A program made the translations under genes and the position numbers. From Burkholderiaceae bacterium (GTDB lineage Bacteria > Pseudomonadota > Gammaproteobacteria > Burkholderiales > Burkholderiaceae_E): a stretch of 64,000 nucleotides of DNA. The stretch's first letter is position 1. Each line of letters starts with the position of its first letter. The notes beneath the pieces were generated by a model. That model worked only from the letters and a program-made list of their open reading frames with translations. It did not search any database and was not told where the DNA came from. Where the stretch lies: positions 62,001-126,000 of the forward strand of contig JAMLIR010000007.1 of the NCBI GenBank assembly GCA_023954045.1. Reading direction: 5' to 3'. This document shows, in pieces, positions 1 to 64,000 of the stretch.

Positions 1-78
1 GAGGGCGTGACCGCGGTCGACTACGGCGGTTTCGTCGACCTGGTCGCCGAACATCCGAACTGCCAGTCGTGGCTCTAG
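1..78 (+). CDS. dsrH: DsrH (TusB-like) sulfur relay protein, 3' end only
   Basis: The window opens inside a reading frame of 25 codons that stops at TAG 76-78. Its residues (VDYGGFVDLVAEHP, ending in SWL) match the C-terminus of the DsrH/TusB family, whose members end in a similar D-Y-x2-FV-x-L-x3-HP-x3-W pattern. DsrH is one subunit of the DsrEFH hexamer that passes persulfide sulfur to DsrC in sulfur oxidisers. The position directly before dsrC is the expected one. The start, and dsrE and dsrF, lie outside the window. The call rests on a short tail plus context. Confidence 0.8.
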   Translation, partial: EGVTAVDYGGFVDLVAEHPNCQSWL

Positions 79-123
79 CACGCTGGCCCATCCTTCATCC
101 AGGCATATCCAGGGGAGACTGAA

Positions 124-459
124 ATGCCCACTCTCGAAGTCCAAGGCAAGAGCGTCGAAACCGACGAGGAAGGCTACCTCGTCAACCTGTCCGACTGGGA
201 CGAGAACGTCGCCGGCGAGATCGCCAAGGCCGAAAACATCGACATGAGCGAGTCGCACTGGGAAGTCGTGAACTTCCTGCGCGAGTACTACGACGAGTTC
301 CAGATCGCCCCGGCGGTTCGCGTGCTCACCAAGGCGATCGGCAAGAAGCTGGGGCCGGACAAGGGCAACAGCCAGTACCTGTACGAACTGTTCCCCTACG
401 GCCCCGCCAAGCAGGCGTGCAAGATCGCCGGCCTGCCGAAGCCCACCGGCTGCGTCTGA
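124..459 (+). CDS. dsrC: DsrC, persulfide/trisulfide carrier protein
   Basis: A 111-aa protein of normal DsrC length. It carries both conserved C-terminal cysteines, C99 (in QACKIAGLPKP) and C110, the penultimate residue, ten residues apart. In the known family these two cysteines carry sulfur between DsrEFH, DsrAB and the DsrMKJOP membrane complex. A Shine-Dalgarno GGGGAG lies just upstream of ATG 124. It sits between dsrH and dsrM as in other oxidative dsr operons. A second, cysteine-free paralogue is present at 29942-30274. Confidence 0.97.
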   Translation: MPTLEVQGKSVETDEEGYLVNLSDWDENVAGEIAKAENIDMSESHWEVVNFLREYYDEFQIAPAVRVLTKAIGKKLGPDKGNSQYLYELFPYGPAKQACKIAGLPKPTGCV

Positions 460-537
460 GAACCGGCGGGCAACGCGTGCGGCCGCTCGGCCGCGTCGCG
501 CGCCACGCTGGCCGGTGACCGCTGCCAGGAGGAGACA

Positions 538-1269
538 ATGCCGGCTTCGACGGTGTTCTTTGCGGTGCTGTTCTACTTCGCGGCCGCGGTCTGCGCGGTC
601 GGGCTGGTGGTGCGCATCGCCGACTACGCGCGCACGCCGGCACCGCTGAAGATTCCCACCACCCCGGCGCCGACCACCGGCACCGGCGTGGCCTTGCGCA
701 TGGTGCGCGAGGTAGTGTTCTTCGAGAGCCTGTTCAAGGGCAACCTCTGGACCTGGGCGCTCGGCTGGATCTTCCACGCGAGCCTGGCGCTGGTCCTGGC
801 GCGGCACCTGCGCTACTTCACCGAGCCGGTCTGGGGCTGGGTCGCGTTCATCCAGCCGTTCGGCATGTACGCCGGTTTCGCGATGGTGATCGGGCTGGCC
901 GGCCTGTGGGCGCGCCGCTTCATGGTCGAGCGGGTGCGCTACATCTCGACGCCGTCGGACCACCTGATGCTCGCGCTGCTGCTCGCGATCGGCGCCTCGG
1001 GCCTGTCGATGAAGTACCTGTTCCACACCGACATCGTCGGGGTGAAGGCCTTCTTCCTCGGGCTGATGGTGTTCGACTGGCAGCCGCTGCCCGCCAGCGG
1101 CCCGCTGTTCGTCCACCTGCTGCTGGTGGCGTCGCTGATGATCATCTTCCCGTTCTCCAAGCTGCTGCACGCGCCGGGGCTGTTCTTCTCGCCGTCGCGC
1201 AACCAGGTCGACAATCCGCGCGAGTCCCGGCACCTGGCGCCGTGGGCCGCCCGCCTCGAGGAGCGCTGA
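538..1269 (+). CDS. dsrM: DsrM, NarI-like cytochrome b membrane subunit
   Basis: A 243-aa protein with several long hydrophobic segments. The first is at the N-terminus (VFFAVLFYFAAAVCAVGLVV) and others surround conserved histidines such as the one in WIFHASLALVLARH. This is the layout of the NarI-like dihaem cytochrome b subunit of DsrMKJOP, which exchanges electrons between the quinone pool and DsrK. An AGGAGG-like site precedes ATG 538. dsrK starts three bases after its stop, so the two are probably translationally coupled. Confidence 0.93.
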   Translation: MPASTVFFAVLFYFAAAVCAVGLVVRIADYARTPAPLKIPTTPAPTTGTGVALRMVREVVFFESLFKGNLWTWALGWIFHASLALVLARHLRYFTEPVWGWVAFIQPFGMYAGFAMVIGLAGLWARRFMVERVRYISTPSDHLMLALLLAIGASGLSMKYLFHTDIVGVKAFFLGLMVFDWQPLPASGPLFVHLLLVASLMIIFPFSKLLHAPGLFFSPSRNQVDNPRESRHLAPWAARLEER

Positions 1270-1272
1270 GCG

Positions 1273-2814
1273 ATGGCTGCCGAAGTCAAGGCGCCCGCGC
1301 TGCGCGAGCTCCCCGACGTGCCCCCGGCGATCCGGCCGGGCGCAATGGCCGACAGCCGCCCGTACGTCGCGTCCGAGAAGATGAACGAGGCGATCGGCTT
1401 CCCCGGCAAGGTCGGCGACGACTGGCAGGTCGTGCACGACAAGGCGATCGCGCACATGGGCTCGCTGCTCGAGCGCTACCGGTCGCTCAAGGTATACCTC
1501 GACGCCTGCGTGCACTGCGGCTCGTGCACCGACAAGTGCCACTACTTCCTCGGCACCGGCGACCCGAAGAACATGCCGGTGGCGCGCCAGGACCTGATGC
1601 GCAGCGTCTACCGGCGCTACTTCACGCTGGCCGGAAAAATCGCCCCGAAGCTCGTCGGCGCGCGCGACCTCACGCGTGAAGTGCTCGACGAGTGGTACAC
1701 GTACTACAACCAGTGCTCGGAATGCCGGCGCTGCTCGGTGTTCTGCCCTTACGGCATCGACACCGCCGAGATCACGATGGCCGGGCGCGAGATCCTCGAC
1801 GTGGTCGGCTACGGTCAGAAGTACTCGAACGAGATCATCGGCAAGGTCCACCGGATCGGCAACAACCTCGGGCTTCCCGGGCCGGCGCTCGCCGACACGC
1901 TCGAGGGCCTGGAGGAAGACGTCAAGGAAGACACCGGCGTCGACGTGCGCTACCCGCTCGACCAGAAGGGCGCCGAGGTGCTGCTCATCACGCCGTCGGC
2001 CGACTTCTTCGCCGAGCCGCACGTCGAGAGCCTGATCGGCTACGGCAAGGTGTTCCACGCCGCCGGCATCAGCTGGACGCTGTCGTCGCACGCGTCCGAG
2101 GCCGGCAACTTCGGCCTGTTCATCGGCAACTACGAGCAGTTGCGCACGATCGCGATGCGCATCCGCGAGGCGGCGCTCGAGCTCGGCGTCAAGCGGATCA
2201 TCGTCGGCGAGTGCGGCCACGCGTGGCGCGTCGCCTACAGCTTCTGGAACACGCTGGCCGGCATCGGCGCCGGCGCGAAGGACCCGTTCGCGGTGCAGCT
2301 GCAGAGCCAGCTCGACATGCGCTACCGGCAGCCGATGCACATCTGCGAGTTCACCTGGGACCTGATCCAGCGCGGCGCGCTCACGCTCGACAAGGAAGCC
2401 AACGACCACCGCGTCGTCACCTTCCACGACAGCTGCAACGTCGCGCGCGCGTCGCGGATGGGCGACACGCCGGGCGGGCAGTTCGAGATCCCGCGCGCGA
2501 TCATCCGCGCGACGGTCAACCGCTTCCACGAGATGGCGCCGGGCACGACGCACGAGCAGACCTTCTGCTGCGGCGGCGGCGGCGGCGTGCTCACCGACGA
2601 GCTGCTCGACCTGCGGGTCAAGGGCGCCCTGCCCCGGATGGAGTCGCTCGATCGCGTCGTCAAGGAGCACGGGGTCAACTTCATGGCGACGATCTGCGCG
2701 ATCTGCAAGGCGCAGTTCACGAAGGTGCTGCCGTACTACGGATTCAAGATGGGAATGGTGGGCGGCGTGCACCAGCTGGTGAGCACCGCGATCCGGCTCG
2801 GCGCGAAATCCTGA
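1273..2814 (+). CDS. dsrK: DsrK, HdrD-like iron-sulfur catalytic subunit of DsrMKJOP
   Basis: A 513-aa cytoplasmic-type protein. Two [4Fe-4S] ferredoxin motifs are in the first third (CVHCGSCTDKC and CSECRRCSVFC). C-terminal CCG-type cysteine motifs follow (FCCGGGGG, CAICKAQF), preceded by a DSCN element. CCG domains bind the unusual [4Fe-4S] centre of heterodisulfide-reductase-like enzymes, and DsrK is thought to react with oxidised DsrC. The length is typical. The ribosome site GAGGAGCGC overlaps the end of dsrM. Confidence 0.96.
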   Translation: MAAEVKAPALRELPDVPPAIRPGAMADSRPYVASEKMNEAIGFPGKVGDDWQVVHDKAIAHMGSLLERYRSLKVYLDACVHCGSCTDKCHYFLGTGDPKNMPVARQDLMRSVYRRYFTLAGKIAPKLVGARDLTREVLDEWYTYYNQCSECRRCSVFCPYGIDTAEITMAGREILDVVGYGQKYSNEIIGKVHRIGNNLGLPGPALADTLEGLEEDVKEDTGVDVRYPLDQKGAEVLLITPSADFFAEPHVESLIGYGKVFHAAGISWTLSSHASEAGNFGLFIGNYEQLRTIAMRIREAALELGVKRIIVGECGHAWRVAYSFWNTLAGIGAGAKDPFAVQLQSQLDMRYRQPMHICEFTWDLIQRGALTLDKEANDHRVVTFHDSCNVARASRMGDTPGGQFEIPRAIIRATVNRFHEMAPGTTHEQTFCCGGGGGVLTDELLDLRVKGALPRMESLDRVVKEHGVNFMATICAICKAQFTKVLPYYGFKMGMVGGVHQLVSTAIRLGAKS

Positions 2815-2850
2815 CGCGCCATCCGATTACTGCTTCGGAGAACACGGACA

Positions 2851-4803
2851 ATGTCGACGAATGCTGAACAACCGGTCGAGAAGCTCAACTACCGGCGCTT
2901 CAAGGACGGCGATTACACGTGGAAGGACTTCCGCCAGAAGATCTTCGACGCCGACCACTCGCACAAGTGCCCGACCTACATCCAGTCGACGCCGCCGTGC
3001 CAGGGCAGCTGCCCGTCGGGCGAGGACATCCGCGGCTACCTGAACATCGTCCGCGGCATCGAGAAGCCGCCGGCGGGGATGCCGTGGCAGGAATACGCCT
3101 GGCGCCGGCTGACGCAGGCCAACCCGTTCCCGTCGGTGATGGGCCGCGTGTGCCCGGCGCCCTGCGAGAGCGGCTGCAACCGCAACGCGCTGGAAGACCA
3201 CGTCGGCATCAACTCGGTCGAACACTTCCTCGGCGAGTACGCCAACGCCAAGGGCCTGAAGTTCGTCAAGCCCGGGCACTCGACCGGCAAGAAGGTCGCG
3301 GTGATCGGCGGCGGGCCCGCCGGCCTCTCGGTGGCCTACCAGCTGGCGCTCAAGGGCCACGCCGTCACGATCTTCGACGAGCACGAGCACCTGGGCGGCA
3401 TGATGCGCTACGGGATCCCGGGCTTCCGCACGCCGCGCGAAGTGCTCGACGCCGAAATCGACCGCATCCTCGAACTGGGCATCGAGACGCGGCTGAAGTG
3501 CCGCGTCGGCACCGACGTCACGATGGACGAGTTGCGGCGCGATTTCGACGCGGTGTTCCTCGGCATGGGCGCGCAGGCCGGTCGCGCGCTGCCGGTCAAG
3601 GACGGCGAAGCGCCCAACGTCGTCACGGCGACCTCCTTCCTGCGCGCGTTCAACGATGGGCGCCTGCGCCACGTCGGCAAGCGCGTGGTCGTGGTCGGCG
3701 GCGGCGACACGTCGATCGACGTGGCCACCGTCGCGCGCCGCCTGGGCCATCTCGCGAACTCCAAGCCGACCGACCTCGAGGCCGCGATCGCCGGCCACAT
3801 GGCGCAGGACGTGGCCGAGGTGTCGGCCAAGCAGGGCGCCGACGTGGTGCTGACCTCGGTGTTCCCGATCGAGAAGATGCAGGCGAACAAGCACGAGATC
3901 GAGCAGGCGCAAGCCGAGGACATCCACATCCGCGGCGGGCTGGTGCCGCTGGCCGTCGTCAAGGGACCGGACGGCCGCGCCACCGCGCTGCGCGTCGCGA
4001 AGTGCGAGGCGAAGATGGCCGGCGGCAAGCTCGACATCAAGGTCGTCGAGGGCACCGAGGAAGACATCCCCGCCGACCTGATCGTCTCGGCGATCGGTCA
4101 GGCCGTCGACTTCACCGGCCTCGAACCGTTCGACAACGGCCGCGGCGCGGTCAACGCGGACCGCAGCTACCAGGTCAAGGACCAGCCCGGTGTGTTCGCC
4201 GGCGGCGACGTGATCAGGCCGCACCTGCTGACCACCGCGATCGGGCACGGCGCGATCGCCGCCGACGGGATCGACCGGTTCCTGGCGGGCGAAGAGCTCG
4301 GCAAGCGCCCGAAGATCGACGTGCACGTCTTCGACCTGATGCGCAAGTACGTCGAGCGCGGGCTGGAACTGGGCGAGATCCACGAGCCGACCTGGGGCAC
4401 CGACCAGAGCAAGGGCGCGATCCACAACTTCGACAATCGCTCCGACCGCTACGTGATCCCGCACGAGGCGCTGTTCCTCGGCCACTTCGGCTACACCCCG
4501 CGGGTCAAGCGCAAGTTCATCACGCTGACGAAAGAGAGCGCGCTCGGCAACTTCGAGGAGCGCATCGAGGCGCTCGGCGAGGCCGAGGCGATCGCCGAGG
4601 CCAAGCGCTGCATGAGTTGCGGCCAGTGCTTCGAATGCGACAACTGCGTCGTGTACTGCCCGCAGACCGCCGTCAAGCGCGTGCCGAAGAAGGAAGCGAC
4701 GATGGGGCGGTACGTCTACACCGACTACGACCGCTGCATCGGATGCCACATCTGCGCCGACGTCTGCCCGACCGGCTACATCCAGATGGGCCTGGGCGAA
4801 TAG
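2851..4803 (+). CDS. dsrL: DsrL, NAD(P)H-acceptor iron-sulfur flavoprotein
   Basis: A 650-aa GltD-like flavoprotein. The N-terminal region holds cysteine clusters (CQGSC near residue 52 and CPAPCESGC near residue 100). An FAD-binding GGGPAG loop follows near 153, a nucleotide-binding VVVVGGGD near 280, and a C-terminal pair of [4Fe-4S] motifs (CMSCGQCFEC near 587 and CIGCHICADVC near 630). In sulfur oxidisers DsrL takes the electrons released by reverse DsrAB to NAD(P)+. Its presence marks this dsr cluster as oxidative. It starts 36 bases after dsrK. Confidence 0.95.
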   Translation: MSTNAEQPVEKLNYRRFKDGDYTWKDFRQKIFDADHSHKCPTYIQSTPPCQGSCPSGEDIRGYLNIVRGIEKPPAGMPWQEYAWRRLTQANPFPSVMGRVCPAPCESGCNRNALEDHVGINSVEHFLGEYANAKGLKFVKPGHSTGKKVAVIGGGPAGLSVAYQLALKGHAVTIFDEHEHLGGMMRYGIPGFRTPREVLDAEIDRILELGIETRLKCRVGTDVTMDELRRDFDAVFLGMGAQAGRALPVKDGEAPNVVTATSFLRAFNDGRLRHVGKRVVVVGGGDTSIDVATVARRLGHLANSKPTDLEAAIAGHMAQDVAEVSAKQGADVVLTSVFPIEKMQANKHEIEQAQAEDIHIRGGLVPLAVVKGPDGRATALRVAKCEAKMAGGKLDIKVVEGTEEDIPADLIVSAIGQAVDFTGLEPFDNGRGAVNADRSYQVKDQPGVFAGGDVIRPHLLTTAIGHGAIAADGIDRFLAGEELGKRPKIDVHVFDLMRKYVERGLELGEIHEPTWGTDQSKGAIHNFDNRSDRYVIPHEALFLGHFGYTPRVKRKFITLTKESALGNFEERIEALGEAEAIAEAKRCMSCGQCFECDNCVVYCPQTAVKRVPKKEATMGRYVYTDYDRCIGCHICADVCPTGYIQMGLGE

Positions 4804-4813
4804 GAACGCGCAG

Positions 4814-5323
4814 ATGCCGGGCACCGTTGCACGCCGCTGGCTGAGGACGATCGCGTTCGCGCTCTGCGCGGGCGCGCTCGCCGGCGCGGCATCGGCCGCC
4901 GAGCCGGCGGGACGCGTCGCCAAGCCGTCGATTTCGGTCGACCGCTCGACGCAGTGCATCGACAGCCCCGAGGTGATGCGGCGCACGCACATGGACATGC
5001 TCAAGCACCAGCGTGACCGCACCGTGCGCCAGGGCATCCGCGGCGAGAAGGTCAGCCTGAACGGCTGCATCGAGTGCCACGCGGGGCCGGGTGCCGGCGC
5101 CGCAGCCGGAGCGGCGGTCGGCTCGTCGCAGGCGTTCTGCGAGACCTGCCACCGCTACGCGGCGGTCAAGCTCGACTGCTTCGAATGCCACCAGGCGAAG
5201 CCGGCCGGCACGCATCCGGCGCGCTCGCAAGCCGACGGCAGCCCGCAGGCGCGCGCCGCGCAGGCCGCGCAGGCGTTCCTGGACGCGCCGGCGGCCCGGC
5301 CCGCGGCAGGAGAGCGGCGATGA
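4814..5323 (+). CDS. dsrJ: DsrJ, periplasmic trihaem cytochrome c
   Basis: A 169-aa protein with an N-terminal signal or anchor sequence (residues about 8-28, ending ASA-AE). It has three c-type haem motifs: CIECH (85-89), CETCH (109-113) and CFECH (122-126). Cys48, in the STQCID stretch, matches the position of the unusual cysteine axial ligand known in DsrJ. The Ala/Pro-rich tail after residue 130 has no recognisable domain. Its stop overlaps the dsrO start as ATGA. Confidence 0.93.
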   Translation: MPGTVARRWLRTIAFALCAGALAGAASAAEPAGRVAKPSISVDRSTQCIDSPEVMRRTHMDMLKHQRDRTVRQGIRGEKVSLNGCIECHAGPGAGAAAGAAVGSSQAFCETCHRYAAVKLDCFECHQAKPAGTHPARSQADGSPQARAAQAAQAFLDAPAARPAAGERR

Positions 5324-6099
5324 GCGAGCGCGACCGCCCCGACGCCCCGCAGGCGCGCGAAGCCTCGCGTCCCGGCGCCCCGTCGCGACGCGCGATGCTC
5401 GCCGCCGGCACCGCCGCGCTGGCCGGCGTGCTGCTGGCGCCGGGCATCCGCCTGATCGAGATCGCGACCGCGCAGGGCGCCAGGCCCGCCGGCGAGCCTG
5501 CCTCGTCGAAAGTGCGCTGGGGGATGCTGATCGACACCACGCGCTGCTCGACCGACTGCAACGAGTGCGTGAAGGCCTGCAACACCGAGAACGGGCTGTC
5601 GGGCGGCACGCTGCCCACCGATTCGCAGTGGATCCGCAAGGTCGAAATCCGCCACAAGGACACCGGCCGCACGACCAGCGCGCCGGTGATGTGCCAGCAT
5701 TGCGCGCAGCCGCCCTGCGTCGACGTCTGCCCGACCGGCGCGTCGTTCAAGCGCGCCGACGGCATCGTGCTGGTCGACCGGCACACCTGCATCGGCTGCC
5801 GCTATTGCGTGATGGCCTGCCCATACAAGGCGCGCAGCTTCGTGCACGAACCGCTCTCGATGCAGAAACCCGAGGTCCCGCGCGGCAAGGGCTGCGTCGA
5901 GGGCTGCACGATGTGCGTGCACCGCGTCGACCGCGGCCAGCAACCGGCCTGCGCCGACGCCTGCCCCGAGCACGCGATCCTCTTCGGCGACCTGAACGAC
6001 CCGGACAGCGCGATCTCGAAGCGCATTCGCGAGATCGCCACGACCCGGATCCGCGAAGACCTGCGCCTGGACACCGGCGTTCGCTATCACGGAATCTGA
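5320..6099 (+). CDS. dsrO: DsrO, Tat-exported periplasmic iron-sulfur subunit
   Basis: A 259-aa protein. I start it at ATG 5320, which overlaps the dsrJ stop by four bases and follows GGAGAGCGGCG, although the frame is open further upstream. A twin-arginine signal (SRRAMLAAG, about residues 24-32) is followed by a hydrophobic stretch. Four ferredoxin-type cysteine clusters follow: CSTDCNECVKAC, CQHCAQPPCVDVC, CIGCRYCVMAC and CTMCV-(x8)-PACADAC. DsrO works with DsrP and DsrJ on the periplasmic side of the Dsr membrane complex. Confidence 0.95.
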   Translation: MSERDRPDAPQAREASRPGAPSRRAMLAAGTAALAGVLLAPGIRLIEIATAQGARPAGEPASSKVRWGMLIDTTRCSTDCNECVKACNTENGLSGGTLPTDSQWIRKVEIRHKDTGRTTSAPVMCQHCAQPPCVDVCPTGASFKRADGIVLVDRHTCIGCRYCVMACPYKARSFVHEPLSMQKPEVPRGKGCVEGCTMCVHRVDRGQQPACADACPEHAILFGDLNDPDSAISKRIREIATTRIREDLRLDTGVRYHGI

Positions 6100-6103
6100 C
6101 CAC

Positions 6104-7303
6104 ATGCAGGAAGGCATCGCGACCCCTCCTCCGCCGGCGAGCCGCTTCTGGCTCGTCGCCGCGATCGCCGCGGCGCTGGTCGCGCTCGGGCTGGGCGCGG
6201 CGCACTACATGGAGGTCGAGGGCCACATCGTCACCGGGATGAACAACCACGTGGTCTGGGGCCTGCCGCACGTGTTCGCGATCTTCCTGATCGTCGCGGC
6301 CTCGGGCGTGCTCAACGTGGCCTCGATCGGCTCGGTGTTCGGCAAGGCGGTCTACAAGGCGCGCGCACCGCTCTCGGGGCTGCTGTGCCTGGCGATGCTG
6401 GCCGGCGGCCTGATGGTGCTGATGCTCGACCTCGGCCGCCCGGACCGGCTGATCGTCGCCGCGACGCACTACAACTTCACGTCGATGTTCGCCTGGAACG
6501 TGTTCCTGTACTCGGGGATGGCCGCGATCGTCGCAGTCTACCTGTGGACGCTGATGGAACGGCGGATGAACCCGTACTCGAAGAAGGCGGGCCTGGCCGC
6601 GTTCATCTGGCGGCTGGTGCTGACCACCGGCACCGGCTCGATCTTCGGGTTCCTGGTCGCGCGCCAGGCCTACGGGTCGGCGCTGCTCGCGCCGATGTTC
6701 ATCGTGATGTCGTTCGCCTGGGGCCTGGCGGTGTTCCTCGTCGCGCAGGCGGCGGTCTACGCCTGGAACCGGATGACGCTGCCGGCCGACGTCCGTCGGC
6801 GGATGGCCCGGCTGCTCGGCGTATTCGTCGCCGCGACGCTGTACCTGGTCGCCGCGCACCACGTGACCAACCTCTACTTCGCGCGGCAGGTCGACTTCGA
6901 GCACTTCATCCTGGTGAGCGGCGGCATCTACACGCTGCTGTTCTGGGTCGGATACGTGCTCCTCGGCAGCATCGTGCCGCTGCTGCTGGTCTACGGAGGC
7001 GACCCGCCGAGCCCCCGCGCCGCGCTCGCCGCCAGCGTGCTGGTGATCGCGGGCGCGTTCTGCGCGCTGTACGTGTTCATCATCGGCGGGCAGGCGTTCC
7101 CGCTCGAGCTGTTCCCCGGCGCGGTGACGAGTTCCACCTTCTACGACGGGAGAATCGCACCGTACGCGCCCTCGCTGCCCGAGTTGCTGCTCGGCGTCGG
7201 CGGCCTGGCCGCGGCATTCCTGATCACGACGATCGGCGTGCACGTGCTCGACTTCCTGCCGCGCGACCCCGCGCCGTCCCCTGGCCCCGCGGGCGGCGGC
7301 TGA
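6104..7303 (+). CDS. dsrP: DsrP, NrfD/PsrC-like integral membrane subunit
   Basis: A 399-aa, strongly hydrophobic protein with about ten predicted membrane helices (for example LVAAIAAALVALGLGAAH and FAIFLIVAASGVLNVA). This is the NrfD/PsrC family type that handles quinones and partners a periplasmic ferredoxin subunit, here DsrO. It starts four bases after dsrO, and dsrN follows after eight bases. Its length agrees with DsrP proteins. Confidence 0.94.
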   Translation: MQEGIATPPPPASRFWLVAAIAAALVALGLGAAHYMEVEGHIVTGMNNHVVWGLPHVFAIFLIVAASGVLNVASIGSVFGKAVYKARAPLSGLLCLAMLAGGLMVLMLDLGRPDRLIVAATHYNFTSMFAWNVFLYSGMAAIVAVYLWTLMERRMNPYSKKAGLAAFIWRLVLTTGTGSIFGFLVARQAYGSALLAPMFIVMSFAWGLAVFLVAQAAVYAWNRMTLPADVRRRMARLLGVFVAATLYLVAAHHVTNLYFARQVDFEHFILVSGGIYTLLFWVGYVLLGSIVPLLLVYGGDPPSPRAALAASVLVIAGAFCALYVFIIGGQAFPLELFPGAVTSSTFYDGRIAPYAPSLPELLLGVGGLAAAFLITTIGVHVLDFLPRDPAPSPGPAGGG

Positions 7304-7311
7304 GCAACGCA

Positions 7312-8751
7312 ATGAGTCGCTGGCTCGTTTCCGCAGCGCATCGGTCTTCGGGCAAGACGACGGTTTCGATCGGGGTCTGCGCCGCGCTGCGCCGCCGCGG
7401 CCTGTCGGTCCAACCGTTCAAGAAAGGCCCCGACTACATCGACCCGATGTGGCTGGCCCTCGCCGCCGGCCGCGCGTGCCGCAACCTCGACCCGCACCTC
7501 TCGGGCTGGGACGAAGTCGAAGCGGCGTTCCAGCGCCACGCGGCCGGTGCCGATGCGGCGCTCGTCGAAGGCAATCTCGGCCTTCACGACGGGATGGCGG
7601 CCGACGGAAGCGACAGCAACGCCGAACTGGCCCTGCGGCTCGACCTGCCGGTCGTGCTGGTGCTGGATGCGCGCGGCACCTCGCGCGGCATCGCGCCGCT
7701 GGTCCTCGGCTACCAGGCGTTCGAGCCGCGGCTGCGCATCGCCGGCGTGATCCTGAACCGCGTCGGCGGCTCGCGCCACGAGGCGCGCCTTCGCGAGGCG
7801 CTCGAGCGCTACACCGACGTGCCGGTGCTCGGCGCGATCGGCGAGAATCCGAGGCTCGCGATCGTCGAGCGGCACCTCGGTCTGGTGCCCAGCAACGAGG
7901 CGGGCGAGGCGCAGCGGGTCGTCGAGACGCTGGCCGACGCGGTCGCCGGCGGCGTCGCCCTCGACGCGCTGCTCGGCGCCACCGCCGATTCGCCCGCCGC
8001 CGCGTCCGCGCGGCGCGACGCGAAGCCGCTGCCGGCGCGAGCAGCGGCGTCCGCCAGGGACGACGCCGCGCCGCTGCGCATCGGCATCGCGCAGGACGAA
8101 GCGTTCGGCTTCTACTATGCCGACGACCTCGAGGCGTTGCAGGCGGCGGGTGCCGAGCTGGTCGCCTTCGACACGCTGCGCGATGCCGCGCTCCCCGAAG
8201 TCGACGGACTGTTCATCGGCGGGGGTTTTCCCGAGGCGCTCGCAGCGCGGCTGGCCGCCAACGCGCCGCTGCGGCGGGCGCTGCGCGAGCGCATCGAGGC
8301 GGGCCTGCCGGTCTACGCGGAGTGCGGCGGGCTGATGTACCTCGCGCGCTCGATCACGTGGCGCGGCGAGCGCCACGAGATGGTCGGCGCGATCCCGGCG
8401 GACGTCGTGATGCACGATCGCGCGGTCGGCCGCGGCTACGTGACGCTGCAGGAAACCGACGCCTTTCCCTGGCCCGGCGGGCCGCTCGAGAGCGTGCGCG
8501 GACACGAGTTCCATCATTCGGCGCTCGAGAACGCGGCCCCCGATCTCCGCTACGCCTATCGCGTGAAGCGCGGCCACGGCATCGACGGAACGCGCGACGG
8601 CATCGTGCATCGCAACGTGCTGGCCTGCTACGCGCACCTGCGCAGCGTCGGCGGCAACCGCTGGCCGCAGCGCTTCGTCGAGTTCGTCCGCAGCGTCGCG
8701 CAGCCGCCCCGGCGCGCCGAGCCCGCCCTTGACCTCAACGCGTGCCCCTGA
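7312..8751 (+). CDS. dsrN: DsrN, CbiA-type cobyrinate a,c-diamide synthase-like amidase
   Basis: A 479-aa protein. I start it at ATG 7312, where homology begins (SRWLVSAAHRSSGKTT, a P-loop). The ATPase half is followed by a class I glutamine amidotransferase half with the nucleophile motif YAECGGLMYL and a late histidine in GHEFHHS. In dsr operons this protein is known as DsrN and is thought to amidate siroheme for DsrAB. A cobyrinate synthase role is also possible, but no other cobalamin gene is nearby. It overlaps dsrR by one base (TGATG). Confidence 0.93.
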   Translation: MSRWLVSAAHRSSGKTTVSIGVCAALRRRGLSVQPFKKGPDYIDPMWLALAAGRACRNLDPHLSGWDEVEAAFQRHAAGADAALVEGNLGLHDGMAADGSDSNAELALRLDLPVVLVLDARGTSRGIAPLVLGYQAFEPRLRIAGVILNRVGGSRHEARLREALERYTDVPVLGAIGENPRLAIVERHLGLVPSNEAGEAQRVVETLADAVAGGVALDALLGATADSPAAASARRDAKPLPARAAASARDDAAPLRIGIAQDEAFGFYYADDLEALQAAGAELVAFDTLRDAALPEVDGLFIGGGFPEALAARLAANAPLRRALRERIEAGLPVYAECGGLMYLARSITWRGERHEMVGAIPADVVMHDRAVGRGYVTLQETDAFPWPGGPLESVRGHEFHHSALENAAPDLRYAYRVKRGHGIDGTRDGIVHRNVLACYAHLRSVGGNRWPQRFVEFVRSVAQPPRRAEPALDLNACP

Positions 8752-9050
8752 TGATCACCGTCACCCCCGCCGCCGCCCGCCAGATCCTGCTCGCCGCCGA
8801 GAACGCCGGAATCGAGGAACCTTTGCTTCGAGTCGCGGCCCGGTACGACGAAGCCGACGACGACATCGAGTTCGGCATGGGCTTCGACGAGCGCCGCGAG
8901 CAGGACGAGGAGATCGAGTGCGAAGGCGTGATCGTCCTCGTCTCGCCAACCTCGCGCCCCCAGCTCGAGGGCGCCGTGCTCGACTACGTCGAGGTGGAGC
9001 CCGCCGAGTTCCGCTTCGTGTTCAGCCGCGGTCCGCGGCAACAAGACTGA
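8751..9050 (+). CDS. dsrR: DsrR, IscA-like protein without the usual cluster cysteines
   Basis: A 99-aa protein from ATG 8751; a GTG at 8742 is possible. The N-terminus (MITVTPAAARQIL) and the MGFDE stretch match DsrR, an A-type-scaffold-fold protein of dsr operons reported to affect expression of dsr genes. The three cysteines of Fe-S-binding IscA proteins are absent. The only cysteine lies in EIECEGV. It is followed after 18 bases by the siroheme gene. Confidence 0.88.
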   Translation: MITVTPAAARQILLAAENAGIEEPLLRVAARYDEADDDIEFGMGFDERREQDEEIECEGVIVLVSPTSRPQLEGAVLDYVEVEPAEFRFVFSRGPRQQD

Positions 9051-9068
9051 TCCCACCGGAGGTATCCG

Positions 9069-9920
9069 ATGGACATGGTTCCGTTCCCACCGCTCGCCGA
9101 CCCCCGGCTCCCCGACGCCGGGCCCGCACTCGCGCCGGGTGAGGTCGCCCTGGTCGGTACCGGGCCCGGCGACCCCGAGCTGCTGACGCTGAAGGCGCTG
9201 CGCCTGATGCAGCAGGCCGACGTCGTGCTCTACGACAACCTGGTCTCGCCCGAGATCATGGCGCTGGTCGGGCGCGAGTCCCAGCGCATCTACGTCGGCA
9301 AGGAGCGCAACCGCCACACGATGCGCCAGGAGGCGATCAACGACCTGATGGTCGACCTCGCGCGCGCCGGGCACCGGGTGGTCAGGCTCAAGGGCGGCGA
9401 CCCGTTCATCTTCGGCCGCGGCGGCGAGGAGATCGAGACGCTTTCGGCACACGATGTGCACTTCCAGGTCGTCCCCGGCGTCACCGCCGCGGCCGGCGTG
9501 GCGGCCTATGCCGGCATCCCGCTGACGCACCGTGACCACGCGCACGCGTGCGTGCTGGTCACGGGGCATTTGCGCGACGGCACGATGAACCTCGACTGGC
9601 CGGCGCTCGCGCGGCCCGGGCAGACGCTGGTCTGCTACATGGGCTTCCAGGGCCTGGCCGAACTGTGCGCGAAGCTCGCCGAGCACGGCCTGCCCGACTC
9701 CACGCCGGCGGCGATCGTGCAGCAGGGCACCCAGCGCAACCAGCGGGTCGTCACCGGGACGCTGCGCACGCTGCCCGAACTGGCGGCGCGCGCGCAGCTG
9801 GCGCCGCCGACGCTGATCATCGTCGGCGAGGTCGTGCGCCTGCGCGACAAGCTGAAATGGTTCGAGCGCACCCAGGATGCGCCGGCGGAGGCGGCGGCGC
9901 ACGGCGAGCTCGCCGGCTAG
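9069..9920 (+). CDS. cobA: Uroporphyrinogen-III C-methyltransferase (siroheme pathway)
   Basis: A 283-aa SUMT of the CobA/CysG-C-terminal type. It has the glycine-rich [12 protein letters not shown] near the N-terminus, then [34 protein letters not shown] and a YMG segment. It methylates uroporphyrinogen III to precorrin-2, the first step to the siroheme that DsrAB needs. GGAGGTATCCG precedes the ATG. There is no N-terminal CysG-type dehydrogenase/ferrochelatase domain, so those steps must be encoded elsewhere. It ends the + strand dsr run. Confidence 0.93.
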
Positions 9921-9927
9921 AAACCCG

Positions 9928-9944
9928 GGCGGCGGTGCGCCGCC
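9928..9944. terminator. GC-rich hairpin between convergent genes
   Basis: A 7-bp stem (GGCGGCG paired with CGCCGCC) with a 3-base loop fills the 36-base gap between cobA and the response regulator, which converge. There is no clear T-run, so intrinsic termination is likely but unproven. Confidence 0.45.
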
Positions 9945-9956
9945 GCGCTGATCGAC

Positions 9957-10670
9957 CTAGCGCGAGTGCACCAGGCGCGCGGGAGGCGCATCCGCGCCTT
10001 CGCGGTCGCCGCGCCCGCCCTCCCCGACCCGGTTCTCGATCGCGAACACCGCGGCCTCGACCCGCGAGGAAAAGCCGAGCTTCGACAGGATGTGCCTGAC
10101 GTGGAGCTTGACGGTGTCGTGACTGATGCCGAGCTCGCGCGCGATGGCCTTGTTGCTCAGGCCGCGCGCCACCAGCGCGAGGATCTCGCGCTCGCGCACC
10201 GTGAGCTGGTCGAGCGAGCTGCCGGGCGCCGCGCGCTGCGGTCCTCCCTCCAGCAGGCCGGCCAGCTTCGCGGTCATGGCCGGCGCGACGACCAGCTCGC
10301 CGCGCGCGGCGCGGGTGATCGCGTCGATGATGTCCTGAGGATCCATGTCCTTGAGCAGGTAACCCCGTGCCCCCATGCGCAATGCCGCGGCGAGGTCCTC
10401 GCGCGAGTCGCTCATCGTGAGGATCACGACCGGCACCTCCGAACCCGCGTCGCGCAGCCCGCGCAGCAGTCGCAATCCGTCGAGTTGCGGCATCCTCAGG
10501 TCGATCACCGCGAGGTCGGGCTTGTGCGTCTGGATCAGGTCGATGCCTTCCTCGGGGTTGCCGGTGGTCGCGACGACCTTCATTCCGGCGCGCAACTCGA
10601 GCAGCTCGCCGAGCCCGCGCCGGCACAGCCCGTGATCGTCGACGAGGGCGACGCGCAGCAGTTCAGCCAT
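9957..10670 (-). CDS. NarL/FixJ-family response regulator
   Basis: A 237-aa regulator. The receiver domain has the acidic pair at residues 11-12, the phosphoacceptor D57 (VIDLRMP) and K near 106 (LLKDMD). A LuxR-type helix-turn-helix lies at about 155-199 (LTVREREILALVARGLSNKA). The C-terminal 25 residues are low-complexity. Its start overlaps the kinase gene upstream by 8 bases, so the two form an operon. Its place between the dsr/siroheme genes and soeABC suggests control of sulfur oxidation, which is inference. It resembles NarL, but no nitrate genes are present. Confidence 0.9.
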   Translation of the reverse strand: MAELLRVALVDDHGLCRRGLGELLELRAGMKVVATTGNPEEGIDLIQTHKPDLAVIDLRMPQLDGLRLLRGLRDAGSEVPVVILTMSDSREDLAAALRMGARGYLLKDMDPQDIIDAITRAARGELVVAPAMTAKLAGLLEGGPQRAAPGSSLDQLTVREREILALVARGLSNKAIARELGISHDTVKLHVRHILSKLGFSSRVEAAVFAIENRVGEGGRGDREGADAPPARLVHSR

Positions 10671-11970
10671 GCGTCACCCCGGTGACCGGCGACTCGCCGG
10701 ACGGGTCGCCCGCAGGAACGCGGACGACGACGCGGGCGCCGCCACCCGGCGCATTCTCGAACATGACCTGCGCGCCGATTGCCTGCGCGCGCTCGCGCAT
10801 GATCTCGAGCCCGAAGCTGGTGCGCGCATTCGCCTGGCCCGTGCAGGCCTGCAGCGCGAAGCCGCAGCCGTCGTCGTGCACGCTGAAGACCACGTCGGGT
10901 CCCTCGCGCTCGACGCGCAGCCGGGCGTTGCGTGCGCCGGAGTGCCGGCGCACGTTCGCCAGCGCTTCCTGCAGGATGTGGAAGGTCTGCACCTCGACGT
11001 CGGCCGACAGGCGCAGCTCGGGAATGCGGCAGTCGAACTCGAGCGCGACGCCGGTGCGCTCATAGAACGTGTCGGCCATCTGCTCGAGCGCGCGATGCAG
11101 GCCCTGGGCGTCCATCCCCGCGCGGAAGTGCGTGATCAGCTCGCGCATGCGCCGGTTCGCGCTGCCGAGCTCGTCGTTGACGTCCTGGCAATACTTCAGG
11201 GCGCGCGGCGTGTCCTGCTGCGAGATCGCGTCCTGCAGCAACGGCATGCGCATGCGCACGAAGGTGAGCGACTGCGCGAGCGAATCGTGCAACTCGCCAG
11301 CGATGGTCTGGCGCTCGTGCACCAGGCTCGACTGGAGGTTCTCGCGCTCGAGCCGCGCATTCTCGAGGGCCAGTCCGAACAGCTGGCCGACCGGGCGCAG
11401 CAGGTGGATCACCTCGCCCCGCAGGCTGTGCACGCCGTCGAAGAACAGCGTGAACACGCCGACCGAGCGTCCCTTGTACTCGAGCGGCACGGCGACCGTG
11501 CCGGTGCACACCTGCTCGAAGAACGTGTCCACGGCGAGCTTGCCGCAGCGCGTCGCGTTCTCGGCCACCCGCACGCCGTCGCCCTGCAGCGCGTCTCCGC
11601 AGACCCCGCACGGGCCGATCAGCGCCTCGCGCGCGAGCACTTCCTCGGGCAGCCCCCAGGCGGCGACCAGGCGCAGCTGGTTGCCTTCGGGGGTCAGCGC
11701 GCGCACCGCGCCGGCCCGCGCGCCAGCCAGCCTGACGACGGTGACGAGAAACGCGTCGAGCATCGACTGCGGCGTCCCGCCGACGCCCGGGGCGCCGGAC
11801 CCAGCCGAGCCCGCGGCCGCAGCCCGCTCGTCCGGACGCTCGGCGCGCCGGTCGACGACGGGCACCACCCGCACGGCCCGGGCGCCGCGCGCACCCGGTT
11901 CGCCCGCGCGCGCCGGCGGCGCGTCGTCCGGCGGCGTGCCCAAAGAGGTTCCCGAACCCGAAGCCTGCAT
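10663..11970 (-). CDS. Soluble NarX-type histidine kinase with cysteine-rich GAF domain
   Basis: A 435-aa protein without membrane segments. A disordered Ala/Gly/Pro-rich N-terminus (1-70) precedes a GAF domain (about 70-205). That domain contains C121-x2-C124, C142 and C155. A HisKA_3 box follows (AGELHDSLAQSL, phosphoacceptor H228), then an HATPase domain with DDGCGF. It should phosphorylate the adjacent NarL-type regulator. Four cysteines in the sensor domain could bind an Fe-S cluster or act as a thiol switch, as known for some oxygen- or redox-sensing kinases; this is inference. It is divergent from soeA. Confidence 0.88.
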   Translation of the reverse strand: MQASGSGTSLGTPPDDAPPARAGEPGARGARAVRVVPVVDRRAERPDERAAAAGSAGSGAPGVGGTPQSMLDAFLVTVVRLAGARAGAVRALTPEGNQLRLVAAWGLPEEVLAREALIGPCGVCGDALQGDGVRVAENATRCGKLAVDTFFEQVCTGTVAVPLEYKGRSVGVFTLFFDGVHSLRGEVIHLLRPVGQLFGLALENARLERENLQSSLVHERQTIAGELHDSLAQSLTFVRMRMPLLQDAISQQDTPRALKYCQDVNDELGSANRRMRELITHFRAGMDAQGLHRALEQMADTFYERTGVALEFDCRIPELRLSADVEVQTFHILQEALANVRRHSGARNARLRVEREGPDVVFSVHDDGCGFALQACTGQANARTSFGLEIMRERAQAIGAQVMFENAPGGGARVVVRVPAGDPSGESPVTGVTHG

Positions 11971-12104
11971 TCACCCTCCTGTGGCTCCTCTATGGGGAGC
12001 CTCCCGGCACGATATTACACGCCGATCCCCCAAACGGATAATGGAACGACTCCCCTGAATGCTTATAGAGACCCCTGCCCCGATCCCCTAATATCCCTGC
12101 GGAG
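11971..12104. promoter_or_regulatory. Divergent control region between the sensor kinase and soeA
   Basis: A 134-base gap that is clearly more AT-rich than its surroundings, with patches such as GATATTAC, GGATAAT, CTTATAG and CTAATAT. Three CCCCT blocks sit at 12052, 12072 and 12085. The one preceded by GA (12070-12076) differs by one base from the NarL-type heptamer TACCCCT. An imperfect palindrome, CTCCTCTATGGGGAG, starts near 11986. It probably holds both promoters. Exact -35/-10 boxes cannot be assigned by eye. Confidence 0.5.
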
Positions 12105-15017
12105 ATGTCACCCAAGCCGATCCACGACCCGGCACGGGCGCCGCTGCCCGACGCCAGCACCGAAGTCCGCAACACCACCTGCTACATGTGCGCCTGCCGC
12201 TGTGGCATCCGGGTGCACTTGCGCGACGGCGAGGTTCGCTACATCGAGGGCAATCCCGAGCACCCGCTGAACCAGGGGGTGATCTGCGCCAAGGGTTCCT
12301 CGGGGATCATGAAGCAGTACTCGCCGGCGCGGCTCACGAAGCCGCTGCGGCGCAAGGCCGGCGCCGACCGCGGCAGCGGCCAATTCGAGGAAATTTCCTG
12401 GGACGAGGCGTTCGGGCTGCTCCAGGAGCGCCTCGCGAGGATCCGCTCGACCGACCCGAAGAAGTTCGCGCTGTTCACCGGCCGCGACCAGATGCAGGCG
12501 CTCACGGGCCTGTTCGCGCGGCAGTTCGGCACGCCGAACTACGCGGCGCACGGCGGCTTCTGTTCGGTGAACATGGCCGCCGGGATGATCTACACGATCG
12601 GCGGCTCGTTCTGGGAGTTCGGCGGCCCCGACCTCGAGCGCGCGCGGCTGTTCGTGATGATCGGCACCGCCGAAGACCATCACTCCAATCCGCTGAAGAT
12701 CGCGATCTCGAAGTTCAAGCGCGACGGCGGCCGCTTCATCTCGATCAACCCGGTGCGCACCGGGTACTCGGCGATCGCCGACGAATGGGTGCCGATCCGG
12801 CCGGGCACCGACGGTGCGCTGATGCTCGCGCTGATCCACGAGATCATCGCGCTGGGCCTGTACGACCGCGAGTTCCTGGTCCGCAACACCAACGCCGGAC
12901 AGCTGGTGAACGTCGACGAGGAGCACGACGAAAGCGGCCTGTTCGTTCGCACCGACGTGCCCGACGAAGAGGGCTGCTACGACCCGCAGAACAAGCTGTG
13001 GTGGGACCGCGTCACCAATGCGCCGGTGGTCACGCACTCCGAGGGAGCGGACCCGTTCCTGCACGGCGAGTTCCGGCTGCCCGACGGCAGGCGGGTCAAG
13101 CCCGCGTTCCAGCTGCTGCGCGACCGCGTCGAGCGCTACACGCCCGAGTGGGCCTCGGGAATCACCGGCATTCCGGCCGAGACGATCCGCCGGCTCGCGC
13201 ACGAAATGGGGATCACCGCGCGCGACCACCGGATCGAGCTGCCGATCGCCTGGACCGATGCCTGGGGCAAGGAGCACGACACCGTCACCGGAAACCCGGT
13301 GGCGTTCCACGCGATGCGCGGCCTGGCAGCGCATTCCAACGGCTTCCAGACGATCCGTTCGCTGGCGATCCTGATGTCGCTGCTCGGCACGATCGACCGC
13401 CCGGGCGGATTCCGGCACAAGGCGCCGTTCCCGCGGCCGATTCCGCCTTGCGCGAAGACGCCGAACACGCCGCTGGCGGTCAAGCCGGACCACCCGCTCG
13501 ACGGCCTGGCGCTCGGCTGGCCCGCCGATCCCGACGACCTGTTCGTCGACGACGCGGGCAACCCGGTGCGCATCGACAAGGCGTTCTCATGGGAGTACCC
13601 GCTGTCGGTCCATGGGCTGATGCACAACGTGATCACCAATGCGTGGCGGGGCGACCCCTACCCGATCGACACGCTGATGATCTTCATGGCGAACATGGCG
13701 TGGAACTCGACGATGAACACGTCCGAGGTCCGCACGATGCTCAACGACCGCGGCGAAGACGGCGAGTACAGGATCCCGTTCATCGTCGTCGCCGACGCGT
13801 TCCAGTCGGAAATGACCGCGTTCGCCGACCTGATCCTGCCCGACACCACGTACCTCGAACGCCACGACGTGATGTCGATGCTCGACCGGCCGATCTCCGA
13901 GTTCGACGGCCCGGTCGACTCGGTCCGCATCCCGGTCGTGCCGCCGACCGGCCAGTGCAAGCCGTTCCAGGAAGTGTTGATCGAGCTGGGCAGCCGGTTG
14001 AAGCTGCCGGCGTTCGTGCACCGCGACGGCACGCGGAAGTTCCGTGACTATCCCGACTTCATCGTCAACTACGAGACCGAACCGGGCTCAGGGATCGGCT
14101 TCCTCGCCGGCTGGCGCGGCAAGGGCGGCGAGAAGTTCATGCGCGGCGAGCCGAACCCGCGCCAGTGGGAGATGTACGCCCAGAACAACTGCGTCTACCA
14201 CTACAGGCTGCCGCCGTCTTACCAGTACATGCGCAACTGGAACAAGGGCTACCTCGAGTGGTCGCTGCGCAACCGGATCACGCGCTACGCCGAGCCGATC
14301 CTGATCCACCTCTATTCGGAGGTCCTGCAGAAGTTCCGGCTCGCCGCCCGCGGCAAGGGCACCTCCCGCAAGCCGCCCGAGCGCCTGAGGAAACGCGTCG
14401 ACGAGTATTTCGACCCCCTGCCGTTCTACTACGAGCCGCTGGAAGCCCAGCGCACCGACCGCGTGCGCTATCCGCTCAGCGCCATCACCCAGCGGCCGAT
14501 GGCGATGTACCACTCGTGGGATTCGCAGAACGCGTGGCTGCGCCAGATCCACAGCCACAACCAGCTGTACCTGAACCCGCGCGTCGCCCGCGCCCACGGC
14601 ATCGACGACGGCGCCTGGATGTGGGTCGAGTCGCAGTGGGGCCGGGTGCGCTGCCAGGCGTGCTATTCCGAGGCGGTCGAGCCCGGCACCGTCTGGACCT
14701 GGAACGCGATCGGCAAGGCGCCCGGCGCGTGGGGCCTGGCGCCCGACGCCAACGAGTCGCGCCGCGGGTTCCTGCTGAACCACCTGATCTCCGAGGAGCT
14801 GCCCGGCACGGGCGACGAGGGCACGGTCTCGAATTCCGACCCGATCACCGGGCAGGCGGCCTGGTACGACGTTCGGGTGCGCATCAGTCGCGCCGACGAC
14901 GGCGAGCCGGCGCAGACCTGGCCGCAGTTCGAGCCGGTCCCGGCGGCGCCCGGCACCAAAGCCGCGCACCGGCCGCGGACGCTGGCGTGGTTCGCCGGCG
15001 GCGGGAGCCGGCGATGA
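12105..15017 (+). CDS. soeA: SoeA, molybdopterin catalytic subunit of sulfite dehydrogenase
   Basis: A 970-aa molybdopterin oxidoreductase of the DMSO reductase superfamily. The N-terminal [4Fe-4S] site has C26-x2-C29-x3-C33-x27-C61 (CYMCACRC and later GVICAKG). No Tat signal is seen, in keeping with the cytoplasmic SoeA type. With SoeB and SoeC it oxidises sulfite to sulfate and passes electrons to quinone. A polysulfide or thiosulfate reductase-like role is the alternative. The context (dsr upstream, sat-apr downstream) favours SoeA. The stop overlaps soeB as ATGA. Confidence 0.9.
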   Translation: MSPKPIHDPARAPLPDASTEVRNTTCYMCACRCGIRVHLRDGEVRYIEGNPEHPLNQGVICAKGSSGIMKQYSPARLTKPLRRKAGADRGSGQFEEISWDEAFGLLQERLARIRSTDPKKFALFTGRDQMQALTGLFARQFGTPNYAAHGGFCSVNMAAGMIYTIGGSFWEFGGPDLERARLFVMIGTAEDHHSNPLKIAISKFKRDGGRFISINPVRTGYSAIADEWVPIRPGTDGALMLALIHEIIALGLYDREFLVRNTNAGQLVNVDEEHDESGLFVRTDVPDEEGCYDPQNKLWWDRVTNAPVVTHSEGADPFLHGEFRLPDGRRVKPAFQLLRDRVERYTPEWASGITGIPAETIRRLAHEMGITARDHRIELPIAWTDAWGKEHDTVTGNPVAFHAMRGLAAHSNGFQTIRSLAILMSLLGTIDRPGGFRHKAPFPRPIPPCAKTPNTPLAVKPDHPLDGLALGWPADPDDLFVDDAGNPVRIDKAFSWEYPLSVHGLMHNVITNAWRGDPYPIDTLMIFMANMAWNSTMNTSEVRTMLNDRGEDGEYRIPFIVVADAFQSEMTAFADLILPDTTYLERHDVMSMLDRPISEFDGPVDSVRIPVVPPTGQCKPFQEVLIELGSRLKLPAFVHRDGTRKFRDYPDFIVNYETEPGSGIGFLAGWRGKGGEKFMRGEPNPRQWEMYAQNNCVYHYRLPPSYQYMRNWNKGYLEWSLRNRITRYAEPILIHLYSEVLQKFRLAARGKGTSRKPPERLRKRVDEYFDPLPFYYEPLEAQRTDRVRYPLSAITQRPMAMYHSWDSQNAWLRQIHSHNQLYLNPRVARAHGIDDGAWMWVESQWGRVRCQACYSEAVEPGTVWTWNAIGKAPGAWGLAPDANESRRGFLLNHLISEELPGTGDEGTVSNSDPITGQAAWYDVRVRISRADDGEPAQTWPQFEPVPAAPGTKAAHRPRTLAWFAGGGSRR

Positions 15018-15745
15018 CCCAGCTGGCGCTGGTCATCGACCTGAACGTCTGCGTCGGCTGTCACGCGTGCGTGACGAGCTGCAAGCAGTGGAACACCTCG
15101 GGTGCGGCCGGCCCGCTCGCCGACGTCAATCCGTACGACGCCGACCCGTCCGGCGCGTTCTTCAACCGGGTCCAGACGTTCGAGGTCGGCGAGTTCCCAG
15201 GCACGCAGACGGTCCACTTCCCGAAGTCGTGCCTGCACTGCGAGGATCCGCCCTGTGTCCCGGTGTGCCCCACCGGCGCCAGCTACAAGCGGCCCGAGGA
15301 CGGCATCGTGCTGGTCGACTACGACAAGTGCATCGGATGCAAGTACTGCTCATGGGCCTGCCCGTACGGCGTGCGCGAGATCGACCCCGAGCGCAAGGTC
15401 ATGACCAAGTGCACGCTGTGCGTCGACCGGATCTACGACACGACGAAGCCCGAGTCCGAACGCAAGCCAGCCTGCGTGCTGGCCTGCCCGACCAGCGCGC
15501 GCCTGTTCGGCGACATCCACGATCCCGAGTCGGTCGTCTCGAGGGCGATTCGCGACAACGCCGGCTATCCGCTGATGCCCGAATGGGGCACGCACCCGTC
15601 GAACCACTACCTGCCGCGCCGCCGCACCGCGATGCGCGTGCACCCGGACGAGCTCGAGCGGGCCGACAACCCGCTGAAGGTCGACGGGCTGCTGCCCAAG
15701 CCCTCCAGGGGCGACCCGGCGCTCGACGACGTCACGTCCTGGTAA
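15014..15745 (+). CDS. soeB: SoeB, four-cluster ferredoxin subunit
   Basis: A 243-aa protein. I start it at ATG 15014, overlapping soeA by four bases after GGAGCCGGCG, although the frame is open upstream. Four cysteine groups are visible: CVGCHACVTSC, CLHCEDPPCVPVC, CIGCKYCSWAC and CTLCV with PACVLACP. It has no signal sequence, so it faces the cytoplasm. It links SoeA to the membrane subunit SoeC. Confidence 0.92.
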   Translation: MTQLALVIDLNVCVGCHACVTSCKQWNTSGAAGPLADVNPYDADPSGAFFNRVQTFEVGEFPGTQTVHFPKSCLHCEDPPCVPVCPTGASYKRPEDGIVLVDYDKCIGCKYCSWACPYGVREIDPERKVMTKCTLCVDRIYDTTKPESERKPACVLACPTSARLFGDIHDPESVVSRAIRDNAGYPLMPEWGTHPSNHYLPRRRTAMRVHPDELERADNPLKVDGLLPKPSRGDPALDDVTSW

Positions 15746-15756
15746 CGGCCCCTGCA

Positions 15757-16737
15757 ATGCGTCCCGAACCTTCCGTGATCCTGCTGACGACGCTGATCGG
15801 CGCCGGCCAGGGATTGTTCCTCGCGATCTTCACCGCGCACGCGCTGGCCCTGTTCGACCTGGTGCCGCCCGCGGACGGCCGCGCCTTCGATGTCGTCGGC
15901 AGCGCGATCGCGCTGGCGTTCACCGGAGCGGGCCTCCTCGCGTCGTTCTTCCACCTCGGACGGCCCGAGCGCGCCTGGCGCGCGATCGCGCAGTGGCGCA
16001 CTTCGTGGCTGTCGCGCGAGGTGATCGTGCTGCCCGCGTTCATGTTCGCCGTGTTCCTCTACGCGCTGGCTCATCTGGCCGGATGGCGCCCGGTGCTCGC
16101 CGCGCTGCCGGGCGGCGGCGCGATCGACCTGGCGACGGTGCTCGGGGCGGTCGCGGCGCTGCTCGCGTTGGCGCTGTTCGTCTGCACGGGCATGATTTAT
16201 GCGTGCCTGCCGTTCCTGCGCGAGTGGCACAGCCCGCTCACGCCGTTCAACTTCCTGCTGCTCGGCTGCGCGTCGGGCTTCACGCTCGCGGCCGCGTTCT
16301 CGACGGCCGCCGCGCCCGAGTTGACGCGCCTGTTCACCGGCTACGCGCTCGCTTTCACGCTGCTCGGGCTGGCAGGCCGTTGCGCTGCGCTGTTGCGCAA
16401 CCGGCGGCTCAAGCCCAAGTCGACGCTGCAGACGGCAATCGGCATCAAGCACCCGAGGATCGTGCAGAAATCGATGGGATTCCAGTCGGGCTCGTTCAAC
16501 ACGCGCGAGTTCTTCCACGGCCGGCCGCCGGGCGCGCTGCGCTGGGTAAAGTGGGCGTTCCTGACGGCGGCGTTCGCCGTGCCCGCGCTGCTGCTGGCCG
16601 CCGCGCTGTTCGGGTCGACCTCCCTGCTGCTCGCGCTGGCCTTCGCGATCCAGTTCGCCGGCCTGGTCGCCGAGCGCTGGTTCTTCTTCGCCGAGGCGAA
16701 CCACCCGCAGAACCTCTATTACCAGGCCGTCGCATGA
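15757..16737 (+). CDS. soeC: SoeC, DmsC-type membrane anchor
   Basis: A 326-aa hydrophobic protein. I start it at ATG 15757, 11 bases after soeB. About eight membrane helices are visible (for example VILLTTLIGAGQGLFLAIF and LLALAFAIQFAGLVAE). It has the DmsC family pattern of short charged loops with FFHLGRPERAWRA. It should anchor SoeAB and reduce quinone. A 80-base gap follows before sat. Confidence 0.9.
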   Translation: MRPEPSVILLTTLIGAGQGLFLAIFTAHALALFDLVPPADGRAFDVVGSAIALAFTGAGLLASFFHLGRPERAWRAIAQWRTSWLSREVIVLPAFMFAVFLYALAHLAGWRPVLAALPGGGAIDLATVLGAVAALLALALFVCTGMIYACLPFLREWHSPLTPFNFLLLGCASGFTLAAAFSTAAAPELTRLFTGYALAFTLLGLAGRCAALLRNRRLKPKSTLQTAIGIKHPRIVQKSMGFQSGSFNTREFFHGRPPGALRWVKWAFLTAAFAVPALLLAAALFGSTSLLLALAFAIQFAGLVAERWFFFAEANHPQNLYYQAVA

Positions 16738-16817
16738 ACCTGCGATACGTCAAGGAATCGGGCCCGCGTTCGGGTATGTTCACGGGTTAAAGATAAATAC
16801 AGGGAGGGGTACGAATC

Positions 16818-18032
16818 ATGGCGCTGGTAGATCCTCACGGAGGCGGTCCGCTGCTGCCGTTGCTGCTCGAAGGCGACGCGCTCGCCGCCGAGCGCGCGCG
16901 CGCGCAGAAGCTGCCGCGGCTGCAGGTGAGCTCGCGCGAGAAGGGCGACCTGATCATGATGGGCATCGGCGGCTTCACGCCGCTCGAAGGCTTCATGAGC
17001 CACGCCGACTGGCAGGGGGTCTGCGACGGAATGCGAACGGCCAGCGGCCTGTTCTGGCCGATCCCGATCACGCTGTCGACCGACCCCGAGGTGGCGAAGT
17101 CGATCGCCGTCGGCGGCGACCTCGCCCTCATCGACCCGGACGACGGCTCGGTGCTCGCGACGATGAAGGTCACCGAGAAGTACGCGATCGACAAGGCACA
17201 CGAGTGCGCGACCGTCTTCCGCACGACCGACCCCGAGCATCCCGGCGTAAAGATGGTGATGGCGCAGGGCGACGTCAACCTGGCCGGACCCGTCAAGGTA
17301 CTGTCGACGGGCGGGTTCCCCGAGAAGTACGGCGACCTGTTCATGACGCCGGCGCAGACCCGCGCGCTGTTCGCCTCGCTCGGTTGGTCGAAGGTCGCCG
17401 CGTTCCAGACGCGCAACCCGATGCATCGCTCGCACGAGTACCTGGCCAAGGTCGCGATCGAGGTCAGCGACGGCGTGATGGTGCACTCGCTGCTCGGCGC
17501 GCTCAAGCCCGGCGACATCCCGGCCGACGTGCGCACGCGCGCGATCTCGGTGCTGGTCGACGGCTATTTCCAGAAGAAGACCATCGTGCAGGCCGGCTAC
17601 CCGCTCGACATGCGCTACGCGGGCCCGCGCGAGGCGCTGCTGCACGCGCTGTTCCGGCAGAACTACGGCTGTTCGCACCAGATCGTCGGGCGCGACCACG
17701 CGGGCGTAGGCAGCTACTACGGCCCGTTCGACGCGCACCACATCTTCGACCAGATCCCGAAGGACGCGCTGCAGACCCAGGCGATGAAGATCGACTGGAC
17801 GTTCTGGTGCTACAAGTGCGGCGGAATGGCCTCCGCGCGCACCTGCCCGCACGACGACGCCGACCGGCTGCTAGTCTCGGGCACCAAGCTTCGCAAGTGG
17901 CTCTCGGAGGGCGCCGAAGTGCCGGCGGAGTTCAGCCGGCCCGAGGTGCTGGCCGTGCTCAGGGAGTACTACCAGGGCCTCGCCGCGCACGAGCGCGTCG
18001 AGGTCAAGATGACCGGACATTCGGCGCGCTGA
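16818..18032 (+). CDS. sat: ATP sulfurylase, dissimilatory type
   Basis: A 404-aa homomeric ATP sulfurylase. It carries the substrate-binding motif [11 protein letters not shown] near residue 197 and the second motif GRDHAGVG. A cysteine-rich, probably zinc-binding [13 protein letters not shown] stretch lies near residue 333. In sulfur oxidisers it runs toward ATP, converting APS and pyrophosphate to ATP and sulfate, next to APS reductase. AGGGAGGGGT precedes the ATG. The upstream 80-base gap is AT-rich (TTAAAGATAAATAC) and may hold a promoter. Confidence 0.96.
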
Positions 18033-18083
18033 AGCTGCCGGGCTGCAACCCTACCCACGATCATTCGAGGAGGAGATCTCACG

Positions 18084-18896
18084 ATGTTTGCCACCAATCC
18101 GTTTGCCGGGCTGTCGGCGTCGCTATCGCCTGCAGTCATGCAGGGGTACGTCATTGTCATGTTCATACTGGTCGTGGCGGGAACGCTGTTCGACGTCGTC
18201 CACAAGGGAAGCGCGACTTACTTCTTCGAGAATCTTCGCAGGTCGAAGTCGAAGGCGGCACGCCGGGTCGGCGGCGGCGAATTCGCTTCGATCGCCGTGC
18301 AGACGGCCGTCGTGGACGTGCTGGCCTCGGGCGAGTTCTGCAATCCGCGGCGGCGCGTTGCGCACCTGCTCGGCATGTACGGCTTCGTGTTCTACGTGCT
18401 CGCCACCGTGGTGCTGGTTTTCAGTCCGTCGGCAAGCGCGTTCTGGGCGCAGCTCTGGTGGATCGGCGCCCTGATGATCTGCGTCGGCGGCTACTGGTTC
18501 TGGTTCTTCATCCGCGTCGACGTCGCCGCCGAGGGCCATTCGCCTTTCAGGATCGTCAAGGCCGACCTCTTCATCCTGTCGCTGCTGGCCAGCGCGACGC
18601 TCGCGCTGATCTGGGCGGCGGCGGGCGGCGGCGCCGGCGTGCTGTTCGGCTTGTACATCCTCGCCACGACGGTGCTGTTCGCCGGGGTGCCGTGGTCGAA
18701 GTTCGCGCACATGTTCTTCAAGCCCGCGGCCGCCCTCGAGAAGCGCCTGTCCAGGGCCGACGGCACCGCCGAGAACCTGCCCACGCAAACCCGCGACGAC
18801 CCCGAGCAGCAGAAGAGGCACTCGATGCAGCTGTTGCTCGACGCTCCGATGGACATGGGGCTCGGCATCAAGCGCGAAGCGCCGCGGCACTACTGA
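18084..18896 (+). CDS. aprM: AprM, membrane anchor proposed for APS reductase
   Basis: A 270-aa protein with about five membrane helices, beginning with one after residue 17 (GYVIVMFILVVAGTLFDVV). It shares the NarI/CoB-reductase-like look of AprM, which replaces the Qmo complex beside aprBA in many sulfur oxidisers. AGGAGGAGATC is a strong ribosome site. aprB follows after 26 bases. Function as electron acceptor for AprBA is known only by association. Confidence 0.85.
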   Translation: MFATNPFAGLSASLSPAVMQGYVIVMFILVVAGTLFDVVHKGSATYFFENLRRSKSKAARRVGGGEFASIAVQTAVVDVLASGEFCNPRRRVAHLLGMYGFVFYVLATVVLVFSPSASAFWAQLWWIGALMICVGGYWFWFFIRVDVAAEGHSPFRIVKADLFILSLLASATLALIWAAAGGGAGVLFGLYILATTVLFAGVPWSKFAHMFFKPAAALEKRLSRADGTAENLPTQTRDDPEQQKRHSMQLLLDAPMDMGLGIKREAPRHY

Positions 18897-18922
18897 AGAC
18901 AGACAAGCAAGGAGCTGAACGA

Positions 18923-19402
18923 ATGCCTACCTTCGTCTATATGACGCGATGCGACGGATGCGGACACTGCGTCGACATCTGCCCCTCGGACATCATGCAC
19001 ATCGACAAGACGTATCGGCGCGCGTACAACATCGAGCCGAACATGTGCTGGGAATGCTTTTCCTGCGTCAAGGCCTGCCCCCAGCATGCGATCGACGTGC
19101 GCGGATACGCCGACTTCGCCCCGTTGGGGCACAGCGTGCGCGTCGACCGGGACGAACGGCGAGGCACGATCGCCTGGCGGATCAAGTTCCGCAACGGCAC
19201 CGAGAAGAACTTCCTCTCGCCCATCACCACCAAGCCCTGGGGCCAGGCGATTCCAAAGCTCGCGGAGGTTCCGCCGCCGCCCGAGGAGATGCGCAACAGC
19301 CAGCTCCTCTACAACGAACCGAAGTACGTCCGGCTGGACGACGGCGGTCTGCGCACCCTGCAGGACGCAGGCCTCAAACTGAAGAAAGGCGTGTACTACT
19401 GA
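18923..19402 (+). CDS. aprB: AprB, iron-sulfur beta subunit of APS reductase
   Basis: A 159-aa protein from ATG 18923, after AAGGAGCTGAACG. The N-terminal half has two [4Fe-4S] motifs (CDGCGHCVDIC and CWECFSCVKAC). The C-terminal half is the AprB-specific tail that wraps around AprA, with GTIAWRIKFRNGT and a closing KKGVYY. The stop and the aprA start are separated by a single base. Confidence 0.95.
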   Translation: MPTFVYMTRCDGCGHCVDICPSDIMHIDKTYRRAYNIEPNMCWECFSCVKACPQHAIDVRGYADFAPLGHSVRVDRDERRGTIAWRIKFRNGTEKNFLSPITTKPWGQAIPKLAEVPPPPEEMRNSQLLYNEPKYVRLDDGGLRTLQDAGLKLKKGVYY

Positions 19403-19403
19403 T

Positions 19404-21272
19404 ATGGCCTACCAAACCATCATCGAAGACGGCATCGACATTCTGGTGGTCGGTGCGGGCCTGGGCGGCACGGGAGCGGCCTGGGAAGCGCGTTTCTGGG
19501 GGCAGAACAAGAAGATCGTCATCGCCGAGAAGGCGAACATCGATCGTTCGGGTGCGGTCGCCCAGGGCCTGTACGCGATCAACTGCTACATGGGCACGCG
19601 CTGGGGAGAGAACCAGCCGGAGGACCATGTGCGCTACGCACGCATCGACCTGATGGGCATGGTGCGCGAGGACCTGCTGTTCGACATGGCCCGTCACGTC
19701 GACTCCACGGTGCATCAGTTCGAGGAGTGGGGCCTGCCGATCATGAAGGACCCGAAGACCGGGCGCTATCTGCGCGAAGGTCGGTGGCAGATCATGATCC
19801 ACGGCGAGTCCTACAAGCCCATCGTGGCCGAGGCAGCCAAGAAGTCGGCCGACAAGGTCTTCAACCGCATCTGCGTCACGCACCTGCTGATGGACGAAAG
19901 CCGCCCGAACCGGGTGGCCGGCGCCGTCGGCTTCAACGTCCGCACCGGCAACTTCCACGTCTTCAAGTCCAAGGCCGTGATCTGCGGCGCAGGCGGCGCG
20001 TCCAACATCTTCAAGCCGCGCTCGGTGGGCGAAGGTGCCGGCCGCACCTGGTACGCACCGTGGTCGTCGGCGTCCGCCTACGGCCTGCTGATCAATGCAG
20101 GCGCGAAGATGACGCAGATGGAAAACCGCATCGTGCTGGCCCGCTTCAAGGACGGGTACGGCCCGGTCGGCGCCTACTTCCTGCACCTGAAGACGTACAC
20201 CCAGAACGGCGTGGGCGAGGAGTACGAGTCCAAGTGGTGGCCGGAACTGCAGAAGATGGTCGGCAAGGAATACCTCGATCCCGAGGCTTCGCACCTGACG
20301 CATCGTCCGATCCCGACCTGCCTGCGCAACCACGCATTGATCAGCGAGATCAACGCCGGCCGCGGTCCGATTCACATGGTGACGATGCGCGCCTTCCAGG
20401 ACCCGCACCTCGAAGAAGTCGGCTGGGAGAACTTCCTGGGCATGACCGTCGGGCAGGCGGTCCTGTGGGCCGCCACCGACGTCGACCCGAAGAACGAGAA
20501 CCCCGAACTGACCACCTCCGAGCCCTACGTGATGGGCTCGCATGCGACCGGATCGGGCGCCTGGTGCTCCGGTCCCGAGGACGTGTCGCCCCCCGAGTAC
20601 TTCTGGGGCTACAACCGCATGACGACGGTCGAAGGTCTTTTCGGGGCCGGCGACGCGGTGGGCGGCACCCCGCACGCGTTCTCGTCGGGCTCGTTCACCG
20701 AGGGCCGGCTGGCGGCGAAGGCCGCCTGCAAGTACATCGACGACGGCAAGGCCGAGGGCATCGTCGTCTCGCAGGCGCAGATCGATGGCCTGCAGCAGGA
20801 GGTATACAGGCCTCTCGAGCACTATCGCATCTACCGCAATACGATCGTTGCGGGCGACGTCAATCCGCACTACATCAACCCCCAGCAGGGGCTGGACCGC
20901 CTGCAGAAACTGATGGACGAGTACTGCGGCGGGGTGTCGGCCAACTACATGACCAACGAGAAGCTTCTGAACATCGGCCTGAAGAAGCTCAGGATCATGG
21001 AGGAGGATCTCGAGAAGCTGGCCGCAGCGGACCTGCACGAACTGCTGCGTGCGTGGGAGCTGAAACACCGTCATCGCGCCGCCGAATGCGTCACGCATCA
21101 CACGATGTTCCGCAAGGAGACGCGCTGGCCCGGCTACTATTACCGGGGCGACCACCTGAAGGTCGACGACCAGAACTGGCACGTGCTGACGGTCTCGCGA
21201 CGCGACCCGAAGACCGGCGAGTACACGATGGAGAAGGCGCCCTGCTATCACCTGGTGGGCGACGAGAAATAG
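19404..21272 (+). CDS. aprA: AprA, flavoprotein alpha subunit of APS reductase
   Basis: A 622-aa flavoprotein of the fumarate-reductase family and normal AprA length. Near the N-terminus is the FAD motif VVGAGLGGTGAAWEA. The substrate-region stretches RSGAVAQGLYAINCYMG and CGAGGASNIFKPRS are characteristic of AprA, as is GAGDAVGGTPHAFSSGSF near residue 416. In this setting it forms APS from sulfite and AMP. The ORF is intact and the start is fixed by the spacing to aprB. Confidence 0.96.
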   Translation: MAYQTIIEDGIDILVVGAGLGGTGAAWEARFWGQNKKIVIAEKANIDRSGAVAQGLYAINCYMGTRWGENQPEDHVRYARIDLMGMVREDLLFDMARHVDSTVHQFEEWGLPIMKDPKTGRYLREGRWQIMIHGESYKPIVAEAAKKSADKVFNRICVTHLLMDESRPNRVAGAVGFNVRTGNFHVFKSKAVICGAGGASNIFKPRSVGEGAGRTWYAPWSSASAYGLLINAGAKMTQMENRIVLARFKDGYGPVGAYFLHLKTYTQNGVGEEYESKWWPELQKMVGKEYLDPEASHLTHRPIPTCLRNHALISEINAGRGPIHMVTMRAFQDPHLEEVGWENFLGMTVGQAVLWAATDVDPKNENPELTTSEPYVMGSHATGSGAWCSGPEDVSPPEYFWGYNRMTTVEGLFGAGDAVGGTPHAFSSGSFTEGRLAAKAACKYIDDGKAEGIVVSQAQIDGLQQEVYRPLEHYRIYRNTIVAGDVNPHYINPQQGLDRLQKLMDEYCGGVSANYMTNEKLLNIGLKKLRIMEEDLEKLAAADLHELLRAWELKHRHRAAECVTHHTMFRKETRWPGYYYRGDHLKVDDQNWHVLTVSRRDPKTGEYTMEKAPCYHLVGDEK

Positions 21273-21292
21273 CAGGATCGTCGGCGACGCGC

Positions 21293-21643
21293 GTGAACAT
21301 CACCGAGAAGACGGACGAAGAGATCCTGGCGCTGGCCGCCCCCCTGTGGGGCGACCTCGTCAGGTACTCGAACGAAGGCAAGTACGGCGAGTTCTCCAGG
21401 AACTTCTCCAGTTCGCTGGCGCGCGCCATGGACCAGGTTGCCGCGGGCCACCAGTTCGCACACAGCGAGCTGGCCCGCAGTCTGTCCGACCAGTTCGACA
21501 CGCTGGGTATCATCCGCCGCGGCGAGCACGTGACCGTCCTGTTCCGTCAGCGCAGCACGAAGAAGCCCGGCGAATGGCTCGGCCGACTCGTGCTCGGCTA
21601 CGAGGACGGGAACCTCAGGATCTTCGGTGCCTCCATCTTCTGA
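21293..21643 (+). CDS. Unrecognised 116-aa soluble protein downstream of aprA
   Basis: GTG 21293 opens a 116-aa frame 20 bases after aprA. There is no signal sequence, membrane segment or cysteine. The residues (EEILALAAPLWGDLVRYSNEGKYGEFSRNF, then GEHVTVLFRQRSTKKPGEWLG, both in part) suggest a helical half followed by beta strands. This would suit a small NTF2/SnoaL-like or cystatin-like fold. Family not identified. Codon use is like its neighbours, and the position in the apr run suggests co-expression. The start is uncertain. Confidence 0.6.
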   Translation: MNITEKTDEEILALAAPLWGDLVRYSNEGKYGEFSRNFSSSLARAMDQVAAGHQFAHSELARSLSDQFDTLGIIRRGEHVTVLFRQRSTKKPGEWLGRLVLGYEDGNLRIFGASIF

Positions 21644-21674
21644 CCATCTCGTGACCATCTCGTCGGGATCTGAC

Positions 21675-22184
21675 GTGAACCAAGTCATCCAGGCCGGCAA
21701 GTTCGTCGAGCTGACCTACAAGGTCGTCGACAGGAAGTCGGGGCATGTCCTGACCAGGGTCGAGTTCCCCCTGGGCTATGTCCATGGCCACACCGAGATC
21801 CTGGCCCCTTCGGTCCACGCGCAGCTCGAAGGCAGATCGGCCGGCGAGGTCATCGAAGTGGCGATCGACGGCAACCAGATCTTCGGTCCCAGGGACGAAT
21901 CGCTGGTCTTTACCGATCGCATCGAGAACGTCCCCGAGGAATATCGGCAAGTCGGCGCCTCGATCCTGATGGAAAACGACGCAGGCCAGACGCGCAGCTT
22001 TCTCGTGACGCACATGGACGACGACACCCTGACGGTCGATGGCAACAACCCGCTTTGCGGCAGGGAAGTCGTCTTCACGCTCGAGATCCTGACCGTGCGC
22101 GACGCAACCAGCGACGAGATCAAGGCCGGCGGGGCGATCGCCGCCGGCCCGGACATCGACCCAGGGCTGCTGAGACCTGTCTGA
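21675..22184 (+). CDS. SlyD-like FKBP-type peptidyl-prolyl isomerase
   Basis: About 169 aa from GTG 21675; GTG codons at 21627 and 21651 are alternatives, and the first overlaps the preceding gene by 17 bases. The sequence VELTYKVVDRKSGHVL with FPLGYVHGHTEILAP and LEGRSAGEVIEVAI follows the FKBP/SlyD plan (FK domain with IF insertion), and GNNPLCGREVVFTLEIL is typical of its end. It lacks the metal-binding His/Cys tail of E. coli SlyD. It may assist folding of the Apr proteins, by position only. Confidence 0.75.
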   Translation: MNQVIQAGKFVELTYKVVDRKSGHVLTRVEFPLGYVHGHTEILAPSVHAQLEGRSAGEVIEVAIDGNQIFGPRDESLVFTDRIENVPEEYRQVGASILMENDAGQTRSFLVTHMDDDTLTVDGNNPLCGREVVFTLEILTVRDATSDEIKAGGAIAAGPDIDPGLLRPV

Positions 22185-22268
22185 GCAGCGACATTGAACG
22201 GCGCAGGACGATCCCGGCGCAAGCGCCTGCGGATGCCGCCCTGGCGCCACGGCGAAAGGAGGTGAAGC

Positions 22269-22433
22269 ATGAGCGAGCAGCAACAGTCCCCCAAGGCCCC
22301 GGTTCCCGACGGACATTCGCGTTTCGTGACGACGCGCGCGTTGCCGCCGAACGAAAAGGGGTTCGTCGGCTTCGAGACCATCTGGGAGCCGTTCCAGAAG
22401 GAAGCCGAATACCAGACGCCGAAACAGCCGTAA
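22269..22433 (+). CDS. 54-aa small protein with a strong ribosome site
   Basis: ATG 22269 to TAA 22431 encodes 54 residues, beginning MSEQQQSPKAPVPDGHSRF and ending in QTPKQP. AAAGGAGGTGAAGC just upstream is the best Shine-Dalgarno in the neighbourhood. There is no cysteine, membrane segment or signal. It is polar with central FVGFETIWEPFQKEAEY. It is the last gene of the apr run, before a hairpin and a convergent gene. Family not recognised. Whether it is conserved is unknown, but the ribosome site and position make it a credible gene. Confidence 0.6.
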   Translation: MSEQQQSPKAPVPDGHSRFVTTRALPPNEKGFVGFETIWEPFQKEAEYQTPKQP

Positions 22434-22440
22434 GTCCGCA

Positions 22441-22454
22441 GGGGGCGCGCCCCC
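22441..22454. terminator. Hairpin between convergent transcription units
   Basis: GGGGGCGCGCCCCC is a perfect 14-base palindrome (5-bp stem, CGCG loop) in the 22-base gap between the 54-aa ORF and the convergent AMP nucleosidase gene. No T-run follows. Confidence 0.45.
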
Positions 22455-22455
22455 G

Positions 22456-23994
22456 CTACTGGAACGCGACTTCGTCGAAGCTGCGCAGCTTGCGGCTGTG
22501 CAGCTGCTCGGCGCGCTGGCGGCGCAGCAGGTCGATCGCGCGCATGCCGATCCGCAGGTGCTGCTCGACGCGCTCGCGATAGAACTGGTCGGCCATGCCC
22601 GGCAGCTTGATCTCGCCGTGCAGCGGCTTGTCGCTGACGCACAGCAGCGTGCCGTACGGGATCCGGAAGCGGAATCCGTTCGCGGCGATCGTCGCGCTCT
22701 CCATGTCGAGCGCGATCGCGCGGCTCTGGCTGAAGCGGCGCATCGGCGTGCCGTGCGGCAGCAGCTCCCAGTTGCGGTTGTCGGTGCTGGCGACGGTACC
22801 GGTGCGCATCACGCGCTTGAGCTCGTAGCCGGTGAGCTGCGTGACCTCGGCGACCGCCGATTCGAGGGCGACCTGCACCTCGGCCAGCGCCGGCACCGGC
22901 ACCCACGGCGGCAGGTCCTCGTCGAGCACGTGGTCCTCGCGCACGTAGCCGTGCGCGAGCACGTAGTCGCCGAGCTGCTGCGTCGTGCGCAGCCCGGCGC
23001 AATGACCGAGCATGATCCACGCGTGCGGCCGCAACACCGCGACGTGGTCGGTGATCGTCTTCGCGTTGGCCGGTCCGACGCCGATGTTGATCATCGTGAT
23101 GCCCGATCCGTCCTCGCGGATCAGATGGTAGGCGGGCATCTGCGGCAGCCTCCCCGGCGCCGCAGGCTGCCCTGCCGCGGCGGATGGGCCCGGCGCCCCG
23201 GAGGCTTGCCCCCCGGGCACGGCACCCCCTGCCGGCGCCGCGCGACGCGTCACGACGTTGCCCGGCTCGACGAACGCCGAATAGCCGTGCGCGGCCGGCT
23301 CGGCCTCGGCCATCAGTTCGTGGCCGAGCCGCACGAACTGGTCGACGTAGAACTGGTAGTTGGTGAACAGCACGAAGTTCTGGAAGTGCGCCGGCTCGGT
23401 CGCGGTGTAGTGGCGCAACCGGTGCAGCGAATAGTCGACCCGCGGCGCGGTGAACAGCGCCAGCGGATGAGGCACGCCCGCGCGCGGCACCCAGGTGCCG
23501 TTGGCGATGCCGTCGTCCATCGCGCCCAGGTCCGGCAGGTCGAACAGGTCGCGCATCAGGCGTCGCCGCGCAGCGTCGATCGACCCCTCGATGTGCTCCT
23601 GGCCCGCCATCGCGAAGTGCACCGGGATCGGCGTCTTCCCGGTGCCGACCTCGATCGGCACCCGGTGGTTCGCCAGCAGCAACCTGAACTGTTCGAGGTA
23701 GTAGCGCCCGAACAGGTCGGGGCGCGTCAGCGTCGTCTCGTAGGTCCCCGGTCCGGCGACGAACCCGTAGCTGAGCCGCGAGTCGGCGCGCGCCACCGTC
23801 TCGGTGCGGATGCGCACGAACGGGTAGAAGGCGTGCACGCGATGCGAAGGGTCCCGACCCGCCACGAACCGCCGCACGGCCTCGCGCAGCCAGGCCACGC
23901 CGGCCTCGTAGATCGCGACGACCTGCGCCAGCGCCGCGGCCGGGTCGTCGTAGCGCTGCGGCGGGAAGAACGGCGGATTGTCCACGGCCGACAT
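22456..23994 (-). CDS. amn: AMP nucleosidase
   Basis: A 512-aa protein of Amn length. The N-terminal AMP-nucleosidase-specific domain holds RVHAFYPFVRIRTETVAR and HFAMAGQEHIEGS. The C-terminal nucleoside-phosphorylase fold holds ITMINIGVGPANAKTITDH, WIMLGHCAGLRTTQ and DMESATIAANGFRFR. An Ala/Gly/Pro linker lies near residue 255-280. It cleaves AMP to adenine and ribose 5-phosphate. It lies one base after the phosphoesterase gene on the same strand, so they are probably co-transcribed. A link to AMP use by Apr is speculative. Confidence 0.93.
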   Translation of the reverse strand: MSAVDNPPFFPPQRYDDPAAALAQVVAIYEAGVAWLREAVRRFVAGRDPSHRVHAFYPFVRIRTETVARADSRLSYGFVAGPGTYETTLTRPDLFGRYYLEQFRLLLANHRVPIEVGTGKTPIPVHFAMAGQEHIEGSIDAARRRLMRDLFDLPDLGAMDDGIANGTWVPRAGVPHPLALFTAPRVDYSLHRLRHYTATEPAHFQNFVLFTNYQFYVDQFVRLGHELMAEAEPAAHGYSAFVEPGNVVTRRAAPAGGAVPGGQASGAPGPSAAAGQPAAPGRLPQMPAYHLIREDGSGITMINIGVGPANAKTITDHVAVLRPHAWIMLGHCAGLRTTQQLGDYVLAHGYVREDHVLDEDLPPWVPVPALAEVQVALESAVAEVTQLTGYELKRVMRTGTVASTDNRNWELLPHGTPMRRFSQSRAIALDMESATIAANGFRFRIPYGTLLCVSDKPLHGEIKLPGMADQFYRERVEQHLRIGMRAIDLLRRQRAEQLHSRKLRSFDEVAFQ

Positions 23995-23995
23995 T

Positions 23996-24505
23996 TCACT
24001 CGAGCGTCCTGATCTCGAACTCGCAGGCGTCGAGATCGGCGAGGATCCAGGTCGGCGGCGCGTGCAATCCCGCGATCGTGCCTGGATTGACCAGCCAGGC
24101 CGTGCCGCCCGAGACCGTCGCCTGTTGCGTGACCGACGCGCGGTGCGAGTGCCCGCAGCAGACGATCTCGTAGTCGCCGGTGCAGGCGATTCCCCGCGCG
24201 TAGTGCGGGTAATGGGTCGCGAAGATCCGCCGGCCGCCGAGCTCGAGCTCGGCGTCGGCGCCGTGATAGACGAGCAGCCCGCCGGAGTCCGCGCACATCC
24301 GGTGCAGCGCCATCGCGTCTCCGAGGTTGTTGCCGTGCACCGCGTGCACCGGCAGCCCCAGCGCGAGCAGCGGCTTGAGCGTGCCTGCGCCGATCACGTC
24401 GCCGCAGTGGACGACCGCCTGCGCGCCGGCCTGTTTTGCAGCCAACACGGCCGCCGCGAGCATCGGCGCGCGATCGTGGCTGTCCGAGACGATGCAGATC
24501 CTCAC
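23996..24505 (-). CDS. Calcineurin-type metallophosphoesterase, YfcE/MJ0936 class
   Basis: A 169-aa compact phosphoesterase. Metal-ligand motifs are in order: SDSHDR at residues 7-12, VHCGDVIG, HGNNLGD, ATHYPH and GHSHRA. The class hydrolyses phosphodiesters or monoesters; the physiological substrate is unknown. It is the first gene of a two-gene - strand unit with amn. The divergent gap at 24506-24628 serves it and the + strand ferredoxin fusion. Confidence 0.88.
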   Translation of the reverse strand: MRICIVSDSHDRAPMLAAAVLAAKQAGAQAVVHCGDVIGAGTLKPLLALGLPVHAVHGNNLGDAMALHRMCADSGGLLVYHGADAELELGGRRIFATHYPHYARGIACTGDYEIVCCGHSHRASVTQQATVSGGTAWLVNPGTIAGLHAPPTWILADLDACEFEIRTLE

Positions 24506-24628
24506 GATTCGATGATAGATTGTCCGTAGGGAAGCGACGCTATTCTATCGGTTGTCGCGCAGGCCCGATTCGCGCGACGGCCGCGGCGCACCGGGCCGGC
24601 AGCGCCAGGCAGCAACGCAACACGCAAG
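24506..24628. promoter_or_regulatory. Divergent intergenic region upstream of the HTH-ferredoxin gene
   Basis: The 123-base gap between divergent genes has one AT-richer patch (GATTCGATGATAGATTGTC, then CTATTCTATCGG), consistent with promoters for both directions. No clean -35/-10 pair or palindrome is visible. Confidence 0.35.
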
Positions 24629-26092
24629 ATGTCACGGGCACTGACGGTTTCCAGAGCGGCGCAGCTGGTCGGCGTTTCCAGGGCGCTCCTGCAGCGGATG
24701 ATCCGCGCCGGCGAGCTGGCCCAGTTCGACGGGCTGGTCGAGATCGACGAGCTGCTGCGCGCGTTTCCGCAGGCGAATATCGAGGACTCCGGCTTGCTCG
24801 AGAAGGTCGCCCGGATCCGCGAGGAGTCGTTCGGCCGCCGGGTGCGCGAGCACGTCCTGCCCTCGCCGGAGATCCTGTCGCAGCGCCTGTTCGCGCAGAG
24901 CCAGGAGCTCGCCGAGATGCGCCGGCACCTGCAGGCGTACCACTCGCTCGTGGCCGCGACCATCGAGCGGCTGAACGTCCGTCCGGCCCCTGCGGGCCTG
25001 GCCGACGAGGCGCGCGACATGCTCGAGCGGGGGCTCGCGCGAGTGCTGGGCAGCGAATCCGACAACCGACTCGACGCCATGACCGACATGCTGAAGCTGG
25101 TGTACGCAAACGTGGTTGTCCGGCCCAGCGGACACGAGTTCCTCGTCCAGGGCAACGACAGCATCCTGCAGGCCGGGTTGAAAGCCGGGCTCGGACTGAA
25201 CTACGGTTGCGCGGGCGGCAACTGCGGGTTGTGCAAGGCGCGGGTCGTCTCCGGCGAGACGCGCCGCGTGCTGCACGCCGACTACAGCCTGTCCGAGCCC
25301 GAGCGCGCGCAAGGCTACGTGCTGCTGTGCGCGCACACGGCGCTCGGCGACCTCGTCATCGAGACGCTCGAGGCCGGCAGCCCGGCGGACATCCCGCAAC
25401 AGGAACTGGTCGCCAGGGTGCGCGCGATCCGCCCGCTCGGGCCGAACACGCTGCTGCTGCACCTGCAGGCGCCGCGCAGCGCGCGGCTTCGCTTCCTGGC
25501 CGGCCAGGGCGCCACGCTCGGAATGGCGCACAACGGCGGCGACCTGCAGGCGAGCTGGCCGATCGCGAGTTGCCCCTGCGACGACCGCAACCTTCACTTC
25601 CACGTCGCCCGCGACCCCGGCGACGCGCTCGCCGAGCACCTGTTCTCGGGCGCCGTCGGCGTCGGCGATGCGCTGAACGTGCGCGGGCCCAGCGGCGACT
25701 TCGTGCTCGGCAGCGACGTGCCGCCGCGGGTCGCGTTCCTCGCCTGCGACACCGGCTTCGCTCCGGTCAAGAGCCTGATCGAGCACGCGATGGCGGCCGA
25801 AGCGGTCGAGCGTTTCGCGCTGTACTGGCTCGCCTCGCGCCCCGACGGCCACTACCTCGCGAACCAGTGCGAAGCCTGGGCCGACGCGTTCGACGAGTTC
25901 GGTTACCTCGCAGCCTCCGACGACGACCCCGCGCGCGGCGCATCGGCGCTCGCGAAGCGCGCGCTCGACGACGGCGATCCGGGCGCGAGCCGGTTCTTCG
26001 TCGCCGGCTCGCAGGCTTTCGTCGATGCCGCGATTCGCTGCCTGCGCGACGGCGGCGTGCCCGCGCAGGCGCTGCGCGCATCGGTCTGCTGA
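24629..26092 (+). CDS. HTH / [2Fe-2S] ferredoxin / FAD-NAD reductase fusion
   Basis: A 487-aa protein with three parts. Residues 1-48 resemble an excisionase/MerR-like DNA-binding fold (LTVSRAAQLVGVSRALLQRM). A charged helical linker covers about 50-160. A plant-type [2Fe-2S] domain covers about 165-250, with ligands C194-x4-C199-x2-C202-x31-C234. A ferredoxin-NADP-reductase-like module follows, with an NAD-binding segment AFLACDTGFAPVKSLIEHA. An electron-transfer oxidoreductase with a DNA-binding head could be a redox-responsive regulator, or the head may only be a protein-binding module. It leads a four-gene + strand run. Confidence 0.75.
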   Translation: MSRALTVSRAAQLVGVSRALLQRMIRAGELAQFDGLVEIDELLRAFPQANIEDSGLLEKVARIREESFGRRVREHVLPSPEILSQRLFAQSQELAEMRRHLQAYHSLVAATIERLNVRPAPAGLADEARDMLERGLARVLGSESDNRLDAMTDMLKLVYANVVVRPSGHEFLVQGNDSILQAGLKAGLGLNYGCAGGNCGLCKARVVSGETRRVLHADYSLSEPERAQGYVLLCAHTALGDLVIETLEAGSPADIPQQELVARVRAIRPLGPNTLLLHLQAPRSARLRFLAGQGATLGMAHNGGDLQASWPIASCPCDDRNLHFHVARDPGDALAEHLFSGAVGVGDALNVRGPSGDFVLGSDVPPRVAFLACDTGFAPVKSLIEHAMAAEAVERFALYWLASRPDGHYLANQCEAWADAFDEFGYLAASDDDPARGASALAKRALDDGDPGASRFFVAGSQAFVDAAIRCLRDGGVPAQALRASVC

Positions 26093-26114
26093 TTCCACCC
26101 CCCTGCCGGACATC

Positions 26115-26744
26115 ATGAGCGACGCACTGAACTTCCTGGTCAAGGCCCGCCCCGAAGCGATGGGCCACTACTTCGCGTTCCTGAAGGACGCGGGCAGGCA
26201 CCTCGATCCCAAGACCCGCAACCTGATCTCGGTGATCACCAAGGTGCACTCGCAGACCGAGCGCGGCCTCAAGCAATACCTGAAGCGGGCCTTGCGCGAG
26301 GGCGCGACGCCGGTCGAGGTGATCGACGCGCTGCTGATGGCATTCCCGGCGCTCGGGCTGGCGAAGATCACCTGGGCGGTCGACGTCATCCTGTCGATGA
26401 ACCTGCCCGGCTTCGACCCCGCGGCGCTCGGCGCCGAGGCGGCCCGCTGGCACGACGTGATGGCCGAGCGGGACCTGCCGAACGCGGGGGCCGTCCGGAT
26501 CCAGTGCGACGGGCGCGCGCTGTTCGTGGCCCGCACCGCGTCGGGCGTGAACGCATACGACAGTCGCTGCCCGCACCAGGGTACGGACATCCCCGAGCTC
26601 GCGCTCGAGGGCGGCACGCTCACCTGTCCGAAGCACGGCTGGGCGTTCGACGTGGCCAGCGGCGACTGCGTGAAGAACGGCACGACGCCGCTGACGCGAT
26701 TCGAGGCGCGCGTCGAAAACGGCCGGGTGCTCGCATACTGGTAG
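26115..26744 (+). CDS. AhpD/carboxymuconolactone decarboxylase-like domain fused to Rieske domain
   Basis: A 209-aa protein from ATG 26115. The N-terminal about 100 residues look AhpD-like (DPKTRNLISVITKVHSQT), but the CxxC redox pair of AhpD is absent. The C-terminal half is a Rieske domain with C152-x-H154-x16-C171-x2-H174 (CPHQGTD and CPKHGW). It has no signal or membrane segment. It starts 22 bases after the reductase fusion, so it is a likely electron-transfer partner. The reaction is unknown. Confidence 0.75.
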   Translation: MSDALNFLVKARPEAMGHYFAFLKDAGRHLDPKTRNLISVITKVHSQTERGLKQYLKRALREGATPVEVIDALLMAFPALGLAKITWAVDVILSMNLPGFDPAALGAEAARWHDVMAERDLPNAGAVRIQCDGRALFVARTASGVNAYDSRCPHQGTDIPELALEGGTLTCPKHGWAFDVASGDCVKNGTTPLTRFEARVENGRVLAYW

Positions 26745-26776
26745 AGAGTCGCAGTCAGCGGCGAACGGAGGGTTCG

Positions 26777-27004
26777 ATGCCGTATTACGTGTTCCGGATC
26801 GCGGGCATCGTTGGCCTGCCCGAGCGTCTTGCCGAAGCGCCCAGCTATCGCGAGGCGAAGGCGATCCTGCGCGAACTGCGCGCGCGCGAGGGCGGCGACG
26901 CCGCGCCGATCCGCATGCTGTTCGCGGCCAACGAGATCGAGGCCGCCGACCTGCTGACCCAGCCGCGCGAGCCCGACCCGTCGCTGTACGGCGCGGACGA
27001 CTGA
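26777..27004 (+). CDS. 75-aa protein of unknown function
   Basis: I start it at ATG 26777, after CGGAGGGTTCG; the frame is open further upstream inside the previous gene. The sequence begins MPYYVFRIAGIVGLPERLAE and continues with SYREAKAILRELRAREGG. It is a small alpha/beta protein without cysteines or signal, rich in charged helix. Similar short proteins are common near sulfur-oxidation genes in my memory, but I cannot name the family. It is in the four-gene run. Confidence 0.6.
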   Translation: MPYYVFRIAGIVGLPERLAEAPSYREAKAILRELRAREGGDAAPIRMLFAANEIEAADLLTQPREPDPSLYGADD

Positions 27005-27042
27005 GGCCGCCGGCGCTCGCGCGTCGCCCGGCCCCTTCCCGC

Positions 27043-27558
27043 ATGGCCCCTCCCGACGAGGACGCATTCCGCCGCCGGCGCGATGCCGTGCTCGGCCACG
27101 CCTGTCCGTTCGAGCGGGCGTTGCTGGCCCGGTGCGCGGCCTGCGGGCTGGCGCGATCGGTGCTGCTGGCCGAGCGCGAGGCGATCGGCTGCCAGGCGCA
27201 AGCGGCAAGCGAGCGCTGCCGCGCCTACCGCGACGAACTGCGCGCCGCGTCCCGCTTCGCGCTGCGCGTCGATGCGTCCGCGCCGTGGCCGTTCTCGAAG
27301 GAAATCCGCCTGCAGTGCGGCGGCCTGATCGGCCTGCGCCAGGCCCTCGACGATGCGGATCCGGATGCCGATGCCGAGGGCCATGTGGATTCCGGTCGAA
27401 CCGGCGCCGGCCCGGCCGCTCCCGCCGCGCCGGTCGAAGACGCAGACGCGCTGCTGCAGCGCGCGCTGAATCGATATGGCAGCGTCGAGGCGCTGCCCTA
27501 CTCGCGCATCATCCGGGCGGTGATTCGCCACGAGCCGCGTCGACGAGCTCCGCGCTGA
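27043..27558 (+). CDS. Unrecognised cysteine-containing 171-aa protein
   Basis: A 171-aa protein with an N-terminal cysteine cluster: C21 in HACPFE, CAAC at 31-34, C50 in IGCQAQ and C59 in SERC. A later QCGG follows. An acidic, Ala/Pro-rich linker and a short C-terminal helix end the protein. The spacing could bind zinc or an Fe-S cluster, which is inference. It begins 38 bases after the 75-aa gene. Its last 50 bases overlap the 3' end of the convergent gene on the other strand. Confidence 0.6.
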   Translation: MAPPDEDAFRRRRDAVLGHACPFERALLARCAACGLARSVLLAEREAIGCQAQAASERCRAYRDELRAASRFALRVDASAPWPFSKEIRLQCGGLIGLRQALDDADPDADAEGHVDSGRTGAGPAAPAAPVEDADALLQRALNRYGSVEALPYSRIIRAVIRHEPRRRAPR

Positions 27559-28588
27559 ATGACTGCGCACCGGCCGCGGCGCCCTGCCTCCAGGCGTCGA
27601 GCATGGCACGGGCCTGTGCCAGCCAGTGTTCGCGCTGCGCCAGCACCGCCTCGGACAGCGCCGACGCGGAGCCCGGCGCTCCCGGTCCGGCGTTGCGCCA
27701 GCGCAGGTATCCGGCACGCAGGTCGGGCGCGAGCAGGCCTCGCATGCCCTCGAGATTGGCGAACCAGAAGTGGATCGACGCCCGCTCGTCGCGCTCGAGC
27801 AGGGTCGGCAGCGTGGACTCGCAGTCGGCCAGCAGGTCGCGGATCGCGCGCGCGACGATCTCGCTGCGGTGGTCGTCGAGCGCGCCGAGCATCTCCTCCC
27901 ACTGCGGGCCGAGCAGCGCGGCGGCCCGGCGTTCGCCCAGCTCGTGCAGGATCAGCGTCTCGGTCTCGGCGGCGGTGATGCGCTCGAGCGCCGCTTCGCG
28001 ATCGTCGTCGACCAGCCAGGCATCGACCGCCGCGCAGAGCCCCTCTGCCGACGGGCGCTGTCGCGACAGCTCGAGGCGCGTACCCAGCCAGCGCCGCAGC
28101 ACGTCGCGACGCACCAGCACCTGGTCGCCGCGGCTCGTGGCCATAGGCGGATTCAGGCCGCGCGCGTGCTCACGCCCGGTGACGATCACCGTCGCGCCTT
28201 CGCGCGCCTGGCACTCCACGCGCTCGGCGAGCACGAATTCGGGCCGCCGGAAGCGCGCGAGCCCCGCTGCATAGACGAGCCCCAGCGAGCCGAGTCGCTC
28301 GTTGGCCGCCGCCTCGTCGAACGCGTCGACGCCCTCGCCGATCGGCAGCGGTGCGAAGCCGGGGTCAGTCTGTCCGGCGAGCGTCTCCCAGTGCGCCTCG
28401 TGGGTCGCAATCCAGCGGCCGACCTCGCCGCGGTCGGGCACCCGGTCGAGCGGCAGGCCGCGCTGCCAGCGGAAAAACTCGCGCATCTGCAGCAGGTAGG
28501 TGCACAGCGAGAGCTCCTGCGCGTGCATCGCGTCGGCGAGGTCGCAGTTGCGCTGGACCGCCGCAGCCAGTTCCTCGATGCCCGGCAT
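27509..28588 (-). CDS. Conserved protein, probably Sfum_1244 family
   Basis: A 359-aa soluble, mostly helical protein. It starts MPGIEELAAAVQRNCDLADA and has SLCTYLLQMREFFRWQRGL near residue 27, which I associate with the Sfum_1244 family. That recognition is from memory and not firm. There is no catalytic motif, signal or membrane segment. It is the last gene of a - strand run with an S24-like protein, a DsrE-type protein, tusA and a DsrC paralogue. It overlaps the + strand 171-aa gene by 50 bases tail to tail. Confidence 0.6.
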   Translation of the reverse strand: MPGIEELAAAVQRNCDLADAMHAQELSLCTYLLQMREFFRWQRGLPLDRVPDRGEVGRWIATHEAHWETLAGQTDPGFAPLPIGEGVDAFDEAAANERLGSLGLVYAAGLARFRRPEFVLAERVECQAREGATVIVTGREHARGLNPPMATSRGDQVLVRRDVLRRWLGTRLELSRQRPSAEGLCAAVDAWLVDDDREAALERITAAETETLILHELGERRAAALLGPQWEEMLGALDDHRSEIVARAIRDLLADCESTLPTLLERDERASIHFWFANLEGMRGLLAPDLRAGYLRWRNAGPGAPGSASALSEAVLAQREHWLAQARAMLDAWRQGAAAGAQSFSAELVDAARGESPPG

Positions 28589-28598
28589 CGGCGCCTGC

Positions 28599-29018
28599 CT
28601 AGGCGACGTAGCGCTTGCTGGCGCGGCGGCGACCCGGCTTGGATTTCTGGATGATCACGCCGCGGACCGCCGACAGGTCGGCGATCGGGATCTCGGGATA
28701 GGCGGGATTGAGCGCGCGCAGCAGCCAACCTCCGGCAGCGTCGCGCGCGAGCTGCCGGAAGATCCATTCGTCTTTGCAGCGCGCGAACACGAACGAGCCG
28801 TCGCCGGCGAGCCCGTCGGGCTCGATCACGATGATCTCGCCCTCGGCGAATTCGGGAAGCATCGAGTCGCCGAGCACCATCAGCGCGAACGACTCGCCGG
28901 ACGAGCAACCGCCGCCCGCATCGTGCCCTTCGGCCGGCCCGTCGGCGCCGCCAGGGCCGAGCGACTCGATGCGGATCGGGAAGACCCGCTTCGAGCCGTC
29001 GGATCCGTGCGCGTCCAA
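28599..29018 (-). CDS. LexA-like S24 peptidase-fold protein without HTH and without catalytic Lys
   Basis: A 139-aa protein whose core matches the LexA/UmuD (S24) fold: GDSMLPEFAEGE with Ser52, then SFVFARCKDEWIFRQL and the closing ALNPAYPEIPI. In active S24 proteins the residue two before the Leu of the last strand of the dyad region is Lys (as in VKRL). Here it is Arg88. There is no DNA-binding domain. A basic tail (KSKPGRRRASKR) ends the protein. Self-cleavage may be lost. It is 10 bases upstream of the Sfum_1244-like gene. Confidence 0.7.
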   Translation of the reverse strand: MDAHGSDGSKRVFPIRIESLGPGGADGPAEGHDAGGGCSSGESFALMVLGDSMLPEFAEGEIIVIEPDGLAGDGSFVFARCKDEWIFRQLARDAAGGWLLRALNPAYPEIPIADLSAVRGVIIQKSKPGRRRASKRYVA

Positions 29019-29025
29019 CCTCGGC

Positions 29026-29496
29026 TCAGATGTAGAGCTGGATGTCGGCCGAGCCGGCGAAGTCGAGGAAAGTCGTAGCGCCGCCGAACTCGATGCCGTC
29101 GATGAACTCCGACGGCTTGAACTCGAACAGGTCGACGGTCATCTGGCAGGCGATGAACTTGACGTCGGCCTCGAGGCACAGTGAGCGCAGCTCTTCGAGC
29201 GAGGCGACGCCCTTGGCCTTCATCTTGTTCTTCATCATCATCGTCGCCATCGCTTCCATGCCGGGCAGCGCCTGCACCAGCACCGGCATCGGCACGGGCA
29301 TCGGCATCGCCGGGTTGGCCAGCGGGCTGATCCTGATGCCGCTCAGGTCCTTGCGCAGCAGCGACAGGCCGTAGAACGTGCAGAACACCTGAACCTCGTA
29401 GCCGAGCGCAGCCGCGGTCGAAGACAGGATCAGCGGCGGGTACGCCCAGTCGAGCGTTCCCTTGGTGGCGATGATCGCCATCTTCTTCGGTTCCAT
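29026..29496 (-). CDS. DsrE2/DsrE3-type sulfurtransferase-like protein
   Basis: A 156-aa protein of the DsrE/F/H-like group. It starts with a beta-strand/loop AIIATKGTLDWAYPPL and has the family stretch FIACQMTVDLF with C117 as likely sulfur acceptor. Two more cysteines are C39 and C107. A Met/Pro-rich hydrophobic segment (NPAMPMPVPMPVLVQALPGM, 61-80) is typical of the DsrE2/E3 branch and may touch the membrane. Such proteins work with TusA in cytoplasmic sulfane-sulfur transfer, and tusA lies next upstream. Confidence 0.85.
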   Translation of the reverse strand: MEPKKMAIIATKGTLDWAYPPLILSSTAAALGYEVQVFCTFYGLSLLRKDLSGIRISPLANPAMPMPVPMPVLVQALPGMEAMATMMMKNKMKAKGVASLEELRSLCLEADVKFIACQMTVDLFEFKPSEFIDGIEFGGATTFLDFAGSADIQLYI

Positions 29497-29559
29497 TCGT
29501 CTCCCTCTTTGTGACTCGCGTTGAAACCCTGTCGACGCCGGCGCGCGAGGCGCGCCCGA

Positions 29560-29787
29560 TTACTTCTTCTTGATCAGGAACACGTAGCTGCCGCCTTCCT
29601 CGGAAGACTGGACCAGCTCGTTGCCGGTCTGCTTGGCGAAGGCCTCCATGTCCTTCACCGAGCCGGAGTCGGTCGACGTGACGCGCAGCACCTGGCCCGA
29701 GCTCAGGTCGTTGAGCGCCTTCTTCGTCTTGATGATCGGCAGCGGGCAGTTCAGGCCGCGCGCGTCGAGTTCCTTGTCGAAATTCAT
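29560..29787 (-). CDS. tusA: TusA sulfur carrier
   Basis: A 75-aa protein from the ATG at 29787; an upstream in-frame ATG at 29829 would add 14 residues. The sulfur-accepting Cys14 lies in the hallmark LNCPLPIIKTKKAL. The tail (YVFLIKKK) is normal. TusA ferries persulfide sulfur from rhodanese-type donors to DsrE-like proteins or toward DsrC and Hdr/Dsr enzymes. It stands between the DsrC paralogue and the DsrE-type gene. Confidence 0.93.
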   Translation of the reverse strand: MNFDKELDARGLNCPLPIIKTKKALNDLSSGQVLRVTSTDSGSVKDMEAFAKQTGNELVQSSEEGGSYVFLIKKK

Positions 29788-29941
29788 CCTCGATACTCCC
29801 TTCGTTGATCGATCGGCGTTCGCCGCCAAGCGCCACGGACGCGTGGCCGCCGGCCAGAGCGTAACCGAGAATTACGCGCGATCGCCGGCGCCGCGTCCAT
29901 ACCCTCGTCGGGTAAGCGCGGCCCCTGCCGACGGCGTACCT

Positions 29942-30274
29942 TCAGTACCCACCCTTGCCGAAGGGCTTCGTCAGGCCGGCGACGCGAGGACCCTGCCGGG
30001 CCGGCTGGTTCGGGAACAGCTCGTAGAGCTTCGTCTTCCAGTCCGTGCCCGGGTGCGACTCCTCGAAGTCCTTGAGCATGTTCCGGAAGTTCGGCGTGTG
30101 GCCGTCCTCCTGGAAACGCTCGCGCAGGTAGGCAACCACCGTCCAGTGGTCGTCGGTGAGTTCGATCCCCTCGGCCTGCGCGATCGCGCGCACCGCGTCC
30201 TCGCTGTAGTCGGGCTCGAGCAGGAAGCCTTCCTCGTCCGCCTCGACTTCGACGCCGTTGATCAGGTACGCCAA
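29942..30274 (-). CDS. DsrC paralogue lacking both sulfur-binding cysteines
   Basis: A 110-aa protein with the DsrC/TusE fold signature: VEVEADEEGFLLEPDYSEDA, DDHWTVVAYLRERF and KLYELFPNQPARQG. The end reads GPRVAGLTKPFGKGGY, where DsrC has QACKIAGLPKPTGCV, so both cysteines are gone. The protein contains no cysteine at all. Family members without these cysteines have been set apart as regulatory sulfur-related proteins. It cannot carry sulfur in the DsrC way. It lies 25 bases after the porin gene on the same strand. Confidence 0.88.
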   Translation of the reverse strand: MAYLINGVEVEADEEGFLLEPDYSEDAVRAIAQAEGIELTDDHWTVVAYLRERFQEDGHTPNFRNMLKDFEESHPGTDWKTKLYELFPNQPARQGPRVAGLTKPFGKGGY

Positions 30275-30299
30275 GGTCCGTCCCTCGTCGTCGGTCCCG

Positions 30300-31538
30300 T
30301 CAGAACCGCCAGCCGAAAGAGGCGCCCAGCGAATTCTGGTCCATGCGGAGGTCGGCCGTGCCGGCGCCCAACGTCGGCGGCAGAGGCCCGCTCACCGTCT
30401 TCTTGAATCCGTGCATGTAGGCGACGCTCAGTTCCTTGCCGCCGCCAAGCTGCCAGGTCGCACCCAGCGTCAGGTGGCTCTCGATCACGCCGGGAGCGAG
30501 GATGTTGAAGAACACCTCGTTCGACGGGATCGGCTGGCGACCGGTGCTGATGCCGCCGCGCAGCGTGAGCTTGTCGTTGACCGCGTAGTCCGCGCCGAGC
30601 TTGAACACGGTCATGTCGCGCCAGCCGAAGCCGGGGCCGCCCTTGGCGCCCAGCGGCGACGCCGAGTTGCCGGTGTCGCCGACGGACGGCACGCCGCTGT
30701 AGTCGATCTGCTGCACGTCTGCGGCGACGGTGAGCCTGGGCGTCGCCTTCACGGCGATGCCCACGCCGTAGTTGGCGGGGATGTCGAAGGCGCCGCCGTC
30801 GGGGAACAGCCCGGCGTACTCCTTGAACTTGCCCATCTTCGTCTTGGTCTGGTACGTCGCGCCGAGCGTCACGGTGTCGCTCAGGCGGCCGGTCCAGCCG
30901 AAGCGCAGTCCCCAGCCCGACGAGGAGTCTTCACCCTTGTTGGTGAGACTGGTCGGATCCGAGGACATCATTGCAAACGGCTGCAGGCCGTACGCCGAGA
31001 AGCGCTGGTGCGCGAGGTTCAGCGAGACGCCGACCGCGTGATCCCGGTTGATCTTGTAGGCCACCGTGGGCGCGATGAACAGCTGGGTCAGGTCGACGCC
31101 GGTCGTCCCGGTCACCCCGAACGCCGAGAACGGCGACTTCTCGTAGGTGGTGTTCATCCCGCCGTTGCCGTAGACGACGACCCCGACCGCGAGATTCGGG
31201 TTGATCATCCGGTTGTAGCCGAAGTCGGGCACGAAGAACATGTCGCGCCCGTTGCCGTCGTAGCTGCCGTTCAGGCCGGCGCCATTGCCGCTGATCTCCG
31301 TCTCGCGATTCGGCATGAACACGTCGAGCCCGAAGTCCATCCGGTTGCCGACGAAGGCCATTCCGGCCGGGTTCGTCGCGGCGGCCATCGCGTCCTGGGG
31401 CAGCGCGATGCCGACGCCGGCCATCCCCTTCGACTTGATCCCGTAACCGTGCGAGAAGTAGCCGTTGGTCGCATGACCGAGGGCAGGTGCCAGGCAACCG
31501 GCGACCACCAGCGCAATTTGACTGATCCTGAACTTCAC
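30300..31538 (-). CDS. FadL/TodX-type outer-membrane channel
   Basis: A 412-aa protein. I start it at GTG 31538, after GGGAGACATC, which gives a clean signal peptide (FRISQIALVVAGCLAPALGHA) rather than the longer ORF. The mature start ATNGYFSHGYG and the DAMAAATNPAGMAF element are FadL-family hallmarks; the end is RWDF-like (GASFGWRF), an outer-membrane insertion signal. Members import hydrophobic compounds. Standing first in a run with tusA and dsrE-like genes, this one might admit hydrophobic sulfur compounds, which is inference. Confidence 0.88.
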   Translation of the reverse strand: MKFRISQIALVVAGCLAPALGHATNGYFSHGYGIKSKGMAGVGIALPQDAMAAATNPAGMAFVGNRMDFGLDVFMPNRETEISGNGAGLNGSYDGNGRDMFFVPDFGYNRMINPNLAVGVVVYGNGGMNTTYEKSPFSAFGVTGTTGVDLTQLFIAPTVAYKINRDHAVGVSLNLAHQRFSAYGLQPFAMMSSDPTSLTNKGEDSSSGWGLRFGWTGRLSDTVTLGATYQTKTKMGKFKEYAGLFPDGGAFDIPANYGVGIAVKATPRLTVAADVQQIDYSGVPSVGDTGNSASPLGAKGGPGFGWRDMTVFKLGADYAVNDKLTLRGGISTGRQPIPSNEVFFNILAPGVIESHLTLGATWQLGGGKELSVAYMHGFKKTVSGPLPPTLGAGTADLRMDQNSLGASFGWRF

Positions 31539-31639
31539 GATGTCTCCCACAGCCTTGTTGTCGTCATCGGCGCGAGGCCACTCCCCGCGACCGCCGTCCT
31601 GCATGTTCGGGCGGCGCCCTCGAGGCGTCCATAACCCTC

Positions 31640-31670
31640 ATGATAGCTATGTTATTACCTTAAAGGGGTA
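31640..31670 (-). promoter_or_regulatory. Probable promoter and inverted repeat upstream of the FadL-tusA run
   Basis: The gap between the porin start and the acylphosphatase end has an AT-rich block. Read on the - strand it has TACCCCTTTAAGGTA (31670-31656), an inverted repeat whose first seven bases match the NarL-type heptamer TACYYMT. A -10-like TATCAT follows at 31645-31640. The repeat lies where a -35 box would be, as expected for an activator-dependent promoter. By-eye call. Confidence 0.4.
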
Positions 31671-31684
31671 TGGAGTATTCGCCC

Positions 31685-31957
31685 CTATGCAGTCGGCCGC
31701 ATCTCGAAGCCGTCGAACTCGCCGCTCGCCGGCTCGGCGTCCACCCGCGTGACCCGCGCCGCCGGCGGGCCGCGCGCCGCCCAGCGCGTCATTTCGTCCA
31801 CCGCCGCCGGGTCGCCGGCGACGACCGCCTCGACCGTGCCGTCGCTGCGGTTGCGTACCCAGCCGGCCAGCCCGCGGCGCCGGGCCTCGCGCGCCAGCGC
31901 GGCGCGAAACCCCACCCCCTGAACCAGCCCGTGGATCGTCAGGCGCCGCTGCAGCAT
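31685..31957 (-). CDS. acyP: Acylphosphatase
   Basis: A 90-aa protein of normal acylphosphatase size. It carries the catalytic loop VQGVGFRAAL (catalytic Arg) and the asparagine-containing GWVRNRSDGTVEAVVAG. It hydrolyses acyl phosphates such as carbamoyl or acetyl phosphate. The EamA transporter gene precedes it on the same strand, nine bases away, so they are probably co-transcribed. Confidence 0.93.
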   Translation of the reverse strand: MLQRRLTIHGLVQGVGFRAALAREARRRGLAGWVRNRSDGTVEAVVAGDPAAVDEMTRWAARGPPAARVTRVDAEPASGEFDGFEMRPTA

Positions 31958-31966
31958 CGCACGGGC

Positions 31967-32836
31967 TCAGCGGCTGGCCGCGCCGCGCGTCGCGGCGCGC
32001 GCCCGGGTCGCCAGCACGACGGCGATACCCCCCAGGATGGTGGCGGACGCGAGCAGCAGCCGCGGGGTGAGCGGCTCGGACAGCATCAGGGCGCCACCGA
32101 TCGCCGCGATCGGCGGCACCGACAGCTGCACGGTCGACGCGCGCATCGCGGTCAGCCCGCGCAAGGCCGCGTACCAGACGACGTAGCCGATCCCGGAGCT
32201 CAGTGCCCCCGATGCGACCGCCAGCGCGACGCCCGGGGCGTCGGCGTGCGCGGCGCCCGCAGTGACCGCCGACAGGGCCAGCGCCAACGGTACCGCGCGC
32301 GCGAAATTCGACGCGGTCGCGGCCAGCGGGTCGGCGACGCCGCGGCCGCGCAGCGAATAGACCCCCCAGGCCACGCCGGCCAGCGCCATCGAGGTCGCAC
32401 CCAGCGGCGCAGGGGCCGACACGCCCGGCGAGACCAGGTAGACGAGTCCGGCGACGGCCGCGGCCAGGCCGGCCCATGCCGCCGGCGCGAAGCGCTCGCC
32501 GCCACGCAGCCCCGCCCCCAGCATCGTGAGCTGCACGGCGCCGAACAGGATCAGCGCGCCCGTGCCGGCGGCCAGGCTCAGGTAGGCGAACGAGAACAGC
32601 GCGACGTAGGCGAACAGCATCGTCGCCGCCAGCCAGTCGCTGCGCGGCGCCGCATCGCCGCCCGCGCGGATCCGCACGATCAGCGCGAGGACGAGCGCTC
32701 CGGAGGCCAGCCTGATCGACCCGAAGCTGGCCGGGTCGATCCGCGCGTTGGCGAGCGCGAGCCGGCACAGCAGCGAGTTCGCCGCGAAGGCGAGCATCGC
32801 CACGCCGGTGAGCACGAGGGTTCTCAGCGTCGTCAC
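31967..32836 (-). CDS. EamA/DMT-family membrane transporter
   Basis: A 289-aa protein from GTG 32836, with about ten hydrophobic helices in two EamA repeats (for example LVLTGVAMLAFAANSLLCRL near the start and ATILGGIAVVLATRARA at the end). The longer open frame upstream is non-coding overlap with the divergent gene. Substrate is unknown; the family exports amino acids and other metabolites. The promoter region at 32837-32947 is shared with the divergent VIT1-type gene. Confidence 0.82.
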   Translation of the reverse strand: MTTLRTLVLTGVAMLAFAANSLLCRLALANARIDPASFGSIRLASGALVLALIVRIRAGGDAAPRSDWLAATMLFAYVALFSFAYLSLAAGTGALILFGAVQLTMLGAGLRGGERFAPAAWAGLAAAVAGLVYLVSPGVSAPAPLGATSMALAGVAWGVYSLRGRGVADPLAATASNFARAVPLALALSAVTAGAAHADAPGVALAVASGALSSGIGYVVWYAALRGLTAMRASTVQLSVPPIAAIGGALMLSEPLTPRLLLASATILGGIAVVLATRARAATRGAASR

Positions 32837-32947
32837 GGTACCGTCCGGATCTTCGCACCGCACCCGCTCGCTTGTCACCCGGCGCCGCTGTGGCTGCGGG
32901 CCGGTGGAACCCCTACAATGCAGCGCGCAGCGATTCGCGCCAACCCG

Positions 32948-34018
32948 ATGAGCGCCAACCCGAACCGATTCCCCGGCCACGAGGTCGATTCCGCGCGCGA
33001 GGGCTACCTCGAGGAGGCCCGGTCCTCGCGCCTCTACGTCGAGCTCGCCGCGATCGAAACCGACGCGCGGATCGCGCGGATGTACACGGACCTGTCCCGG
33101 GTCGCCGCGCAGCAAGCCGGGCTCTGGGCCGACAAGCTGCGCGCGGCCGGCCAGGCGATCCCCACCGAGGCGCCGCTCGGATTTCGCGCGAGCACCGCGC
33201 TGGCGCTGGCGCGCCGCATCGGCATCCGGCCGATGCGCGGTGTGTTCGCGGCGCTGAAGGTGCGCGGCCTGTCCGTCTATTCGGCGGCACCGATGCCCGG
33301 CCACCCGAGCGTCACCCGCGTCGAACAGATCGGCCGTCGGCACCGCACCGGTGGCGGCAACCTGCGCGCCGCGGTGTTCGGCGTCAACGACGGGCTGGTG
33401 TCGAACGCGAGCCTGATCATGGGGATGGCCGGCGCCGCCGCCGAACCGCGCACGCTGCTGCTGACGGGCGTCGCGGGCCTGCTGGCCGGCGCGTTCTCGA
33501 TGGCCGCCGGCGAATACGTCTCGGTGCGCTCGCAGCGCGAGGTGTTCGAGTACCAGATCGGGCTGGAGCGCGAGGAGCTCGACGAGTATCCGCAGGCCGA
33601 GGCCGACGAACTGGCGCTGATCTACGAGACCAAGGGAATGGAGCGCGACGACGCGCGGCGGCTGGCGCAGGCGCTGATCGCCGACCCCGAGCGCGCGCTC
33701 GACACGCTCGCGCGCGAGGAACTCGGCCTGAACCCCGACGAGCTCGGGTCGCCGTGGGGCGCCGCGACCTCGTCGTTCCTGGCGTTCGCCGCCGGCGCCG
33801 TCGTTCCGCTGTTGCCGTACGTGCTCGGCGAGGGCGAGCGCGCATTCGCCGCGTCGATCGCGCTGGCCGCTGCGGCGCTGTTCGGCGTCGGCGCGACGCT
33901 GTCGTTCTTCACCGGCCGCGGCGCGCTCGCCTCCGGCCTGCGGATGCTGGCGATCGGAGCCGCCGCCGGCGCGGCCACCTACGGGATCGGAAGCCTGATC
34001 GGCGTGAGCGTCGCCTGA
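32948..34018 (+). CDS. VIT1/CCC1-family transporter with degenerate ferritin-like N-terminus
   Basis: About 356 aa from ATG 32948; ATG 32918 is possible, but TACAAT overlapping it looks like a -10 box. The N-terminal 130 residues resemble the rubrerythrin-like domain of membrane ferritins (YLEEARSSRLYVELAAIETD). The expected ExxH pair is replaced in VAAQQAGLWADKL. The C-terminal half has the VIT1 signature (AAVFGVNDGLVSNASLIMGM, FSMAAGEYVSVRSQ) and about five helices. It is probably an iron or manganese exporter. Confidence 0.85.
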   Translation: MSANPNRFPGHEVDSAREGYLEEARSSRLYVELAAIETDARIARMYTDLSRVAAQQAGLWADKLRAAGQAIPTEAPLGFRASTALALARRIGIRPMRGVFAALKVRGLSVYSAAPMPGHPSVTRVEQIGRRHRTGGGNLRAAVFGVNDGLVSNASLIMGMAGAAAEPRTLLLTGVAGLLAGAFSMAAGEYVSVRSQREVFEYQIGLEREELDEYPQAEADELALIYETKGMERDDARRLAQALIADPERALDTLAREELGLNPDELGSPWGAATSSFLAFAAGAVVPLLPYVLGEGERAFAASIALAAAALFGVGATLSFFTGRGALASGLRMLAIGAAAGAATYGIGSLIGVSVA

Positions 34019-34031
34019 GACGGGCCGGCGC

Positions 34032-35792
34032 TCAGCGCTTCTCGGTCAGCAGCGCGAAGTAGGTTTCGCGCGAGCTCGCGTAGAGCGCGTGGCGCATCTC
34101 GACCCAACCCGGCACGTCGGCCTCGCGCATCGGCTTCGACAGGAAGTAGCCCTGAACCTCGTCGCAGCCGAGCCGTGCGAGGCAACGCAGCTCCTCGACC
34201 GTCTCCACGCCCTCGGCGACCACCTTCAGGCCGAGCTGCTTGCCGAGCTCGATCGTCGAACGGACGATCGTCATGTTGCCGCGGTTGCGGTGGATGCCGC
34301 TCACGAACGAGCGGTCGATCTTCAGCTCGTTCACCGGCAGCTGCTGCAGCTGCTTCAGCGTCGCGTAACCGGTGCCGAAGTCGTCGACCGCCAGCCGGAC
34401 CCCGAGCCGCGAGATCGCGCGCAGGTTCTTCATCGCCGCGTCCGACTCGCTGACGACGCCGCTCTCGGTGATCTCGAGGCACAGGCGCTTCGGATCGATC
34501 GTCGCCTCGCGCACCAGGTCGAGCATCTCGCGCGCGAAGTCGGGATTCTCGATGTCGAGCGCCGACACGTTGACCGCGACCGTCAGGTCGAGGCCGGCCT
34601 CGACCAGCGTGCGCGAGAAGCGCGCGCCTCGCGCGACCACCCAGCGGGTGATCTCGCGCATGAAGCCGGTCTGCTCGGCGAACGGGATGAACTCGCCGGG
34701 CGGCACGCGGCCGCGCGCCGGGTGGTTCCAGCGCACCAGTCCCTCCAGGCCGGCGATCAGTCCGGTGCGCAGCGCCAGCTTCGGCTGGTAGTCGAGCTCG
34801 AACTGCCCGCCCTCGAGCGCCGAGCGCATCTCGCCGAGCAGCGACAGGTAGCTGCGCTGCACCTCGCCGCCGCCGCCGTCGAAGACGCGCTCGCCCGAAC
34901 GCGTGCGCTTGGCGCGGTACATCGCCGAGTCGGCGTGCCGCAGCAGCGTGACGTCGTCCTCGCCGTGATCGGGGTACAGCGCGATGCCGATGCTGATCCC
35001 GATGTCGATCAGCTGCTCGCCGTGGCGAAGCGGCGCCTTCATCGCGTCGAGCACGCGTCGGCTGACTTCGCGCGCCGCCTCGACGCCGCCGGCCAGCAGC
35101 AGCACGAACTCGTCGCCGCCCAGCCGGGCGACGGTGTCGCTCTCGCGGACCGTCGCGCGCAGGCGCCGCGCCACCTCCCGGAGCAGCACGTCGCCGGTGG
35201 CGTGCCCGAGCGTGTCGTTGACCACCTTGAAGCGATCGAGGTCGAGCAGCGCGATCGCGAAGGTGCCGCGCGAGCGCTGCGAAACGCTGACCATGTGGCG
35301 GATGCGATCGGCGAGCAGCGCGCGGTTGGGCAGTCCGGTCAGGGGATCCGACAGCGCCGACTCCATGATCCGGCGCTCGCGCGTCGCGGCCGACTCGCCC
35401 AACCCGTTCACCGACTCGGCGAGCGCGCCGATCTCGTCGCGGGGACCCGGGGCGACCCGCTCGCGGTAGTCGGCGTCGTGGATGCGCTCGATCGCGCGCC
35501 GCAGCTGCGCGAGCCGCCTCGCGGCGCTGCGCCCGAGCGACCAGGCGGCCAACCCGGCGACCGCGGCGCTCGCTACCGCCGCCGAAACGAAGAGCGCCTG
35601 CACGCGCCAGCCGAACGGGCCGATCGCGCGATCCGCGAGCAGGTAGACGGCGGCCTGCACGGCGAACGTCGCCGCCACGGCCACCAGCGCCTGGCGCGCG
35701 GCCAGCCCGATGCCGCGGCGCGGGGCCGCGGCCGGCAAATCGTCTGGACGGTCCGGGTGCATGGTGCCCAGTCTGGGCACCCTCCGGAACAC
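34032..35792 (-). CDS. Membrane-bound GGDEF/EAL cyclic-di-GMP protein
   Basis: A 586-aa protein. Two N-terminal helices (about 26-52 and 63-85) bracket a very short periplasmic loop. A HAMP-like region follows, then a GGDEF domain with intact LGGDEF near residue 208 and an EAL domain in which EAL reads EGL (GLEGLVRW). DDFGTGY and KIDRSF are intact, so phosphodiesterase activity is plausible. It makes or degrades c-di-GMP. It lies downstream of sufT on the same strand, with a 53-base gap, and ends 13 bases from the convergent VIT1-type gene. Confidence 0.9.
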   Translation of the reverse strand: MFRRVPRLGTMHPDRPDDLPAAAPRRGIGLAARQALVAVAATFAVQAAVYLLADRAIGPFGWRVQALFVSAAVASAAVAGLAAWSLGRSAARRLAQLRRAIERIHDADYRERVAPGPRDEIGALAESVNGLGESAATRERRIMESALSDPLTGLPNRALLADRIRHMVSVSQRSRGTFAIALLDLDRFKVVNDTLGHATGDVLLREVARRLRATVRESDTVARLGGDEFVLLLAGGVEAAREVSRRVLDAMKAPLRHGEQLIDIGISIGIALYPDHGEDDVTLLRHADSAMYRAKRTRSGERVFDGGGGEVQRSYLSLLGEMRSALEGGQFELDYQPKLALRTGLIAGLEGLVRWNHPARGRVPPGEFIPFAEQTGFMREITRWVVARGARFSRTLVEAGLDLTVAVNVSALDIENPDFAREMLDLVREATIDPKRLCLEITESGVVSESDAAMKNLRAISRLGVRLAVDDFGTGYATLKQLQQLPVNELKIDRSFVSGIHRNRGNMTIVRSTIELGKQLGLKVVAEGVETVEELRCLARLGCDEVQGYFLSKPMREADVPGWVEMRHALYASSRETYFALLTEKR

Positions 35793-35845
35793 GCGTCAGG
35801 CACGCGCGCCGGACGGCGTGCGCTCGCCGACGAAAGCGCGTTGCG

Positions 35846-36421
35846 CTAGAGCAACCCCATCTCGAGCTGCGCCGACTCGCTCATCATGTCGCGGGACCAG
35901 GGGGGATCCCAGACCAGTTCGACGTCGACTTCGGCGACGTTGGGGATGCCCAGCAGCTTGTCGCGCGCCTCGTCGGCCAGCAGCGTGCCCATGCCGCATC
36001 CGGCTGCGGTGAGCGTCATCCGCACGTCGATTCGGAACTTGCCGTCGTCGAGCGGCTTGACCTCGCAGGCATAGACCAGCCCCAGGTTGACGATGTCGAC
36101 CGGAATCTCCGGGTCGTAGCAGGTGCCGAGCTGGCGCCAGGCGGCCTTCTCGATCGCTTCCACGGTGGTCGGCGGGCCCGCGTCGACGCCCAGTCCGAGT
36201 TCCTCGGAAGGATCGAGCTCGAGGCCGAGCGCGTCGGCATGCCGGCCGTCGATCCGGTACAGGTTGCCGTCGACCATCACGGTGAAGGTTCCGCCGAGGC
36301 GCTGGCTGATGTAGCCGACGCGCCCCGCTTCGAGCGTGGTCGCGGTGCCCCACGGCACCGCAACCGCCGGGCAATCGCGGGTCAGCGTGACTTCCTGGAT
36401 GTCGCCGTGCCGGTAACCCAT
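35846..36421 (-). CDS. sufT: SufT, MIP18/DUF59-type Fe-S maturation factor
   Basis: A 191-aa protein. An N-terminal SufT-specific part (EVTLTRDCPAVAVPWG, with GYISQRLGGTFTV) precedes a DUF59 domain. That domain has TCYDPEIPVDIVNLGLVYAC and the conserved cysteine in LTAAGCGMG. It ends with VWDPPWSRDMMSESA, as in other members. It helps insert clusters made by SUF. It is the last gene of the suf operon, 10 bases after sufU. Confidence 0.92.
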   Translation of the reverse strand: MGYRHGDIQEVTLTRDCPAVAVPWGTATTLEAGRVGYISQRLGGTFTVMVDGNLYRIDGRHADALGLELDPSEELGLGVDAGPPTTVEAIEKAAWRQLGTCYDPEIPVDIVNLGLVYACEVKPLDDGKFRIDVRMTLTAAGCGMGTLLADEARDKLLGIPNVAEVDVELVWDPPWSRDMMSESAQLEMGLL

Positions 36422-36431
36422 CGTCCGTTCC

Positions 36432-36887
36432 TCATTCCGTCTTCGCCGGCTCGCCCTCGCCGGTCAGCGCGTTGTGCAGCGTGTGCCAGGCGAGCGTCGC
36501 GCACTTGACCCGAACCGGGAACTCGCGCACGCCGGCGAGCACTTCGAGTTTGCCGAAATCGCGCCCTTCGGGCGCCACGCCCGTGAGCAGGGCATGGAAA
36601 TCGCGGAACAGCGCCTCGACCTCGTCGACCGTGCGCCCCTTGACCGCCTCGGTCATCAGCGACGCCGACGCGGTCGAGATCGCACAGCCGTGGCCGACGA
36701 AGCTCGCGTCGGCGATGACGCCGTTCTCGAGGCGCACGTAAAGCGTCAGCTGGTCGCCGCACAGCGGGTTGTGGCCTTCCGCGACGCGGTTCGCGTCGTC
36801 CATCTTGCGGAAATTGCGCGGGCTGCGGTTGTGGTCGAAGATCACTTCCTGGTACAGCTCGCGCAGGTCGCCGTGGCCGAGACTCAT
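36432..36887 (-). CDS. sufU: SufU, zinc-dependent sulfurtransferase for SufS
   Basis: A 151-aa protein from the ATG at 36887. It has the three SufU ligand regions: NPLCGDQL, GHGCAIST and KCATLAWHTL. The insertion between the second and third cysteines (residues about 80-118) is longer than in IscU, which fits SufU. It takes sulfur from SufS and hands it to SufBCD. Its start overlaps sufS by four bases. Confidence 0.92.
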   Translation of the reverse strand: MSLGHGDLRELYQEVIFDHNRSPRNFRKMDDANRVAEGHNPLCGDQLTLYVRLENGVIADASFVGHGCAISTASASLMTEAVKGRTVDEVEALFRDFHALLTGVAPEGRDFGKLEVLAGVREFPVRVKCATLAWHTLHNALTGEGEPAKTE

Positions 36888-38185
36888 CTGGGCGGCCCTC
36901 CGAACATCTGCTGTGCCCTGGCGATCGCCGCAACCAGCGCGGCGACGTCGTTCTCGTCGTTGTACAGCGCGAACGACGCGCGCGCGGTGCCGGGAATGCC
37001 GAAGCGCGTCATGACCGGCATCGCGCAGTGGTGGCCGGCGCGGATCGCGACGCCCTCGGCATCGAGGATCGTGCCGAGGTCGTGCGGATGGATGCCGTCG
37101 ACGACGAACGACAGGATGCCCGCCTTGTGCGCGGCGGTGCCGATCAGCCGCAGGCCGGGGATGCGCTGCGCCGCCTCGGTCGCGTGCGCGAGCAGCCGAT
37201 GCTCGTGCTCGGCGATCCGGTCGAGCCCGATCGCCGTCACGTAGTCGATCGCGACGCCCAGCCCGACCGCGCCGGCGATGTTCGGCGTACCGGCCTCGAA
37301 GCGCTGCGGCGCATCGGCCCAGGTGCTGCGCTCGAAGCTCACCGTGCGGATCATGTCGCCGCCGCCCTGCCACGGCGGCATCGCCGCCAGCAGCTCGCGG
37401 CGCCCGTACAGCGCGCCGATGCCGGTCGGCCCGTACAGCTTGTGACCGGAGAACGCATAGAAGTCGCAGCCGAGCGCCTGCACGTCGACGCCCTGGTGCG
37501 CGACCGCCTGGGCGCCGTCGACCAGCACTTTCGCCCCGACCGCGTGCGCGCGTTCGATCATCCGGGCGACCGGGTTCACCGTGCCCAGCGCGTTCGAGAC
37601 GTGCACCACCGACACGAGCCGGGTGCGCGGGCCGAGCAGCGCCTCGTAGGCGTCGAGCTGCAACTCGCCGCGATCGGTGAGCGGCACCACCTTCAGCACC
37701 GCGCCGGTCTGCTCGCATATCAGCTGCCACGGAACGATGTTCGAGTGGTGCTCCATGCCGGTGAGCACGATCTCGTCGCCGGCCTTCAGGTTCGCGCGGC
37801 CCCAGCTGTACGCGACCAGGTTGATCGCCTCGGTGGTGCCGCGGGTGAACACGATCTCGTCGGCGCGCGCCGCGTTGAGCAGCCGCTGCACGCGCTCGCG
37901 CGCCTGCTCGTAGAGGTCGGTGGCGTGCTGCGACAGCCAGTGCACGCCGCGGTGGATGTTGGCGTTCGACTCGCGGTAGAAGCGGCGCTCGGCCTCGATC
38001 ACCGCCTCGGGCTTCTGTGTCGTGGCGCCGTTGTCGAGATAGACCAGCCGCTTGCCGCGCACCGGCCGAGAGAGGATCGGGAAGTCGCGGGCCAGGTCGG
38101 CGGCGACGAGCGGGCCGCGCGCCGCGGCGGCGGCCGCCCCCGCCGAGGCAGCCGGGGTCGAGGCGGCAGTGGCCAACGCGTTCAT
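36884..38185 (-). CDS. sufS: SufS, group II cysteine desulfurase
   Basis: A 433-aa PLP enzyme. It has YLDNGATTQKP near the start and the PLP lysine in FYAFSGHKLYGPTGIGALYG near residue 250. The catalytic Cys loop near the C-terminus (VAIRAGHHCAMPVMTRFG) completes it. An Ala-rich N-terminal extension of about 25 residues is unremarkable. It releases sulfur from cysteine for SufU. It overlaps sufD and sufU by four bases each. Confidence 0.95.
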   Translation of the reverse strand: MNALATAASTPAASAGAAAAAARGPLVAADLARDFPILSRPVRGKRLVYLDNGATTQKPEAVIEAERRFYRESNANIHRGVHWLSQHATDLYEQARERVQRLLNAARADEIVFTRGTTEAINLVAYSWGRANLKAGDEIVLTGMEHHSNIVPWQLICEQTGAVLKVVPLTDRGELQLDAYEALLGPRTRLVSVVHVSNALGTVNPVARMIERAHAVGAKVLVDGAQAVAHQGVDVQALGCDFYAFSGHKLYGPTGIGALYGRRELLAAMPPWQGGGDMIRTVSFERSTWADAPQRFEAGTPNIAGAVGLGVAIDYVTAIGLDRIAEHEHRLLAHATEAAQRIPGLRLIGTAAHKAGILSFVVDGIHPHDLGTILDAEGVAIRAGHHCAMPVMTRFGIPGTARASFALYNDENDVAALVAAIARAQQMFGGPPR

Positions 38186-39515
38186 GACAACTCCTCGAGC
38201 AGCGCGCCGCCGGGGAGCCGCGCGCGGATCGCCGCCGCCGCGCGTTGGCGCAGCGGCGCGAGGTGGATTCGCGCCAGCGCCTCGGTGGCGAAGGCGTAGG
38301 TGAGCAGGTTACGCGCATGCGCTTCGTCCAGGCCGCGCGAGCGCAGGTAGAACAGGCTCGCCTCGTCGATCTGGCCGACGGTAGCGCCGTGCGCGCACTT
38401 GACGTCGTCGGCGTAGATCTCGAGCTCGGGGCGCGCGTCGGCCTCGGCCTGCGCCGACAGCAGCAGGCTGTCGGTGCGCTGCTCGGCGTCGGTGCGCATC
38501 GCGCCGGGCGCGACGACGATGCGGCCGGCGAACACGCCGCGTGCCGCGCCGTCGAGGATGCCGCGGTAGAACTCCCGGCTCGTGCCCCGCGGCTGCGCGT
38601 GCTCGATGCGCGTGTGGTGGTCGACGTGGCGGCGCCCGTCGACGTGGTACAGCCCGTTGAGCAGGACCTCGCAGTCCTCGCCGTCGAGGCGCGCGACGAT
38701 GTCGTTGCGCGCCAGCCGCGCCCCGAACGAGAGCGAGTGCGAATCGAACGCCGCGCCGCGCGCCTGCAGCGCCTCGATCGTCGCGAGATGGATCGCCTGG
38801 TCGCCCTCGTGCTGCAGCTTCAGGTGCGTGATCCGCGCGTCGGGCCCGGCGTCGATGCGCGTGACCGCGTTGGTGAGCGACGCCTGCTCCTGCCCCGGCT
38901 GCGAGGCCGCGACGTAGTGCTCGACGACCGTCGCCTGCGCTCCCGCCTCGGCGACGACCAGGTTGCGCGGATGGCTGGCGCCACCGGCCGTGGCGGCGAC
39001 GAACACCAGGTGGATCGGCGCTTCGAGCGCGACCCCGCGCGCCAGGTGCACGAACGCGCCGTCGGTGGCCAGAGCGGCATTCAATGCCGCCGGGCTCGCG
39101 CCGCTCCCGGCGCCTCCGAAGGCTGCCTCGACCTTCTCGGGGAATTCGGCCAGCGCGGCCGAGAGCGCGCCGACCCGGGCGCCGGCCGGCAGCGCGCCCG
39201 GCGCCGACAGCGCCGGCGCATGGACGCCGTCGACGAACACCAGCCAGTGGCCGGCCTGGTCGTCGCGGCGCAGCCGGGCGAGCGCCGCCCGCGCGGACGC
39301 GGACGCCGCGTCGGCGCGCTCCACGGCGACGAAGCGCTGCTGCGCGAGGAACGCCAGCGAGGTGTGCCGGAAGCCCTCGATCCGGTTGTTCGGCCAGCCC
39401 TCGTCGGCGAAGCGCTCGATCGCGCGCTGGCGGATCGCGGCCAGCCACGGCAGGCCGGCGCCCGACAGCTTCGCGGCCTGCGTGCGGAACGTCGCAAGCC
39501 AGGTGTCGATGTCGC

Positions 39516-39519
<4 letters not shown>
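38182..39519 (-). CDS. sufD: SufD, Fe-S scaffold subunit
   Basis: A 445-aa protein from the ATG at 39519, chosen because it overlaps the sufC stop by four bases; the far longer frame upstream is a shadow of sufBC. It contains the SufB/SufD core ([38 protein letters not shown], and the [11 protein letters not shown] motif near the end). With SufB and SufC it forms the assembly complex. Confidence 0.93.
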
Positions 39520-40298
<779 letters not shown>

Positions 40299-40313
40299 GC
40301 CGTTTCCCTTTCC

Positions 40314-41762
<1,449 letters not shown>

Positions 41763-41778
41763 GCTGTGCAGCTTCCTG

Positions 41779-42264
41779 TCATTGGGCCGAACGGGTCGTC
41801 GGCTGCGGGGGCGTGGCCGGACCGCGCATCCGGTGCAGCACCACCGGCCGCTCGAGCGGGTTCGGCTGCACCATGTCGGCCAGCGTCACGCCCTCGAGCG
41901 CACGGCGAACGATCAGGCTGATCTTCTGCCAGTTGGTGCGCACGTGGCAGCTGGTTTCGATGTCGCAGATGCCGGTGGTCGCGCTGCACTCGGTGAGGCC
42001 GAAAGGCTGGTCCTCGAGCGCGTCGACGACGTCGGCGACGGTGATCTGCTGCGGCGGACGCGACAGCGAATAGCCGCCGTGCAGGCCGCGCACGCTGGCG
42101 ACGAGGTCGTGGCGCGCGAGGCTCTTGAGCACCTTGCTGACCGTCGCCCGCCCGAGGCCGAGCGAAGTCGCGAGGTCGCCAGCGCTGAACAGGCGCTCGG
42201 GATTGCTTGCCATTTGCGTCATGACCATCGTGCCGTAGTCGGCGAGCCTGCTGATCCGGAGCAT
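41779..42264 (-). CDS. Rrf2-family SUF operon regulator (SufR/IscR-like)
   Basis: A 161-aa regulator from the ATG at 42264; the ORF is open upstream, but the family begins at [12 protein letters not shown] winged helix-turn-helix (residues 1-60) is followed by three cysteines C93-x6-C100-x5-C106, placed to bind an Fe-S cluster as in IscR. It probably represses the suf operon when clusters are abundant. It heads the operon, and a strong palindrome lies 45 bases upstream. Confidence 0.93.
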
Positions 42265-42308
42265 TGCCGTCGGTCTCCCCTGGCGTCGCGGTGGTCGCGC
42301 CAGTACGG

Positions 42309-42342
42309 ACAAACAGTACTGTTTTGGTACTGTTTGTGTCAA
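42309..42342 (-). promoter_or_regulatory. suf operon promoter and Rrf2 operator
   Basis: Two perfect 11-base arms (ACAAACAGTAC at 42309-42319 and GTACTGTTTGT at 42327-42337) flank a 7-base spacer. On the - strand a consensus -35 TTGACA (42342-42337) and a -10-like TACTGT (42318-42313), 18 bases apart, overlap the palindrome. A bound regulator would block polymerase, as expected for an Rrf2-type repressor encoded just downstream. Confidence 0.75.
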
Positions 42343-42444
42343 CCGCGACGTCGGCGGGGTCTTTCGGGCAGCGCGCCGGCGCACCGGCGGCGCGGTCGGA
42401 GCGAGCGCGCCCGCGAGCCTCCGGCCGCGGCACGCCGCGCCGGG

Positions 42445-43089
42445 CTAGCGGGAGACGGGAACGATCTCGATCAGGTCGGGGTCGTCGGCGTGCTCGACCA
42501 GGATGCGGCGGACGCGGTCCTGCCACAGCTCGCGAAACAGCGCGGCCTCGTCCGGCGTCGCCGCGCCGGCCAGGCTGCGCGACATCGCCCAGGCCGTCCG
42601 CGGGTCGCCGGGAACCCGCTCGAGCCGCAGCGCCGCCTCGACCGAGCGCCCGTCGTCGAGGCGCGTGAAGCGCGATTCGCCGCTGGCGAGCGCCTGCTCG
42701 AAGTGGAGCCGGTCGCGGCGCACGAACCGGCCGCCGATGCCGCGAAACCCCGCGTCGCCGGCCGCGCCGGTGACCAGCCCGAGGATGGTGCCGGTGACGC
42801 CGGTCACGCCGGCATCGCGCCGTTCGCGCAGGTCGACCCGGATCTCGCCGCGCTCGGGCAGTTCGCGCGGATCGGGATACAGCGCGCGCAGCGCCGCGCG
42901 CGCCATCATGAACGCGCCCGCGACCGTCGGGCACGAGTGGCCGGCGAGCTTGACCGCGTCGGCATAGCGGTACTCGACGATGCCCCCGTCGGCGGCGCCG
43001 AGGAACTCGGCCAGCGCGTCGTGGACCAGGATCGCCGGCGCCTCGGCAAAGAACGCGGGTACGGTCGGCGCGGGAAGCACGGAAGTCAT
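42445..43089 (-). CDS. FmdE-like domain protein
   Basis: A 214-aa protein from the ATG at 43089; an ATG at 43149 would run through the operator and is less likely. The stretch YADAVKLAGHSCPTVAGAFM resembles the metal-binding start of FmdE-domain proteins, where His and Cys bind a metal. The rest is unassigned alpha/beta sequence. Family members near redox operons have no settled function. It is divergent from a TetR regulator that may control it. Confidence 0.6.
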   Translation of the reverse strand: MTSVLPAPTVPAFFAEAPAILVHDALAEFLGAADGGIVEYRYADAVKLAGHSCPTVAGAFMMARAALRALYPDPRELPERGEIRVDLRERRDAGVTGVTGTILGLVTGAAGDAGFRGIGGRFVRRDRLHFEQALASGESRFTRLDDGRSVEAALRLERVPGDPRTAWAMSRSLAGAATPDEAALFRELWQDRVRRILVEHADDPDLIEIVPVSR

Positions 43090-43125
43090 GGCGGGCTTGT
43101 CCCCCAGGATCGGGCCACCTATGCT

Positions 43126-43145
43126 AAGTAACAATCTGCTTACTT
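43126..43145. promoter_or_regulatory. Palindromic operator between FmdE-like gene and tetR
   Basis: AAGTAA (43126-43131) and TTACTT (43140-43145) are perfect inverted arms separated by 8 bases. They lie in the 62-base divergent gap directly before the TetR start. The AGTAA/TTACT half-sites recur in front of the paralogous TetR gene at 58997. Confidence 0.55.
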
Positions 43146-43151
43146 GCACTC

Positions 43152-43823
43152 ATGGCACACCGCGATCAGGGACATCCGGCGCGGGCCGGCCCCTCCGCGC
43201 CCCGCGAGCCGCCGCCAGGGCCTCGCAAGCGCCTCAGTGGCGCCGAGCGGCGTCACGAGATCGTCCTCGCGGTGGTCGCCCTCGCCCGCGACGCTGGCCC
43301 GGAGGGCATCACCACGCAGGCGATCGCCGACCGGATCGGCGTCACCCACGGCGCGCTGTTCCGGCACTTCCCGGACAAGGGTGCGATCTGGGCCGCGGTC
43401 TTCGACTGGGTCGGCGAATCGCTCGGGGCCGCAGTCGGGGCGGCGTTCGCCGAGGGCGGTGCGCCGCTCGCCACGCTGGAGCGGGTGTTCCTCGCGCACG
43501 TCGCCTTCGTCGCCCGGCACCCGGGCGTGCCGCGGATCCTGTATCACGAATTGCAGCGGCCGCCCGGCTCGACGGCGCAGTCGCGCGTGCGCGGCCTGGT
43601 CTCGGGCTATCGAGGGCGCCTCGCCGCGCTGATCGGCGCAGCGAAGGCCGCCGGGCAGTTGCCGGCGGCGCTCGACGAAGAGGTCGCTGCGGTGCACGTC
43701 GTCGGCAGCGTGCAGGGTCTCGTGATGCAGGCGACGCTGTTCGGCGGCGAGCTCGGCCTGCTCGAAGCCGCGCGCCGGACCTGGCCGCTGCTGCTCGACG
43801 GCCTGCGCGGCGACCGGCGCTGA
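43152..43823 (+). CDS. TetR/AcrR-family regulator
   Basis: A 223-aa regulator. After a Pro-rich 30-residue head comes the helix-turn-helix (ITTQAIADRIGVTHGALFRH, then FPDKGAIWAAVFDWV), then a ligand domain with EHPGV-type ARHPGVPRILYHELQ. The sequence is clearly paralogous to the TetR at 58389-58997. Its divergent neighbour is the FmdE-like gene. The ligand is unknown. The start is fixed only by the ORF; an ATG-proximal Shine-Dalgarno is weak. Confidence 0.85.
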   Translation: MAHRDQGHPARAGPSAPREPPPGPRKRLSGAERRHEIVLAVVALARDAGPEGITTQAIADRIGVTHGALFRHFPDKGAIWAAVFDWVGESLGAAVGAAFAEGGAPLATLERVFLAHVAFVARHPGVPRILYHELQRPPGSTAQSRVRGLVSGYRGRLAALIGAAKAAGQLPAALDEEVAAVHVVGSVQGLVMQATLFGGELGLLEAARRTWPLLLDGLRGDRR

Positions 43824-43900
43824 GCGAAGGCGCAGGCGCCTCGCCGCGCAATGCCCTGCCGCGCGGTGCGCGCGGTGCGCGCGGCGCGGGCGCGCCCGCG

Positions 43901-45523
<1,623 letters not shown>

Positions 45524-45598
45524 TCTCGATCCCCCTCGTGCCCGGTGCGACGACGCGGCTACGAATACTCGATCCGCGCCGCGTCGGCTTGACGGAGG

Positions 45599-46255
45599 TC
45601 AACGCGGCGCCGGCCGGCGGCGCGCGGGCCCCGCGGGTGCCGGTGCGTGGCCACCGGAGAGTCCGTCGAAGCAGGTCGACAGCAGCATCTCGACGATCCT
45701 GTCGTCGGAATAATTGCCCCCCGCCTTCAACAGCCCGAGGACCGGATCGCAGGCACGGGCGAACAGCGTGTAGAGGATCAATTCCGGCGGCAGCCCGGAA
45801 TCGAGCTGACCGGCCTTCTGCGCGGCGACGATCCACCGGCCGAGCGTCTCGCTGAGCGCCGTCAGTCGCTCCATGTAGACGCGGTGGGCCCCGAGCGCCG
45901 AGCGCAACGCGGAGTTCTGGGCCGGCAGCGCCGGCATCTCGCCGGCGAGCTGGACCTGCATCGTCCAGCGCGCCGCGGCGCGCAGCCGCTGCAGCGGCGA
46001 CGCCTGCGAATCGGCCTCCAGGTCGGCCAGCAAGGCCAGCGCGCGGTCGAGCACCTGCACCATCGCGGCCGCGGCGAGCTCCTCCTTCGAAGCGAAATGC
46101 TTGTACAGGCTGGCCTTGGCGATGCCGACGTCGGCCGCGACTTCGTCGACCGTCATCGCATCGAAGCCCTTCTCGGCGAGCAACCGGTTCACCGACGAGA
46201 GGATCGCGTCCTCGCGTGCGCGCAGGACCTGTTCACGGAAAGACGGTCGGGACAT
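45599..46255 (-). CDS. TetR/AcrR-family regulator divergent from FAS1 genes
   Basis: A 218-aa regulator. The helix-turn-helix (FDAMTVDEVAADVGIAKASLYKHFASKEEL) is followed by a ligand domain and a Pro-rich tail. It differs from the other two TetR proteins in this window. It is divergent from the FAS1 lipoprotein gene, with palindromes in the 192-base gap that could be its operators. Confidence 0.85.
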   Translation of the reverse strand: MSRPSFREQVLRAREDAILSSVNRLLAEKGFDAMTVDEVAADVGIAKASLYKHFASKEELAAAAMVQVLDRALALLADLEADSQASPLQRLRAAARWTMQVQLAGEMPALPAQNSALRSALGAHRVYMERLTALSETLGRWIVAAQKAGQLDSGLPPELILYTLFARACDPVLGLLKAGGNYSDDRIVEMLLSTCFDGLSGGHAPAPAGPARRRPAPR

Positions 46256-46287
46256 GGCGGAATTATAGACCCATCGGGCGATAGATG

Positions 46288-46364
46288 TACTCGCAAGTAT
46301 GTAAATGATCCACTAGGTTCTCGATAAATACCATAGAGTTGACATTGTGAACTGCTTAGTTCAC
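46288..46364. promoter_or_regulatory. Two palindromes and a -35 box between tetR and FAS1 gene
   Basis: Within an AT-rich gap lie TACTCGCAAGTA (46288-46299; 4-bp arms) and a perfect 18-base element, GTGAACT-GCTT-AGTTCAC (46347-46364). A consensus TTGACA at 46339-46344, facing the FAS1 gene, is two bases before the second palindrome. That palindrome would then fall in the promoter spacer, a classic repressor position. No strong -10 is visible. Confidence 0.6.
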
Positions 46365-46447
46365 TCTGCGCCGCGTCGGTCTAAAAGCCCAGGGCCACCG
46401 GGCCGACCTCCCCCTCGAACCGACCCTCACCGACAAGGAGAATCGAC

Positions 46448-47416
46448 ATGTTCACGTGGATCAGGCGGCTCGCCGCCATCTCGACCGTCGCAGTGCTGGC
46501 CGCCTGCGGAAGCGGCAGCGACGATCCGCCGCCGCCCGGCACGATCGCCCAGGAGGCGACCAAGGGAGGCTTCACCGCGCTGGTCGCGGCCGCCGACAAG
46601 GCCGGGCTGGTGCCCGCGCTCAGCGACCCGAACGGCGACCTCACCGTGTTCGCGCCCACCGACGCCGCATTCCAGGCGCTCGCGAGCAAGCTCGGTTTCC
46701 CCGACGCGGCCGCGATGGTCGCGGCGCTGGACGGCCCGACGCTGGCGAAGATCCTGCAGTACCACGTGCTGCCCTCGAAGCAGCTCGCCGCCGACCTGGT
46801 CGCGGGCGGCGCGTCGCAGCCGACGCTGTACAGCTTCGAAGGCGCCGCGACGAAGCTCTCGCTGGACACCTCGTCGGGCGTCAAGCTGACCGACGCGGCG
46901 CTGACGAGCGCGGCGGTGACCACGCCCGACCTGCCCGCCAGCAACGGCGTGATCCACGTCGTCGACAAGGTGCTGGTGCCGCCCGGCGTGCTCACCATCG
47001 TGCAGATGGCGCAGCTGAATCCGTCGTTCTCGGTGCTGGTCGACGCGGTCGTGACCGCGAACCTCGCGGCGACGCTCGGCGGCGCCGGTCCCTTGACGGT
47101 ATTTGCGCCGACCGACGACGCGTTCGCCGCGGCGCTGACCGAGCTCGGCGTGACCCGGGACCAACTGCTGGCCGATCCGGCGTTGCCTGACATCCTCAAA
47201 TATCACGTCGTGGCCGGCGACGTGCGCGCGGCCGACGTCGTCGCGCTGCCCAAGCCGGCGGCCGTCGCCACGGTCCAGGGCGACAGCTTCACGGTCGGGG
47301 CCGACCTCGGGATCACCGACGGCCGGGCCCGCGTGGCCAGGCTGCTCGCGACCGACGTCGTCGCCAGCAACGGCGTGATTCACGTCATCGACAAGGTGCT
47401 GCTGCCGCCGCTCTGA
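46448..47416 (+). CDS. Lipoprotein with two fasciclin (FAS1) domains
   Basis: A 322-aa protein. A lipoprotein signal ends LAAC at residue 20 (AVLAACGSGS). Two FAS1 domains follow. Each has the LTVFAPTDAAF or LTVFAPTDDAF box, a YHV box (YHVLPSK and YHVVAGD) and an NGVIHVVDKVL or [11 protein letters not shown] end. FAS1 domains mediate adhesion or matrix contact. AAGGAG lies before the ATG. A second FAS1 gene follows after 96 bases. Confidence 0.92.
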   Translation: MFTWIRRLAAISTVAVLAACGSGSDDPPPPGTIAQEATKGGFTALVAAADKAGLVPALSDPNGDLTVFAPTDAAFQALASKLGFPDAAAMVAALDGPTLAKILQYHVLPSKQLAADLVAGGASQPTLYSFEGAATKLSLDTSSGVKLTDAALTSAAVTTPDLPASNGVIHVVDKVLVPPGVLTIVQMAQLNPSFSVLVDAVVTANLAATLGGAGPLTVFAPTDDAFAAALTELGVTRDQLLADPALPDILKYHVVAGDVRAADVVALPKPAAVATVQGDSFTVGADLGITDGRARVARLLATDVVASNGVIHVIDKVLLPPL

Positions 47417-47512
47417 AGTCGTTCTGCGCCGGGCGTGCGCGCCCGGCGCCGATTTCGCTCTCGTCCTGATCCGGCTCGCTTCGAGCCATCGCCAACCCAG
47501 AGGAGTGCACTC

Positions 47513-47965
47513 ATGAAGAAGCTGTTCGTTGCCACCGCCCTGTCGCTCGCCGCGCTGTCCGCGCAGGCCAAGGACCTCGTCGATACCGCCGTCGGCGCCG
47601 GCAAGTTCAATACGCTCGCCGCCGCGCTGACCGCGGCCGGGCTGGTCGACACGCTGAAGGGCACGGGACCGTTCACGGTATTCGCGCCGACCGACGAGGC
47701 GTTCGCGAAGATCCCGAAGGACCAGCTCGACGCGTTGCTGGCCGACAAGGCCAAGCTCACCGCGGTGCTGACCTACCACGTCGTGCCCGGCAAGGTCATG
47801 GCCAGCGACGTCAAGCCCGGCAAGGTCCGCACGCTGCAGGGCTCCGAACTGACGGTCGGGACCGCCGGCGGCGTCACCGTCGACGCCGCGCGCGTCACCG
47901 CGACCGACATCGTGGCCGACAACGGCGTGATCCACGTGATCGACACCGTCGTGCTGCCGAACTGA
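47513..47965 (+). CDS. Secreted single-FAS1-domain protein
   Basis: A 150-aa protein from ATG 47513 (AGAGGAGTG upstream). The signal peptide is [19 protein letters not shown], followed by one FAS1 domain with [19 protein letters not shown] and [13 protein letters not shown]. It is periplasmic or extracellular. Similar small FAS1 proteins are widespread in betaproteobacteria. It ends just before a strong hairpin. Confidence 0.93.
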
Positions 47966-47979
47966 GGCGGGCGGTGCCA

Positions 47980-48016
47980 GCGGGCCGGCCGGGGTTGAAC
48001 GCCCCGGCCGGCCCGC
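47980..48016 (+). terminator. 15-bp perfect hairpin after the FAS1 gene
   Basis: GCGGGCCGGCCGGGG (47980-47994) pairs perfectly with 48002-48016 over a 7-base loop TTGAACG, 15 bases after the FAS1 stop. The stem is very stable, but a T-run is lacking. The remaining bases up to 48224 show nothing else I can name. Confidence 0.65.
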
Positions 48017-48224
48017 GCCATTCGGAGGATCGCCGCGACCGGCGCGAGATCGGACCGCGCAGCGCCGACTCGACGCCGCGCCGCGGCACGCGACGCACGT
48101 CCATTGACGCTGCGCAAGCGGTCGCGGGGTCGCCGGGCCGCATACTCGCCCGGCATGCACGTCCGCATCGCGTCGAAGCACGCAGACGCGATCCGGGGCG
48201 CGTGCGCGACCACGGATCCCGCCC

Positions 48225-50441
48225 ATGAAGTCATTGCGCACCCGCGCGGCCGCCCTCGCACTCGGACTCGCGACCATTGCCGGATGCGGCGGCGGAGGCG
48301 CCGAGAGCACCGCCCCCGTCGTGCCGGACCTCTCCGGCGTCTGGGCCGGAAGCTGGCAGGGATCGGACCCGGCGCTCGGCCTGGTCACCGGCACCTGGGA
48401 GGCCAGCATCGCGCGCAACGACTCCGGCGCCACCGGCACGGCGACGCTGCTCGGCGACGTCGACTGCATGGACGGCGTGGTCGAAGGCGCGGTCGACGCC
48501 GCGGGCCTGGTCTCCGGTACCTACCTCAGGGCGCCGTGCCAGCTCAATCGCTGGACGCTCACCGCCGTCGACGTCGCCGCAGGCACGGCCACCGGCGCGT
48601 GGACGCAGGACGGCAGCAATGCGAGCGGCACGTTCACGGGTACCCGCATCGCGGTCCCGGGCGGCCCCCGGATCGCATTCCTGAACCCGCCGGGGGGCAC
48701 CCCTGGCGCGATCGTCACGATCGTCGGCGAGTCGTTCGCGCCCGCCGCCGCGGACAACCTGGTCGCGTTCACCGGCGGCGGCAGCGCACCGCTGCTCTCA
48801 TCGACCACGAGCACGCTGGTCACCGTGGTGCCGGCGGCGACGTCGACCGGCCCGGTCGCGGTCACCACGCCGAGCGCCCGGGCGCAGGCACCGCGCGCGT
48901 TCGAAACCGAAGTTCGGACCGCCGTCCCGGTACTCACGGGTACGGCATCGGTCGGCGGCCAGCCGGCCGGCGTGGCGTTCAGCCCGGACAGCCGCAAGGC
49001 GTACGTCGCGCGTCGCGCCGGCCCCGGCGCCACCCCGGGCGGCGTGAGCCTGGTGAGTTCGACGAGCGATGGCGTGAGCTTCGCCACCGACATCGCGCCC
49101 GGCAGTCCGGAGTCGATCGTTGCGAGTCCCGATGGCAAGCGCGTCTACGTGGCGGTCGCCGGCAACGGCGTCGTCGCGCTCGACGCCGCCCTGATCAAGC
49201 CTCTGTTCACGATCCCGGTGGCATTCGGGGGCGGCGCGATCGACAACCCGCAGGGCCTGGCGCAGACCCCCGACGGACGCCGGCTGCTGGTGTCCGACAA
49301 CCGGCCCGGCGGAACCGTGCAGGTGATCGACATCGCCTCGCGGACGGTCGTCGCGGCCCTGACCATGGGTGCCGGGGAAATCCCGCTGGGCGTCGCCGTG
49401 CACCCCGACGGCCAGCGCGCATACGTCGCGGTGGCCGACGCGACGCTGTCACGGCTCGACAAGGTCGTCGTCGTCGACCCGGCCAGCGCCGCGTTGCTGC
49501 CCGGCGCCTTTGCCGTCGGTCAGCGGCCGGTCGGCGTGGCCGTGACGCCCGACGGCGCCCAGGTGTTCGTCTCGAACCAGCTCGACGACACGGTGACCCG
49601 CCACGAGTTCGCCACGGACTCGTCGAGCACCGCCCCGGTCGGCGGGCGCGCGCCGACCGGCATCGCCGCGAGTCCCGACGGCACGAGCGTCTACGTCGCG
49701 AGCCGCGACGGCGACTCGGTGAGCGTGCTCTCGGCGGCGAGCGGGTTCGAATCCGCGCGCGTCTTGCTCGCCTCGGGCGCGGCCCCGACCGGCATCGCGG
49801 TCGCGCCGGACGGCCGCAAGACCTACACGGCGGACGCCGGCGCCGGCACCGCGAGCGCGATCGGCGGCGCATTCACGCTGTCGATCGCCAGGGCGGGAAC
49901 CGGCATCGGCACGGTGACGTCACAACCGGCGGGCGTCGCTTGCGGGACCGTCTGCCAGGCCTCGTTCGATGCGGCCACCGTGATCGATCTGGTGGCGATC
50001 CCGTCGAGCGGATCGATCTTCACGGGCTGGAGCGGCGACGCCGACTGCGCGGACGCGCGCGTGACGATGAGCGGCAACGTCGCCTGCACCGCCACGTTCG
50101 CCAGCGTCGAGCCCGCGCCGAGCGCCGGCTTCGGCGGCTGCTTCATCGCCACCGCCGCCTACGGCAGTGCGATGGCGCCGGAGGTGTCCAGGTTGCGGGC
50201 ATTCCGCGACCGCTACCTGCTCGGCAACGCGGCGGGCCGCGCCTTCGTGCGCACGTACTACGCCTTGTCGCCGCCGCTGGCCGACTTCATCCGGCCGCGC
50301 GAGAGCCTGCGCCGGATCGTCCGGGCCGGCCTGTGGCCCGTCGTCTGGACGATCGCGCACCCCGCCGAGGCACTCGCCGGCCTGCTCGCCTCGGGTGCGT
50401 TCGCGCTGGCGCTCGTGGTGCGCCGGCGACGCGCGAACTGA
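48225..50441 (+). CDS. Surface lipoprotein: IPT/TIG, YVTN-type beta-propeller, CFI-box C-terminus
   Basis: A 738-aa protein. The lipoprotein signal ends IAGC (residue about 21). An IPT/TIG-like strand region lies near 145-230 (PGGTPGAIVTIVGESFAP). Repeated YVTN-type blades follow at about 235-540 (VAFSPDSRKAYVA, VAVTPDGAQVFVSN, IAASPDGTSVYVAS). A Cys-containing Bacon-like segment leads to the C-terminal CFIATAAYGS motif, a late hydrophobic helix and a basic RRRRAN end. This CFI-box C-terminus is a known anchoring-type signal. The role is unknown, probably cell-surface. Confidence 0.85.
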   Translation: MKSLRTRAAALALGLATIAGCGGGGAESTAPVVPDLSGVWAGSWQGSDPALGLVTGTWEASIARNDSGATGTATLLGDVDCMDGVVEGAVDAAGLVSGTYLRAPCQLNRWTLTAVDVAAGTATGAWTQDGSNASGTFTGTRIAVPGGPRIAFLNPPGGTPGAIVTIVGESFAPAAADNLVAFTGGGSAPLLSSTTSTLVTVVPAATSTGPVAVTTPSARAQAPRAFETEVRTAVPVLTGTASVGGQPAGVAFSPDSRKAYVARRAGPGATPGGVSLVSSTSDGVSFATDIAPGSPESIVASPDGKRVYVAVAGNGVVALDAALIKPLFTIPVAFGGGAIDNPQGLAQTPDGRRLLVSDNRPGGTVQVIDIASRTVVAALTMGAGEIPLGVAVHPDGQRAYVAVADATLSRLDKVVVVDPASAALLPGAFAVGQRPVGVAVTPDGAQVFVSNQLDDTVTRHEFATDSSSTAPVGGRAPTGIAASPDGTSVYVASRDGDSVSVLSAASGFESARVLLASGAAPTGIAVAPDGRKTYTADAGAGTASAIGGAFTLSIARAGTGIGTVTSQPAGVACGTVCQASFDAATVIDLVAIPSSGSIFTGWSGDADCADARVTMSGNVACTATFASVEPAPSAGFGGCFIATAAYGSAMAPEVSRLRAFRDRYLLGNAAGRAFVRTYYALSPPLADFIRPRESLRRIVRAGLWPVVWTIAHPAEALAGLLASGAFALALVVRRRRAN

Positions 50442-50572
50442 GGGCACGCACGGGCCGCGCGCGCCGGGGGCTCGGGCGCGGCCAGCGGGCCGGCCCGCCA
50501 GGCCGGATTCGCGGCATCGCCGGTGCGCGGCTAGACTTCGGGCTCTGCCGAAGCCCCGAACCACCTGCCCCC

Positions 50573-51319
50573 GTGTCCGACCCGGCCCATCTCGCCCTGC
50601 TCCTCGTCGCCGCCTTCGTCGCCGGCGCGCTCAATGCGGTCGCCGGCGGCGGCAGCTTCCTGACGCTGCCGGCGCTGGTCTTCACCGGCGTGCCCGCGGT
50701 CGCGGCGAACGCGACCGGCACGGTCGCGCTGTTGCCGGGCTACGTGTCGGGCGCACTCGGTTTCCGATCCGACATGCAGGCGCCGCCCGGCATGTCGATG
50801 AGCATGCTGGCAGCCGTCAGCCTCGCGGGCGGCGCGATCGGCGCAGGCTTGCTGCTGCTGACCGGCGACGGCACGTTCCGCAGCCTGGTGCCATGGTTGC
50901 TGCTCGTCGCGACGGTGCTGTTCGCGGCGGCACCGCGCATCATGCAGCGCGCGCACGGCGCGCCGGCCGGCCCGGCGCGATCGATCGCAGGCGTTCTCGC
51001 GGTGGCGATCTACGGCGGCTACTTCAACGGCGGGCTCGGCATCCTGCTTCTCGCGCTGTTCGGGCTGCTCGGCCAGTCGAACCTGAACGCGATGAACGGG
51101 CTGAAGAACCTAGTCTCCGCGCTGCTCACCGCGATCGCGGTCGTCGTCTACGCGTGGGGTGGCCTCGTGCTGTGGCCGCAGGCGCTGGCGATGATGGTCG
51201 CGGCGACGGCGGGCGGCTACCTGGGCGCGCGCGGCGCGCGGCGCGTTCCACCGCCGGTGCTGCGCGGCGCGATCGTTGCAACCGGCCTGGTGATGACGAC
51301 GCTGTTCTTCCTGCGCTGA
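50573..51319 (+). CDS. TSUP (TauE/SafE) family membrane exporter
   Basis: A 248-aa protein from GTG 50573 with about eight helices. The N-terminal repeat has FVAGALNAVAGGGSFLTLPAL and NATGTVALLPGY. The second half has IYGGYFNGGLGILLLALFG and MNGLKNLVSALLTAIAVVVY. Both are family hallmarks. Members move sulfite, sulfonates or other anions, and export of sulfite or sulfate would suit this organism, but substrate cannot be read from the sequence. Confidence 0.88.
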   Translation: MSDPAHLALLLVAAFVAGALNAVAGGGSFLTLPALVFTGVPAVAANATGTVALLPGYVSGALGFRSDMQAPPGMSMSMLAAVSLAGGAIGAGLLLLTGDGTFRSLVPWLLLVATVLFAAAPRIMQRAHGAPAGPARSIAGVLAVAIYGGYFNGGLGILLLALFGLLGQSNLNAMNGLKNLVSALLTAIAVVVYAWGGLVLWPQALAMMVAATAGGYLGARGARRVPPPVLRGAIVATGLVMTTLFFLR

Positions 51320-51461
51320 ACGCCGGCGCGGGGCCCGCGCCGCATGCCTCGCGCCGCCGACGTGGCGGCGCCGCGGCCGTTCAGCTTCGCTTCAGCGCCG
51401 CGCGCGGAAACTGGTTCGCATCGCCGATATCGGCAATGCTTCCGCCCGAAGGAGTCGAATC

Positions 51462-51782
51462 GTGAACGTACGCCACCTGCTCGCCGCCGCCACGCTCACC
51501 GCGCTGGGCTCAACCGCCTTCGTCGCCTTGCCCGCCACGTCCGCCGAGCGCGTGCGCCACCAGGAAGTCCGCCAGTTGCGCGAAAGTGGCAAGATCCTGC
51601 CGATGGAAGACATCCTCGGCCGCGTGCGGGCCGCGCAACCAGGCCAGATCGTCGAGGTCGAACTCGAGCGCGAGGACGGCCGCTACGTCTACGATGTCAG
51701 GGTGATCGACGACGCCGACAAGATGCACAAGCTCGAACTCGACGCCGGCAGCGGCGAAGTGCTGCGGCGCAAGACCCGGTGA
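51462..51782 (+). CDS. Periplasmic PepSY-domain protein
   Basis: A 106-aa protein with a signal peptide ([25 protein letters not shown] in part). A PepSY fold follows ([20 protein letters not shown], then [18 protein letters not shown]). Such small PepSY proteins often precede PhoP/PhoQ-like pairs, as here, and may modulate the sensor. It ends four bases before the response regulator start. Confidence 0.88.
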
Positions 51783-51786
51783 ACGC

Positions 51787-52452
51787 GTGCGCCTGCTGAT
51801 CGCCGAAGACGACGCGGCGCTCGCCGCACGATTGCGCGCCAGGCTGGTCGAAGCCGGGTATGCGGTCGACGTCGCGGGCGACGGCATCGACGCCGCGCAC
51901 CTGGGCAGCACCGAGCCCTACGATGCGGTGATCCTCGACCTCGGCCTGCCGCGCCGCAACGGCCTGGCGGTGCTGCGCGAATGGCGCGCCGCCGGCAACG
52001 CAGTGCCGGTGCTCATCCTCACCGCACGCGACGGCTGGAGCGAGCGCGTCGAAGGCCTGCAGGCGGGCGCCGACGACTATCTCGGCAAGCCGTTCCACGT
52101 CGAGGAACTGCTCGCCCGCGTGCAGGCGCTGCTGCGCCGCGCCGCGCCGGTGCAGGCCACGGAATTGCGCGCCGGCGGCTGGCGCCTCGACGAGGCGCGG
52201 CAGTGCCTGATCGACGCCGACGGCCGCGAGCAGCCGCTCACCGGCACCGAGTTCCGCCTGCTGCGCTACTTCATGCGACACCCGGACGAGGTGCTGTCGA
52301 AGACGCGACTCTCCGAGCACGTCTACGACTACGACGCCGAGCGCGACAGCAACGTGATCGAGGTCTACGTGCGCCGGCTGCGCGCGCTGCTCGGCGCGCA
52401 GTGCATCGAGACGCGCCGCGGCCAGGGCTACGTGTTCGTCGGCCGGCCGTGA
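51787..52452 (+). CDS. OmpR/PhoP-type response regulator
   Basis: A 221-aa regulator from GTG 51787. The receiver has acidic residues in AEDDAAL, phosphoacceptor D51 (VILDLGLP) and K100 (LGKPFH). The winged helix contains [16 protein letters not shown] and [12 protein letters not shown]. It overlaps the kinase gene by four bases (GTGA). Targets are unknown. Confidence 0.93.
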
Positions 52453-53801
52453 ACTCGCTGCGCAATCGGCTGTCGCTCGCGCTGTCGGTGGTGCTGCTCG
52501 TCGCTGCCGGACTGCTGGCGTTCGGCCTTCAGGACTTCCCGCGCCGGCTGGTCGAGGACTTCGTCGGCTCGCGCCTGCAGCACGATGCCGACCTGCTCTA
52601 CGCGCGCGTGCTCGATGCGCCCGATCCGGACGTCGCTGCGCAGGGCGCCGCCGGCACCGTCTACCAGCTGCCGCTGTCGGGTCACTACTTCGTGATCCGC
52701 ATGGGCGCGCAGGTCATCCGGTCGCGCTCGCTTTGGGACGAGGACCTGCCGCAGGTGCCGCCCGCGACCGCCGCCGGCTTCGCGATGCGCGTCGCCGGGC
52801 CTTCGGACCAGTCGCTGCTGCTGTTCGCCAAGCGCTTTCCCGGCGCCGGCGCCGGCGTCTCGATCGTCGTCGCCGAGGACGTCTCCGCGCTCGACGCCGC
52901 GATCGCGCGCTTCCGCGAGCGGCTGCTGATCGGCGTCGCGCTCGCGCTCGTGGCGCTGCTCGCGCTGCAGCGACGGCTGCTGGTGCGCGGGCTCGCGCCG
53001 CTCGACGACGCGGTCGCCGCCTGCCGCCGCATCGAGCGTGGCGAAACGGCGACCGATGCTGCGGATCGGCGCGCGCGTCCGGCTCCCGTCGAAGTCCAGC
53101 CCATGCTCGACGCGATCGACCGGCTGGCGAAGCACCACGCGCAGCGGCTGGGACGGATCCGGCATGCGGTGGGCAACCTCTCGCACGCGCTGAAGACCCC
53201 GCTCGCGGTGCTCGGGCAACAGGCCGACGACCTGGCCGCTCGCGGCCAGGCGGACGTTGCCGACTCGGTGCGCGCGCAGGTCGAGACGATGCGCGCGACC
53301 GTCGAGCGCGAACTGCGGCGCGCCCGCCTGGCCGGCGGCGGCACGCCGGGCGAGCCGTTCGAGGCTCGTGCGCAACTCGGCGCGCTCGCCGACGCGCTGC
53401 GCACGCTACATCGCGAGCGCGGCGTCGACATCGAGCTCGACGTTCCGGAACTGCGGATTGCACTCGACCGCGAGGACCTTCTGGAGCTGTTCGGCAACCT
53501 GCTGGACAACGCGTTCAAATGGGCGCGGCGCCGGGTGCGCGTGTCGGTCGCACCGCTCGAACCCGCGGCGGGCGCGCTCGCTTTCGCGGTCGAGGACGAC
53601 GGACCCGGGGTGCCCGAGGACGCGCTGGCGCAGTTGGGCACCGCCGGCCTGCGCACCGACGAGCAGCGCCCGGGTCATGGTCTCGGGCTGGCGATCACCG
53701 GCGACATCGTCGCGCAGTACGGGGGCACGATCCGCTACGCGCGTTCGGCGACGCTCGGCGGCCTGCGGGTCGAAGTGACGCTGCCGCTGCCGTCGGCCTG
53801 A
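52449..53801 (+). CDS. PhoQ-like sensor histidine kinase
   Basis: A 450-aa membrane kinase from GTG 52449. Helices at about 9-27 and 158-175 bracket a periplasmic domain of about 130 residues. The phosphoacceptor is in [14 protein letters not shown] (near 241), and the ATPase has [12 protein letters not shown] and [10 protein letters not shown]. With the preceding regulator and PepSY protein it forms a three-gene unit. It ends 14 bases from the convergent efflux operon. Confidence 0.92.
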
Positions 53802-53815
53802 CGCGGCCGACCGGC

Positions 53816-55291
53816 TCAGGAGCCGGCGCCCCCGTTCCACCCGCCACCCATCGCCTGGTAGAGCGCCACCGTGTCGGCCAGCCTCTGGGCTTGCGCCGCG
53901 GCCACGCCCAGCCGCGCCTGCTGCGCCTGCTGTTGCGCGACGAGCCACTGCAGGTAGCTCGCAGCGCCGAGCGCGTGTCGCTGGCCCACCGACTGCAGCG
54001 CCTCGCGCGCCGACGCTTCGGCGGCCGCCTGCGCGACGAGCGCGTCGGCGTCGTGCTCGAGCGCGCGCAGCACGTCGGCGACGTTGCGAAGCGCCTGCAG
54101 CACGGTCTGACGATAGTTGGCCGCCGCTGCGTCGAAGTCGGCATCGGCGGCGCGGGCCTCGGCCCGCAAGCCGGGATTGAACAGCGGCTGCGCGAGTTGC
54201 CCGGCCAGCCCCCAGACCAGCGCCCCGGTGCCGAACAGGCTCGCAGCGGTCAGCGCCTGCGAGCCCATCGTCGCGCTCAGCGTGAGCTGCGGATAGAGCT
54301 TCGCGACCGCGACCCCGCGCTGCGCGCTGGCCGCGTGCAGCAGCGCCTCCGAGGCGCGGATGTCGGGTCGCCGGCGCGCGAGCTCCGACGGCAGTTGCAG
54401 CGGCAGCTGCTGCGGCAACGTGAAGTCGGCCAGCGCAAATTGCGGCGCCCCGGCTTCGCCCGGCGCCCGGCCGGCCAGCACCGCGAGCAGGTGCCCGACC
54501 TGGTCGAGCCGGGTGCGCAGCGCGGGGATCGCCGCGCGCGATTGCTCGAGCTGCGTCTGCAACGCCAGCCACTCGTCTCGCGCAGCGGCGCCCAGCGCGA
54601 CCCGCTGCCGCGCGATCCCGACCTGTTCCTGCTGCGCGGCGACGATCGCCTCGCTCGCCTCGATCTGCGCGGCCAGCTGCGCCTGCGTGATCGCCGCAGT
54701 GGCGACGTTGGCCGCGAGCGCGAGGCGCGCCGCCTCGAGCTGGAACCGCTGGTGATCGACCTGTGCTGCCAGCGCTTCGAGCGCGCGGCGGTTGCCGCCC
54801 GCGAGGTCGAGATCGTAGCTGACCGAGACCGACGCGTTGTAGAGCTCGAAGGTGCGCTCGATGCCGGGCTGGCCGAGCGCTGCGCCGTTGCTGCGCTGGC
54901 GCTGTGCGCCGAGCCGCGCGCTCGCCTGCGGGTACCGAGTGGCGCCAGCGCGCGCGTCGAGCGTCTCGCGCGCCTGGCGCAGCGTGGCCTGCGCTGCCTC
55001 GAGCGTCGGGCTGGCCTGCAGCGCTTCGTCGATCAGCGCGTCGAGCTTCGCCGAGCCCAGTTCACTCCACCACCGTTCGCCGATCGGCGGCGCTTCGACG
55101 AAGCGCTGCGCCTGGCCCAGCGGAGCTTCGGCCGAAGCGGTGCGCGACGGCTGCGGGCCGACGACGTAGCCGGGAACCGTCGGCGCATCGGGTGGCCTGA
55201 AGTCCGGTCCGACGGCACAGCCGGACGAGCCAAGCACGGCCAGCGCGAGCGCCGCCGATCCGAAGGCGAAGCCGTTCCCGATGATCTTCAT
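53816..55291 (-). CDS. NodT-type outer-membrane efflux lipoprotein
   Basis: A 491-aa protein from the ATG at 55291, which overlaps the ABC ATPase gene by four bases. A lipoprotein signal ends SSGC near residue 25, followed by AVGPDFRPPDAP, the usual opening of RND/ABC outer-membrane factors. Long helices such as PTLEAAQATLRQARETLDA and ELARRRPDIRASEALL are TolC-family hallmarks. It is the outlet of the tripartite pump encoded upstream on this strand. Confidence 0.92.
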   Translation of the reverse strand: MKIIGNGFAFGSAALALAVLGSSGCAVGPDFRPPDAPTVPGYVVGPQPSRTASAEAPLGQAQRFVEAPPIGERWWSELGSAKLDALIDEALQASPTLEAAQATLRQARETLDARAGATRYPQASARLGAQRQRSNGAALGQPGIERTFELYNASVSVSYDLDLAGGNRRALEALAAQVDHQRFQLEAARLALAANVATAAITQAQLAAQIEASEAIVAAQQEQVGIARQRVALGAAARDEWLALQTQLEQSRAAIPALRTRLDQVGHLLAVLAGRAPGEAGAPQFALADFTLPQQLPLQLPSELARRRPDIRASEALLHAASAQRGVAVAKLYPQLTLSATMGSQALTAASLFGTGALVWGLAGQLAQPLFNPGLRAEARAADADFDAAAANYRQTVLQALRNVADVLRALEHDADALVAQAAAEASAREALQSVGQRHALGAASYLQWLVAQQQAQQARLGVAAAQAQRLADTVALYQAMGGGWNGGAGS

Positions 55292-56007
55292 GCGACCGCC
55301 CTCCCTTCGCCCGCTTCCTCGTGCGTGACGCCGTCGCGGATGTGGTAGATGCGCCGGAAGGTCGGGATGATCTTCTCGTCGTGCGTCACCACGATCACTG
55401 CCGTCTCGAACTTCCGGGCCATCTCGTTGAGGATCCGGATGACCGCCATCGCGCGCTCGCTGTCCAGCGGCGCGGTCGGCTCGTCGGCCAGGATCACCGG
55501 CGGGCGGTTGACCAGGCCGCGCGCAATGGCCACCCGTTGCTGCTCGCCGCCGGAAAGCTGCGACGGCATCGCGCGGGCGCGGTGCTGCACGTCGAGGGCC
55601 GCGAGCAACTCCAGCGCCCGGGCGCGCGCCGGCGCGTTCGCTACGCCCGCCAGCATAGGCAGCAGCGCCACGTTGTCGGTGACGTCGAGGAACGGAATCA
55701 GGTACGGCGCCTGGAACACGAAGCCGATGCGGTCGCGGCGCAGCGCGCGCAGGTCGCGGACCTTCCAGCCCTCGTCGTAGATCGTCTCGTCGCCGAGCGT
55801 CATGCGCCCGCCGCTCGGCTCGATCACCGCGCCCAGGCACTTGAGCAGCGTGCTCTTGCCCGATCCGGAGGGACCGATCAGGCCCACGACCTCGCCGGGC
55901 GCGACCTGCATGTCGACGTGCCTGAGCGCATCGACCGCGGTGTCGCCTTCGCCGTAGCGCTTGCGCAGTCCCTCGATGCGGATGCCGCGTGCGCCCCGCT
56001 CAGCCAC
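55288..56007 (-). CDS. ABC transporter ATPase, MacB/DevA type
   Basis: A 239-aa ATPase. Walker [15 protein letters not shown] lies near residue 41, signature [15 protein letters not shown] near 146 and Walker [14 protein letters not shown] follows. The class works with one FtsX-type permease. It overlaps the permease gene by eight bases and the outlet gene by four. Confidence 0.93.
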
Positions 56008-57202
56008 CGACCGCCTCCGCCGGATCGACCCGCAACGCGGCCCGGATCGCCATCGTGCTGGCCAGCGCGCAGATCGTCAGCACCGCGACGATCGCGCGCG
56101 CCGCGTCGCCGGTCTCGAGCACGATGTTGCGCGGGAAGATCGGCGCCCAAAGCGTCGCCGCGACCTTGCCCACGACGAAGCCGATGAGCCCCAGGCCGAT
56201 CGCCTGCTGCAGGATCATCGAGGCGATGGTGGCGTTCTTCGTGCCGATCAGCTTGAGCACCGCGATCTCGCGGATCTTGCCCAGCGTCAGCGTGTAGATG
56301 ATGAAGGCGACGATCGCGGCGCTGACGATCGCGAGGATCACCAGGAACAGGCCGATCTGGCGCGCCGAGGTCGCGATCAGCTTGCCGATCAGAATCTCCT
56401 CCATCTGCGCGCGCGAGTACACCTGGAGCCGCTTCCAGCGGCGGATCGGCTCGGCGACGTCCTCGGGTGCAAGGCCGGGCGCGACGCGCACCAGCACCGC
56501 GTTGACGTACGGGTTGACGCTCTGCGATGCGATCACCGCGTCGAGCAGCCCGGGCACGCCCGGGCGGTCGAACGCCGGGTTCCGCGCGGTGCGCCTGCGC
56601 TGGCGAACGATCGCGTCGTTGTCCTTCAGGAACTGCGCCTCCTGCGCGTCCCTGAGCGGGATGAACACCATCGGGTCGCCGCCCGAGGACACCATGCGCC
56701 GCGTGAGCCCGACGACGGTGTAGCGATTGCGCCGGATGCGGATCTCGTCGCCCAGCGCGAAACCGGTGGCGACGTCGGCGACCGCCTCGTAGTGGCTGCG
56801 CGTGATGTGCCGTCCCGCGACGAGGAAGCCCGGCTGCCCGGGCTCCCCCGGGCCGCCGGGCACGACGCCGACGACCATCGCACGCACGTCGCGATCGCCG
56901 CGCGCGACCTGCATCGTCAGGTAGGTGACGTTGGCCGCGCGCGCGACGCCGGGCATCGCCCGGATGCCCCGCCAGGTGTCGTCGTACAGGCTCGACGACT
57001 CGGCGTAGGGACCGAGCGTGCCTTGCTGCACCACCCAGAGGTCGGCCCCGCTGTTGTCGAGCAGCACCCGCGCGTCGTCCACCATCCCGCGGTAGACGCC
57101 CGCCATGGTCAGCGTCGCGCCGATCAGCAAGCCCAGCCCCATGCCGGTGAAGACGAACTTGCCCCAGGATTGCAGGATGTCCCGGCCCGCGAGACTGATC
57201 AC
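56000..57202 (-). CDS. FtsX-type ABC permease, DevC/MacB-like
   Basis: A 400-aa protein from GTG 57202, where the family begins (ISLAGRDILQSWGKFVFTGM). One helix at the N-terminus, a large periplasmic domain (about 45-270) and three C-terminal helices (LVILAIVSAAIVAFIIYTLT and others) follow, ending with [10 protein letters not shown]. The longer frame upstream is a shadow of the adaptor gene. The overlap with it is four bases. Confidence 0.9.
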   Translation of the reverse strand: MISLAGRDILQSWGKFVFTGMGLGLLIGATLTMAGVYRGMVDDARVLLDNSGADLWVVQQGTLGPYAESSSLYDDTWRGIRAMPGVARAANVTYLTMQVARGDRDVRAMVVGVVPGGPGEPGQPGFLVAGRHITRSHYEAVADVATGFALGDEIRIRRNRYTVVGLTRRMVSSGGDPMVFIPLRDAQEAQFLKDNDAIVRQRRRTARNPAFDRPGVPGLLDAVIASQSVNPYVNAVLVRVAPGLAPEDVAEPIRRWKRLQVYSRAQMEEILIGKLIATSARQIGLFLVILAIVSAAIVAFIIYTLTLGKIREIAVLKLIGTKNATIASMILQQAIGLGLIGFVVGKVAATLWAPIFPRNIVLETGDAARAIVAVLTICALASTMAIRAALRVDPAEAVGG

Positions 57203-58392
57203 GACCGGACTCCGGGCAGCCGCTCGACGATCTCGATGCGGCTGCGCGCGTCGAGCGCGCGCTGGCTGTAGACGACGACGCGCTCGCCGCCCTTCAGTCC
57301 CTCGAGCACCTGCACCCGACCGTCGAGGTCGGCGGCGCCGAGCCGCACCGGCACGAAGCGCAGCGATCCGTCCTCGACCACCCAGACCCCGGCCTGCCCG
57401 TCGGCGCGCTGGATGCTCGCGTTGCGCACGACCGGCGTCGCGGCCCGGGGCGGCAACGCGATCGTCACTTCGGCGAGCTCGCCGATCGACGGCACGGGGT
57501 CGGGAAGCGGGTCGAACGACGCCTTGGCGAGCGCCTCCTCGGTGACCGCGTCGGCAACCGGCTCGACGCGCGCAACCTTGCCGGCGAGCAGCTCGCCGTG
57601 GCGCGAGCGCAGCGCGATGCTCGCCGGCAGCCCGGCGCGCAGGCCCGACGCGCGCAGCTGGTCGAAGCGCACGTTCAGCCACAGCGCGGCGGGATCGACC
57701 ACCTCGACCACGGCCTGGCCGGCCACCACCGTCGTGCCGGGATCGACCGCGCGCGTCGAGACGATTCCCGCGACCGGCGCGACGAGCCGCAGGTTCGCGC
57801 GCTGCCTCACCAGCGCCTCGCGCTCGGCGCGCACGCGCGCGAGCTCCTGCCGCGACGCATCGAGGTTGGCGCGCGCCGCGGCGTGGCCCGCTTCGGCGAG
57901 CTGCAGTTCCTGGCGCCGCGTCTCGGCAGCCTCGTCACTGATCGAACGGGCCGCGCGCAACTGCTCGTAGCGCTGCGCCTGCGTCTGCGCGAACGCGCGC
58001 CGCGCCGACATGTCCTGCAGCTGCGCGTCGGCCGCGGCCAGTCCGGCGCGCGCGCGCTCGAACGCTGCCTGCTGGGCCGCGATCCGCTCGTCGAGGTCGA
58101 CCGGGTCCATCTCGCCGAGCACCTGCCCGGCGCGCACCGCATCGCCCACCTGCACGTCGATGCGCCCGAGCCGTCCGGCCAGCGTCGGCCCGATGCGGTA
58201 AGTCTGGCGCGCTTCGACGATGCCGACGCCGAACAGCGCCGGGGCGATCTCGCGGCTCTCGACGGTGGCCACGGTCACCGGCACCGGCGCAAGCGGCCCG
58301 GCGCGCAGCACCACCCATCCGAACACGCCGAGCAGCGCGACGATCACGGCGCCCAGCGCGAGCTTGCGACGACCGACGGACAGTCGCTTCAT
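57199..58392 (-). CDS. HlyD-type periplasmic adaptor protein
   Basis: A 397-aa protein from the ATG at 58392. One N-terminal anchor helix (KLALGAVIVALLGVFGWVVL) is followed by a split lipoyl domain (IDVQVGDAVRAGQVLGEMDP and LRLVAPVAGIVSTRAVDPG). A coiled-coil hairpin of about 90 residues lies between the halves. It bridges the ABC permease and the outer-membrane channel. It overlaps the tetR stop and the permease start by four bases each. Confidence 0.93.
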   Translation of the reverse strand: MKRLSVGRRKLALGAVIVALLGVFGWVVLRAGPLAPVPVTVATVESREIAPALFGVGIVEARQTYRIGPTLAGRLGRIDVQVGDAVRAGQVLGEMDPVDLDERIAAQQAAFERARAGLAAADAQLQDMSARRAFAQTQAQRYEQLRAARSISDEAAETRRQELQLAEAGHAAARANLDASRQELARVRAEREALVRQRANLRLVAPVAGIVSTRAVDPGTTVVAGQAVVEVVDPAALWLNVRFDQLRASGLRAGLPASIALRSRHGELLAGKVARVEPVADAVTEEALAKASFDPLPDPVPSIGELAEVTIALPPRAATPVVRNASIQRADGQAGVWVVEDGSLRFVPVRLGAADLDGRVQVLEGLKGGERVVVYSQRALDARSRIEIVERLPGVRS

Positions 58393-58997
58393 GCCTTTCT
58401 CCCGATGCCGCGGCACAGCGTGGCGAACGCGCCCGCCGCGTCGCGCCGCACCTGCTGAACGTCGCCCGCCACCAGCGACTGCATCACCAGGCCCTGGATC
58501 GAGCCGACGAACAGCAAGGCCGCCTGGTCGGGGTCGACGCCGGGGTCGAGCTCGCCGCTCGCGCGGCCCTGCTCGATCAGCGCGCGCAGCCGATCGCGGT
58601 AGCGCTCGAGCAGCGCCTTCACCATGCGCCGCGTGGCGGAATCGCCGGGCCGCTGCAGCTCGCCGAATATCATTCGCGGCACGCCCGGGTGCTCGGCGAT
58701 GAAGGCAACGTGGGCCATGAAGATCGCCTCGAGCGCGCCCAGCGGCGACGCGGCCGAGTTCGCGGCGCGATCCACGCGCGCCATCAGCCGCTCGGCGACC
58801 CAGTCCATCACGGCGCGCCAGATCGCGTCCTTGGTCGGGAAGTGCCGGAACAGCGCTCCCTGCGTCAGCCCCATCCGGGTGGCGATCGCAGCGGTCGTGA
58901 TCTCGCTCGGGTTCTGCTCGGCAGCGAGCTCGACCACCGTCTCGACGGTGACCGCGCGACGCTCGTCGGCGGGGAGGTGCCTGGCGACTGCATCCAT
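58389..58997 (-). CDS. TetR/AcrR regulator heading the efflux operon
   Basis: A 202-aa regulator. The helix-turn-helix (ITTAAIATRMGLTQGALFRH, then FPTKDAIWRAVMDWV) and ligand domain (AEHPGVPRMIFGELQRPGD) are closely parallel to the TetR at 43152-43823. It is the first gene of a five-gene operon and probably represses it through the palindrome upstream of its start. Confidence 0.9.
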   Translation of the reverse strand: MDAVARHLPADERRAVTVETVVELAAEQNPSEITTAAIATRMGLTQGALFRHFPTKDAIWRAVMDWVAERLMARVDRAANSAASPLGALEAIFMAHVAFIAEHPGVPRMIFGELQRPGDSATRRMVKALLERYRDRLRALIEQGRASGELDPGVDPDQAALLFVGSIQGLVMQSLVAGDVQQVRRDAAGAFATLCRGIGRKA

Positions 58998-59018
58998 CGG
59001 AAGCGGGCCCTGAAAGTA

Positions 59019-59032
59019 AGTAATTTGTTACT
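59019..59032 (-). promoter_or_regulatory. Palindromic operator of the efflux operon
   Basis: AGTAA-TTTG-TTACT (59019-59032) is a perfect 5-bp inverted repeat 22 bases upstream of the tetR start, inside a larger imperfect repeat (AAAGTAAG to CTATCTTT). The AGTAA half-site equals that in front of the paralogous tetR at 43152; spacer length differs (4 against 8). Confidence 0.55.
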
Positions 59033-59076
59033 ATCTTTCCGGAATCCAGCCTCCGCGTCAAGCCTGCCCATGCGGA

Positions 59077-60936
59077 CTACCAGGGATCGACGAAGCGCGC
59101 GCCCGCCGGACGCGACGCCGCCTGCGCCGACGCCGCGTCGAGCCCGGCCACCAGCCACGGCCGCGTCTGCGCCGGATCGATCACCGCGTCGATCTCGAGC
59201 GTCTCGGCCATGTTCATCGCCTCGCCCTTCTCGTACTGCCGGGCCACCAGCCGGCGGTACAGCGCGTCGCGCTCCTCGCCCTCGGGTACCGCCTCGAGCT
59301 CTTTGCGAAAACCCAGCCGCACCGCGCCTTCGAGCCCCATCGCGCCGAACTCGCCGGTGGGCCACGAGACCGTGAACGACGGCGCGTGAAACCCGCCCGC
59401 CGCCATCGCCATCGCGCCCAGCCCGTAGCCCTTGCGCAGCACGATCACGAATACCGGCACGCGCAGCGCGGCGCCTGCGACGAACATGCGGCTCGCGTGA
59501 CGCACCTGCGCGCGCTCCTCGATCGTGGGGCCGACCATGAACCCCGGCGTGTCGACGAGCGACACGATCGGCAATCCGTGCGCATCGCACAGCTGCAGGA
59601 AGCGCGCCGCCTTGTCGGCCGCGTCGGCGTCGATTGCGCCCGACAGGTGCAACGGGTTGCTGGCCAGCATGCCCACCGGTCGACCTTCGATCCGCGCGAG
59701 CGCGGTGTGCACGCCGACGCCGAAGCCGCTGCGCAGCTCGACCAGACTGTCGAGGTCGGCGATCCCCGTCATCGCGGCGCGCGTGTCGTAGACGCGCAGC
59801 CGGTTCTCGGGCACCACGTCGCGCAAGGCCAGCGTGTCGGGCGCCTGCCAGCTTTCCACGCGCCCCTGGAACATCGACAGGTAGCGCTTCGCCACGCCGA
59901 CCGCCTGTGCCTCGTCGTCGACCAGCACGTCGATCACCCCGTTGCGGTGCTGCACTTCGCTCGGCCCGATCTCTTCCGGCCGGAACACGCCCAGCCCGCC
60001 GCCCTCGACCATCGCCGGCCCGCCCATCCCGATGTTGGCGTCGCGCGTCGCGACGATCGCGTCGCAGCAGCCGAGCAGCGCCGCGTTGCCGGCGAAGCAG
60101 CGCCCCGAGACGATGCCGAGCACGGGAACGTGCCCGCTCAAGCGCGCGAACGCGGCGAAGGTGCCGAGGTCGAGCCCGGCCACGACCGGCGCATCGACGT
60201 CGCCCGGACGCCCGCCGCCGCCTTCGGCGAACAGCACCACCGGCAGGCGCTGCGTCTGCGCGATCCCCAGCATGCGGTCGGTCTTCGCGTGGTTGCGCAT
60301 GCCCTGCGTGCCGGCCAGCACGGTCGCGTCGTAGGCCATGACGACGCAACGCGAACGTTCGGCGCCGAACAGCGCCGCGTTGACGCTGCCGATGCCGGTG
60401 ACCATGCCGTCGGCGGGCGTGTTGGCGCGCAGGTCCTCGATCGTGCGGCGACTGCGCTGTGCGGCGACCGCGAGCGCCCCGTATTCGACGAACGAGCCCT
60501 CGTCGCAGAGGTCGGCCACGTTCTCGCGCGCGGTGCGCTGGCCGCGCGCGTGCCGCTTCGCGACCGCATCGGGCCTGGCGGCGTCGAGCGTGAGCGCGTG
60601 CCGGTCGATCGAGCGCTGCAGGTCGTCGCGCACCCCCGCGCGCCCGCGCGCCCGCGCCGGCGGCACGGCGGTCCCGCCTGCGTCCCGCGGCGCGACGAGC
60701 GCGAGCAGCTCGCCCTCGGACACCTGGTCGCCGACCGCGCACCGCAGCTCGACGACGACGCCCGCGCACTCGGCCGCGACCACGTGCTCCATCTTCATCG
60801 CCTCGAGCACGACGACCGGTTGGCCCGCGTCCACCGTGTCGCCGGCCCGCGCCGCGCACTCGACCACGTGCGCCGGCACCGGCGAGCGCAATCCGAGCAG
60901 GCTCGCTGCAGGCCGCGCCGGCGGCGCGTCGCTCAC
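59077..60936 (-). CDS. Biotin carrier/carboxyltransferase fusion of an acyl-CoA carboxylase
   Basis: A 619-aa protein. Residues 10-85 are a biotinyl domain with the biotinylation site EAMKMEH near residue 47. Residues from about 110 form a carboxyltransferase of the AccD5/PccB/MccB kind: GGGGRPGD, GMGGPAMVEGGGLGVF and PIVSLVDTPGFMVGPTIEER. The carrier precedes the transferase. The biotin carboxylase subunit is not in the window. Propionyl-, methylcrotonyl- or another acyl-CoA may be the substrate. Its start overlaps the phosphoribosyltransferase gene by four bases. Confidence 0.88.
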   Translation of the reverse strand: MSDAPPARPAASLLGLRSPVPAHVVECAARAGDTVDAGQPVVVLEAMKMEHVVAAECAGVVVELRCAVGDQVSEGELLALVAPRDAGGTAVPPARARGRAGVRDDLQRSIDRHALTLDAARPDAVAKRHARGQRTARENVADLCDEGSFVEYGALAVAAQRSRRTIEDLRANTPADGMVTGIGSVNAALFGAERSRCVVMAYDATVLAGTQGMRNHAKTDRMLGIAQTQRLPVVLFAEGGGGRPGDVDAPVVAGLDLGTFAAFARLSGHVPVLGIVSGRCFAGNAALLGCCDAIVATRDANIGMGGPAMVEGGGLGVFRPEEIGPSEVQHRNGVIDVLVDDEAQAVGVAKRYLSMFQGRVESWQAPDTLALRDVVPENRLRVYDTRAAMTGIADLDSLVELRSGFGVGVHTALARIEGRPVGMLASNPLHLSGAIDADAADKAARFLQLCDAHGLPIVSLVDTPGFMVGPTIEERAQVRHASRMFVAGAALRVPVFVIVLRKGYGLGAMAMAAGGFHAPSFTVSWPTGEFGAMGLEGAVRLGFRKELEAVPEGEERDALYRRLVARQYEKGEAMNMAETLEIDAVIDPAQTRPWLVAGLDAASAQAASRPAGARFVDPW

Positions 60937-61580
60937 GCGCCGGCTCCCCGGCCCTGCTGCGCAGCCGACAGGATGCGCTCGGCCTCTTCGTCCTCGACCT
61001 GCGGAAACTCGCGATAGAACTGCGAGACCGCCTGGAAGAAGACCGGCGTCGACAGGCAGACGACCTCGTCGGCGTACGGCCGCACCCGCTCGACCGCCGA
61101 CGGCGCGGCCACCGGCACCGCGCAGATCAGGCGCTCGGGCTCGCGCGCGCGCGTCGCGTGCAGCGCGGCGACCATCGTCGAACCGGTGGCGAGGCCGTCG
61201 TCGACGACGATCACGACCCGTCCGGCCGGGTCGATCGCTGGCCGGCCCGCGCGATAGCGCTCGCGCCGGCGACGTATCGTCTCGAGCTGCGCCTGCTTCT
61301 CGCGCTCGAGCCAGTGCGGATCGGTCGACTGCGGATCGATGCCGGGCGTCCAGTGAAGCTCGCCGGTCTCGTCGATCGCCGCCAGCGCGAACTCGGGCTG
61401 GTACGGCGCGCCGACCTTGCGCACCAGCACCACGTCGAGCTCGCCGCCCAGCGCGTCGGCGATCACCCGCCCCATCGGCAGCGCGCCGCGCGGAATCGCG
61501 AGCACCAGCGGATGGCGGCCGCGCCAGGCGTCGAGCGCCCGCGCCAGTTGCTGCGCCGCGTCCTCACGATTCCTGAACAT
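60933..61580 (-). CDS. Phosphoribosyltransferase-domain protein
   Basis: A 215-aa protein. The PRPP-binding motif VVIVVDDGLATGSTMVAALH lies near residue 123, and an N-terminal IPRGALPMGRVIADAL precedes an insertion with a charged helix (LEREKQAQLETIRRRRERY). This architecture is found in a widespread group with uncertain substrates. It starts 17 bases inside the 3' end of the PyrR-like gene, so the two are coupled. Confidence 0.85.
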   Translation of the reverse strand: MFRNREDAAQQLARALDAWRGRHPLVLAIPRGALPMGRVIADALGGELDVVLVRKVGAPYQPEFALAAIDETGELHWTPGIDPQSTDPHWLEREKQAQLETIRRRRERYRAGRPAIDPAGRVVIVVDDGLATGSTMVAALHATRAREPERLICAVPVAAPSAVERVRPYADEVVCLSTPVFFQAVSQFYREFPQVEDEEAERILSAAQQGRGAGA

Positions 61581-62151
61581 GGCCCTTCTCCCGGCGATTG
61601 ATGTGGATCTCGAACTCGGGCTCGTACGGCGGCACGTGCACGTCGACGATCTGGAGCGGCGCCACTTCGAGCGTCAGCCCCGCAACGTCGGCCTTCAGCG
61701 GAAGCCGCGCGCAGGCGCGGTCGACCAGCACCGCGGTGCGGATCGTCGTCGCGCCACGCTCGGCGAGGCGCCCGATCGCGCGCAGCATCGAGTGCCCCTC
61801 GTAGAGCACGTCGTCGACCAGCAGCACGGTGCGGCCGGCCAGCGCGGGAACCGCCGCGTCGGCGCGCTCGCGCAGCCGCGTCTCGGGGTAGAGCAGCGTG
61901 AGGTCGTCCGCGTAGCGCTTGATGTCGAGGTCGAGCCGCTCGATCGGCGCCCCGCGCCAGGACTCGCGCAGGTGCGCGCACAGCCGGTCTGCGAGCGGCG
62001 CGCCGCGCCGCAGGATGCCGACGACGAGCAGCTGCCCGGGGTCGGCGATCAAGCCCCGCACCTCGCGCGCCATGCGCTCGATCACCGCGTCGAGCTCGTC
62101 GGCTCGGTAGAAGGCACGCCCGCTCAAGGATCCGCTCCGCTCGTGTGGCAC
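61564..62151 (-). CDS. PyrR-like phosphoribosyltransferase
   Basis: A 195-aa protein with the PRPP-binding VLLVDDVLYEGHSMLRAIG near residue 94 and VVGILRRGAPLADRLCAHL, both of the PyrR/uracil-phosphoribosyltransferase type. No pyrimidine biosynthesis gene or attenuator leader is nearby, so a salvage or regulatory role is open. A 57-base gap separates it from the cytochrome gene upstream. Confidence 0.82.
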   Translation of the reverse strand: MPHERSGSLSGRAFYRADELDAVIERMAREVRGLIADPGQLLVVGILRRGAPLADRLCAHLRESWRGAPIERLDLDIKRYADDLTLLYPETRLRERADAAVPALAGRTVLLVDDVLYEGHSMLRAIGRLAERGATTIRTAVLVDRACARLPLKADVAGLTLEVAPLQIVDVHVPPYEPEFEIHINRREKGHVQES

Positions 62152-62208
62152 CGTCCGCCAGTCTGTCGGTTTGCGCGGGCCGGCCCGTGATCGGCGTCAA
62201 TGCCCGGT

Positions 62209-64000
62209 TCACTGCCCCGCGCTGCCGCGATACCGGCTCACGTCGGGCGAGGACAGCAGCGACCCCCGATTGCCCCACGCATTGCGGACGTACGACAGTA
62301 TCGCGGCGAGGTCGGCATCGTCGAGCGCCTGCGTGAACGGCGGCATGCCGAACGGCCGCGGGTTGCCCGCGGTCTGCGGCGGGAAGCCGCCGTGCGCGGC
62401 GATTCGCACCAGGTTGATCGGCGGGTCCATCGTCACCGCCCGGTTGCCGGCGAGCGCCGGATAGGCGCCCGGCACACCCTCGCCACGTTCGCCGTGGCAG
62501 TTCGCGCAATGGTTCTCGTAGGCTCGCGCGCCGCTGGCGAGCCAGGCGGCGTCGCGATCGGAGGGGGCGGGCGTCGCCCCGGTGGCCGGCGGGTCGACCG
62601 GCAACTCCCTCAGGAACACGGCGATCGCGCGCAGGTCGGACGCGTCGAGGTGCTGCGTGCCGTGCCGGACGACCTCGGCCATGGGCCCGGCGACGCTGGC
62701 GCGCCCGGTGACGCCGACGCGCAGCAGGCGCACGATGTCCTCGAGCGGCCAGTCGGCCAGGCCCGCCTGGCGAGGGTCGTGCAGCGACGGCGCATACCAG
62801 CCCTGCTCGGGCATCTGCTCGCCGTCGAAGCGCGCCGCATCGCGCGCGGCGCCCAACGCGTTGCGCGCGCCGTGGCAGGCGGCGCAGTGCCCGAGCCCGG
62901 TCACCAGATAGGCGCCGCGGTTCCATTCGGGCGAGCGCGACCGGTCGGCGACGAATGCCGCCGGCCGGAAGAACAACCAGCGCCAGGCCTCGAGCACGAT
63001 CTGCCGGTCGAACGGAAAGCGCAGCGCGTGGGGACGGTTCGGCTGCCGCACCGCCGGCAGGCTGCGCAGGAACGCGAACAGCGCGTCGGAATCCTCCCGC
63101 GTCACGCGCGTGAACTGCGGATAGGGAAACGCCGGGTACAGCGCACGGCCGTCCCTCGAGCGCCCGTCGTGCAGCGCACGCCAGAAGTCGTCGGCGCTCC
63201 AGCGGCCGAGGCCGGTCTCGTCGTCGGGGGTCAGGTTCGACGCGTAGACGGTGCCGAACGGCGTGGCCACGCCGCGGCCGCCGGCGTACCGCGCCGCGCC
63301 GCGCGCGGTGTGGCAGCCCATGCAGTCGCCCGCGCGCGCGAGGTAGGCGCCGCGCGCCACCTGCGCGGCGTCGGCCGCCGCTGTGGCGGCGCCCTGCGTT
63401 TGCACGGCCGCCACGCCTGCGTCGACGCTGCCGCAGCGCATCGGCAGCCGCGCGCCCGGACTCGCCGCCGGCGTCTCGAGCGTCGGCACCGGCTGCGCGG
63501 CGAGCCAGCCGGTCAGCGCGGCGACGTCCTCGGGCCGCAGGCGCCGCGCGACCTGCGCCATGCAGTCCGGCGCCGCGGCGTGGCGCAGCCCGTCGCGCCA
63601 GGCGCCGATCTGCGCGTTCAGGTAGTCGCGCGACAGCCCGAGCAGACCCGGAATGGCGGGCGCGGCGCCGGTCAGCGCGCGGCCGTGGCACTCGGCGCAG
63701 GCGGGCAGTTCGCGCGACGGGTCGCCTTCCAGCGCGAGCGCCCGGCCGCGCGCCAGCATCGACGGCGACCCCTGCGGCGCCTGCGGCGGCGGATAGCGAA
63801 GGCGCAGCCCCGCGAAATGCCCGGCGATCTCGCGCAGGTAGTCGTCGTCGAGGCCGGCCAGCAGGCCAGCCATCGGCGGATAGGAACGCCGGCCGTCGCG
63901 GAAGTTGCGCAGCTGCTCGAACAGGTATCCGGCGGGCTTGCCGGCGATGCGCGGGAAATAGCCGTCGCGAGTCGCCCGCCCCTGCGCGCCGTGGCAGGCA
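62209..64000 (-). CDS. Multihaem cytochrome c, N-terminus outside window
   Basis: The frame is open to the window edge, so the internal ATG at 63873 is not the start. At least 596 residues are present with five haem sites: the edge itself reads ACHG (a CxxCH cut by the border), then CAECH, CMGCH, CAACH and CANCH. The first two resemble a cytochrome c4-type pair; the last three resemble the three-haem subunit of membrane alcohol/aldehyde dehydrogenases. A catalytic dehydrogenase is not visible. It is periplasmic; the reading stops at TGA 62211-62209. Confidence 0.88.
   Translation of the reverse strand, partial: ACHGAQGRATRDGYFPRIAGKPAGYLFEQLRNFRDGRRSYPPMAGLLAGLDDDYLREIAGHFAGLRLRYPPPQAPQGSPSMLARGRALALEGDPSRELPACAECHGRALTGAAPAIPGLLGLSRDYLNAQIGAWRDGLRHAAAPDCMAQVARRLRPEDVAALTGWLAAQPVPTLETPAASPGARLPMRCGSVDAGVAAVQTQGAATAAADAAQVARGAYLARAGDCMGCHTARGAARYAGGRGVATPFGTVYASNLTPDDETGLGRWSADDFWRALHDGRSRDGRALYPAFPYPQFTRVTREDSDALFAFLRSLPAVRQPNRPHALRFPFDRQIVLEAWRWLFFRPAAFVADRSRSPEWNRGAYLVTGLGHCAACHGARNALGAARDAARFDGEQMPEQGWYAPSLHDPRQAGLADWPLEDIVRLLRVGVTGRASVAGPMAEVVRHGTQHLDASDLRAIAVFLRELPVDPPATGATPAPSDRDAAWLASGARAYENHCANCHGERGEGVPGAYPALAGNRAVTMDPPINLVRIAAHGGFPPQTAGNPRPFGMPPFTQALDDADLAAILSYVRNAWGNRGSLLSSPDVSRYRGSAGQ

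Follow-up and report, generated by a model that had tools for sequence, protein, structure and literature searches.

A six-gene run beside an oxidative dsr cluster of a Burkholderiales bacterium joins fadL, tusA and dsrE2 to genes for a cysteine-free DsrC, an S24 protein and Sfum_1244

The window, i.e. the whole stretch of 64,000 nucleotides analysed here, carries a run of six genes (27509-31538) within an oxidative-dsr island that comprises the tail of the dsr cluster, sat and aprBA; dsrA lies about 30 kb from the run (C48:58598). From its first gene, the order of the run is fadL, KGGY dsrC, tusA, dsrE2, S24 and Sfum_1244. The first-pass annotation had placed these six genes on the minus strand with short gaps, and we recover every open reading frame on that strand with the same coordinates and intergenic distances (25, 154, 63, 7 and 10 bases). 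The features of the window are the following:

124..9920, plus strand: oxidative dsr cluster, tail portion, with dsrC, M, K, L, J, O, P and N plus two other genes
9957..11763, minus strand: response regulator resembling NarL (9957-10670) with a GAF histidine kinase resembling NarQ/X (10663-11763); together a candidate for the regulation of the palindromic element
24629..26092, plus strand: 2Fe-2S ferredoxin/reductase with a weak N-terminal helix-turn-helix match, converging on Sfum_1244
26115..26744, plus strand: CMD-Rieske fusion protein (PF00355 and PF02627), partner in the satellite module
26777..27004, plus strand: o69, small uncharacterised protein of 75 aa, usually adjoining S24/Sfum_1244
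27043..27558, plus strand: o171, five of whose cysteines are conserved; at its 3' end the gene shares 50 bases with the opposite-strand Sfum_1244 gene
27509..28588, minus strand: Sfum_1244 protein (= Pfam DUF6866; NF045620, 336.8 bits, cut-off 150)
28599..29018, minus strand: S24 protein, like the LexA/CI C-terminal domain, TTG start (Peptidase_S24 PF00717, 58.7 bits)
29026..29496, minus strand: DsrE2 sulfur carrier (NF047629, 277.7 bits, cut-off 210)
29560..29787, minus strand: TusA sulfurtransferase with CPxP cysteine C14 (PF01206, 89.1 bits)
29894..29914 (C48:91894-91914), minus strand: conserved element upstream of tusA, TACCC-N5-GGGTATGGACG
29942..30274, minus strand: KGGY-subfamily DsrC-like protein, no cysteine, C-terminus FGKGGY, TTG start (PF04358, 106.6 bits)
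30300..31538, minus strand: outer-membrane channel of the FadL/OMPP1 type, with which the run begins (FadL/Toluene_X PF03349, 107.5 bits)
31626..31670 (C48:93626-93670), minus strand: conserved element upstream of fadL, TACCC-N5-AGGTA then GGGTTATGGACG

In the dsr tail DsrK scores 574.8 bits, the other genes being assigned by similarity and position. FadL passes the PF03349 cut-off (29.7 bits), as expected of a FadL/OMPP1 channel, and is the sole match to this family in its 4-Mb genome (G000); it may transport a hydrophobic sulfur compound, as the first-pass annotation proposed. The gene tusA adjoins dsrE2, and the active cysteines of both products are conserved: C14, P15 and P17 of TusA are each kept in at least 92% of 29 aligned rows, and C117 of DsrE2 is found in 26/26 rows, C107 in 23/26. 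For the latter protein the family profile (NF047629) narrows the earlier label "DsrE-type" to DsrE2. The pair resembles the rhd-tusA-dsrE2 sulfur-relay cluster of the A. vinosum type in this adjacency, in its conserved cysteines and in its link to the Dsr pathway; the cited part of PMC4175335 also describes relay clusters that hold tusA-dsrE2 only, and two strictly conserved cysteines in DsrE2A. The YTD cluster of sulfur disproportionators likewise combines tusA with a dsrE relative and uncharacterised genes, in the cited part of PMC12998232, where two membrane helices are named for DsrE2A. Neither a rhodanese (Pfam scan) nor yedE (family scans) was found among the six genes of the run and four neighbours, unlike in these two clusters as described there. 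Here the tusA-dsrE2 pair is joined to FadL, a cysteine-free DsrC, S24 and Sfum_1244.

The link of FadL with TusA and DsrE2 proposed by the first-pass annotation agrees with the distances observed: FadL and DsrE2 are no more than 14 kb apart in 16 of the 17 genomes where both positions are known, the exception being G301 (32 kb). FadL is absent from G012. These distances also bear on another explanation, in which FadL imports a hydrophobic carbon compound and TusA-DsrE2 supplies biosynthetic sulfur, without a role in dsr-type oxidation. Fatty acids and toluene-like compounds are the best-known substrates of FadL-family channels, whose Pfam name is Toluene_X, and DsrE2 is not strictly confined to genomes with dsrA: in our set of relatives it occurs in all 17 dsrA+ genomes (the G015 copy being in two pieces) and exceeds the cut-off in 2 of the 84 dsrA- genomes, including G002, the matches in G069, G088 and G098 falling below it. 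But the only PF03349 gene of the genome lies beside DsrE2, the linkage within 14 kb recurs outside the family (8/9 genomes), and fadL has a cis-element in common with the cas6-dsrA gap (see below). We consider this carbon-uptake role very unlikely.

The DsrC-like protein belongs to a distinct subfamily, which forms one clade (96/87). The penultimate cysteine of DsrC (Cys111 of A. vinosum), called strictly conserved in the cited part of PMC3397948, is missing in 27/27 members of this subfamily, which have the KGGY end instead; K-G-G-Y is invariant in the 23 aligned members. Where dsrAB organisms typically have a second cysteine, Cys100, the window protein has a proline, and only 3/27 members retain a cysteine. 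The structural model (pLDDT 91.4) has the DsrC fold with its last four residues below pLDDT 50, and the eight Foldseek matches at E <= 0.001 are all DsrC-family structures, the first being 1yx3 (E 1.0e-7). The protein has the fold and the family profile of DsrC/TusE carriers but differs from them by the loss of both functional cysteines, the KGGY end, a signature of its own (P61-N62-x-R64) and its separate clade. In the predicted structure the fold of DsrC is retained and the C-terminal arm is flexible, but there is no cysteine on which sulfur could be carried. The cysteine loss noted in the first-pass annotation is confirmed for this protein and a non-carrier role is supported; as a non-carrier the protein probably tunes the pathway. 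The dsr organism A. vinosum likewise has more than one DsrC paralogue (Alvin_0028, 0345, 0732 and 1508; cited part of PMC3368242), and five phage-borne DsrC-like proteins, which share with ours the family and the lack of the cysteine motifs, are reported in the cited part of PMC8190135. A KGGY-type DsrC copy is also seen on a viral contig (L225).

In ThiS/MoaD-type carriers a Gly-Gly end is activated as a thiocarboxylate. By analogy, the KGGY tail could be a masked end of this kind, activated after loss of the tyrosine, and the invariance of K-G-G-Y and the predicted flexibility of the tail would fit. But the fold is that of DsrC and no activating enzyme or trimming peptidase is recognised among the annotated neighbours, and we regard this analogy as extremely improbable.

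The S24 protein has the C-terminal domain profile of LexA, UmuD and lambda CI and retains their serine but, unlike them, it has an arginine in place of the catalytic lysine, whose absence had been reported by the first-pass annotation: C38, Ser52 and Arg88 are each present in 46/46 homologues. The lysine column was located through the alignment with lambda CI, in which one of the chains bears the name K192A; beyond this name the residue numbering is presumed. The first-pass annotation had proposed sensing or regulation by this protein; family scans found no DNA-binding domain in it, a further difference from the group of LexA, UmuD and CI. The model of Sfum_1244 (pLDDT 93.6) has no PDB match at E <= 0.001.

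These proteins track dsrA. The KGGY DsrC is found in 17/17 dsrA+ genomes against 1/84 dsrA- genomes, S24 in 16/17 against 1/84 and Sfum_1244 in 14/17 against 1/84; together with DsrE2 they co-occur with dsrA at Fisher p <= 1.9e-13, in genomes that are related, include our own and are not independent. With the dsr/apr/sat island, this sustains the proposed link to sulfur oxidation. In G008 the run is present and no dsrA or close DsrL is detected, the contig ending before the place of dsr.

When neighbourhoods are compared across genomes with and without dsr, as the first-pass annotation had suggested, the order is not random: all six genes are in order in 8 of the 10 family members carrying Sfum_1244, one exception being without fadL and the other broken by contig ends. 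The dN/dS values are 0.035-0.44 for the six genes (25 pairwise values) and 0.17-0.33 for fadL (four pairs). Conserved order, these dN/dS values and co-occurrence with dsrA indicate that the run is more than chance. Outside the family, in contrast, none of five relatives with Sfum_1244 has the six-gene block, and its genes fall into two units. One is fadL-tusA-dsrE2; the other is a satellite of dsr composed of Cas6-like, DsrC-like, c13, TauD-like, ferredoxin reductase, S24-like, o69, o171 and Sfum_1244. The six-gene combination is therefore a local join within one Burkholderiales family. Of the earlier interpretation, the sulfur-oxidation link, the FadL-TusA-DsrE2 linkage and the non-carrier DsrC stand, but not the single six-gene unit. 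The exact join is lineage-specific, and the cysteine-free DsrC and S24 are general companions of dsr. The restriction of the block to one family, with its units apart elsewhere, would also be expected had the genes gathered incidentally in a sulfur island, without joint function; this seems quite unlikely given the conserved order and spacing, the co-occurrence with dsrA, and the common element at both run ends and beside dsrA.

The comparison adds partners to the earlier list: Cas6-like, TauD-like, ferredoxin reductase, o69, o171 and a NarL-type regulator. The ferredoxin reductase gene shares its strand with Sfum_1244 and S24 in other genera. Of 80 named loci, o69, for which family scans give no match, is present in 44, and o171 in 39; the cysteines of o171 (C21, C34, C50, C59 and C92) are kept in at least 92% of 43 rows.

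The Cas6 family is present in 17/17 dsrA+ and 0/84 dsrA- genomes, and cas6 is divergent from dsrA in 17/17. It adjoins the KGGY dsrC gene in all eight dsrA+ genomes outside the family; the two are close and on the same strand in all 15 loci holding both, plus 8/8 further genomes. These associations, the conserved glycine-rich loop of Cas6 (22 aligned rows) and a TusA-like gene next to cas6 in several loci could suggest that the KGGY DsrC and the Cas6-family protein, perhaps with this second TusA-like protein, modify or process RNA along a Tus-like pathway, with the dsr messenger as a possible target. We find this unlikely: no histidine of Cas6 reaches 90% conservation across the 22 rows, so that RNA cleavage is doubtful; the KGGY protein lacks a cysteine for sulfur transfer; and no thiouridylase is recognised near the genes.

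The palindrome TACCC-N5-GGGTA occurs at three places: in the upstream regions of fadL and of tusA, and in the gap that separates cas6 from dsrA. The full pattern has no further match in the 4-Mb genome. Among ten cluster-bearing family genomes, 23 of 26 full-pattern matches are at these places, against a total of three in ten members of the genus that lack the cluster. The full pattern is absent from G029, and G059 has only the cas6-dsrA copy; outside the family the exact palindrome lies in the cas6-dsrA gap of only 4/8 dsrA+ fragments. That tusA has a conserved upstream element of its own suggests that the run has two promoters and not one; the element likely marks a second promoter region inside the run. 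NarL-family regulators read inverted TACYYMT-like heptamers, and the element written as TACC-N7-GGTA is one base off in spacing from such a site. Plausibly, the NarL-type two-component system beside dsr reads the element; the pair scores below the curated NarL and NarQ cut-offs, and it lies near Sfum_1244 in 7 of 69 other named loci.

We propose, with a probability of about one half, that the run is an accessory set of the dsr regulon, formed by joining two dsr-linked units. In the import/relay unit, a hydrophobic zero-valent sulfur species may cross the outer membrane through FadL, and in the cytoplasm TusA and DsrE2 would hand on sulfane sulfur towards DsrEFH, DsrC and DsrAB. In the modulator unit, the KGGY DsrC, being without a carrier cysteine, is likely to dock on the partners of DsrC, or on nucleic acid, and to tune the flux; S24, Sfum_1244, the ferredoxin reductase, CMD-Rieske, o69 and o171 would form a redox-linked accessory module. 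The TACCC-N5-GGGTA element would join fadL, tusA and the cas6-dsrA region. Of this picture, the gene identities, the kept order, the co-occurrence with dsrA and the common element are observations; what FadL transports, which way the sulfur flows, the tuning and which regulator acts are inferences. A bolder reading, which we hold only tentatively, is that oxidative dsr of beta- and gammaproteobacteria has an overlooked control arm, made of the KGGY DsrC, which would have given up sulfur carriage, and a repurposed Cas6-family RNA-binding protein with the Ser-Arg S24 as companion; cas6, divergent from dsrA, would stand with it under the common palindrome, and the window lineage would have moved the KGGY DsrC into a sulfur-import operon.

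Little is known about the entry of sulfur into the cell or about the switching and tuning of the oxidative dsr pathway. The locus offers testable handles: an outer-membrane channel with no second family member in the genome, a DsrC paralogue that cannot carry sulfur on a cysteine yet is present in 17/17 dsrA+ genomes of the relatives set, a common palindrome for which a two-component system is the candidate regulator, and a Ser-Arg S24 and Sfum_1244, uncharacterised families that track dsrA. More generally, the C-terminus of DsrC-family genes should be checked before they are read as sulfur carriers.

The first-pass annotation described a run of six genes on the - strand, and this observation was borne out for open reading frames, strand, coordinates, families and gaps (25, 154, 63, 7 and 10 bases). 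The DsrE-type assignment was also correct, and family profiles narrowed it to DsrE2.

Genes of the run, each with a confirmed open reading frame and a family profile
30300-31538, - strand, FadL
29942-30274, - strand, DsrC-like protein
29560-29787, - strand, TusA
29026-29496, - strand, DsrE2
28599-29018, - strand, S24 protein
27509-28588, - strand, Sfum_1244

The window corresponds to C48:62001-126000 in an assembly of 4.02 Mb and 50 contigs. First in it come the last genes of an oxidative dsr cluster (dsrC, DsrK at 575 bits, DsrM-, DsrL- and CobB-like genes), followed by a molybdopterin oxidoreductase set, sat and aprBA; dsrJOP, dsrR, dsrS and soe are presumed names, assigned by position. dsrA lies at C48:58598-59848, about 30 kb from the run. 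A sigma-70 promoter scan gave 0 sites (0.4 expected), and terminator-like sites numbered 2 (1.9 expected). A YTD-type disproportionation cluster was dropped as an identity because no yedE was found among the six genes and four scanned neighbours. A SUF-type Fe-S assembly cluster (window 35846-42264) lies downstream of the run, and several family genomes likewise have IscU/SufU homologues in this neighbourhood.

Conservation of the neighbourhood holds within the window's Burkholderiales family but not outside it. Sfum_1244 is present in 15 of the 101 genomes compared (own counted), 10 of them in the family. All six genes stand in order in 8 of these 10 (own, G004, G005, G008, G013, G014, G029 and G059); in G004 the contig ends within Sfum_1244, and in G005 both fadL and Sfum_1244 have broken frames. 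G012 has the run without fadL, and in G015 it is interrupted by contig ends. The block is found in 0 of the 5 Sfum_1244 genomes of other families (G073, G079, G087, G092 and G094). The join of precisely these six genes is specific to one lineage. The dN/dS values of the six genes against up to five relatives range from 0.035 to 0.44 in all 25 comparisons. G008 carries the complete run without detectable dsrA; its contig begins just before the run, a DsrL search gave weak matches only, and the case is either a binning gap or a real loss. A 3-kb contig labelled planctomycete (L086, CAADGM010000159.1) has the family-type order DsrC-TusA-DsrE2-S24-Sfum_1244, with 83% identity for Sfum_1244, and is probably mis-binned.

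We scanned named genomes, keeping the best 80 of 513 Sfum_1244 relatives, which are largely from beta- and gammaproteobacteria (e.g. Thiobacillus, Rhodocyclaceae, Sulfuricella, Thioalkalivibrio). Eleven of these 80 loci (L085-L094 and L107) have the window-type arrangement. Among the remaining 69, S24 was detected in 26, every time encoded on the same strand as Sfum_1244; the gene of o69, a small uncharacterised protein, usually lies between the two, and often also that of o171, a protein with five conserved cysteines. DsrE2 occurs in only 4 of the 69, and tusA-dsrE2 is therefore a separate unit there. In L122, L156 and L191 (the last from G301 and outside the 80 named loci) a single strand bears Cas6-like, DsrC-like, c13 (a neighbour-gene cluster), TauD-like, FdFNR (a 2Fe-2S ferredoxin/reductase), S24, o69, o171 and Sfum_1244. 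In the window FdFNR, CMD-Rieske, o69 and o171 are on the + strand, convergent with Sfum_1244.

FadL, whose profile PF03349 has one match in the own genome, accompanies the tusA-dsrE2 unit. It lies at most 14 kb from a DsrE2 in 16 of the 17 genomes with both positions known (about 1 kb in 12), including 8 of the nine from other families, the exception being G301 with about 32 kb; these distances omit G283 (DsrE2 side) and G015 (FadL side). G012 and G002 gave no FadL match. Among the matches listed, FadL was not found in open-licence literature on sulfur oxidation with dsrE2 and tusA.

Two further observations concern the neighbours of Sfum_1244. In Thiobacillus-type loci (L099, L106, L113-L117, L130, L132, L164 and others) S24-o69-o171-Sfum_1244 is preceded by the genes c40 and c16 (no family match) and by genes for a DUF2201 VWA protein and a MoxR-like AAA ATPase. 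This arrangement suggests a metal- or cofactor-loading chaperone pair. FdFNR (window 24629-26092) has a weak N-terminal match to an excisionase-type helix-turn-helix (TIGR01764, E 7.7e-4; HTH_17, E 3.8e-4; both below cut-off), and may therefore bind DNA.

In the S24 protein R88 occupies the position of the catalytic lysine of lambda CI/LexA. Gene decay was rejected because C38, S52 and R88 are kept in 46 of 46 homologues and dN/dS is 0.20-0.39 in five pairs. At E <= 1e-38 S24 is present in 16 of 17 dsrA+ genomes (absent from G096) and in 1 of 84 others (G008), two weaker matches (G078 and G010) being left out. The dsrA+ genomes comprise 15 over cut-off, G073, where dsrA is fragmented and present twice, and G029, where it is incomplete. 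Sfum_1244 is found in 14 of the 17, and in 1 of the 84 dsrA- genomes. In a phylum sample of 397 genomes including the own, it exceeds the cut-off in 4 of 39 dsrA+ genomes (3 of 38 without the own; a weak fifth match, G474, is uncounted) and in 0 of 358 others; thus Sfum_1244 marks a subset of dsr lineages. Its structural model is confident (pLDDT 93.6), with no match at E <= 0.001 in the PDB and none in the viral structure library, and its profile retrieved from PDB sequences 7 weak, unrelated chains (best E 0.0014). Across 52 sequences the invariant positions include C15, C29, E140, H215, E216, E219, R247, R250, D251 and D255. No paper on Sfum_1244 or DUF6866 was found in the open-licence literature.

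The DsrC-like protein belongs to a group in which the C-terminus is KGGY in 27 of 27 members, where DsrC has G-C-V or G-C-I; at the other cysteine position the cysteine is kept in 3 of 27. A tree was built without two rows outside 90-150 aa (L111, L056) and without the copies L055 and L060-L069; in it a branch (96/87) separates 26 KGGY rows from 13 canonical DsrC and 3 third-type rows. All 23 aligned members share P61, N62, R64 and K107-G-G-Y110. With a threshold of 145 bits and a match reaching the last model position, the KGGY type is present in 18 of the 101 genomes of the relatives set: these are all 17 dsrA+ genomes plus G008, the C-terminus being read directly in 17 and assigned by score in G015. 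The model has the DsrC fold, its last four residues at pLDDT <50. LexA chains come after the DsrC matches in Foldseek, which raised the idea of a split LexA-like regulator composed of the DsrC-like protein and S24; it was rejected since these chains appear only at E 0.9 and worse, which is not significant.

The own genome has a third DsrC type at L021:11822-12160 (C48:53822-54160), with one cysteine kept (KQACKIAG) and the end PRVWSTG; with two relatives it forms a separate clade (100/100). Work on A. vinosum DsrC reportedly dealt with DNA binding and a review is said to discuss DsrC homologues that lack cysteines, so earlier authors may already have come across the KGGY family. In open-licence literature nothing was found on DsrC-like proteins lacking cysteine in a dsrAB context, and RspA together with DsrC gave unrelated context only. 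The DsrC relatives on 13 viral contigs comprise 12 that end in G-C-V and one of KGGY type, which lies among other genes (L225:2974-3315, IMGVR_UViG_3300032087_002997, cysteine-free, end SGLPESRRKGGY); an excerpt of PMC8190135 gives 5 DsrC proteins of phages in which both cysteine motifs are missing.

The first-pass annotation had proposed a part in sensing or regulation for the DsrC-like protein. According to the excerpted text of PMC3397948, the penultimate DsrC cysteine is strictly conserved and is required for DsrEFH binding, so the KGGY protein is not expected to accept sulfur from DsrEFH. A non-carrier role is therefore reasonable; sensing is a more tentative reading.

The KGGY type has a further companion beside dsrA.

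L021:15480-16121 (C48:57480-58121), outside the window, divergent from dsrA, Cas6/Cmx6-family protein (TIGR02807 134 bits, cut-off 98.85; PF09559 174 bits)

PF09559 has a match in every one of the 17 dsrA+ genomes and in none of the other 84, and cas6 is divergent from a dsrA copy in 17 of 17 (485-812 bases between matches); the second dsrA copy of G073 is without cas6. The eight dsrA+ genomes of other families all have a DsrC-like protein with the KGGY end (8/8), adjoined by a Cas6-family gene (8/8); members of the window's family instead carry the KGGY gene in the run, about 34 kb away from cas6. Across 22 Cas6-like rows the glycine-rich loop is conserved, and no histidine reaches 90% conservation. 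In excerpts of open-licence literature, Cas6 with dsrA and sulfur oxidation appears in a CRISPR context.

Alignments of six genomes revealed conserved blocks in the dsrC-like/tusA gap and upstream of fadL, and the cas6-dsrA gap carries the same palindrome (five genomes), with a short open reading frame (about 75 codons) between it and cas6. The pattern TACC-N7-GGTA-N(0-30)-TGGACG occurs three times in the genome, once in the cas6-dsrA gap and once each upstream of the tusA and fadL genes. Across ten cluster-bearing family genomes 23 of 26 matches are at these sites (none in G029, one in G059; the fadL-side palindrome of G015 was placed by distance), ten genus members without the cluster have 3 altogether, and the reversed pattern gave 27 over the 20 genomes. 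In a search beyond the family, 91 loci yielded 6 matches to TACC-N7-GGTA, of which one lies upstream of a labelled gene within 400 bases, and 5 to TACC-N8-GGTA, of which 0 do; control palindromes gave 48, 5 and 4 (3, 0 and 0 near labelled genes). TACCC-N3-6-GGGTA has 7 matches in 99 loci (1.5 Mb), a set which is not random because fragments were added for the cas6-dsrA question: four cas6-dsrA gaps, one upstream of cas6 (L122) and two elsewhere, against 5, 1 and 2 for three controls. Outside the family TACCC-N4/5-GGGTA is in the cas6-dsrA gap of 4 of 8 dsrA+ fragments. We take the palindrome to resemble NarL sites, with the spacing off by one base. The window encodes one such candidate regulator.

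9957-11763, NarL-like regulator and NarQ/X-like GAF kinase, both under curated cut-offs

This pair also neighbours Sfum_1244 in 7 of the other 69 named loci (best 80 of 513).

The best-supported reading is that the run is a dsr-regulon accessory set made of two units. FadL, TusA and DsrE2 would make up one unit for import and relay, in which TusA and DsrE2 are given roles after published rhd-tusA-dsrE2 work as excerpted (PMC4175335); the KGGY DsrC, S24 and Sfum_1244, plus converging partners, would form a modulator unit. The initial interpretation, uptake by the porin, relay by TusA and the DsrE-type protein and sensing or regulation by the DsrC-like and S24 proteins, is partly supported. The wider finding is that oxidative dsrA, in the 17 genomes of the set that bear dsr, comes with two companions, a DsrC subfamily free of cysteine and a partner of the Cas6 family.
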